From: a virus
Strand: one strand, 5' to 3'
IMG/VR virus record: IMGVR_UViG_3300020419_000054
Span: 1 to 32,228 of that record
Length of the DNA: 32,228 nt
The notes beneath the pieces are model-generated. The model was not told the DNA's origin, made no database searches, and was given only the letters and a program-made list of their open reading frames with translations. Shown in pieces: positions 1 through 32,228 of the stretch; the first letter of the stretch is position 1, and every line of letters begins with the position of its first letter. The position numbers and the translations under genes were made by a program.

Positions 1-998
1 GATTGGTTGATACTTGTACCTATTGAACTTGCTTCCAAAGGTTCTACAAAGTTTGCACTAAGACCAATAGCACAACAATTTGCAATCCAGGGTTTATCTA
101 TTGCTCCAGGATCAAATTTTATATTTTTTGCAACTTCTATTTCGTGACCTAAGTATTTTTCTACTTCTTCCTTGGCCTGATCAGCGTTTATGTAATCGCT
201 ATCATAGATGTATCCGTTACCTTTTCTACCCCATACAGGAATTCTAAACATCCAACCACAGTCCATTGCTCGTGCTAGTGTCCAAATTGGTATTTCATCT
301 TCTTCTGGTGTAGGAAATACTATAGCTTCCTTCATCTTTAACCATTGCCTATAACTTTTCCATTTGGCTCCTAGTTTACTAATTAAAAGTCTTTTAAATC
401 CTGTACAATCAATGTAAAAGTCATAGTGGTAATCCTGCTTTTGACCTTTTAAATATTTTATTTCCGTTGACCAAATTGGTTCTACATCATCATCAATTAT
501 CTCACAACCCATTTCTTTAGACTTTTTTGTCAAATAATCATTTAGCTTACTTGTATTAAAGTGATATTGAGACACACCGGTTTCATTTGGTCTCTCTTCA
601 ATAAATTTCATAAAAGGTGTTTTGTTATCCCATAGGTAATCGCCAGTAAGTTTTCTTGGATCAACATTTTCACTCATCAGTTTTGAATATACAATAGGAA
701 ACCCGTTTCTATCTGCAGAATAATGCGAATGAACATTTTGTAAGTAATCTCTATTACCCCAATCCTTAAACATGATACCTGTTTTAAATGTTGCATCACA
801 TTCTCTAATCATTTCTCCTGCCTGTATACCAACAAAATCCATAAATCGTGACCAATGCTCGGTAGATCCTTCTCCAACACCAATGGTTGGTATATTAGAA
901 CTTTTTATTATGTCAACTGTGTAGGTCGGAAAGGATGCTTTCAGCGTTAATGCTGATACAAACCCTGCTGTTCCTCCACCTACAACGCAAATTTTCAC
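1..998 (-). CDS. Flavin-dependent (tryptophan-type) halogenase, 3'-truncated by the window edge
   Basis: About 332 N-terminal residues are present and the C-terminus lies beyond base 1. Residues 4-13 read CVVGGGTAGF, the GxGxxG dinucleotide site for FAD. GVGEGST (40-46) is the second conserved flavin-halogenase box. K72, in the context ATFKTG followed by MFKDW, sits where the catalytic lysine (K79 of PrnA) lies. Further on come GWMFRIP, the halogenase WxWxIP motif with the second Trp replaced by Phe, and FVEPLEASSIG near the truncated end, which carries the conserved Glu. The family uses FADH2, O2 and halide to form HOCl or HOBr that halogenates Trp, indoles, phenols or other electron-rich rings. 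Marine cyanophages are known to carry such enzymes (VirX1 from phage Syn10). The GTG start overlaps the preceding stop as GTGA, implying translational coupling; the first in-frame ATG would remove the FAD motif. The substrate cannot be told from sequence. Confidence 0.9.
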   Translation of the reverse strand, partial: MKICVVGGGTAGFVSALTLKASFPTYTVDIIKSSNIPTIGVGEGSTEHWSRFMDFVGIQAGEMIRECDATFKTGIMFKDWGNRDYLQNVHSHYSADRNGFPIVYSKLMSENVDPRKLTGDYLWDNKTPFMKFIEERPNETGVSQYHFNTSKLNDYLTKKSKEMGCEIIDDDVEPIWSTEIKYLKGQKQDYHYDFYIDCTGFKRLLISKLGAKWKSYRQWLKMKEAIVFPTPEEDEIPIWTLARAMDCGWMFRIPVWGRKGNGYIYDSDYINADQAKEEVEKYLGHEIEVAKNIKFDPGAIDKPWIANCCAIGLSANFVEPLEASSIGTSINQ

Positions 999-1360
999 TG
1001 TGTTACTCCATAGTCGGGAAATGTAAAGCCTTGACCAAAGCCGATGATACAATATGTGTTATATGGATCGCCATGACGTTCTACAATAGTAAATGTTTTA
1101 GTGTCAAGATTCACATAGACAGCTAATGGTAATATAGCTGGTGTATTTGATAATCCATTTGCTTCATCAGGGTCTCTAACTTTTATAATTATGTCACCTG
1201 TAAATAGCAGTTGTTCATCTTTTTCACCCATAAGTCCAAAAACTTCAAATTCGTCACCACACATCACAGGTTTTTCTTGCCATTCGCCTGCACTAGCTCT
1301 TGTATCTGTGATTACAGCTACCGTTGTAAATAAAACTAATACTGCTATTAGTAATCTCAT
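995..1360 (-). CDS. Small exported protein of unknown function
   Basis: This is a 121-aa protein I do not recognise. Residues 1 to about 24 form a textbook Sec signal peptide: Met-Arg, a hydrophobic stretch (LLIAVLVLFTTVAVI), then a polar region with ASA before Gly, a plausible signal-peptidase I site. The mature part is about 97 aa, probably beta-rich, and has two Cys (in PVMCGDEF and NTYCIIGF) that could form a disulfide in the periplasm. The start has a good Shine-Dalgarno (AGGAG about 7 bases upstream). The stop overlaps the halogenase GTG start by 4 bp, and the P4H-like gene ends 9 bp upstream, so it is embedded in the enzyme cassette. An exported protein inside a cytoplasmic enzyme run is odd. 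It might act on the infected cell's envelope, but that is inference. Confidence 0.75.
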   Translation of the reverse strand: MRLLIAVLVLFTTVAVITDTRASAGEWQEKPVMCGDEFEVFGLMGEKDEQLLFTGDIIIKVRDPDEANGLSNTPAILPLAVYVNLDTKTFTIVERHGDPYNTYCIIGFGQGFTFPDYGVTQ

Positions 1361-1369
1361 CGTAATCTC

Positions 1370-1945
1370 CTATTCATCGAAAGTATACCAACCAGATACA
1401 ATGTATTTTATGCCTTTGTATATTGGATTTCCCCTATGAGGGTGCGTATAGTACGCTGGAAATATTGCTAATTTACCTGGTTCAGGTTTTATTTTTACAC
1501 CTTGGTACAAAAATTCTGTCTCTCCGCCTTCTTCAACTGTATTAAGGTATAAAGTATACGCCATTAACCTTGAAGATGTGCATAAATCTGCGTTCTCACA
1601 ATGCCAAGCATGATATCCTTGATGTGGTCTTGTTTTTTGAATGCTCATTCCTTTAGGAGAGTGTTGAACAACTGCTCCTAAGCTGTCATATTTTTTTCTA
1701 TACTTCTCTTCGTATGTCGTCATTACAGTTTGATAAAAAAACTTACATAAGTCTGCATCAACATGAAACATGTTGTTATGATTTGCCATGTCCATAAAAA
1801 TTCTTTCATCTTGATTCTTAAAACCAGTTTGATGTTCAGTCAACTGCATACTTGCACGTTGTTCAAAAGTTTCTATAAGTTTTTTGCAATAGTCTAAAGG
1901 AAAGCAATGCTTGTATTCTTCTATTCCATTAAAATCATTTTCCAT
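1370..1945 (-). CDS. 2OG-Fe(II) oxygenase, prolyl-4-hydroxylase-like
   Basis: This is a 191-aa single-domain protein. The Fe(II) site is visible: YHAWHCEN provides a His-x-Glu variant of the HxD motif, and the distal His lies in the YYTHPHRGNP segment. A basic residue in GIKYIVSGW near the C-terminus is in the position that binds the 2-oxoglutarate 5-carboxylate. LYLNTVEEGGETEF between them is the usual double-stranded beta-helix core, and IKPEPGKLAIFPAYYTHPH is the typical P4H-type stretch leading to the second His. The fold hydroxylates protein side chains or small substrates using 2OG and O2, and T4-like marine phages carry many such genes. SD AGGAG precedes the ATG by about 6 bases. HxE instead of HxD is compatible with iron binding in some members. 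The substrate is unknown; neighbouring fibres are one candidate. Confidence 0.85.
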   Translation of the reverse strand: MENDFNGIEEYKHCFPLDYCKKLIETFEQRASMQLTEHQTGFKNQDERIFMDMANHNNMFHVDADLCKFFYQTVMTTYEEKYRKKYDSLGAVVQHSPKGMSIQKTRPHQGYHAWHCENADLCTSSRLMAYTLYLNTVEEGGETEFLYQGVKIKPEPGKLAIFPAYYTHPHRGNPIYKGIKYIVSGWYTFDE

Positions 1946-1953
1946 AATGTCTC

Positions 1954-2682
1954 CTATATAAAAAATTGTTGGTTGAGTCTATAATTGTCCTCAACAAACA
2001 TACCCTCTTTTACGTATGCAGTATGCAATACTTCTTGTTTATACAATACCATTCTGTTAAACTTCATAGGTGCCATACCGATCTTTCTCCAATCATGAAT
2101 ATCATCATTGATATATTTTAGAATTGGCATTTTTCCCTCTACATCATATGTGCCTTTAGGCATAGTATCATCATACTTGGTTTTTCCGCCAAAAGTATAG
2201 AAGCTAGTTCCGCCGTTAGACTCGTTAGGATCGTTAAGATATATTGTACTTGCAAAATTAAGTCCTGATGGACTGTCCATGTGTGGTCCAATGGGTGGCA
2301 ATGTTTTAGTTTGCATTACATTTACCATGAATGTTGCATTTGTAAAACTTTGTTCAAGATAGTTTAAAGGAAGTTGGCTGGCTTCTTCGTGAAAGTGTGT
2401 TCTTATTAATTGATCAAACACCCAAGCCATAGGAGAAAGATCATAAAATGCATTTATTCTTAATGCTGGATTACCCCCGCGTATTCTTTTATTTTGTGAT
2501 GCAGGAATATCTAATGCTAGTTGTCTGACCATTGCAGGATTTTTATAAAAGTCATCAACAATAACAACTTTTACCCATTTATCTTTATTTTTCTCGTTGC
2601 CTGGTTGGAATGTTTCAACGAATGTTGAATACCCTGGGTTTATTTCAAATGCTTCATATTCATCTATGCTATTTTTCTTCAT
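1954..2682 (-). CDS. DUF6445-like putative 2OG-Fe(II) oxygenase
   Basis: This is a 242-aa protein. The N-terminal third has VVIVDDFYKNPAMVRQLAL, the opening signature of DUF6445-type proteins. A core follows with GPHMDSPSGLNFASTIYLN, giving a His-x-Asp metal pair, then NGGTSFYTFGG. A later His in EVLHTAYVKEG and an Arg in DNYRLNQQFFI fit the remaining iron and 2OG ligands. The fold assignment rests on these motifs only. The gene overlaps the upstream 201-aa oxygenase gene by 14 bp, and the P4H-like gene follows after 8 bp. I see no frameshift or truncation. It could act on proteins, lipids or sugars; nothing in the sequence decides this. Confidence 0.75.
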   Translation of the reverse strand: MKKNSIDEYEAFEINPGYSTFVETFQPGNEKNKDKWVKVVIVDDFYKNPAMVRQLALDIPASQNKRIRGGNPALRINAFYDLSPMAWVFDQLIRTHFHEEASQLPLNYLEQSFTNATFMVNVMQTKTLPPIGPHMDSPSGLNFASTIYLNDPNESNGGTSFYTFGGKTKYDDTMPKGTYDVEGKMPILKYINDDIHDWRKIGMAPMKFNRMVLYKQEVLHTAYVKEGMFVEDNYRLNQQFFI

Positions 2683-3274
2683 TTTCTTTTAACTCCAGGA
2701 TAAAATTTGCACTAATTGTAGCCCTATGGTTGTTTGTTTTGTTTCCTGTAACATAATGTTCTAATGTACTTGGAAAAAATATGATATCACCTTCATCTAA
2801 TGGAGGTGTTATTCTGTTATTGTATTGAAATGGTTTGCTTGATAATACTGGTAAGCCGCTCGCATGTAAGTCATCATATGTATTTTTATAAAACACAAAA
2901 TTTCCACTATCTTTTGGAGTGTTCATCATGTATGCACAACTGAAAACACTTCGGCCGGCATGATTATGAACTTCTTGGTAACAATCTTTCTTATATCTAT
3001 TAAGCCAACACTCAACTCCGTACCTAAGTGGTGCGTCTATATTGAAATGTGTAATATATTTGTTAAGAACTATGATTGCATTCTTGATAAATTCATTGAA
3101 TGGTAATTGATTGGCTTCAGGATTGCCGAATGTAGTATCTACATTGCTATACCAAGATGAAACATTTTCAAAATGCTCATCTTTTTTGATTATATCTTCA
3201 AACTCCTTCTGTACTTTTTCGTGTTCAGGTAATTTAGTTTTATAAACAGGTATAGCATATAGATTTTGTAACAT
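2669..3274 (-). CDS. 2OG-Fe(II) oxygenase, TIGR02466/PF13759-like
   Basis: This is a 201-aa protein with the layout of the small phage and bacterial putative 2OG-Fe(II) oxygenases. The N-terminal half is helical. It is followed by QEVHNHAGRSVFSCAYMM (first metal His and the start of the jellyroll), GNFVFYKN, DEGDIIFFPSTLEHYV (second His) and then NNHRATISANF, with the Arg expected to bind 2-oxoglutarate. The family is very common in T4-like marine phages, where a structural or virion-modifying role is suspected but unproven. Its ATG shares one base with the stop of the carbamoyltransferase gene (TAATG), and its 3' end overlaps the DUF6445-like gene by 14 bp. This indicates coupled translation of three consecutive enzymes. 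Confidence 0.83.
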   Translation of the reverse strand: MLQNLYAIPVYKTKLPEHEKVQKEFEDIIKKDEHFENVSSWYSNVDTTFGNPEANQLPFNEFIKNAIIVLNKYITHFNIDAPLRYGVECWLNRYKKDCYQEVHNHAGRSVFSCAYMMNTPKDSGNFVFYKNTYDDLHASGLPVLSSKPFQYNNRITPPLDEGDIIFFPSTLEHYVTGNKTNNHRATISANFILELKENEEK

Positions 3275-5097
3275 TAATTCTTCATTTCTATTAATTTACC
3301 ATACTCGGGTAGATAACAGTACTCCATTTCACTATTGTACAAAGTTCTTATCGCATCATCTAGTGTTTCAACCAATGGTTCACCTGCAAGATTAAAACTT
3401 GTATTGAAAATAATTGGTATGTTTGTTTTTTTATAAAATTCTTCGATCAGATCATAGTAATTTTTGTTTTGTTCTCTGGTTACAGTTTGTATTCTGCAAG
3501 TTCCGTCTACATGAATTATACTAGGAATCTTTTCTGCTACTCCTTCTTGGCAATCCATTGCATACATCATATGGGGTGACTGCTCCATATCCTTCATATC
3601 AAACCAGTCATGAGCATGTTCAAGCAAGATTGAACCAGCGAACGGCCTAAAGTATTCTCTTCTTTTAACTTTATTAACAAAATCCTTACCATCTTCGTGT
3701 GTAGGATCAAATAAAATACTTCTGTTACCCAATGCTCTTGGACCGTTTTCTGATCTTCCTTGAAATATAGTTACAATATTCTTTGTTGTTAATAAATCTA
3801 CTACACTCTTATTATCTGCATCAACAACATTTGCTCCATACTTTTCTGCAATGGCTGATATGTCATTTAATGAATAATGATATTCAAAACCTTCGTATAT
3901 TGTTTCTGCGTAAGGTCTTACTTTTCGATCTTTTGTAGTTTGATGATATTGCAACATAGCCGCACCTATTGCCGTACCTGCATCGTTACTTACTGGTTCT
4001 ACGTAAAGTTTTATATCTTCTTTGTTAAGTGCATCAAGGAAAAAATAGTTTGCTACACAATTAAGAGCATATCCTCCGCTCAAAACTACATTTTTATTGC
4101 CAGTCATTTCAACTGCTTTGAAAATCAACCTCAAAACTTCTTCTTGTGATTCTTTTTGAACAGCGTATGCAAGATTTCTTCTATTTTCTAGCGTAGTCAT
4201 GTCTACTCTGCTATGATGTTGGTCTTCTGTTGTCTCTAGATATGAATATTTTGACTCATTTACTAGGGCGGCATTCGGATACGTAGGAATTATAAAGTTT
4301 TTATCAGCAGATCTCCATTTTCCACCACCACCGTCTGTATAAATTGGCGGAAATTTATCACAAGGTTTACCGTATGGGCTTAACCCCATAGTTTTTCCAG
4401 CTTCAATTGGTTGAAATCCGCAATATTGTGTAACTGCCTCATACGCTTTGACTATTCCAGCTGTATCATCCAATACTAGTTCATGATATCCTTCTTCACG
4501 CTCTCTATCTGAAGGTATTTGATCAATCTTTGTACCTGGGTATGGACCATTACCACCTTGGTGTTTATATAATGTCTTAAAATCATCTGGATAGTTACAT
4601 GAAAAAATGCTTTCACATTCCCAAGTCATAGTTTCATCTTGGAACCTACCTGTATTAATATTCATAGGAATGAATGTTCCTGCACCGTCTACCACCAAAG
4701 CTGTAGCTGAATCAAATCCTGATCGATAAAAAGCACAAGCGGCATGTAGCTTATGGTGTATATCACTCATGTCTATTACCTGCCTATGTTCAAATTCACT
4801 CGCGTATGCTGAGTCTGATCTATCAATGAGGCCAAGTTTTCTTGCTAGACCAGTGTACATATCGCCGCCACTAAAGTCTATTCTGCTAGAATCGGCCAAA
4901 GGTTGTGTATGAGCTACCACTAGATAATCTAATTTGTCCGTATAATCAAGGAATTTAGTCATTGCGGCTAACGGTCCTCCGTCATATTTCTTTCTAGTTA
5001 GACGTTCTTCTTCAATTGCAAAAATTATTTCACCATCTTTCAATAAAACTGCTCCACCATTGTGGCCTCTTGTAATTGCACCAATCCATTGTGTCAT
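3274..5097 (-). CDS. O-carbamoyltransferase, NodU/CmcH/TobZ family
   Basis: The 607 aa match the family length. The N-terminal Kae1/YgjD-like domain begins IGAITRGHNGGAVLL and continues with FAIEEERLTRKKYDGG. HHKLHAACAFYRSGF holds the His residues that in TobZ bind metal and nucleotide, and ALVVDGAG follows. NVVLSGGYALNCVANY and PVSNDAGTAIGAA complete that ATP-binding lobe. The C-terminal YrdC-like part contains RSENGPRALGNRSIL and FRPFAGSIL, then FNTSFNLAGEPLVETLDDA. The enzyme uses carbamoyl phosphate and ATP to form carbamoyl-AMP, then carbamoylates a hydroxyl group on a sugar, nodulation factor or antibiotic. All major motifs look intact, so it is probably active. A hydroxyl acceptor would fit the surrounding hydroxylases and the GT9-like enzyme. 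An SD (AGGAG) lies about 9 bases before the ATG. Confidence 0.93.
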   Translation of the reverse strand: MTQWIGAITRGHNGGAVLLKDGEIIFAIEEERLTRKKYDGGPLAAMTKFLDYTDKLDYLVVAHTQPLADSSRIDFSGGDMYTGLARKLGLIDRSDSAYASEFEHRQVIDMSDIHHKLHAACAFYRSGFDSATALVVDGAGTFIPMNINTGRFQDETMTWECESIFSCNYPDDFKTLYKHQGGNGPYPGTKIDQIPSDREREEGYHELVLDDTAGIVKAYEAVTQYCGFQPIEAGKTMGLSPYGKPCDKFPPIYTDGGGGKWRSADKNFIIPTYPNAALVNESKYSYLETTEDQHHSRVDMTTLENRRNLAYAVQKESQEEVLRLIFKAVEMTGNKNVVLSGGYALNCVANYFFLDALNKEDIKLYVEPVSNDAGTAIGAAMLQYHQTTKDRKVRPYAETIYEGFEYHYSLNDISAIAEKYGANVVDADNKSVVDLLTTKNIVTIFQGRSENGPRALGNRSILFDPTHEDGKDFVNKVKRREYFRPFAGSILLEHAHDWFDMKDMEQSPHMMYAMDCQEGVAEKIPSIIHVDGTCRIQTVTREQNKNYYDLIEEFYKKTNIPIIFNTSFNLAGEPLVETLDDAIRTLYNSEMEYCYLPEYGKLIEMKN

Positions 5098-5113
5098 AGA
5101 TTTATTCTCCTAA

Positions 5114-5755
5114 TTAATTTACCTCATAACTGAAATCACAAACAAATACCCTACGGTTGTTTAGTGTAGGATATGTTCCGTGAAATACTCGTCCGTCCAT
5201 AATAACAACACCACCCGGTGTTGGTCTTACACGAACATGATTTATTTCATGCTCAAACGGCTGTAGTGTAACCAATGATCCTGCTAACGGATATTGTTCT
5301 GATACCATTACATCATCTAAAAACATTACAACTGATAACTGTCTGCCTGGCTGATGACAATGCATGCCACTATAAGAACCTGGCGGATATTTTAATCCCC
5401 ATGCTTTTAAACATTTTCCCATAGTAATTGGTAATTCACTTTCAATTAAACATTTTTTAATAAATTTTTGAAAGTCTAATTCAGGATCAACTGCTTCTGG
5501 ATATTCCATTTCACCCTGTGTGTAAAATACATAAGGTCCTTCAAATGCCTTTTTAGTATCATATATTTTATCGTCAAATAACTTTTCAAACTTTTTATAT
5601 TCGGGATAAAAATTATCTGTAATAACCCAAGTCTCTAATTTATCTGAAGCTCTTACTCTTGTAGGTTCACTAAATCCACCAGTGTTGACATGGTATTGAT
5701 ATGAATCTTCTAACTCATTTAGTATATTACGTTCTTGTTGTGGATTTAGTTTCAC
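5114..5755 (-). CDS. 2OG-Fe(II)/cupin-fold oxygenase
   Basis: This is a 213-aa protein. The predicted double-stranded beta-helix lies in the second half: YPPGSYSGMHCHQPGRQLS supplies a His-x-His pair, SVVMFLDDV is a core strand, and GGVVIMDGRVFHGTYPT carries the distal His. RRVFVCDFSYEV follows, with Arg placed to hold 2-oxoglutarate. The N-terminal half (about 110 aa) is helical, of unknown role. The gene starts at GTG (5753-5755), which overlaps the TGA of the glycosyltransferase gene as GTGA. No alternative ATG occurs until well inside the protein. The family is not as clearly assigned as the TIGR02466-like neighbour: the metal site could be His/His/His (cupin-like) rather than the classic His/Asp/His. 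Confidence 0.75.
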   Translation of the reverse strand: MKLNPQQERNILNELEDSYQYHVNTGGFSEPTRVRASDKLETWVITDNFYPEYKKFEKLFDDKIYDTKKAFEGPYVFYTQGEMEYPEAVDPELDFQKFIKKCLIESELPITMGKCLKAWGLKYPPGSYSGMHCHQPGRQLSVVMFLDDVMVSEQYPLAGSLVTLQPFEHEINHVRVRPTPGGVVIMDGRVFHGTYPTLNNRRVFVCDFSYEVN

Positions 5756-6816
5756 TTTCCTGTCCTTCCTAAAATCTGTGCAGGTTGTTTTGCGTGTGTC
5801 ACTCCTGCATCATTTTTGTGGACAACCCCATGCGTCGGGCAGACTTCTCCTTGTTGTTCTTGTGGTTTATACGTTCCTTGATAACTCCTAGGCTTACCAA
5901 GACGTTTACGCACACTTGATACAATTTTTTTAAAACTTTCATCATTTAACTCCATAACTTCATCGTTATATCTTTCAATTTCATCTTCCATTGTTAATCT
6001 AATAGGACTAAATTTCCTTTTGCCTTCTCCTAAATCAATTATATCAAAGTCTGGAGAGTTAGGATAAGAAATATTAATAGGATATGTGCTACCAATTACA
6101 CTGGTACATGTAGTTCCTAATGCTTTTGCCATATGTTGACCTAAACTATCGCAACCTAAAAAGTGATCTGCAATTTGTATTACACTTGACCAAACTCTTA
6201 CATCTGGTACTTGTGGTACTGCTACTGGAACTTTAGAATTTTCTTCTATGGTTACTGGAAATTCAGACATAATTATTATTGCATAATCATCTCTCAAGTC
6301 CTTACAAATCCTTATCACATCATTTAAATGAAAACTTCTTGAGGAGCCATCTATAATAAAATCACCCATATTTTCAGCTGTTCTACCAAATGGCTGAAAA
6401 ACCAAAACTTTATCTTTGCCAGTGACTGCTTTTATCTCTTCTACCATTTTGTATCCTTGAACAAGTTCGTGCTTATTCATATATATTTTAGGATCTGGTA
6501 CTTCACGTAAACCTTCATTGTTGATTGCAATATCAAACGCTTGAGCTAGACTGCATTTTTGATTGTAGTATTCCCAAACTCTATAAGGTTCAGGAGTGAT
6601 ACAGTCTCTATCTTTAATATAGTCTTTGAATAAATTTTTATGCCAATGATCGTAGGCAAGTTCATGTAATTGCGGATGTCCTTTATAGAACTCCATACCT
6701 CCTTCACAGACAATAATAAAGTCTTTGTCTTTTTCGTAAAGTTTTTCAAAGGCAGGAATACTAGCTACTGTTCTACCTGCACCACCGTTCATAAAATATG
6801 CTTTTTTTCTTGACAC
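5752..6816 (-). CDS. GT9/heptosyltransferase-like GT-B glycosyltransferase
   Basis: This is about 354 aa. It opens with KKAYFMNGGAGRTVASIPAF, the GT9-type glycine-rich loop and helix. The C-terminal Rossmann lobe shows VLVFQPFG, a strand with AIIIMSEFPV, IADHFLGCDSLGQHMAKALG (the nucleotide-sugar site helix of heptosyltransferases) and CTSVIGSTYPIN. The product would be a sugar transferred to a lipopolysaccharide core, glycan or protein. I place the start at GTG 6814-6816 because AGGAG stands about 7 bases upstream; the longer reading frame to TTG at 6837 would translate the ribosome-binding site itself. The last ~45 residues are a polar tail with Cys and His (CPTHGVVHKND), not part of GT9. 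A late-promoter octamer lies just upstream at 6839-6846, making this the first gene of the enzyme cassette. Confidence 0.75.
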   Translation of the reverse strand: MSRKKAYFMNGGAGRTVASIPAFEKLYEKDKDFIIVCEGGMEFYKGHPQLHELAYDHWHKNLFKDYIKDRDCITPEPYRVWEYYNQKCSLAQAFDIAINNEGLREVPDPKIYMNKHELVQGYKMVEEIKAVTGKDKVLVFQPFGRTAENMGDFIIDGSSRSFHLNDVIRICKDLRDDYAIIIMSEFPVTIEENSKVPVAVPQVPDVRVWSSVIQIADHFLGCDSLGQHMAKALGTTCTSVIGSTYPINISYPNSPDFDIIDLGEGKRKFSPIRLTMEDEIERYNDEVMELNDESFKKIVSSVRKRLGKPRSYQGTYKPQEQQGEVCPTHGVVHKNDAGVTHAKQPAQILGRTGK

Positions 6817-6838
6817 AATATTGCTCCTAATATGCAAA

Positions 6839-6846
6839 TATTTATG
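6839..6846 (-). promoter_or_regulatory. Putative T4-type late promoter (CATAAATA) for the enzyme cassette
   Basis: The minus strand reads CATAAATA, matching the NATAAATA late-promoter octamer of T4-like marine phages. It lies about 20 bases before the GTG start of the glycosyltransferase and just ahead of its AGGAG. It is in the 82-bp gap after the tail chaperone gene, so the enzymes could be expressed late, together with the virion genes. Confidence 0.55.
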
Positions 6847-6898
6847 GAGTAGTAGTCAAGGTGATAGGTAATACTGGCTTTTTAAAATGTAATGAAAA

Positions 6899-7687
6899 TT
6901 ATTTCTTGCCTGCGGCTTTTTGTGCGGCGACAGCCACATCAACAGCAAATGCACCATCTCTATATGGATCATTTGGATCTGATGCTTCATCAGGCTCTCT
7001 CATGTCCTTAGGCATAACAGGAAACATCTGTACTGCTTGCCAAGGTTCATAGCCCTTTGCTTCCATAACAGCTGGTAAATCTCTTAATCTTTGTCTGTAT
7101 TCTTTCCACGCTGTTTGTATTGATTCAGGAGCATCTGTCATTCCAACTTTTGCATCTGTTTCGTGCAACGCGGCATCTCTAGTATCTCTAACCTGTGCCC
7201 AAGTTAACGTTAAATCAGAACCGGTAGCTGTCCAATCATGAATACCAATAACAAACTCGCCCTTTTCGAAATCATATGTGATATTTTGATCATCATATAC
7301 GTCACGTGGTTCAAGTTCATCTGTGTATTCTACGTCCATATAACCATCTGGAGCGTCCCATAAAATTTTCCATTCACGACCTCTACGGAATTCTACCATA
7401 TCTTCTCGTCCGTCGTCGTTACCAATTTCACAAAGCAATGGATTTTCTTTACAATCTACAGTAATTCTAGTTACATCAGCGCCTGCTGGTCTTTCTAGAT
7501 CACGTTTTTCCCACATGCACCATCCAGTTTCAGTTCCATAATCTTCACTGCTTTTATCATTGTTTACTTCAAAAGTAAGGAACTCAGGGCCTTTGTATGT
7601 GAAAGTTCCAGTTCTACCTTGAGTAAAACTGTTTGTTCTCCATTCATCCCAAATTGGATACTGAAATGTTTTTTCTATTTTTCTCAT
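6899..7687 (-). CDS. Tail fibre assembly chaperone-like protein (Phage_TAC/APC type)
   Basis: This is a 262-aa acidic protein. Residues about 186-222 contain ESIQTAWKEYRQRLRDLP followed by a Trp-containing stretch ending FPVMP, the recognisable core of phage tail assembly chaperones (compare PF16778). The upstream ~180 aa are beta-rich with many aromatic and acidic residues and two Cys (CKENPLLCE), of no family I know. The C-terminal tail is Ala-rich and ends AAGKK. Position supports the call: chaperones of this kind usually sit next to the fibre tip or adhesin they fold, and here three adhesin-like genes lie immediately upstream. SD AGGAG lies about 10 bases from the ATG, with a late-promoter octamer before it. 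Confidence 0.65.
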   Translation of the reverse strand: MRKIEKTFQYPIWDEWRTNSFTQGRTGTFTYKGPEFLTFEVNNDKSSEDYGTETGWCMWEKRDLERPAGADVTRITVDCKENPLLCEIGNDDGREDMVEFRRGREWKILWDAPDGYMDVEYTDELEPRDVYDDQNITYDFEKGEFVIGIHDWTATGSDLTLTWAQVRDTRDAALHETDAKVGMTDAPESIQTAWKEYRQRLRDLPAVMEAKGYEPWQAVQMFPVMPKDMREPDEASDPNDPYRDGAFAVDVAVAAQKAAGKK

Positions 7688-7707
7688 TGCTTATATGCTC
7701 CTATAAG

Positions 7708-7715
7708 TATTTATC
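7708..7715 (-). promoter_or_regulatory. Putative late promoter (GATAAATA) for the chaperone gene
   Basis: The minus strand reads GATAAATA within the 32-bp gap between the third adhesin paralogue and the chaperone gene, some 20 bases before the ATG and ahead of an AGGAG. It is an exact match to NATAAATA. Confidence 0.55.
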
Positions 7716-7719
7716 ATCT

Positions 7720-8556
7720 TTACATAAAAGTTATTCTTACAACACCAGAACCACCCTGTCCTGATCCACCTGCACAGCATTTTGCCCAGTTATTACAGTA
7801 TGAACTAACACCCGATTGTCCGCCACCAGCTGGCCAGTCAATGTGACATCCACATGAGCACCATGCTTCATTGGTTACACCCACTTGCATTCTACCAAAT
7901 TGTGGTGCTGATCCTGATCCTGAATATGTAAACCAACAGTGACATCCACCATGCCCTGGTTCCCATCCTGTTGATCCCATCATTCCGAAATCTGCTCCAA
8001 AAATTCCACAAATATTACAGTTTGAACATGAGTGTGAGTGTCTTGGTCCCCAAGCATCTCCATTACACATCCAACCTCCACAACCACCTGTGGTACAGAA
8101 GTTACTTAGATTATGTCCATTAACATAACTTTTACAACCCATACCTGCACCGCAAGTATGTGCTTTACCACATGGCCATGCCCCGCCAGCACAAACTGAG
8201 TACTGACAACCTGGTGAAGTTGCTATTGTTTTAGATGCATAGTTTCCGCCTGCGCCACCTGTTGTGAATGAACAACAGTTACAGCAAGTCATTCCTGCTC
8301 CGCCACCGCCGCCTGACCAAATCTCAAATTGCACTGTTGATGCACCTGTTGGTACACACCAGTAGCAACATCTACCATTTGCCTGCTGACAACAGCCTGA
8401 TTGTCTTGCACACATATGACAACGGAAACCGCGATCATTATAAATCCATTGCACACCCATGCTGTGACCAGCACCTGGCGCCAAATCATCTGACGTTAGT
8501 GTTGCGTCTGCTATTGAGTCATTTGCTACTTTTTTATAACTTGCGTATGTTGCCAT
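7720..8556 (-). CDS. Gly/Cys-rich adhesin-like tail fibre tip protein, copy 3 of 3
   Basis: This is 278 aa with 30 Cys and many Gly. The N-terminus (MATYASYKKV, then LAPGAG) resembles the attachment segments of phage fibre proteins. The central and C-terminal parts have glycine runs (FEIWSGGGGGAG, AGGSGQGGSG) and end VVRITFM, the strand pattern typical of glycine-rich phage fibre domains. Cys occurs as CC pairs (SGCC, RCC, TCC, NCC, KCC) and in GxC contexts spread along the chain. The segment between GIFGADFG (about residue 185) and NEAWC (about 230) differs sharply among the three paralogues and is the likely receptor-contact loop. Function is inferred from composition and context (next to a tail chaperone and fibres). 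In an oxidising sea-water environment the Cys could form a dense disulfide lattice; metal binding is the alternative. Confidence 0.7.
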   Translation of the reverse strand: MATYASYKKVANDSIADATLTSDDLAPGAGHSMGVQWIYNDRGFRCHMCARQSGCCQQANGRCCYWCVPTGASTVQFEIWSGGGGGAGMTCCNCCSFTTGGAGGNYASKTIATSPGCQYSVCAGGAWPCGKAHTCGAGMGCKSYVNGHNLSNFCTTGGCGGWMCNGDAWGPRHSHSCSNCNICGIFGADFGMMGSTGWEPGHGGCHCWFTYSGSGSAPQFGRMQVGVTNEAWCSCGCHIDWPAGGGQSGVSSYCNNWAKCCAGGSGQGGSGVVRITFM

Positions 8557-8565
8557 AATTTTTTC

Positions 8566-9402
8566 CTATGCGTATGTTATCTTTACTAATCCTGATCCGC
8601 CCATATTGCCACCTGCACAACAACTTGCCCAGTTTCCACAATATGAACTTGTTCCTGTCATTCCGCCTCCTGATGGCCAGTTAGTATAACATGCACAACC
8701 ACACCATGCTTCAGCGTGTGCGTGTACACCTTGCTTGCCTACAAACGGTGCTACACCAGTTTGCATCCAGTCTGCTGATCTACATTGACATCCACCGTGT
8801 CCACCTGTTACTCCAGTAGATCCCATAATTCCAAAATCTGCTCCAAAGATTCCACAAACATTACAGTTCGCACAAGTTTGTGTATGGTTAGGTCCCCATG
8901 CACCACCGTTACACATCCAACCCGAACATCCTCCTGTAGAACAGAAGTTACTTAAATTGTATCCGTTTACATATGAACGACATCCCATGCCTGCTGTACA
9001 AGTATGTGACTTAGAACAAGGCCATGTACCACCTGCACAAACTGAATAAGCACAACCTGCCGCTGTGTTAATAGTTTTTACAGCGTAATTTCCACCTGAT
9101 CCTCCAGCTGAGTGTTTACAGTTGTTACAACAAGTACCACCTGCTCCTGCTCCACCACCTGACCAAATTTCAAACGTAACTTTATTAACATTTGATGGTA
9201 CAGTCCAATAGCAACACTTACCATTAGCTTGTTGACAACAATCGCCTGCGTCAGCACAGTGTTCACATGCTTTTCCTCTTTCATTATAAATCCACTTAAC
9301 ATAGTACTGATGTCCTGCACCAGGTCCTAGTTTTGCACTCGTGATACTTCCGTCTACAAAGTTTTCTGATGTTAGTGTTTTATAACTTGCGTATGTTGCC
9401 AT
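8566..9402 (-). CDS. Gly/Cys-rich adhesin-like tail fibre tip protein, copy 2 of 3
   Basis: This is 278 aa with 28 Cys and is colinear with its two neighbours. The conserved Cys-pair positions are retained (DCC, KCC, TCC, SCC), but the NCC pair of the other copies reads NNC here, so this copy has fewer paired cysteines. The variable segment after GIFGADFG carries GVTGGHGGCQC followed by an Asp/Trp/Gln-rich loop and HAHAEAWC, unlike the other two. Its C-terminus is GGSGLVKITYA. SD AGGA lies upstream of the ATG. It is probably a receptor-binding paralogue with another specificity. The possibility that all three form one heterotrimeric tip cannot be excluded from sequence. Confidence 0.7.
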   Translation of the reverse strand: MATYASYKTLTSENFVDGSITSAKLGPGAGHQYYVKWIYNERGKACEHCADAGDCCQQANGKCCYWTVPSNVNKVTFEIWSGGGAGAGGTCCNNCKHSAGGSGGNYAVKTINTAAGCAYSVCAGGTWPCSKSHTCTAGMGCRSYVNGYNLSNFCSTGGCSGWMCNGGAWGPNHTQTCANCNVCGIFGADFGIMGSTGVTGGHGGCQCRSADWMQTGVAPFVGKQGVHAHAEAWCGCACYTNWPSGGGMTGTSSYCGNWASCCAGGNMGGSGLVKITYA

Positions 9403-9411
9403 CTTTATTTC

Positions 9412-10251
9412 CTAAACGTATGTTATCTTTACTATTCCTGAGCCGCCTTGTCCTGATCCACCAGCACAACACTTTGCCCAATTTCCACAATATGAACTAG
9501 TACCAGGAGTTCCGCCACCTGATGGCCAATTAATATGACATCCACAGGCACACCAAGCCTCGTTAGTACTTGTTTGCATATATTTACCAATACCTGCACC
9601 TGCTCCAGTCCATGATGTTTGACCGTGACATCTACAAATAGTAGTTCCAGCTTTAAATCCTGGTGATCCACCAAATCCAAAGTCTGCTCCAAAAATTCCA
9701 CAAATATTACATGATGCACAAAGACTTGTTAAATGCCTTTGACCCCATGCATCTCCATTACACATCCAGCCTCCACAGCCTCCCATCACACAAAAGTTTG
9801 ATAGGTTATGACCGTTTACGTATGAACGACATCCCATTCCTGGAGAACATGTATGCGATTTTTCACAAGGCCATGATCCACCCGCACATACTGTATATGC
9901 ACAGTTGGGATTAGTATTAATAGTTCTTGATGCGTATCCACCGCCGTGTCCGCCAATTGCGAACGAACAACAGTTACAACAAGTATGTCCTGGGCCACCT
10001 CCGCCTCCGGACCAAATTTCAAAGGTTACTTTATAAACGTTTGCTGGTGTTGTCCAATAACAACATTTACCGTTTGCCGCTTGACAACAGTTACCTGCTA
10101 TGGAACAATCATGACATGCCATGCCACGTTCGTTATAAATCCATTGCACTCTACGACAACTGCCTGCTCCAGGAGCCAATTTGGCCGCTGTTATGGCATT
10201 GGTCGGAATAGCTTCCGATGTTACTTTCTTATAACTTGAGTATGTTGCCAT
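9412..10251 (-). CDS. Gly/Cys-rich adhesin-like tail fibre tip protein, copy 1 of 3
   Basis: This is 279 aa with 30 Cys and is the first of the triplet to be transcribed. The N-terminus MATYSSYKKV and AAKLAPGAG match phage fibre N-terminal segments. It alone has a Cys right after the LAPGAG block (GSCRRVQ). Glycine-rich stretches are FEIWSGGGGGPG, IGGHGGGYAS and CAGGSGQGGSG, ending IVKITYV. Its variable loop reads SPGFKAGTTICRCHG before the shared NEAWC. The ribosome-binding site is weak (GGGGAC some distance from the ATG). It follows the 149-aa structural protein gene by 21 bp and has no promoter octamer of its own, so it should be read through from upstream. Confidence 0.7.
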   Translation of the reverse strand: MATYSSYKKVTSEAIPTNAITAAKLAPGAGSCRRVQWIYNERGMACHDCSIAGNCCQAANGKCCYWTTPANVYKVTFEIWSGGGGGPGHTCCNCCSFAIGGHGGGYASRTINTNPNCAYTVCAGGSWPCEKSHTCSPGMGCRSYVNGHNLSNFCVMGGCGGWMCNGDAWGQRHLTSLCASCNICGIFGADFGFGGSPGFKAGTTICRCHGQTSWTGAGAGIGKYMQTSTNEAWCACGCHINWPSGGGTPGTSSYCGNWAKCCAGGSGQGGSGIVKITYV

Positions 10252-10272
10252 TAGTTACGTCCCCAACAAAAA

Positions 10273-10722
10273 TTAAACTGTCAACAAGCGCCAGCCGTAG
10301 CTATTGCCTGAGTATACCATGTCAAACGCCGCACCTTCTGTGTTTACAGTCATGTTTGATGCATCGCCTTGTATTAAACGTCCGTTTCTATTAATCGTTA
10401 AATTATTAGAATCAAATGTTTTTCTTAGATCGAAAAATCTAATAACATCACCTGTAGCCGGACTTGCTGGTAGTGTGACTGTAAAGCCTCCACCGTTTGT
10501 GTCCGCAAATATCTGTTCACCTGAATGAGCAGTATATCCTGTAGTGATTGTTTTGGCGTTTAGCACACCAACTGGTAACCAAGCAGTTCCATTGTAAAGT
10601 TCTAACACATTAATTTCTGTGTTAAATCTTAATGATCCTGCTCCTGCGCCAGCTGTTCTTTGAGCTGTATTCCCATAAGGTATAGTTAAACCTGGTGAAC
10701 CTACTGAAATTCTTCTTCCCAT
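10273..10722 (-). CDS. Small virion/tail structural protein with the QRP-RFNT motif
   Basis: This is 149 aa. The N-terminus has IPYGNTAQR, then GSLRFNTEINVLELYNGTAW, a motif (P-x-G-x3-QR...G-x-[LM]-R-[YF]-NT...[YW]) that recurs in the two C-terminal domains of the 1240- and 1077-aa fibres and in the 172-aa protein at 29400-29918. A beta-rich C-terminal part follows (FTVTLPASPATGDVIRFFDL), ending YGWRLLTV, which looks like a small phage beta-sandwich or trimeric fibre segment. It is probably a short fibre or fibre connector located between the giant fibres and the adhesins. Exact role unknown. SD AAGGA precedes the ATG. Confidence 0.6.
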   Translation of the reverse strand: MGRRISVGSPGLTIPYGNTAQRTAGAGAGSLRFNTEINVLELYNGTAWLPVGVLNAKTITTGYTAHSGEQIFADTNGGGFTVTLPASPATGDVIRFFDLRKTFDSNNLTINRNGRLIQGDASNMTVNTEGAAFDMVYSGNSYGWRLLTV

Positions 10723-10739
10723 TTTTTTCTATCCTTTTA

Positions 10740-11063
10740 TTATGCCGGTACTGCTGTTTCGATACCCATAACCATCGCTGTTACCGATGTTTGGTCCGAT
10801 CTAACAATAACCTGTCTTGTTGCTTCTGCAACAATACCTGTTCTCTCCAATACGCCATTTGGTGCAACTGACACATTATATTCAAGATAATCTGCCGCAC
10901 TAGGTGATGCACTTGTGGCAACCGCAAGTCTTATATTTGCTGTATTTGAGCCTCTGTTACAAACAGAAACTGTTACAACACTATATGTACTTGAAGGTAC
11001 TGTATAAACACTGGTATCGCTGTTAGCTGAAAGATCTGATGATCCTAATATTCCTGATGCCAT
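10740..11063 (-). CDS. Small beta-rich virion protein (family with 21930-22259 and 29918-30262)
   Basis: This is 107 aa with no named domain that I recognise. The pattern is Thr/Val-rich strands (VYTVPSSTYSVVTVSVCN), a polar middle and VRSDQTSVTAMVMGIE at the C-terminus. The same order of elements (short N-terminal strand, TxxxVxVCN-type strand, a turn with N or D, then a DQ-x-A/V strand ending in IE or LEV) is seen in the 109- and 114-aa proteins. I therefore regard the three as one diverged family of single-domain virion proteins, each lying beside a fibre gene. SD AGGAG lies 6 bases before the ATG. Confidence 0.6.
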   Translation of the reverse strand: MASGILGSSDLSANSDTSVYTVPSSTYSVVTVSVCNRGSNTANIRLAVATSASPSAADYLEYNVSVAPNGVLERTGIVAEATRQVIVRSDQTSVTAMVMGIETAVPA

Positions 11064-11081
11064 TTTTCACTCCTATAGTTA

Positions 11082-11089
11082 TATTTAGC
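11082..11089 (-). promoter_or_regulatory. Weak late-promoter-like octamer (GCTAAATA)
   Basis: The minus strand reads GCTAAATA, one base off NATAAATA. It overlaps the stop codon of the 1614-aa fibre gene and lies about 20 bases before the 107-aa gene, the same position as the perfect copies elsewhere. Lower confidence because of the mismatch. Confidence 0.3.
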
Positions 11090-11091
11090 CA

Positions 11092-14000
11092 TTATGTTTT
11101 ACTTGTCAAAAAGTACGAGAATGCAACCGGTGAACCCGACACACCTCCGTTAAAGTTCATTCCCGTAGTTACAGTAATTGGACTATTATCAGTTGTACTA
11201 ATTGTATTTCCTGTAATATTAATCTTACCGGCTGTCACTGCGTTAACGTTTAGACTGCTTGAACCTCCACCAATCTGTGAATTGATATAAGTTATAATTG
11301 CCGCCTGTGTTGGAACTACAGTATCTGAATTAGCACTAAACGTACCGTCTGTACTAAATTCATTAATTGTTGCTCCTCCTTGACCAAGTCCAACAGATCC
11401 TAGCGTAAGTTCTTGTAGTCCTGCTAGGCTGAATGCACTTGTATTCAAGCTCGCCGATCCAGTTGACTGTTCAACGTTAAACAATCTACCAACTCTAAAG
11501 TTACCATCTTGGTCAGTGGATGTGTAGAAAATTCTACCTCCGCCGGATTCTGTTACTTCGTCGTTTGCGTCTGCTGGAACTGAAGGTGTTCCTGGATAGT
11601 TAGTACTTGCAAAGTTACCTGTACCAATATCTAAGAAATCGTGCCCTGTTAATCGTACTTGACTGAACCTTTTTCTTATTGTTAAGTTTGCACCATGTGG
11701 TGGTGCAAGTTCAACACCTAAGTTAGGTGAAACTTGTAAGTTTGCGGAATAGTTACCTGCACTACCAGTAAGTTCTCTAACAAAAACAATTTTAAAGAAT
11801 CTGCTGTCTCCAGCTATTTCTAAGTTTGCTCCTGGTTCTGGTTGGTCAGTTAATCCATAAACATTTAAGAATTGTACTGATTGGAATATGTCTCCGTATC
11901 CGTCACCGCTAACAGTACCGCCTGCAGTTTCAAAGTCAGTTCCTCTAGCACTAAACGTAGGCTGATCAAGAACACCGTCACCAATTCTAATTTGGAATGG
12001 TGCTTCTATAGTTTCGTTTGGATCTACTATTGTCATCATAGGAGTTGATGTATAACCACTTCCTGGTTTGATAATAAAGAATTGTGTAATTCTTCCTGAT
12101 GAAACTTTAGCTCTTACCTGTGCGCCGGTTCCTCCACCGCCGCTAAAGTATACTCTAGGCTCGATTGAGTACTGTGTTGTTGCATCTAATGATCCTTGTA
12201 CTGCATTACTATGATGCCAGTTATTCCAACCTGCTGTACCATCTGATTCTTTAGCAACGTTGGCTACTTTTGTTCCTGGATTATATGAAGTAATTTGTGC
12301 ATATTGTCCAGCACCTGTACCTGCTGTTAATACTATTCTCATACCAACATATTTTGTTGAGTTTGCAGTTTCAGTGTTAGATAATGTAATAGTCGTAGCA
12401 TTACCGCCCTGAGCAGTATTTTCACTTGATACGTATCCTCTACCACCAATTACATCTGGATCATTCAAAGAACCGTCATTATTAATATCGCTGGCGTTGT
12501 ATGTAGAACCGTCATCTGGATTTCTTAATCTAACTTCAAAAATACCTTTGTTAACAACATTAGCACTTGAAACAACAGCACCATATCCTGCACCAGTTAT
12601 TGTATAACTTGCAGAAGTATAGTTGTTACCTGCATTAGTGTATTCAAAGTGTATAATTTGACTTCCATCAGTTAAACCTCTACCAATTTGTGCTTCTAGT
12701 TTTCTATTGTTAACACCACCGGTAATTGGCACTTCTGTTACATCGATAAACTCTGATACAGCACCTTTGTCACCGTATGAGCAGTTACCGTTTGTACCTC
12801 TAATCTTACCACCGTTTTCTGCTAGGTATCCAATATGTCCATAGTATGAGAACACAGAAACAAGTTCTGCTCTACCTAAGTTTGTAACCCATGCACCAAT
12901 ACCATCACTTAATACCTGTGTAAAGTCGTTAGCAACAATTGAGTCATTACCACCATTATGTATATTACCATCAATTTTTAAACCTACACATCCTGTACCA
13001 AAGTTTGTAACACCTTGTACATATGGAGATCTTGTAGTAATCCAAGTTCTGTTATCATCTGGTCCCCATCCTGGATCCAGTGAACAATATGCTCCTGCAC
13101 TTGGACGTTTTGTACCATATGCATTTGCTGATCCTAATGTACCAGTAAGTCCGCTTAATGTTTGGTTTCTAATACCAGTTGCGTCTCTTAGTAAGTACAT
13201 GTTCTCTAAAATAGATCCACCTGATCTTGCAGAGTTGGCATAAAACATTCCGTTCATCAATGTTCTATAGTTACCAGGATAAATTAAATCATAAATGAAT
13301 CCATCTATGTATGCTTTAACATCTCTTTCACAAGCTGTTGCATCAAAGCTATATGAAGGATAATTCACTGTAATATATTTTGTTACATCTCTTCCAATAT
13401 AGTCTTTGTTTAATTCTAGCAGTCTTATAGCCGCCATTTTATCTTCATCATCAACTCTACTGTTATTTCCTCTAAAAGTAGGAGCAGTTGAATCACCTGA
13501 TGCACCACTAATTTCAAAATTAATTTTATCATGTAATTCTTGACATAGTTCTTCAAGTATGTCACCTACAGCTGAAGTACTAACTGGTTTAGATACATTT
13601 TGTGTTAGAGCATTTCCTGTTTGTGCTGTAATACTTGTACCTTCTACAATATTATCGATTATTGATTTCATGTGTAGAATACCAGCTTTACTGTAAGTAG
13701 TGTCATTAGAATCAGTAGTTAACTGTCCTGCTGGAACTACTTTTGTAGAACGTAGTTCGTCACCTTGTATAGCACATCTTTCAGGAACTCTAATTGGAAG
13801 CACTTCTTTATACTCACCAGTTTTAACAAAAATTACTGTATGTTTGAAAACTTCTCCTGGTATTGTGTAACCTGCGCCTAAAGAAACAGCAGATGTAACT
13901 AGTACCATATTAGCTGTAATTTCAGCTACTGCACCTGTTTCTGCTGGATATGTGGCCGCATTTTTTATTTGTAGGTATCTATCTGCTGACGCAACACTAT

Positions 14001-15936
14001 CAAGTGCTTGATAGTCCGCTGACGGTGTTGCACTATTGATAACATCTGTTGCAATACTAATTACAAAGTTTAGAGCCGCAACGTTTTGCGATTCTGAGCC
14101 TGTATCAAAATAGTCTCCGCTTACATTATCTTTCATAGCTTGAGAAACTCTACGTGTTTGTCTATTTCCGCCTCTAGCTAAGTCAATAGTTAATGCGTCA
14201 ATGGCAAATCCTGCAAGTCTTTGAAACTTTGCTTCGTTGAAACTAAATCCAATAAAGAATGGACTTGTTTGTGTAATAATTTGTCTCTTGGCCCATTTTG
14301 CTGTTTCGTATGCAATAAATGTTCTATTAACTTTAAGCAAATACACCGCATTTGGATTTCTAGCACCATCTTCAATAGCTTCACATGCCGCCCTAATTGT
14401 TTTCCAAGGACGGTCTAATGTTGCACCATTTGTTGGATACTTATTGTCAGCACCATTAGTTCCTACATAGTAAACATCTGGAGTTTGACCAAAGTCTTTC
14501 CATTCCGGATTTCCACTTGCACTAACACTTAATACTTGACCTTCTGTTCCGATTGGTAATCTAGTTGGACCTGATCCGCCATAGTAAAGTAAATCACCCT
14601 GTGTAGTAATTGAACTTTCCTCAGCACCTGATGCCAAGTTTTTCCAATATGTACCCGAGGTATCATTGTCTGGTCTTTTAGGTGTATCTGATGTATGTCC
14701 TAATACACAAACATAACTTATTAAACCATAACGAACGGCATCACCTGCATCATAAAGTGTTGCAGTTGCCCATGTATCTTTCCATTCTATACCTTGGTTT
14801 AATCTTCCCCAGTAAGTTGCATTTGGTGGACGCTGTCCTGTACTATTTGCAACAGCAACATAAGTGTAACCACCTAGTCTTACAACATCACCAATTCTAT
14901 ATTCTTCGTTTGTTGAGTCTGCACCCCAGTCGCCTCTTAGATTAAATCCAGAAGTTACTAGTTCCCATTTTGGACTTGACGGAGGAACTTCACCATAAAC
15001 GTTTTGATTTGCAACGTATTGGTTACCACCATATGTTACAAAGTCACCTGGTTGATATCTTTCGTCGCCTTGCCATGAATTTTCAAATTCTAAACCTGGA
15101 ACAAACTTATCCCATTTAGAAATATCAGCTTGTAGTGTACCTAGTTGTGAGTCAGGATTAGTTACAACAGAAGTGTGTTGTGTTGTACAAATCCAAAGTG
15201 TTGCTCCATAAAGTACAACATCATTTACTTTGTATCTGTATGAGTTTACCCACTCACCTAAATATTCAAGACCTTTATTAAAGTAATCCCACTTCGCCTG
15301 ATCTGCTTCTAATCCATTAGCCGCAGTTGCGTTTGAAGTGTGTCCTGTGTTACAAAGATAAAGTGTACCACCATATTTTACAATGTCATTAACTTTATAT
15401 CTTGTGTTGATTGCCCAATTTGTTTTCCAATCTTGACCTTCGGAGAATAGGTCCCATTTTAATATGTCTTGTTCAAGTCCAAGTGCATTAGTGGCCGCGG
15501 CAGTGTGACCAGTATTACAAATGTAAATGTTTCCGCCATATTTTACCAAGTCGTTTGCTTTATAAACAGTTCCAGCGACCCAGTTATCTTTCCAGTCAAT
15601 TGATGTAGCAAACTGATCCCATTTTGCCTGGTCAGCTTCTAGTGTTGATTGGGCAGTATGTCCTGTTTTACAAATGTAAATAATTCCACCGTATCTTACG
15701 ATGTCATTTATTTTGTAAAAAGTTGATTGTGTCCAATCTGCTTTCCATTGGGTACCATCACTAAAATTGTTCCAATTTGTTGAGTCAGTGTAAAAATTAG
15801 ATGTTGATGTATGTCCAGTAACACAAACGTATGTTCTACCGCCATATCTGATTACGTCATCTTTCAGATAAGCAGTGGAAGCCGTCCAGTTATCTTTCCA
15901 TATAAACCTAATTCTACCTAGTTTAAATTCTGCCAT
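11092..15936 (-). CDS. Giant fibre, 1614 aa: eight CBM5/12-like repeats, beta-helix with helical inserts
   Basis: Residues 1 to about 437 are eight repeats of WK-x2-W-x5-Y-x3-D-x-V-x-YGG-x2-Y-x-C-x2-GHT, the spacing of carbohydrate-binding family 5/12 modules. After a linker, VYYVGTNGAD (about 485) opens a beta-helix body. Inside it are two copies of a helical module: about 528-590 (VNRTFIAYETAKW, FAIDALTIDLARGGN) and about 832-893 (LNKDYIGRDVTKYI, CERDVKAYIDGFIYDL). The helix resumes with RSPYVQGVTNFG and NDSIVANDFTQVLSDGIGAW, and a 12-residue loop DINNDGSLNDPD looks like an EF-hand loop. FYTSTDQDGNFRVGRLF (about 1475) is a signature shared with the other three giant fibres. It is most likely a distal long fibre or baseplate-attached structural protein. 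A homologue follows upstream, 15973-21546. Confidence 0.8.
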   Translation of the reverse strand: MAEFKLGRIRFIWKDNWTASTAYLKDDVIRYGGRTYVCVTGHTSTSNFYTDSTNWNNFSDGTQWKADWTQSTFYKINDIVRYGGIIYICKTGHTAQSTLEADQAKWDQFATSIDWKDNWVAGTVYKANDLVKYGGNIYICNTGHTAAATNALGLEQDILKWDLFSEGQDWKTNWAINTRYKVNDIVKYGGTLYLCNTGHTSNATAANGLEADQAKWDYFNKGLEYLGEWVNSYRYKVNDVVLYGATLWICTTQHTSVVTNPDSQLGTLQADISKWDKFVPGLEFENSWQGDERYQPGDFVTYGGNQYVANQNVYGEVPPSSPKWELVTSGFNLRGDWGADSTNEEYRIGDVVRLGGYTYVAVANSTGQRPPNATYWGRLNQGIEWKDTWATATLYDAGDAVRYGLISYVCVLGHTSDTPKRPDNDTSGTYWKNLASGAEESSITTQGDLLYYGGSGPTRLPIGTEGQVLSVSASGNPEWKDFGQTPDVYYVGTNGADNKYPTNGATLDRPWKTIRAACEAIEDGARNPNAVYLLKVNRTFIAYETAKWAKRQIITQTSPFFIGFSFNEAKFQRLAGFAIDALTIDLARGGNRQTRRVSQAMKDNVSGDYFDTGSESQNVAALNFVISIATDVINSATPSADYQALDSVASADRYLQIKNAATYPAETGAVAEITANMVLVTSAVSLGAGYTIPGEVFKHTVIFVKTGEYKEVLPIRVPERCAIQGDELRSTKVVPAGQLTTDSNDTTYSKAGILHMKSIIDNIVEGTSITAQTGNALTQNVSKPVSTSAVGDILEELCQELHDKINFEISGASGDSTAPTFRGNNSRVDDEDKMAAIRLLELNKDYIGRDVTKYITVNYPSYSFDATACERDVKAYIDGFIYDLIYPGNYRTLMNGMFYANSARSGGSILENMYLLRDATGIRNQTLSGLTGTLGSANAYGTKRPSAGAYCSLDPGWGPDDNRTWITTRSPYVQGVTNFGTGCVGLKIDGNIHNGGNDSIVANDFTQVLSDGIGAWVTNLGRAELVSVFSYYGHIGYLAENGGKIRGTNGNCSYGDKGAVSEFIDVTEVPITGGVNNRKLEAQIGRGLTDGSQIIHFEYTNAGNNYTSASYTITGAGYGAVVSSANVVNKGIFEVRLRNPDDGSTYNASDINNDGSLNDPDVIGGRGYVSSENTAQGGNATTITLSNTETANSTKYVGMRIVLTAGTGAGQYAQITSYNPGTKVANVAKESDGTAGWNNWHHSNAVQGSLDATTQYSIEPRVYFSGGGGTGAQVRAKVSSGRITQFFIIKPGSGYTSTPMMTIVDPNETIEAPFQIRIGDGVLDQPTFSARGTDFETAGGTVSGDGYGDIFQSVQFLNVYGLTDQPEPGANLEIAGDSRFFKIVFVRELTGSAGNYSANLQVSPNLGVELAPPHGANLTIRKRFSQVRLTGHDFLDIGTGNFASTNYPGTPSVPADANDEVTESGGGRIFYTSTDQDGNFRVGRLFNVEQSTGSASLNTSAFSLAGLQELTLGSVGLGQGGATINEFSTDGTFSANSDTVVPTQAAIITYINSQIGGGSSSLNVNAVTAGKINITGNTISTTDNSPITVTTGMNFNGGVSGSPVAFSYFLTSKT
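14625..15936 (-). repeat. Eight tandem CBM5/12-like modules
   Basis: Eight units of about 50-59 residues run from the N-terminus of the 1614-aa fibre. Each has Trp pairs, Tyr, an acidic residue before V-x-YGG and usually a C-x2-[GQ]HT tail. Units 6 and 7 lack the Cys and HTS tail (NQYVANQNVYG, YTYVAVANSTG). A Lys-Trp-[DN] element often closes a unit. Confidence 0.8.
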
Positions 15937-15963
15937 TGTTTGCTCCGTTCTTGGTATTATACA

Positions 15964-15971
15964 TATTTATC
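15964..15971 (-). promoter_or_regulatory. Putative late promoter (GATAAATA) for the 1614-aa fibre
   Basis: The minus strand reads GATAAATA, an exact octamer match, immediately after the stop of the 1857-aa fibre gene and about 27 bases before the ATG of the 1614-aa gene. A GGAG ribosome-binding site lies in between. Confidence 0.55.
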
Positions 15972-15972
15972 T

Positions 15973-18900
15973 TTATCCGTTAAAGTCGTCTCGTTCAGTT
16001 CTGCTAGACATGAACATGTTTAGCGCCGCTAATCCACCGCCTAGTGGTCCATTTACAATAAATTGTGGACTTACTGAAGCCATTGCACTTTCATTATTAG
16101 ATCCTGCCGTATTTGACATTATAAGCCCAGACAGTTTTATCTGTCCAGCTGTCAGTTCGTTTGTAAACAGGTTAGCACCACCACCTGTAAATCTGTTCTC
16201 AATGTAACTTTTTAGTGCTTTTTGTGTAGGTACAATGCTGTTTGACGATGCAACAAATGTATTCTCTGTAGAAAATTCGTTAATTGTTGCTTGTGATCCG
16301 CCTAAACTAATACCACCTAATCTTAATTCATCTAGTCCTGATAAGTCAAAGAAGTCTGCACTTAAAGTTACTCCACCTTGTGCTTGACTAACTCTAAACA
16401 GTTCACCAACTCGATAGTTACCATCTTGGTCAGTACTTGTGTAGAATACTCTACCACCATTTGATTCAACAACTTCGTTAGCTTGTTCTGTTTCGTTAGC
16501 AAGATCTTGTCCAAAAACATACAACCCAGGATAGTTTGTATTTGTAAAGTTACCTGTTCCAATGTCTAAGAAATCATGTCCTGTCAATCTACACTGACTG
16601 TATCTTTCTCTTATAGTTGCTGTTGTACCATGTATAGGTGCTGTGCCTCTTGTAAGTACAGGTGATATTTGGAAAGTTAATTCTATGTTCGGGCTAGTAC
16701 CACTATTAGCTGTAACTTTAACAACTCTGTAAATTGTAGTATCTTGTCCTGTTATTCTAAAGTTAGATCCAGGTCCTGGAATTGCTGTAACTCCTGAAAT
16801 CTTCATAGTATTACCTATTTGCAATTCTTCTGCAAAACCGTCTCCAGTAAGTGTAATTATTGCACTCTGATATCCTACTCCTCTATTGTAGAAAATAGGT
16901 TGAGGTAATACACCGTTCTTAATAGAAACTGTATAGTATGGTTCACCGTATGCTTCAGGGTCGTATATAGTTACTGTTGGAGCAACTGAATATCCACTGC
17001 CTGGGTCATATAATTTAAACTTATCAATTTTTCCGTTTGCAATTTCTACTCTACCTATTGCTCTAGCACCTGTTGTAATAATATTTCCGTTTGCTGTTGA
17101 ATTTAATCCGACAAATGCTGGTAAGTTGTTTTTCTTACCGCCTACAATATGTGTTAGGTTACTGTTGGTTGCTTTTATCTTCCAAACATAACCGTTATCC
17201 GAAGTCAATGTTGTACCAGTTGAACTTACTGCAATAAACACTCCTTGAGTATATGCAACTTTCCAATCTTCTCTACCTGAATCACCTACTAAGCCTGAGT
17301 CATACCAATTAGAACCATCTGCACTGTAAATTATTCTATCTGCATTGTCTAATGATGCAACCCAACAGTTATTACCAAAAACAATATCACTGTATTTTTC
17401 AGTACCATCTAATGTAACTGCTGAACCAGATGACCAAGTTGCTCCGCCATCAGTTGAAGTTGATGTTGTACCAGTTTCACCCATTGCAATCCATTTTCCT
17501 GCACCGTAGGCTATACCTTTTATATCAGTTGATGACGCTGTTGATGTATTCCATGTAGCAGGAACAACTGTTGATGATCCATCAGTTGTTAGCACTGCTC
17601 TATAAACAGTAGCAGTTCCAGTCGCTGTTGCTATAATAGTATTTCCATCTGAGCCTCCTAATTGTACAGCACTCCATGGTTGTCCAGCTCCAATATTAGA
17701 ACTATCCCATGCTATACCATCGTTTGAGAATCCCATAATCGCATCGTTGTTTGCAACACCAACTATTAATGATCCACCTTTACTAAATCTATTCCATTGT
17801 CTACTACCAATAGTAGCAACATTTTCTCTTTCAGTCCAAAGTGATCCGTCTGCTGATACATACCATTTTGAAGTTCCTGGTACTGAGTAATAAAACTGTC
17901 CTGTACCGTCGGAGTATCCTATATCTAAAGATCCTGCCGCTACTGAATTATTTGTTTGTGCATGTGGAGGATCTGAAAAAGTCACTCTAGGTTCAAATTC
18001 ATATTCCGTTGTAGCATCTAAAGTCAATGCTGAAACTTTACCTGGAACAATATTATCCCAACCAGGCTGTTGATCACTTTCTCTGTAAACCATTGCAGTT
18101 TTAGTAGAAGGATCATAGTTCCAAATATATCCAAATTGTCCTGAACCAACACCGCCTTTGATTATAATTCTCATACCGTTCATTTGTGCGGCAGTTCTTG
18201 CTTCTGAAGCCGCAAGTGTAATCTGATCTGTATCTCCGCCTTGTGCATTGTTAGTTGCAAATTTATATCCTCGACCACCTATATTAGTACTATCTCCTAG
18301 TGGTGGAAGATCTAATGTAATTTTATCAATAGCACCGTTACGTATTTCTTGCCATCTCATATCAAGTCCAGTACCGTTTGCTTGACTGACTGTTGGTGTT
18401 GCTGTTGAATATGTTTGTCCGTTATTATTGTATGCCAATGCTAATACGTTTGTATTGCCTACTAAAATATCTTCAACTGCCGCTTCACCTGTTCTATTGT
18501 TTACTGTAACAGTTTGAGGAGTTTCAGCAGTATCGTAACCTTCTGCTACTGATCCAAAGTCACCATATGAGTTGTTACCATTAGTAGCTCTGAGAATACC
18601 TCCACTTTCTGCAAGGTATCCAATGTGTGCGTAATATGTAAACACAGACACTAGCTCTGAACGTCCTAGATTTGTTGCCCAGTATCCAATACCATCACTT
18701 AATACCTGTGTAAAGTCGTTAGCAACTATTGATCTATTTCCGCCATCATGTAAAGCACCATCAATCTTCATACCAACACAATTATCTCCTATCGTTGATA
18801 CTCCTTGAATGTACGGAGATTTACCAGCTTGTATTCTTTCCATATTTACTGCACCTGCAGATGCACTCTTAAATAAGTGTGCAGATGTGTTTGAACTTAT

Positions 18901-21546
18901 TCCAACGTTCATAGTAATGCTCGTTGCGCCAACGGCTGTAATTAAAATTTTCTTATTATAGTAAGGATCAGTTGTTCTTGGATAAGGATGATCTGTTTGA
19001 TGACTGTCCATTGCACAAGTCCATACCAAGCTACCTGCATCAATAGTAACTGCTTGTCCTACTTTAATGTTGTGAGCCCAATTAACAGAGTCATTACTTG
19101 AACTTACAAATCTATGATCATATACACCATCTGGATTAATACCAACATTTACTGTAATAGATGTTCCTGTTGTAGCTATAATTTTTCTTTTTTCTCCATA
19201 CGCTGGATCTGTCACTCTTGGATAAGTGTGATTTGTATCATAATTGTCTTTTGCACATGTAAATGTTAGACTGTTATTATCAAATGTTATTTCTTCTCCA
19301 ACAGTCAATCCGTGTGTTGTGCCGAACTCTAATTTCATAATACCAGTTGCAGGATCGTATGTTGTGCCTGTAGTTGGAGTGTATCCTGCTACAGGAATTG
19401 TTAAACTCATTACACCAGTTGCAGGATTATATGAACCACCTGTTGGTGTATATTGCATTTTATTTGTTGATGCAATCCATACTGAACTATCAGATGTTCC
19501 TGTACCTGGATCTAATGAAACAAATGCTCCGCCTGATGGACGCTTAGTTCCATAAGTATTTGCCGCTCCTAAAGTTCCTGTTAAACCTTTTAATGTACAA
19601 TCTCTAATACCGCAACCATTTCTTACATAAAACATATCGTTGTTTACGTTGTTTGTTGGAATAGTTAAATCATCTGGATTAGGATCTGCCACTGTTGTTT
19701 CACCCTTGACAGTGTGTGTTCCTGCTACAGCTGGTCTTATTGTTGTTGTTCTAAGTTCTGCACCTTGTAAAACAACGTTAGCTGGAAGACTGATAGGAAG
19801 TATTTCAGCATAATCTCCTGCCGATACCTGAACCTTTGCTCCAATACCCACTCTATTATTTTCATCTCTTAATAGATATGCCATTGCAAAACGTACAGTT
19901 CTAAATGGAGCGTTTAATGTTCCACCTTGTGCTTCATTATCAACTCCGTTTTCAGCTACATAATATAACTTTCTTTGTAAGTCGATAGTGTCCCAAGAAG
20001 GCATACTATTAGTTGCTCTTAATACTTGACCTGTTGTTCCGATTGCTAATCGTTGTGTATCAATTGCTGTTGAATCTTGATCTTCAAAAGTTTTAAGGTC
20101 ACCCTTACGTGCTAGTTTGTTCGTTCTAGTACCTAGAATCATTAACTTCCAGTAATCTTGTTGAGGTTGTTCAACATCAAGATCTGGTCTTGAATCCGAT
20201 TCAGTTGATCTGTGATATTTTACACAAACATAAGCAGAACCCTGCCAAGAAACAATATCTCCTGCATAATATTCTGTGTTATCCTCCCAAAAATCTCTAT
20301 GATTTCTACCTTCAATTACTTTTTCCCAATATGTTGGCCACGAGTCTGGTTGTAAGTTTGTGCTATCTTGAATAGCAATATATAAACTACCTTGTAATCT
20401 TACAAAGTCACCTGTTCTATAATCAACTATAGTTGAGCTGTCTGCCGATCCTGCATTATTCCAATCATTTCTAAACTTGTATCCTTCAAATGTTACGTTC
20501 CAATCAGTTGGGTTTTGTCCTGGTTTTAATCCAACACTATAAGTTATAGCTTTGTAAATGTATCCACCGTAAAGAACTAAATCACCAGGTTGATAGTAAA
20601 CATTGTCTGCCCAAACACCTTCGTATTCTGTTCCTGGCAAATAGGTTCCCCATTTTCCTGCCGCTGTATCTGTTTTAAATCCTGCATTACCTGATGTTGA
20701 TGTATGTCCACTTAATGCTTTTACAAGGTTGCCACCTCTTTTTACAATATCATTTTTCTTATATCTATATGCTTCTTGCCAAGCACCTGAAATAACTCCA
20801 GTATTCTCATCTGTTTTAGTAACATATTCGATACCTTCACTTTGTATTTCCCATTTAGCTTGATCTTCTTCAAGTCCTAATGTAATATTATCTGCTGAAG
20901 TATGTCCATTGATACACTTGTAAACTATTCCACCATATTTTGCAATATCATTTACCTTGTATCTTGTTCCAATTGACCATGTTCCTCTCCAAGTATCTGA
21001 ATCAGATAAAACTGTCCATTTAGCTTGGTCGGCTTCTAATCCTAGTAATATTGTAGCCGCTGATACGTGCTGAGCAGTACACTTATAAACTTTACCGTTA
21101 TATCTAACAAGATCGTTTATTCTATAAAGAGTATTAATTGTCCAGTTGTATTTCCAATCTGCTGAAGAAACTGCAACAAGTGTCCATTTGTTTATATCTG
21201 CAATTAGACCGTCTGTTGCTGATGAAAATGTTGCTGAAGATGTATGTGATTCTGTACATTCATAAACTGATGCACCATATTTTACCAAGTTACCTATAGC
21301 GTAAAATGTAGAAACTGTCCATAAGTTTTTCCAACTTTTTCCTTCTGACTGTTTCTTCCATTTAGGTCTTGCTGGAGTAACATCAGTACCGCCTAAATCG
21401 TTGTAAAAATCTGCTGATGCATGTGTTCTTAGTGCAACATAGGTAAAACCGTTGTACTCTATCATATCGTCTACGACATAATCTGTACCACTGCTCCAGT
21501 AACTTTTCCAATTAAATCTTATTCTACTTAGTTTAAATTCTGCCAT
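15973..21546 (-). CDS. Giant fibre, 1857 aa: CBM5/12-like repeats, beta-helix, Asp-box propeller
   Basis: This is the largest gene here and a paralogue of the 1614-aa fibre. Both start MAEFKL-x-RIRF and carry eight CBM5/12-like repeats (here residues 1 to about 469). KLYYVAENGVD (about 529) opens the beta-helix. Residues about 745-889 are a two-copy insert, each copy with FTCAKD or WTCAMD, TxHxYPR, TDPxYxxK and ITVNVGI or ITMNVGI. The shared core RSIVANDFTQVLSDGIGYW follows. Residues about 1200-1480 contain five Asp-box motifs (VSADGSLW, SNDGIAW, STDGGATW, YSADGSNW, TSDNGYVW), the mark of sialidase-type beta-propellers. No sialidase Arg triad or FRIP motif is evident, so binding is likelier than catalysis. 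FYTSTDQDGNYRVGELF (about 1705) is the shared C-terminal signature. No helical insert of the 1614-aa type is seen. Confidence 0.8.
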   Translation of the reverse strand: MAEFKLSRIRFNWKSYWSSGTDYVVDDMIEYNGFTYVALRTHASADFYNDLGGTDVTPARPKWKKQSEGKSWKNLWTVSTFYAIGNLVKYGASVYECTESHTSSATFSSATDGLIADINKWTLVAVSSADWKYNWTINTLYRINDLVRYNGKVYKCTAQHVSAATILLGLEADQAKWTVLSDSDTWRGTWSIGTRYKVNDIAKYGGIVYKCINGHTSADNITLGLEEDQAKWEIQSEGIEYVTKTDENTGVISGAWQEAYRYKKNDIVKRGGNLVKALSGHTSTSGNAGFKTDTAAGKWGTYLPGTEYEGVWADNVYYQPGDLVLYGGYIYKAITYSVGLKPGQNPTDWNVTFEGYKFRNDWNNAGSADSSTIVDYRTGDFVRLQGSLYIAIQDSTNLQPDSWPTYWEKVIEGRNHRDFWEDNTEYYAGDIVSWQGSAYVCVKYHRSTESDSRPDLDVEQPQQDYWKLMILGTRTNKLARKGDLKTFEDQDSTAIDTQRLAIGTTGQVLRATNSMPSWDTIDLQRKLYYVAENGVDNEAQGGTLNAPFRTVRFAMAYLLRDENNRVGIGAKVQVSAGDYAEILPISLPANVVLQGAELRTTTIRPAVAGTHTVKGETTVADPNPDDLTIPTNNVNNDMFYVRNGCGIRDCTLKGLTGTLGAANTYGTKRPSGGAFVSLDPGTGTSDSSVWIASTNKMQYTPTGGSYNPATGVMSLTIPVAGYTPTTGTTYDPATGIMKLEFGTTHGLTVGEEITFDNNSLTFTCAKDNYDTNHTYPRVTDPAYGEKRKIIATTGTSITVNVGINPDGVYDHRFVSSSNDSVNWAHNIKVGQAVTIDAGSLVWTCAMDSHQTDHPYPRTTDPYYNKKILITAVGATSITMNVGISSNTSAHLFKSASAGAVNMERIQAGKSPYIQGVSTIGDNCVGMKIDGALHDGGNRSIVANDFTQVLSDGIGYWATNLGRSELVSVFTYYAHIGYLAESGGILRATNGNNSYGDFGSVAEGYDTAETPQTVTVNNRTGEAAVEDILVGNTNVLALAYNNNGQTYSTATPTVSQANGTGLDMRWQEIRNGAIDKITLDLPPLGDSTNIGGRGYKFATNNAQGGDTDQITLAASEARTAAQMNGMRIIIKGGVGSGQFGYIWNYDPSTKTAMVYRESDQQPGWDNIVPGKVSALTLDATTEYEFEPRVTFSDPPHAQTNNSVAAGSLDIGYSDGTGQFYYSVPGTSKWYVSADGSLWTERENVATIGSRQWNRFSKGGSLIVGVANNDAIMGFSNDGIAWDSSNIGAGQPWSAVQLGGSDGNTIIATATGTATVYRAVLTTDGSSTVVPATWNTSTASSTDIKGIAYGAGKWIAMGETGTTSTSTDGGATWSSGSAVTLDGTEKYSDIVFGNNCWVASLDNADRIIYSADGSNWYDSGLVGDSGREDWKVAYTQGVFIAVSSTGTTLTSDNGYVWKIKATNSNLTHIVGGKKNNLPAFVGLNSTANGNIITTGARAIGRVEIANGKIDKFKLYDPGSGYSVAPTVTIYDPEAYGEPYYTVSIKNGVLPQPIFYNRGVGYQSAIITLTGDGFAEELQIGNTMKISGVTAIPGPGSNFRITGQDTTIYRVVKVTANSGTSPNIELTFQISPVLTRGTAPIHGTTATIRERYSQCRLTGHDFLDIGTGNFTNTNYPGLYVFGQDLANETEQANEVVESNGGRVFYTSTDQDGNYRVGELFRVSQAQGGVTLSADFFDLSGLDELRLGGISLGGSQATINEFSTENTFVASSNSIVPTQKALKSYIENRFTGGGANLFTNELTAGQIKLSGLIMSNTAGSNNESAMASVSPQFIVNGPLGGGLAALNMFMSSRTERDDFNG
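18880..19310 (-). repeat. Tandem duplicated TC/YPR module inside the 1857-aa fibre
   Basis: Two consecutive copies of about 65-70 residues share the order SL[TV][FW]TCA[KM]D, T[ND]H-x-YPR-x-TDP-x-Y-x-[EK]K and a closing TSIT[VM]NVGI strand. This places a Cys, a His and an acidic residue at fixed positions in each copy. The duplication interrupts the beta-helix and is absent from the other three giant fibres. Confidence 0.75.
20140..21546 (-). repeat. Eight tandem CBM5/12-like modules in the 1857-aa fibre
   Basis: Repeats of 50-64 residues follow the same scheme as in the neighbouring fibre. Examples are YKVNDIAKYGG with CINGHTS, and YRINDLVRYNG with CTAQHVS. Later units degenerate (YRTGDFVRLQG, YYAGDIVSWQG). 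Unit order parallels the 1614-aa fibre, indicating that an ancestor with the whole array was duplicated. Confidence 0.8.
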
Positions 21547-21564
21547 TTTTTACAACCTTTTATG

Positions 21565-21572
21565 TATTTATT
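21565..21572 (-). promoter_or_regulatory. Putative late promoter (AATAAATA) for the 1857-aa fibre
   Basis: The minus strand reads AATAAATA. It overlaps the stop codon of the 119-aa gene by two bases and lies about 20 bases before the ATG of the 1857-aa gene, ahead of an AAAGG ribosome-binding site. Confidence 0.5.
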
Positions 21573-21930
21573 ATACTCCTGTAGGGTATTCATGACCCTC
21601 ATTTACTTTAACTACAAGATTTCCACTTGCGTCTATATAATATAGTAAACTTCTGTTATCCCACTTAAACTGTTCATAATTTAAGTTGTCATAAACAACT
21701 TCGTGGTTAACATTTCGTCCTTCGTAAAAGTTCTCGCCCATTTCGAAATCTTCGTAATTCTTTGAAGGATCACCTTCAGCATTTAATTGTATGCTTTCAC
21801 CACTTTTTAATTGATCAACTTTAGCAAAGAAAAGTTCTCCATCATCTGTTCTTCGTAATCCATAAAAATACCTTGCATCGGTCTGGTTAACCATATCTGT
21901 AATGCTTTGCCCTAAAAATGTATCAGCCAT
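21571..21930 (-). CDS. Small conserved-looking virion protein, unknown function
   Basis: This is 119 aa, acidic and not assigned. It starts MADTFLGQSITDM, has YFYGLRRTDDGELFFAKV and an aromatic/acidic middle (YEDFEMGENFYEGR), and ends HEYPTGV. The Asp/Glu-Tyr pattern suggests a small beta protein. Its ATG shares one base with the preceding stop (TAATG) and a GGAG lies within the end of that gene, so it is translationally coupled to the 109-aa protein. Its position between giant fibres suggests a virion or tail component. No transmembrane segment or signal peptide is seen. Confidence 0.6.
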   Translation of the reverse strand: MADTFLGQSITDMVNQTDARYFYGLRRTDDGELFFAKVDQLKSGESIQLNAEGDPSKNYEDFEMGENFYEGRNVNHEVVYDNLNYEQFKWDNRSLLYYIDASGNLVVKVNEGHEYPTGV

Positions 21931-22259
21931 TATACTATCTCCACTATGCTGAGTATAGCATCTAATGATGCTGTTTGATCAGCTGTTATATATAAAACGT
22001 TTGTTGCGTCCAAAACAATTTTTTCACCTTTTCCTATAGGTTTCATTGATGTATTAGGAGCAATAGGCATGTCTTTTACTAAAAATCCTATGTTACTAGC
22101 TTCGTCACCAATTTCTATGCTACAAGTTACTATTGAATCTGTAAGGTTTGCAATGTTCATTCCTATAACAGTTGTACTTGTTGCCGCTGGAGTTGTGTAA
22201 ACAATTACCCTTTGCGTTCCTATGTCTTTTGTTACTATGTTTTTAAAATTCGTTGCCAT
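21930..22259 (-). CDS. Small beta-rich virion protein (family with 10740-11063 and 29918-30262)
   Basis: This is 109 aa, Thr/Ile/Val-rich. The order VIVYTTPAATSTTVIGMNIAN, a charged turn, then EKIVLDATNVLYITADQTASLDAILSIVEIV parallels the 107- and 114-aa proteins, with a DQ-x-x strand and an IE or LEV end. A compact beta-sandwich such as a virion connector or decoration protein is plausible, but this is inference. It lies just after the 1240-aa fibre gene and is coupled to the 119-aa gene. SD AGGAA precedes the ATG. Confidence 0.6.
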   Translation of the reverse strand: MATNFKNIVTKDIGTQRVIVYTTPAATSTTVIGMNIANLTDSIVTCSIEIGDEASNIGFLVKDMPIAPNTSMKPIGKGEKIVLDATNVLYITADQTASLDAILSIVEIV

Positions 22260-22268
22260 ATCTTATTC

Positions 22269-25200
22269 CTATAAAGTTAATGCAAGTTTAATTGCAATCT
22301 CCTCTGCGTCGTTAAATGTAACAGCACCAGTAGATCCTGCAACTGATACCCAGTTACCAGCAATGTCATATATTTCAACCCTGTCTTCAACTGTGTTATA
22401 ACGCATCATCCCAGTTTCTGGACTTGGATGTCTATTTGCATTATTACCAACGGGTATAACAAAGCCACCAGTACCTTGGACTTTAAAGTATCCTGTACCA
22501 GTTTGTTTTAAGGTAGTAACTGCACCATTTACAGTATTAGTTATCTGATTTCCATTAAAACTAAAGTTTTCTATGGATACAAATCCCCCACCATTTGCTT
22601 GTAAAACTAAGTTCTGATTAGTTGTAATTGTCTGTAGTGTGTTGCCTGATACCGATATATCATCAACTTCTAGCTTTTGAATATCAAATCTGTTAGCAGT
22701 TACATCTGCTACTAATGATCCGCCAGCATAAAATCTAAGTTTATCGTCATCTGCACCTGGAGTATTTTCTGCTGTTATGTAAGTATCTCTATCTGCATCG
22801 TAAACACCGCCCAGTGTAGACCATTGTCCGTCATATGCTTCAAATACATTTGTGTCAGTATTATATCTCAACATACCTGTGACTGCAGATCCAGGACGTT
22901 GTGCAGTTGTTCCTTTAGGTAATACTAATGAACCTGTACCACTAATTTGCACTGATTCGCTGTTAGGATCTAAAATAATTTCTCCACTTGGATTTGAAAT
23001 AATATTTGAATCAAATCTAAGATTATCTATTATAATCTTACCTGCACCGTTTGGTAAAAGGCTAAGATTACCACTACTTGATGTTGAAGAAATTGTATCG
23101 TTATCAATAGTGATATCATCGATAACTGCTTTTCCTACATTTAGTTCAGACCAAGCTAAGTTTGTAGTTCCTAATTTGTAAGTATTATCTATGCTAGGAA
23201 TAATATCACTAGCAATCTGCGCCTGTATATCAATAGTATCTGTATTTTCATCACCTAATGTAATGTTTCCACCAATATTTACATTTCCAGTTACATCTAA
23301 GTTTCCAGTTACACTGACATTGTCAAGTAAATTTATTGTTCCGCCTGCACTGTTGATGTTTACATTTCCGCTTGTACTTGCGATTGTATTTCCACTTATT
23401 CTTATTGCACCTGATTCAATTTTTGTACCGTCAATAATAGTTGTACTTGTGCCGTCAGTAAATGTAATACCTTGATTATTATTAAATAAAAATTCTGCAT
23501 TTGTAAAAGTAACTTCACCTGTTGATTGATTTACTCTAAATAAATCTCCAACCCTAAAATCACCTTTATGATCAACTGTGCTAAAATAAATGTTTGCTCC
23601 ATTAAGCGTTGTGACTTCATTAGCTTGAATAACTTGTGTTGTATCGTTAGTAACTTCTTTACCAACGCCTATATAAGCAAGGTTCATTCCAATAGCGTAA
23701 ACTGTTACTCCTGATCCATCTCCATATAGTCCATAATTACCATAGACAGATGCACTTGCAATACTTCTTATTTCTCCACCAAAGTCTGTGTGGTCAATAA
23801 GTGTAAGTGCAGTTGCCGTTGAGCCGCCTGTAAATCTTATGTCTTGTATAAAGGTATCATCATCTGTAACAATCTGACTTCCGTTTGCACTATCAAATGA
23901 TAATTTAAGGACAGTATACTGATCAACTATTGCTGATGCTGTTGGAGCCGAAAATGCACTACTTACTCCTGTACCTTTTCTTACTCTGACATCGTCAATT
24001 CTTCCAGTTAAGTCACTTGAAGCTCCGTCAAATCTAGAACCCATCACCATAGGTTTAGTTGTTCCTAAGTTCGTACTATTTCCTGTTGCTGTTCCTTGTA
24101 ATGCTCCGTCTATAAACAATCTTACTGTAGTTCCTACTCTAGTAACCATTAAATGATAAAAAGTTGTATTAACCAATGTTACGTTTGGTGCTAATATAGA
24201 TGTTGTTCCAAAATCTACTTTTGGTTTGTTGTCTACAAAATAAAAGTGTAATCCGTTGTCTGTTGTAGATCCTGCTCTAAAATCAAACATTGTTTCAGTG
24301 CCAGTGTCATCGGACAAGTAAATATATCCTTCTACACTAAAGTCTCCAGTTCCAAAACCAAAATCTGTTTGTGTAGTAACAGTAAATCTGTCGCCCGTGC
24401 CATCAAAAAGCCCGATACCTGTTCCCCATTTTACTGGATTAGTTGTAGTAACCTGTGCATTTCCTACTGCTGTTACTGTCTTTTTGTTTCTACTTAATGG
24501 TGTAATAAAACCTGTTGCTTTGCCGTCAATTATCACTGTGTTTGTAGCAACACTTTCAATTGTTGCTGTTGCAAGTTGTGTACCACCTGCATCATATAAT
24601 GTTATAGCGTTTCCGGCACTTGGAGCGGATCCACTTAATCCACTATATTTAATTTTAGTTTTTCCGTCACCTTTAAGTCCTGCTGAACCGTCTACAATCT
24701 CAATACCTTTATCAGCAAAATATGTAAAACAGTTTAACCATTCAACTCTTGAGCCATTTGTTACTTTCAATCCAGTGACACCAGGAGTAATAAAAGTTAC
24801 TGCATGGAATAACATTCCTGCTTCTCTTGAATCGCTGTTTGCTACACTACCATCTAGGTAAGCACCTCGGCCTGCATCTCCTGAAGCAAAGCCTCTCGGA
24901 TCAGTATTGCTTGTAGTTGTACCTTGTGTAATAACAGTTACGTTTCTTACATAAGGTGAACGTAAATATACCCTGAAATTTGGTGCAAACTTAAAAGCGT
25001 ATCCTTCGTTTGCTCCAGAATTAAAAAAGAAATCTTTGATTGTTATATCTTCTACAGTAGAATCACCCTGCATTAAAAATGCATCTTTACTTTGCGTTCC
25101 TGAAGTTGGACTTACCTCTACTGATCTTAAACTATGTCCTTTAACAGTTACTCCTAATGGAACTGTCATCGGAAATGCTTCTTGATATGTGCCTGGATAA

Positions 25201-25991
25201 ATGTATACTGTGTCACCTGTTCCTGCAAGAGATAATGCTTTTGTAATTGTTCTAACTGGATCTTGTGGATGAGCTCCTGTGGCACTATCACTTCCATTAA
25301 TACCAACATAGTATAAATTACCAGGAGTACTAATTAAGTCAATACTACCAAAGTTCAAATCGTTAGTTGTTAAGTTATCTGTTGTTACGTTTGCAAAATA
25401 TCCTGTAGCCCATCTTTTTGAAGCTGAACCTATGCTATATGTATTATGTACATCAGGCATAATATCACTGGCAATATCAGCATTAATAAAAATACTGTCT
25501 GTATCGGCATCACCAAGCGTAATGTTTCCACCGGCTGATATATTTCCTGTTGCATGTAGATTACCTGTAACTTGTGTATTACCAACGATGTTTACAGTAC
25601 CTGTTCCATTTGCTCTAATAAACAAATCACTGTTTGTGTTTGTATTTTCAATAAAATTATTATTAATTTCTAGGTCACCAACTAATACTCTGTTACCTAC
25701 AATGGTATTATCAGCTGTTGCTATTGTAAATTCTTGTGCCGAAGTAGATATTGTTCCTGTACCACCGTCTAGTGTTACGTTACCTACTTGGAATGTATTG
25801 TTTGTTATTTCTAGATCTGTTACTCTAGCTACGCCTTGGACGTCTAATGTATATTGAGGTGAAGTTGTCTTAACGCCTATTCGACGATTTGTTACATCTA
25901 GATATAATAGGTCTGTTTCGAATGCTAAATCTGTTCCGTTACGCAACAAATTTGACTTCAAAAGCGGACCCGATATGCGACCAATTGCCAT
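22269..25991 (-). CDS. Giant fibre, 1240 aa: beta-helix with LamG-like insert
   Basis: The N-terminus (RISGPLLKSNLLR, DLAFETDLLYLD) matches that of the 1077-aa fibre and is probably the virion-attachment domain. Repetitive Asn/Gly/Thr-rich strands follow (VTGNLHATGNISAGGNITLG), then LYYVGINGSDSATG (about 222) opens a pectate-lyase-like beta-helix (TVYIYPGTYQE, VTVKGHSLRSVE, GAYLDGSVANSDSR). A jellyroll insert at about 520-690 reads LFDGTGDRFTV, DFSVEGYIYLSD, FYHLMVTRVGTTVRLFIDG, GRIDDVRVRKG, the order of a laminin-G/concanavalin-like domain. The helix resumes, and IYFSTVDHKGDFRVGDLFRV (about 805) is the shared signature. The C-terminus has two QRP-RYNT motifs. It is most likely a host-recognition fibre subunit; LamG-like domains commonly bind glycans. 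Confidence 0.8.
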   Translation of the reverse strand: MAIGRISGPLLKSNLLRNGTDLAFETDLLYLDVTNRRIGVKTTSPQYTLDVQGVARVTDLEITNNTFQVGNVTLDGGTGTISTSAQEFTIATADNTIVGNRVLVGDLEINNNFIENTNTNSDLFIRANGTGTVNIVGNTQVTGNLHATGNISAGGNITLGDADTDSIFINADIASDIMPDVHNTYSIGSASKRWATGYFANVTTDNLTTNDLNFGSIDLISTPGNLYYVGINGSDSATGAHPQDPVRTITKALSLAGTGDTVYIYPGTYQEAFPMTVPLGVTVKGHSLRSVEVSPTSGTQSKDAFLMQGDSTVEDITIKDFFFNSGANEGYAFKFAPNFRVYLRSPYVRNVTVITQGTTTSNTDPRGFASGDAGRGAYLDGSVANSDSREAGMLFHAVTFITPGVTGLKVTNGSRVEWLNCFTYFADKGIEIVDGSAGLKGDGKTKIKYSGLSGSAPSAGNAITLYDAGGTQLATATIESVATNTVIIDGKATGFITPLSRNKKTVTAVGNAQVTTTNPVKWGTGIGLFDGTGDRFTVTTQTDFGFGTGDFSVEGYIYLSDDTGTETMFDFRAGSTTDNGLHFYFVDNKPKVDFGTTSILAPNVTLVNTTFYHLMVTRVGTTVRLFIDGALQGTATGNSTNLGTTKPMVMGSRFDGASSDLTGRIDDVRVRKGTGVSSAFSAPTASAIVDQYTVLKLSFDSANGSQIVTDDDTFIQDIRFTGGSTATALTLIDHTDFGGEIRSIASASVYGNYGLYGDGSGVTVYAIGMNLAYIGVGKEVTNDTTQVIQANEVTTLNGANIYFSTVDHKGDFRVGDLFRVNQSTGEVTFTNAEFLFNNNQGITFTDGTSTTIIDGTKIESGAIRISGNTIASTSGNVNINSAGGTINLLDNVSVTGNLDVTGNVNIGGNITLGDENTDTIDIQAQIASDIIPSIDNTYKLGTTNLAWSELNVGKAVIDDITIDNDTISSTSSSGNLSLLPNGAGKIIIDNLRFDSNIISNPSGEIILDPNSESVQISGTGSLVLPKGTTAQRPGSAVTGMLRYNTDTNVFEAYDGQWSTLGGVYDADRDTYITAENTPGADDDKLRFYAGGSLVADVTANRFDIQKLEVDDISVSGNTLQTITTNQNLVLQANGGGFVSIENFSFNGNQITNTVNGAVTTLKQTGTGYFKVQGTGGFVIPVGNNANRHPSPETGMMRYNTVEDRVEIYDIAGNWVSVAGSTGAVTFNDAEEIAIKLALTL

Positions 25992-26109
25992 GTCTACTCC
26001 TCAATACGGGCATCATTATGTGCCTCTAACCTATTTGGACCTTCCCCATAGCTGGTTAACCACTGTTTGTCCTGCAGTAGTATTGGCCTACTCTTCACTG
26101 CATTATACT

Positions 26110-26117
26110 TATTTATA
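26110..26117 (-). promoter_or_regulatory. Late promoter with exact T4 consensus (TATAAATA), long leader
   Basis: The minus strand reads TATAAATA, the full T4 late consensus. It serves the 1240-aa fibre gene but lies about 118 bases from its ATG at 25991, whereas other octamers here lie about 20-95 bases away. The leader 25992-26109 contains a perfect palindrome TGGTTAACCA near 26052 and no credible small gene. The AGGAG for the fibre lies just before the ATG. Confidence 0.6.
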
Positions 26118-26129
26118 TGATTTTTGTAA

Positions 26130-29100
26130 TTAGTCCAAGATAAGGTTGAATACGTAAGCTAACGATTCAACTTGCTCTGTGTCAATAGATGCAACGTTTC
26201 CAGCGGCATTAATCCAGGAAGATCCGTTCCATGTTTCAACGTAGTTTACACTAGCATCAGTATTATATCTAGTAGATCCTATTTCAGGACTTGCTTGTCT
26301 TTGAGCAGAACTACCTAACGGTGGTACCATTCCGTTTACATTTTCAATTTTTAGATATGCAAGTCCGTTATTATTAGTATGATTAATTATAAAATTACTA
26401 TTACTTGCATTGAATAAATCATTAGTTTGAAACTGTAAGTCCCCTATAACTGTTTTACCTGTACCGTTTGATTTAAGTTGGACTGTGCCATCATTTTCAT
26501 CACTTGATACAACATTACCGTTTATAGAAAACTTCCCATCTGAACTAAATCCTTTACTTTCTAAAAGTGTTCCGTTGAGAGTGTGGTTAGTAACACCGCC
26601 AGTTACAAAGTTAAATTGATTATTTGACAAATCTAAATATGTATCTCTATCTGAATCATATATTCCTTGTAAGCTAACCGGTCCAGTAGTTTCAGTTCCT
26701 TCAAAGCCATTATAATTTGTGTTAAATCTAATACCACCTTGTACTGCTGGACGTTGTGCTGTTTCCCCTTTTGGTAATCTTATTTCACCTGTTGCGTCTA
26801 TTTTTAAATTAGTGCTTGGGTTGAATACAACATCTCCTGAGTCAGTTGATATAATATTTGATTTATAATGCGTATTAACAAATTTAATCTTCCCAGTATT
26901 TTTAGATTGCAAATATAAATCTGCATTTGTTTCATTTGTTTTTAATACACCATCTCCTATAGATACTGTATTAATATTTGCAGTTTGAGAGTTGACTTCA
27001 TTCCAACGTTTTGTAGGTGTACCTAATGCTCTTGTTTCAGAACCGCCTGGTTCAAAATTTTGACTTATTGGAGTATTAAAGTCAACCGTATCCGTAGGAC
27101 TATCACCTAAACTTGTTAATGATCCTCCTACTGTTAAATTTCCAGTGGTAGTAATTTGCGGTACTACTACATTAGATTGAAATACAATAGTACCTGTGCT
27201 ATTGATGTCAAGATTTGATCTAGTTGCTTCAATACTATTTCCTGCAATTACAATATTGTCCTGCGATATTTGACCTGATTGTAATGTTATTACATTATTA
27301 CCTTGTCTAATTTGAGCAGTGGCATTATTTGCAAAAATACTTTCAACATCAAAACTTGTTCTTTCATTTTCTAAGTCTACAAGGAAGTTATCTCCAACTC
27401 TAAAATTTCCTCTTTGATCTTGCGTTGTGTAATAAACTTTTGCGTTATTAAGTTTTACAACTTCGTTTGCTCTAACGGTTAATGTATTATCATTTGTAAC
27501 GTTTTTACCTGCACCTATATAGGCAAAATTTTGATTTATTAAGTAAGCAAGATTATTGGCTCCATCTGCCTCAAATCCTTTATTACCGTATACACATGCA
27601 CTTGCTATTGATCTAAGTTCAGCACCATAAACTGTACTTCCGTCCGGAGCTGTTCTACCTGTTCCTTGTTCTAATTTAATTCCTGTAGATGCAAAATAAG
27701 TAAAACTGTTTAACCATTCTATCCTTACACCACTTTTAGCTGTAAGTCCTATTGCGCCTGGTGTAATAAAAGTCACAGCGTGAAATAATACACTAGCAGA
27801 TCTTGAATTTTGTTGAACAACACTTCCGTCAATTAGTGCGCCTCTACCTGCATCTCCTGAATCATAACCTCTTGGGTCACTAGCACTTGTACTAGAACCT
27901 TTTGTAAGAACTGTAATATTTCTTATGTACGGAGAACGTCCAATTACCTGTTCTACAATACCTATCTTATAATTGTTAGCAAATCTAAAGGCATAACCTT
28001 TATCATTTCCTGAATCATAATAAAAATCTTTTATACTTAAATTTTCTATAGTAACATCTGGATTGACTAGAAATGCATCATTACTTTGTGTCGCAGACGT
28101 TGGCATAATTTCAACACTTCTAATACTGTCTCCCTGTATTGTAACTCCTGCTGGAACTGTCATAGGAAATGTTTCTTGATATGTGCCTGGATAAATGTAA
28201 ATAAAATCACCTGCTGTCGCAACACTAAGAGCTTTTGTAATAGTAGCAAAAGGACCTCCAGGACTATAACCTTCGTTTGTATCAGCTCCATTTCCGTTAC
28301 TTACATAAAAAATACCGTTATTTTTTGTTAAATTAATTCCTTGGTATGTAATACCTGTAGTTTTGACTGTGTCAGCATTTAAATTTTGTACTGCAAGAGA
28401 AAATCCTTTTTTAGGTCCTGTACTATCAAAATCTTTACCTAAATGATACACATTGTCTAAGTCTGGTGTAATGTTATCATGGAAGTCTGCAAAAAAGTTT
28501 GCAGTATCTGTAGAGTCATCTCCAATGGTTAAACTTGTACCACCATATGTAATGTTTCCTGTAGCATGAACATCTCCTGTAACTGTAACAGTACCGCCTG
28601 ATTGTATTTGTAATTTTTGAGGAACACTTGCAGGATAATATTTTTCTATGTAAGCCTTAAACGCTGTAGTATTATGGTGGTCTGCTAATGTTTTAGTTGC
28701 AGGGTATGCCACACCTCCTACAAACTGTGTGTTCATATTTTTTAACTGTAAAGCATCTTGTACATCAATGTCACCATCACCGTCAAAGTCTAATGCGTTT
28801 AATTCTTCCGTTGTCCATGAACCTGATTGACCTAATGCTATAGCAACGTCATACAATCTATCCATGTCATTTGGAGGAGAACTAGCACTTATCTTAGGAC
28901 CTGGTGCCCAATAGTTACCATAGTTTCCGTCTGAATTCCAAGCCGCAGTTGCACCATCTAATGCTTCTGGCCTAAATCCTATTCCACCATTAGTTTGTAA
29001 TGCTTGAATTCCGTCACCTTTTACAGCGAAGTTATTACTACCTAATCCTGATGTTTTGATATAACCGTTTGGGTGTGTAGTTTTAACAGTTATATCACCA

Positions 29101-29363
29101 CTTGGTGTAGATATTCCTGTAGTAGCTAAAGTAAAATCACCTACCTTTAAACTATTACCAAAGACAATATCAGGATCTGAACCACCGGAAGTAGTTCTCA
29201 TTGTACCTGATATACTTAAATTTCGAGGGGTTGTTGTAGTTGCAATACCAAGCGTATTATCTCTTTTAACAACTAGTAGATCAGTATCAAACGCTAAATC
29301 ATCTAATTCACGTAATAAGTTATCTTGTAAAAGCTGACCGCCTATACGGGCTACTTGTGTCAT
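26130..29363 (-). CDS. Giant fibre, 1077 aa: dockerin-like calcium loop plus beta-helix
   Basis: The N-terminus RIGGQLLQDNLLR, DLAFDTDLLVV is homologous to the 1240-aa fibre. At about residues 125-255 an insert absent from that paralogue contains a Trp/Asn-rich stretch (YGNYWAPGP), a helix (DRLYDVAIALGQ) and DFDGDGDIDVQDALQLKNM (about 188-206). This matches a 12-residue EF-hand/dockerin calcium loop with Asp at 1, 3, 5, 7, 9 and 12. After IFYVSNGNGADTNEG the beta-helix runs (FIYIYPGTYQETFPMTVP, SPYIRNITVLTKG, GALIDGSVVQQNSR). YYTTQDQRGNFRVGDNF (about 650) is the shared signature, and two QRP-type motifs end the protein. It is probably a fibre subunit stabilised by calcium, or displaying a binding module. 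Confidence 0.8.
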   Translation of the reverse strand: MTQVARIGGQLLQDNLLRELDDLAFDTDLLVVKRDNTLGIATTTTPRNLSISGTMRTTSGGSDPDIVFGNSLKVGDFTLATTGISTPSGDITVKTTHPNGYIKTSGLGSNNFAVKGDGIQALQTNGGIGFRPEALDGATAAWNSDGNYGNYWAPGPKISASSPPNDMDRLYDVAIALGQSGSWTTEELNALDFDGDGDIDVQDALQLKNMNTQFVGGVAYPATKTLADHHNTTAFKAYIEKYYPASVPQKLQIQSGGTVTVTGDVHATGNITYGGTSLTIGDDSTDTANFFADFHDNITPDLDNVYHLGKDFDSTGPKKGFSLAVQNLNADTVKTTGITYQGINLTKNNGIFYVSNGNGADTNEGYSPGGPFATITKALSVATAGDFIYIYPGTYQETFPMTVPAGVTIQGDSIRSVEIMPTSATQSNDAFLVNPDVTIENLSIKDFYYDSGNDKGYAFRFANNYKIGIVEQVIGRSPYIRNITVLTKGSSTSASDPRGYDSGDAGRGALIDGSVVQQNSRSASVLFHAVTFITPGAIGLTAKSGVRIEWLNSFTYFASTGIKLEQGTGRTAPDGSTVYGAELRSIASACVYGNKGFEADGANNLAYLINQNFAYIGAGKNVTNDNTLTVRANEVVKLNNAKVYYTTQDQRGNFRVGDNFLVDLENERTSFDVESIFANNATAQIRQGNNVITLQSGQISQDNIVIAGNSIEATRSNLDINSTGTIVFQSNVVVPQITTTGNLTVGGSLTSLGDSPTDTVDFNTPISQNFEPGGSETRALGTPTKRWNEVNSQTANINTVSIGDGVLKTNETNADLYLQSKNTGKIKFVNTHYKSNIISTDSGDVVFNPSTNLKIDATGEIRLPKGETAQRPAVQGGIRFNTNYNGFEGTETTGPVSLQGIYDSDRDTYLDLSNNQFNFVTGGVTNHTLNGTLLESKGFSSDGKFSINGNVVSSDENDGTVQLKSNGTGKTVIGDLQFQTNDLFNASNSNFIINHTNNNGLAYLKIENVNGMVPPLGSSAQRQASPEIGSTRYNTDASVNYVETWNGSSWINAAGNVASIDTEQVESLAYVFNLILD

Positions 29364-29388
29364 ATTAATTCCCTCAATTCTATAACAG

Positions 29389-29396
29389 TATTTATT
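29389..29396 (-). promoter_or_regulatory. Putative late promoter (AATAAATA) for the 1077-aa fibre
   Basis: The minus strand reads AATAAATA in the 36-bp gap between the 172-aa gene and the 1077-aa fibre gene, about 25 bases before the ATG and upstream of a GAGGG ribosome-binding site. Confidence 0.5.
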
Positions 29397-29399
29397 TTA

Positions 29400-29918
29400 T
29401 TACTTGTCGAAGTTGTGTAGGACTTGTACAGGTTTTCCTGTTGGTACAGGAGTTCCAAACACAAGATACCAACCTGCGGCATATGGAGCGCCTGGTCCTG
29501 AAGAGGGGTTTTGTACCAATGTGTAGTTTGTAGTTGCTAGTTGAAAAACGTTTTCTATAGTAACTAATATATTATTTTCTGAAATTGGAACAGGATAAAA
29601 TGAATCTCCTGAATTTAATGGTCCAAATGTAGTTTCTGTTCCGTTTCCATTACCTAGATTTTGTTGTGTAATAGTAATAGGTTCTTTAAATCTGATAGGC
29701 TTCCAGGCACTGTTTTGATATACTTCAAAGTTGTTAACATCTGTATTATATCTAAGCATTCCTTCTGCTGGAACAAAAGGTCTAGAATTTTGATCACCTT
29801 TAGGTGGTATAAGTGCTTTGTCAGTATTAAACTCTGCTAAGCCTAAAGCATCTATGTTCAAGCCTCTAGTGTCAGCGTTGATTCCACGTGTAGTTGTAGA
29901 TGCTTTAATAAATCTCAT
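29400..29918 (-). CDS. Virion structural protein with the QRP-RYNT motif
   Basis: This is 172 aa. It begins RFIKASTTTRGINADTRGLN, then IPPKGDQNSRPF and GMLRYNTDVNNFEVYQNSAW, the same motif as in the 149-aa protein and the fibre C-termini. The rest is beta-rich (ITITQQNLGNGNGTETTFG, NILVTIENVFQLATTNYTL) and resembles the small repeated beta domains of phage tail and neck proteins. Its ATG shares one base with the stop of the 114-aa gene (TAATG), and GGAAG serves as SD. Likely a fibre connector; no specific T4 counterpart is identified. Confidence 0.6.
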   Translation of the reverse strand: MRFIKASTTTRGINADTRGLNIDALGLAEFNTDKALIPPKGDQNSRPFVPAEGMLRYNTDVNNFEVYQNSAWKPIRFKEPITITQQNLGNGNGTETTFGPLNSGDSFYPVPISENNILVTIENVFQLATTNYTLVQNPSSGPGAPYAAGWYLVFGTPVPTGKPVQVLHNFDK

Positions 29919-30262
29919 TACACTTCCAAATAACTAATAGTCATGGCCAAATTAGCAGGTGATTGACTTACTGCAATTACTCTATCGCCGCCTTCGAGTA
30001 TAATTTTTTCTGTATCAAGCGTAAAAGTGTCTGCTCCTGCTACCTTTAAATCATTTAAAATTTGATTGGCATTAGGATCAGCATTACCCTTTGCTTGTCC
30101 GTTAGGGACAAAATGTAGGTCAAAAGTAGAATCGTTGTTACCTCCAGTGTCAGCTGAAGCTGTATTACAAACCATTACAGTTGTAATTGCATATCTACTA
30201 CCAGATGGCACAGCTAATACTACTGTGTCAGTTAAAGCTATCTTTTTATTTACAATCGCCAT
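29918..30262 (-). CDS. Small beta-rich virion protein (family with 10740-11063 and 21930-22259)
   Basis: This is 114 aa: MAIVNKKIALTDTVVLAVP, then AITTVMVCNTAS (matching VTVSVCN in the 107-aa relative), a Gly/Asn-rich loop, DTEKIILEGGDRVIAVSQSPANLAMTISYLEV. The Asn-Gly loop is longer than in its relatives. It precedes the 172-aa protein and the 1077-aa fibre and is translationally coupled to the former. SD AAGGA lies about 6 bases before the ATG. Unknown function; a structural role is likely from context only. Confidence 0.6.
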   Translation of the reverse strand: MAIVNKKIALTDTVVLAVPSGSRYAITTVMVCNTASADTGGNNDSTFDLHFVPNGQAKGNADPNANQILNDLKVAGADTFTLDTEKIILEGGDRVIAVSQSPANLAMTISYLEV

Positions 30263-30271
30263 ATTTTTTCC

Positions 30272-31222
30272 TTAAAATAACATACTATATAATAATGATC
30301 TATTAGTACTTATCAATTCATCCTCGTGATTATATTTATTTTTAAACCAAACACCTGATTTACCTTTGTCTGGATCTTTTCCGTACAATGCTATATGTGT
30401 TGCCGATGATGCCACAACAGCTGAATCGTCTTGTACAGGCATTTTCAAAGTACTATCTATCTTAACAAACGGACTACCTTGACTGCTTATAGTTAAATCT
30501 GTTCCGCTTGTAGTTGTTGTAATAGTATTGTCTTGAAATAACAAGTTTTCAATTTCTGTGCTATCTTTTCTAAAAATTGCAACTTCAGAATTATCAACCT
30601 TAATTTGGAATCTACTAACGCCTCCATCAAGACTGCTATCTTTAACTGTAAAAGTAGAATCGCCTCTTTGAATTGAGTTTACCTGAATAGATTGAACTCC
30701 TGTAACTATAGCCGCATCTACATATTTTTTGTTAGGGATATCATCGTCGTCTGTAACTTGAGTTTCGTAACTGTTAGTTCCACTGACACTAATAACTCCT
30801 GTACCTGTGTTAATTAGGTATAAGTCTCCTCCGCCTGTAGAAATACTGTTTGTGTAAATTCCTGTTATTTTATTATTTTCATCTTTGAATACAAAAGTTC
30901 CGTAATCAACAGTCTGTGTAATTGGATTATTATGTGTAAGAGTTTCGTCAAACAAGAATTGTGCATCAGGGAATGTACCTCTGTCCAAACGTATTCCTGC
31001 TTGATTAAGAGTAATTCCTCCTCCTGTTTCGCCCTTGTTTAAAAATATAATATTGTCTGTGATATCTAAATTTGCAGAACTAACAGTTGTTGTAGTTCCT
31101 GCAACGGTTAAGTTACCAGTAAGAGCAGTATTACCTGTTGCTCCTGTATCAAAAGTGATAGTAGAGCCGTTAGCTACTCTTATTGTATAATTACCTGTGT
31201 TTACGTTTAATATCTTTGACAT
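30272..31222 (-). CDS. Virion structural/fibre-like protein
   Basis: This is 316 aa with the start set at the ATG 31220-31222. Upstream in frame is only a TTG (31234) without a ribosome-binding site, whereas GGAA precedes the ATG. The N-terminus SKILNVNTGNYTIRV is followed by a repeat-like Thr/Gly/Asn-rich segment (TALTGNLTVAGTTTTV, then LDITDNIIFLNKGE) of the kind found in the N-terminal regions of phage fibres and trimeric beta structures. IRLDRGTFPDAQFLFDE and KITGIYTN continue the pattern. The C-terminal half is more polar and ends LLYSMLF. It is probably a short fibre or fibre-associated protein; no catalytic motif is seen. Confidence 0.6.
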   Translation of the reverse strand: MSKILNVNTGNYTIRVANGSTITFDTGATGNTALTGNLTVAGTTTTVSSANLDITDNIIFLNKGETGGGITLNQAGIRLDRGTFPDAQFLFDETLTHNNPITQTVDYGTFVFKDENNKITGIYTNSISTGGGDLYLINTGTGVISVSGTNSYETQVTDDDDIPNKKYVDAAIVTGVQSIQVNSIQRGDSTFTVKDSSLDGGVSRFQIKVDNSEVAIFRKDSTEIENLLFQDNTITTTTSGTDLTISSQGSPFVKIDSTLKMPVQDDSAVVASSATHIALYGKDPDKGKSGVWFKNKYNHEDELISTNRSLLYSMLF

Positions 31223-31240
31223 TACAAATTCCAATAATTG

Positions 31241-31263
31241 ATAGGGGGAATTTCACCCCCTAT
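31241..31263 (-). terminator. GC-rich hairpin between two structural genes (possible attenuator)
   Basis: A perfect 8-bp inverted repeat, ATAGGGGG and CCCCCTAT, encloses a 7-base loop (AATTTCA on the plus strand). It lies between the stop of the 124-aa gene (31269) and the start of the next gene (31222). There is no U-run after it on the minus strand, so it is not a classic terminator. It may attenuate transcription or stabilise an mRNA end. Confidence 0.5.
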
Positions 31264-31268
31264 AATTT

Positions 31269-31643
31269 CTAGATAGCTGTTAGGTTCAAATAACTCACTG
31301 CTGAGTCATTATCAATTGTATACGTATATCTATTATTATTGTTGTCTCTGCAAGTTCTATTGTAGAGTTTTGTAATAAACACACCATCGCCTGTACCGCC
31401 AACACGTCCTAGGATTGACATTTCGTTCGCTCCTAATGATCCTGCCGCTTTAGCGACTAGTGTACATACACCTTCGTTACCGCCATCATTTGCCGCATCA
31501 TCTACATTAAATTTTGTAGCTGAACGCTGGCTTTTAATCATACCTACGTTTGATACTGAATTACTTGCAACTTTACAGTTGATAGTAATATTTGTACCAT
31601 CTGCAAGTGTACCAAATTTGCTTTTATTAACTGGTCTTCCCAT
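31269..31643 (-). CDS. Small virion structural protein, 124 aa
   Basis: The start is at ATG 31641-31643, where AAAGGAG stands about 6 bases upstream. An in-frame ATG exists further up at 31694, but it would translate a hairpin-rich leader. The protein begins MGRPVNKSKFG, as do small virion proteins I have seen in T4-like cyanophages, then runs through Thr/Asn-rich strands (NITINCKVASNSVSNVGM), an acidic segment DDAANDGGNEG and ends YLNLTAI. Two further Cys (GVCTL, NRTCRD) are present. The structural role is inferred from position at the head of the fibre operon. A late-promoter octamer lies upstream at 31740-31747. Confidence 0.65.
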   Translation of the reverse strand: MGRPVNKSKFGTLADGTNITINCKVASNSVSNVGMIKSQRSATKFNVDDAANDGGNEGVCTLVAKAAGSLGANEMSILGRVGGTGDGVFITKLYNRTCRDNNNNRYTYTIDNDSAVSYLNLTAI

Positions 31644-31678
31644 TTGTTTCTCCTTTAAATTTGACGTTCTAAGTCTAC

Positions 31679-31717
31679 GCGGTGGGTACCGCATAAGTCC
31701 TCTATAGGTCCTAGAGG
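31679..31717 (-). promoter_or_regulatory. Two hairpins in the 5' leader of the 124-aa structural gene
   Basis: Between the late promoter and the ATG are two perfect inverted repeats. GCGGT/ACCGC with a 4-base loop lies at 31679-31692, and CCTCTA/TAGAGG with a 7-base loop at 31699-31717. They stand about 35-75 bases upstream of the start codon and leave the ribosome-binding site free. They could stabilise a highly expressed late mRNA. Confidence 0.5.
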
Positions 31718-31739
31718 TTCAATAACTCTACGACAAATG

Positions 31740-31747
31740 TATTTATC
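31740..31747 (-). promoter_or_regulatory. Putative late promoter (GATAAATA) at the head of the structural operon
   Basis: The minus strand reads GATAAATA, about 97 bases before the ATG of the 124-aa gene and downstream of the UUCG terminator at 31771-31800. This allows late transcription of the structural genes independently of the RNA gene. Confidence 0.55.
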
Positions 31748-31770
31748 TTTGTATAAGGAATAGTTTTCGG

Positions 31771-31800
31771 TCAAGAAAAAAGACGCCGAAGCGTCTTTTT
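31771..31800 (-). terminator. Rho-independent terminator with UUCG tetraloop
   Basis: On the minus strand a GACGC/GCGTC stem closes the tetraloop TTCG in the C(UUCG)G context. It is preceded by an A-run and followed by TTTTTTCTT. Flanking A and T runs make it work in both directions on paper. It directly follows the structured RNA segment. Confidence 0.85.
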
Positions 31801-32020
31801 AATATAAGCAAAATAGGTAGGACTTGGGTACACCTACAAGCACGGACCGAAATACCATTTCTAAACCGTACAACCTATCCCCGCGGGTTAGTGCGATGTG
31901 ACTCAGCGTATTTCTACTACCAAGCCTGGGTACCACCCCTGGACAGTCAAGTTCGACCCTTCTGGTAAAGGCCTCTTCCTTGCACTATAAACAAAAATTA
32001 ATTACTTTTTTGTTGCTTAT
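31801..32020 (-). ncRNA. Predicted structured non-coding RNA, unknown family
   Basis: The segment begins just after a near-consensus sigma70 promoter and ends at a UUCG terminator. Its ends pair: ATAAGCAA (minus strand, 32020-32013) with TTGCTTAT (31811-31804). Helices found by hand are 31987-31982 with 31894-31889 (UAGUGC/GCACUA), 31973-31967 with 31961-31955, 31949-31945 with 31903-31899, a hairpin at 31942-31925, a GAAA-tetraloop hairpin at 31917-31908, a two-part hairpin at 31869-31842 and one at 31837-31817. A possible pseudoknot joins 31924-31920 (CUUGG) to 31827-31823 (CCAAG). It contains no plausible gene, no tRNA cloverleaf and no recognisable RNase P or tmRNA core. The middle is clearly richer in GC than the flanks. 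It accounts for most of the gene-free stretch 31644-32154. Fold and family are not computed. Confidence 0.65.
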
Positions 32021-32026
32021 GTATAT

Positions 32027-32056
32027 AATATAACAAATAAAAACGTATTTGTCAAG
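32027..32056 (-). promoter_or_regulatory. Strong sigma70-type promoter for the structured RNA
   Basis: On the minus strand TTGACA (32056-32051) is followed after 18 bases by TATATT (32032-32027), preceded by an extended -10 TGT. The start is expected near 32020. It differs from the late octamers at the other genes and implies expression by the unmodified host polymerase. Confidence 0.7.
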
Positions 32057-32106
32057 TGTTTTTTTAACTTTTGTTGTCCAAAATATTATTTTTGTAAAAA
32101 AGTCAT

Positions 32107-32135
32107 AAAAAAAGGGCGACATAGCCGCCCTTTTT
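32107..32135 (-). terminator. Rho-independent terminator after the right-edge gene
   Basis: On the minus strand GGGCGGC pairs with GTCGCCC (one G-T wobble) around the loop TAT, followed by a run of seven T. It lies 20 bases after the stop codon of the partial gene and isolates the RNA promoter from read-through. It is nearly symmetric, so it may be bidirectional. Confidence 0.85.
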
Positions 32136-32154
32136 AAATTCGTAGTAACTGTTA

Positions 32155-32228
32155 TTAGCTAAAAGTTACGTTAGATACTGCAACTCTACCTAAGTAGTCT
32201 GCCGCATTACCTAATGAAGAAGCAACGT
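32155..32228 (-). CDS. C-terminal fragment of an unidentified protein
   Basis: The last 23 codons of a minus-strand gene are visible, ending DYLGRVAVSNVTFS and TAA at 32155-32157; the rest lies beyond the window. The Y-L-x-R-V-x-V pattern vaguely recalls the C-terminus of T4-type major capsid protein (YFRKVMV), but 23 residues are too few to assign it. The coding call rests on the open frame and on the strong terminator placed right after the stop. Confidence 0.5.
   Translation of the reverse strand, partial: VASSLGNAADYLGRVAVSNVTFS

Follow-up and report, generated by a model that had tools for sequence, protein, structure and literature searches.

At one end of a viral contig of 32,228 nucleotides (IMG/VR record IMGVR_UViG_3300020419_000054; hereafter, the window), genes for a putative glycosyltransferase (GT), a carbamoyltransferase (CT), four proteins with the 2OG-oxygenase fold, an exported protein and a halogenase are crowded into positions 1–6816 of the minus strand, next to genes for tail proteins. 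What does such a set of enzymes modify? The initial annotation, made from the sequence alone, nominated the adhesins encoded upstream, a host glycan or a small molecule. For comparable clusters of the cyanophage 'LPS' type, proposals so far include alteration of the host surface, synthesis of metabolites and mere filler, and LPS synthesis is the usual reading of the P-SSM2-type clusters. Here we argue, with better than even confidence, that the cassette is a late-expressed operon which decorates the tail adhesins of the phage itself with a glycan, possibly through an S-linkage to cysteine.

Organization and conservation of the cassette

All eight genes of the dense cassette described in the initial annotation were confirmed in place, with ends that overlap or almost touch: in transcription order from the GT, the gaps are −4, +16, −1, −14, +8, +9 and −7 bases, with 82 bases between the cassette and the gene before it. 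The genes lie behind one late promoter octamer, CATAAATA (6839–6846, minus strand), located 30 bases 5′ of the GTG codon with which the GT begins (6816). Since octamers are not more frequent in the window than expected by chance (8 seen versus 9.7 expected on the coding strand), this one was judged by position and conservation. No octamer lies on the opposite strand, and most sit shortly 5′ of an ORF start. Almost every close relative keeps the one preceding the cassette ~30–40 bases 5′ of the GT, either as NATAAATATTT or with one base changed; in more distant relatives an octamer lies ~60–70 bases upstream. The claim that the cassette has a late octamer of its own is thus borne out. In relatives, the halogenase gene is followed by one gene without known function and then by a gene for a GmhB-like heptose phosphatase; in L090 and several others, the next coding-strand octamer appears only beyond the latter. 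The unit therefore looks like a single late operon of ~10 genes running past the left end of the window.

The gene order GT-(OXYa)-CT-OXYb-DUF6445-OXYd-(exported protein)-halogenase was recovered in 68 marine contigs (29 after dereplication), with adhesin and chaperone genes upstream and tail genes (gp9/10-like, phrog_677) downstream. The co-linearity singled out as notable in the initial annotation is therefore conserved, and the genes co-occur in order across relatives; the scattered distribution that it had named as speaking against its proposal was not seen. Values of dN/dS for the cassette are mostly 0.01–0.2, similar to those of the adjacent tail genes, indicating purifying selection. 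In further dereplicated loci, the CT gene adjoins that of the GT in 36 of 36, and a cysteine-rich (8–13%) adhesin is encoded 5′ of the GT in all 32 with enough flanking sequence, whereas only about half of the 36 encode the halogenase. Accordingly, a reading centred on the halogenase was rejected: the invariant part is the cysteine-rich adhesin, the chaperone-like gene, the GT and the CT, whereas the halogenase and the oxygenases vary by lineage.

The assumption of a typical psbA-bearing cyanophage was likewise rejected. No psbA was found in 10 related contigs of up to 262 kb, which may be fragments; the terminase large subunit (TerL) of one relative, G001, is nearest to that of Pseudomonas jumbo phages of the PA5oct type (55%), and TerL proteins of clade members share just 34% identity with that of cyanophage Sf-FS3.

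Predicted activities of the encoded enzymes

The GT (5752–6816, 354 aa; phrog_8954, T4-GC302) has no Pfam match, yields only chance matches in a profile search of PDB sequences and is weakly matched by NCBIfam heptosyltransferase III (E 0.009 over 35 residues). Its AlphaFold model (pLDDT 72) has a GT-B fold of two Rossmann-like domains and is matched by Foldseek to the GT9 proteins 3tov, TibC, WaaF and WaaC (E 4e-8 to 1e-6, probability 1.00, TM ~0.5), and the alignment reveals a retained CDSxGxH motif. Judging from the model, the protein is most likely a GT9-like glycosyltransferase with heptose or a related sugar as donor. GT9 enzymes also take part in building LPS. The catalytic Asp that follows the first strand in GT9 enzymes (WaaC Asp13, SSMGDVLHTLPA; TibC Asp110) lacks a counterpart: when aligned by eye, the GT sequence GGAGRTVASIPA places Arg15 there, a residue invariant in GT homologues down to ~25% identity, so that glycosyltransferase activity itself is not certain.

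The CT (3274–5097, 607 aa) is a predicted O-carbamoyltransferase of the NodU/TobZ type, with both domains (PF02543 and PF16861), GdmN and TobZ as solved relatives, the N-domain HxxxH and Asp and the GPRALGNRS motif; the conserved His/His/Asp are invariant. A heptose supply is suggested by the GmhB-like phosphatase gene within the operon of relatives and by the HldE-like and HldD-like enzymes encoded by G001. Pseudomonas LPS contains carbamoylated heptose made by the putative carbamoyltransferase WapO (PMC8005017). The heptose genes and carbamoyl-heptose chemistry would give a simpler order of action for GT and CT than hydroxylation first, as suggested in the initial annotation.

The 2OG-oxygenase fold family is supported for all four candidates proposed in the initial annotation. 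OXYa (5114–5755; phrog_81, E 1e-8), present in 0–2 copies in relatives, matches its neighbour at 90% in a profile-profile comparison; OXYb (2669–3274) matches PF13759 (E 2.5e-14), and the prolyl-4-hydroxylase-like OXYd (1370–1945) matches PF13640 (E 4e-11) and solved P4H relatives (E 2e-10). For the DUF6445 protein (1954–2682; DUF6445, E 2e-17), profile comparison with the other oxygenases gave a weak match and the structure model (pLDDT 87) settled the fold, its PDB matches being almost all 2OG-Fe(II) oxygenases, with modest TM scores. The HxD/E...H metal triad is present and invariant in the DUF6445 protein (HxD...H...R) and OXYd (HxE...H...K), whereas OXYa and OXYb both carry HxH...H...R, with HxH also seen in the solved relative 2rg4; for these two, the role of an ordinary hydroxylase cannot be assumed. 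The active-site residues of the oxygenases, the CT and the halogenase are invariant across relatives.

The small exported protein (995–1360) has a signal-peptide-like start and an AGEW...KPVMC core kept in those relatives that carry this optional gene; it has no match among phage isolates. The flavin-dependent tryptophan-halogenase-like protein (1–1001; PF04820, E 2e-68) is cut by the contig end, with 333 of ~479 codons inside the window. GxGxxG, the catalytic Lys72 and Glu322 are invariant in an alignment of 24 sequences, itself aligned to solved halogenases, whereas the WxWxIP motif reads WMFRIP in the clade of the window, with Phe in place of the second Trp. The protein probably adds halogen. 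A weak match to LodB, confined to the FAD domain, was also observed, and protein-borne Trp might be oxidised by this enzyme.

Cysteine-rich adhesins as the likely target

Directly 5′ of the cassette lie the gene for a tail-assembly-chaperone-like protein (6899–7687; PF16778, phrog tail fiber assembly) and, all on the minus strand, those for three Gly/Cys-rich adhesins, the likely targets: adhesin 3 (7720–8556; 30 Cys in 278 aa), adhesin 2 (8566–9402; 28 Cys) and adhesin 1 (9412–10251; 30 Cys). Among phage records, the adhesin occurs only in genomes encoding the GT. In the marine viruses AG-345-O18 and AG-345-P14, cysteine-rich proteins missed by the adhesin search are encoded directly 5′ of the GT. 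In N4-like Vibrio phages, distant GT homologues are flanked by tail genes and have no annotated sugar gene as a neighbour, and the adjoining tail proteins contain 39–41 Cys, compared with 2–9 in their homologues from phages without the GT, the aligned segments sharing almost none; this comparison covers two GT lineages and distant tail-protein homologues. A search of IMG/VR for homologues of the Vibrio and Aeromonas GTs found none. In the literature consulted, we did not find the adhesin–cysteine link described. Adhesin and GT could in part be linked because they are inherited as one block.

The presence of GT and CT beside cysteine-rich adhesins in nearly all related viruses checked suggests that the phages probably decorate their own host-binding proteins, favouring the adhesins over the other two substrates considered in the initial annotation. 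We infer that the GT would place heptose, or a related sugar, on the adhesins encoded directly upstream and that the CT would then carbamoylate the adhesin-borne sugar, with the GmhB-like phosphatase (and, in G001, the HldE-like and HldD-like enzymes) helping to provide activated heptose. The lineage-variable oxygenases and halogenase may put additional oxygen or halogen marks on sugar or protein, diversifying the virion surface; receptor binding, stability or evasion of host defence could be the purpose. A bolder and rather doubtful version makes the GT a member of a GT9-like family specialised in S-glycosylation of cysteines, which heptosylates the adhesins at multiple positions, the other enzymes building on the host-binding tips a coat that is diversified by carbamoylation, oxidation or halogenation; a thiolate acceptor would need no catalytic Asp.

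Cysteine is the most conserved residue of the adhesins, with 16 near-invariant columns, so disulfides or metal sites would fit too; a compensation test on adhesin cysteine counts gave an uninformative ratio of 0.95. The cysteines might then be structural, with the GT glycosylating Ser/Thr in the manner of TibC, whose acceptor is Ser, or another virion protein, and GT-CT and adhesins forming one exchangeable host-range module, consistent with their conservation as a block. We regard this as somewhat unlikely, given that the Vibrio and AG-345 tail proteins, which are not adhesin homologues by search, are also cysteine-dense beside the GT, and that tail-protein homologues without a GT have few cysteines. 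Except for the acceptor residue, this explanation overlaps with adhesin decoration. Modification of the host surface would mean that a heptose-type sugar is attached by the GT to host LPS or capsule and then decorated by the remaining enzymes, so that superinfection, or renewed adsorption to cell debris, is prevented. This is the usual interpretation of cyanophage clusters (PMC3037559; PMC7824862) and agrees with the GT9 fold, shared with LPS heptosyltransferases, and with the heptose genes. It is nonetheless unlikely: the cassette is embedded among tail genes and preceded by a late promoter that relatives retain, the GT follows cysteine-dense tail proteins even in the Vibrio phages without annotated sugar genes nearby, and within the operon no gene was seen for a lipid carrier, a flippase or a polymerase. 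Late expression would nevertheless fit a host-surface change ahead of lysis too.

A small halogenated sugar or amino-acid metabolite, antibiotic- or signal-like and made during infection, was put forward for S-SSM6a (PMC7824862), and actinobacterial natural-product clusters do combine carbamoyltransferase, halogenase and oxygenases; we consider it improbable here, because the halogenase is far less constant than GT-CT, the operon lacks a scaffold-making enzyme (NRPS, PKS or amino-acid ligase) and the link to adhesin and tail genes is strict. Filler DNA, which Sullivan 2010 brought up as a possibility for the LPS genes of cyanophages, or a chance pile-up of auxiliary genes would accord with the sporadic listing of halogenase and CT among 16 cyanophages (PMC3037559), but is extremely improbable and was rejected by the selection and synteny tests, with order kept in all 29 lineages and active sites invariant.

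The linkage of GT and CT with cysteine-rich adhesins makes the role of such clusters directly testable on virions, since S-SSM7, P-SSM2 and Vibrio SBP1 are cultured phages. If adhesin decoration is true, many marine phages make receptor-binding proteins of an elaborate chemistry that the protein sequence by itself does not predict, and a new class of cysteine glycosyltransferase may be among their enzymes.

Comparison with known systems

The halogenase belongs to the same flavin-dependent superfamily as the cyanophage halogenase VirX1 (PDB 6qgm), from which it is distant; in the clade of the window, the WxWxIP motif reads WxFxIP. Glycans on phage structural proteins are known from mycobacteriophage virions (Freeman et al. 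2023, cited in PMC12691614); these are other phages, and the citing text mentions no heptose, carbamoyl or halogenase genes. WaaC and WaaF, together with WapO, resemble the GT-CT pair in fold and in combining heptose with carbamoyl chemistry, but the window GT is encoded within a phage tail region and linked to tail proteins, not LPS genes. The bacterial autotransporter heptosyltransferases TibC and Aah share a GT9-like fold, a gene adjoining that of an adhesin and a heptose supply; TibC, one of the matches of the GT model, heptosylates adhesins. Unlike them, the window GT has no N-terminal β-barrel (the first Rossmann-like strand of the model starts at residue 5) and no four-Cys iron finger evident in the alignment, aligns Arg with the catalytic Asp and has a cysteine-rich phage adhesin as its proposed target.

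The enzyme families were not, as the initial annotation had it, known only singly in such phages: S-SSM6a combines carbamoyltransferases, a halogenase, 2OG oxygenases, a cupin and a phosphatase in one cluster of 10 genes, interpreted as capsule or metabolite genes (Iyer 2021, PMC7824862). In Synechococcus phages S-SSM7 and S-SSM6a (T4-GC302-308, halogenase, 2OG oxygenases), the order is similar, adhesins-chaperone-(DUF6445)-GT-CT, followed by 2OG oxygenase, a second CT, halogenase and heptose genes. S-SSM7 carries the heptose genes in line, and its halogenase is more distant, whereas the clade of the window has the GmhB-like gene in their place and an extra exported protein.

Organization and conservation of the operon

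The window comprises an entire 32-kb IMG/VR contig, and all its recognisable genes lie on the minus strand. The cassette runs from the glycosyltransferase GT (5752-6816) through OXYa (5114-5755), the carbamoyltransferase CT (3274-5097), OXYb (2669-3274), a DUF6445 protein (1954-2682), OXYd (1370-1945) and a small exported protein (995-1360) to a halogenase truncated at the left contig end (333 of ~479 codons present). From GT onward the intergenic gaps are -4, +16, -1, -14, +8, +9 and -7, in agreement with the initial annotation of overlapping or nearly touching genes at 1-6816. Upstream, also on the minus strand, lie a chaperone-like gene (6899-7687), three tandem tail adhesins (7720-10251; 63-64% identical to one another), and genes for tail fibres and baseplate-wedge-like proteins. 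The tail fibre at 15973-21546 contains four carbohydrate-binding CBM_5_12 modules (Pfam E 3e-40), which suggests a glycan receptor.

T4-type late octamers (NATAAATA) occur eight times on the coding strand and never on the other, a number not above chance (8 seen versus 9.7 expected), and most sit just before an ORF start. Almost every close relative retains the octamer preceding GT, unchanged or with a single substitution, ~30-40 bases ahead of the start codon; position and conservation thus support the earlier proposal that the cassette has its own late octamer. In the related locus L090 and several other relatives, two more genes separate the cassette from the next octamer on the coding strand. 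One encodes a protein of 269-287 aa without family, the other a GmhB-like heptose-bisphosphate phosphatase, whose NCBIfam match (E 1e-40) falls short of the curated cut-off. Tail genes (phrog_677 connector, gp9/10-like) come next. The cassette and these two genes appear to form one late operon. By eye, the L090 copy of the 269-287 aa protein (9632-10441), which has no family match, is SGNH-hydrolase-like.

Gene order, for which a check in related genomes had been proposed, proved conserved: the GT-to-halogenase span is held by 68 of the fetched contigs, or 29 after dereplication. The halogenase is present in 29/29 by construction, as it delimits the span; CT is found in 29, the DUF6445 gene in 28, OXYb in 27, OXYd in 25, OXYa in 21 (0-2 copies) and the exported gene in 8. 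The dN/dS is <0.1 for most gene pairs, some dS values being near saturation; certain OXYa, DUF6445 and exported-protein pairs go as high as 0.2-0.3. The low ratios rule out filler DNA. Between OXYa and CT, many relatives have a gene, absent from the window, for a 244-aa protein that belongs to no known family (e.g., L121:2906-3640). The exported protein family (AGEWQEKPVMC..., alignment A3), optional in the operon, occurs in ~20 marine viral contigs, and matched neither the phage collection records nor any known family.

Predicted activities of the enzymes

GT has no Pfam match. Its structure model (pLDDT 72, pTM 0.76), built like the others from an alignment of mostly close sequences, matches the GT9 enzymes Veillonella GT9, TibC, WaaF and WaaC (E 4e-8 to 1e-6), and the protein carries a GT9-like C-lobe motif, CDSxGQHxAxALG. 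Whereas WaaC (SSMGDVLHTLPA, sequence checked) and TibC (Asp110; PMC4358343) have a catalytic Asp, the window GT has Arg15 at this position in an alignment by eye, and Arg15 is invariant even among homologues of ~25% identity. CT, whose solved relatives are GdmN and TobZ, contains both domains, with the conserved His/His/Asp invariant. The DUF6445 protein model (pLDDT 87) matches nearly exclusively 2OG oxygenases in the PDB, at modest TM (0.3-0.47), and HxD..H..R is invariant; given this modelled fold, phrog_1644 (1954-2682) seems mislabelled as 'minor coat protein'. OXYd resembles prolyl-4-hydroxylases; 'DNA endonuclease' labels (phrog_2297, phrog_274) match this oxygenase. OXYa and OXYb have HxH in place of HxD/E, a feature shared with 2rg4, a relative of solved structure that is uncharacterised. 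The halogenase, a distant relative of VirX1, keeps the FAD motif and the catalytic Lys and Glu, with WxWxIP altered to WxFxIP.

Cysteine-rich proteins encoded beside GT

A broader alignment yielded a new set of 47 loci, dereplicated to 36 GT loci, a few of which overlap the earlier contigs. CT adjoins GT in 36/36, and a Cys-rich adhesin lies upstream of GT in 32/32 loci with enough flank; all Cys-rich ORFs flagged in this set are these adhesins. About half of the 36 loci carry a halogenase (HAL2 in 16, HAL in 3), and 19 carry HepK.

The adhesins contain 28-32 Cys in ~278 aa, and among 223 ORFs of at least 200 aa in the related contigs G001 and G004 only six, all adhesins, exceed 8% Cys. All 21 adhesin records of the phage collection come from GT-bearing genomes, one of them a single-cell genome with the two genes on separate contigs. 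Whichever end of the GT family served as the starting point, searches returned 55 records of the same make-up. AG-345-O18 and AG-345-P14 encode, just upstream of GT, Cys-rich proteins that the adhesin search did not detect, and in Aeromonas phage HJ05 the gene immediately preceding GT encodes a protein with 23 Cys. In N4-like Vibrio phages, GT is flanked by tail genes, and its annotated neighbours include no sugar cluster. The adjoining tail protein has 39-41 Cys, whereas homologues from Vibrio phages that are not on the GT list have 2-9, and aligned segments containing as many as 23 Cys have at most one in common, a contrast drawn from two lineages and partial alignments.

The simplest reading of these sequences is that GT would act on the Cys-rich proteins, and perhaps on their cysteines. 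Block inheritance could account for part of the adhesin-GT link. Structural roles are likely for some adhesin Cys, because 16 are near-invariant; such roles would remain compatible with virion glycosylation. What the analysis shows is the gene content and order, the late promoter, the selection, the fold in the model and the linkage. On the proposed reading, GT would attach a sugar of the heptose type to the adhesin, CT would carbamoylate this sugar, as the putative carbamoyltransferase WapO does on heptose in Pseudomonas (PMC8005017), and the oxygenases and halogenase may diversify it. More speculatively, the sugar might be S-linked to adhesin Cys, which would render the catalytic Asp of GT9 dispensable.

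Relatives and known systems

GT and CT are nearest to those of cyanophages Sf-FS3 and S-SSM7. TerL of the 262-kb G001 is at best 55% identical to those of Pseudomonas jumbo phages (PA5oct type) versus 34% to that of Sf-FS3, and psbA was not found in ten related contigs of up to 262 kb, which may be incomplete. Further G001 clusters (L117-L126) encode radical SAM proteins, GT25, GT8, a sulfotransferase, a DegT aminotransferase, two more halogenases and other carbamoyltransferases. GTDB MAG contigs labelled Euryarchaeota/Neomarinimicrobiota (L134-L138) carry phage tail-GT-CT blocks and are likely phage contigs binned into MAGs.

In Sullivan 2010 (PMC3037559), halogenase and CT are given as sporadic, and whether the LPS clusters function is left as a question; Iyer 2021 (PMC7824862) read the S-SSM6a cluster as one for capsule decoration or for a metabolite. 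No report of the adhesin-Cys link was found in the open-licence papers searched; mycobacteriophages are known to have glycosylated virions (Freeman 2023, as cited in PMC12691614). The S-SSM7 T4-GC306 product (L004:26055-26390), annotated 'phosphoheptose isomerase', carries a DIDNT motif of HAD type and weakly matches a capsule biosynthesis phosphatase, and the annotation looks wrong. P-SSM2, S-CAM3, S-SSM7 and Sf-FS3 share the adhesins-GT-CT block of the window, and in these phages heptose genes come after it, namely HldE-like halves, an HldD-like epimerase, a phosphatase and a cupin. In G001, a fused HldE-like gene and an HldD-like gene lie elsewhere.
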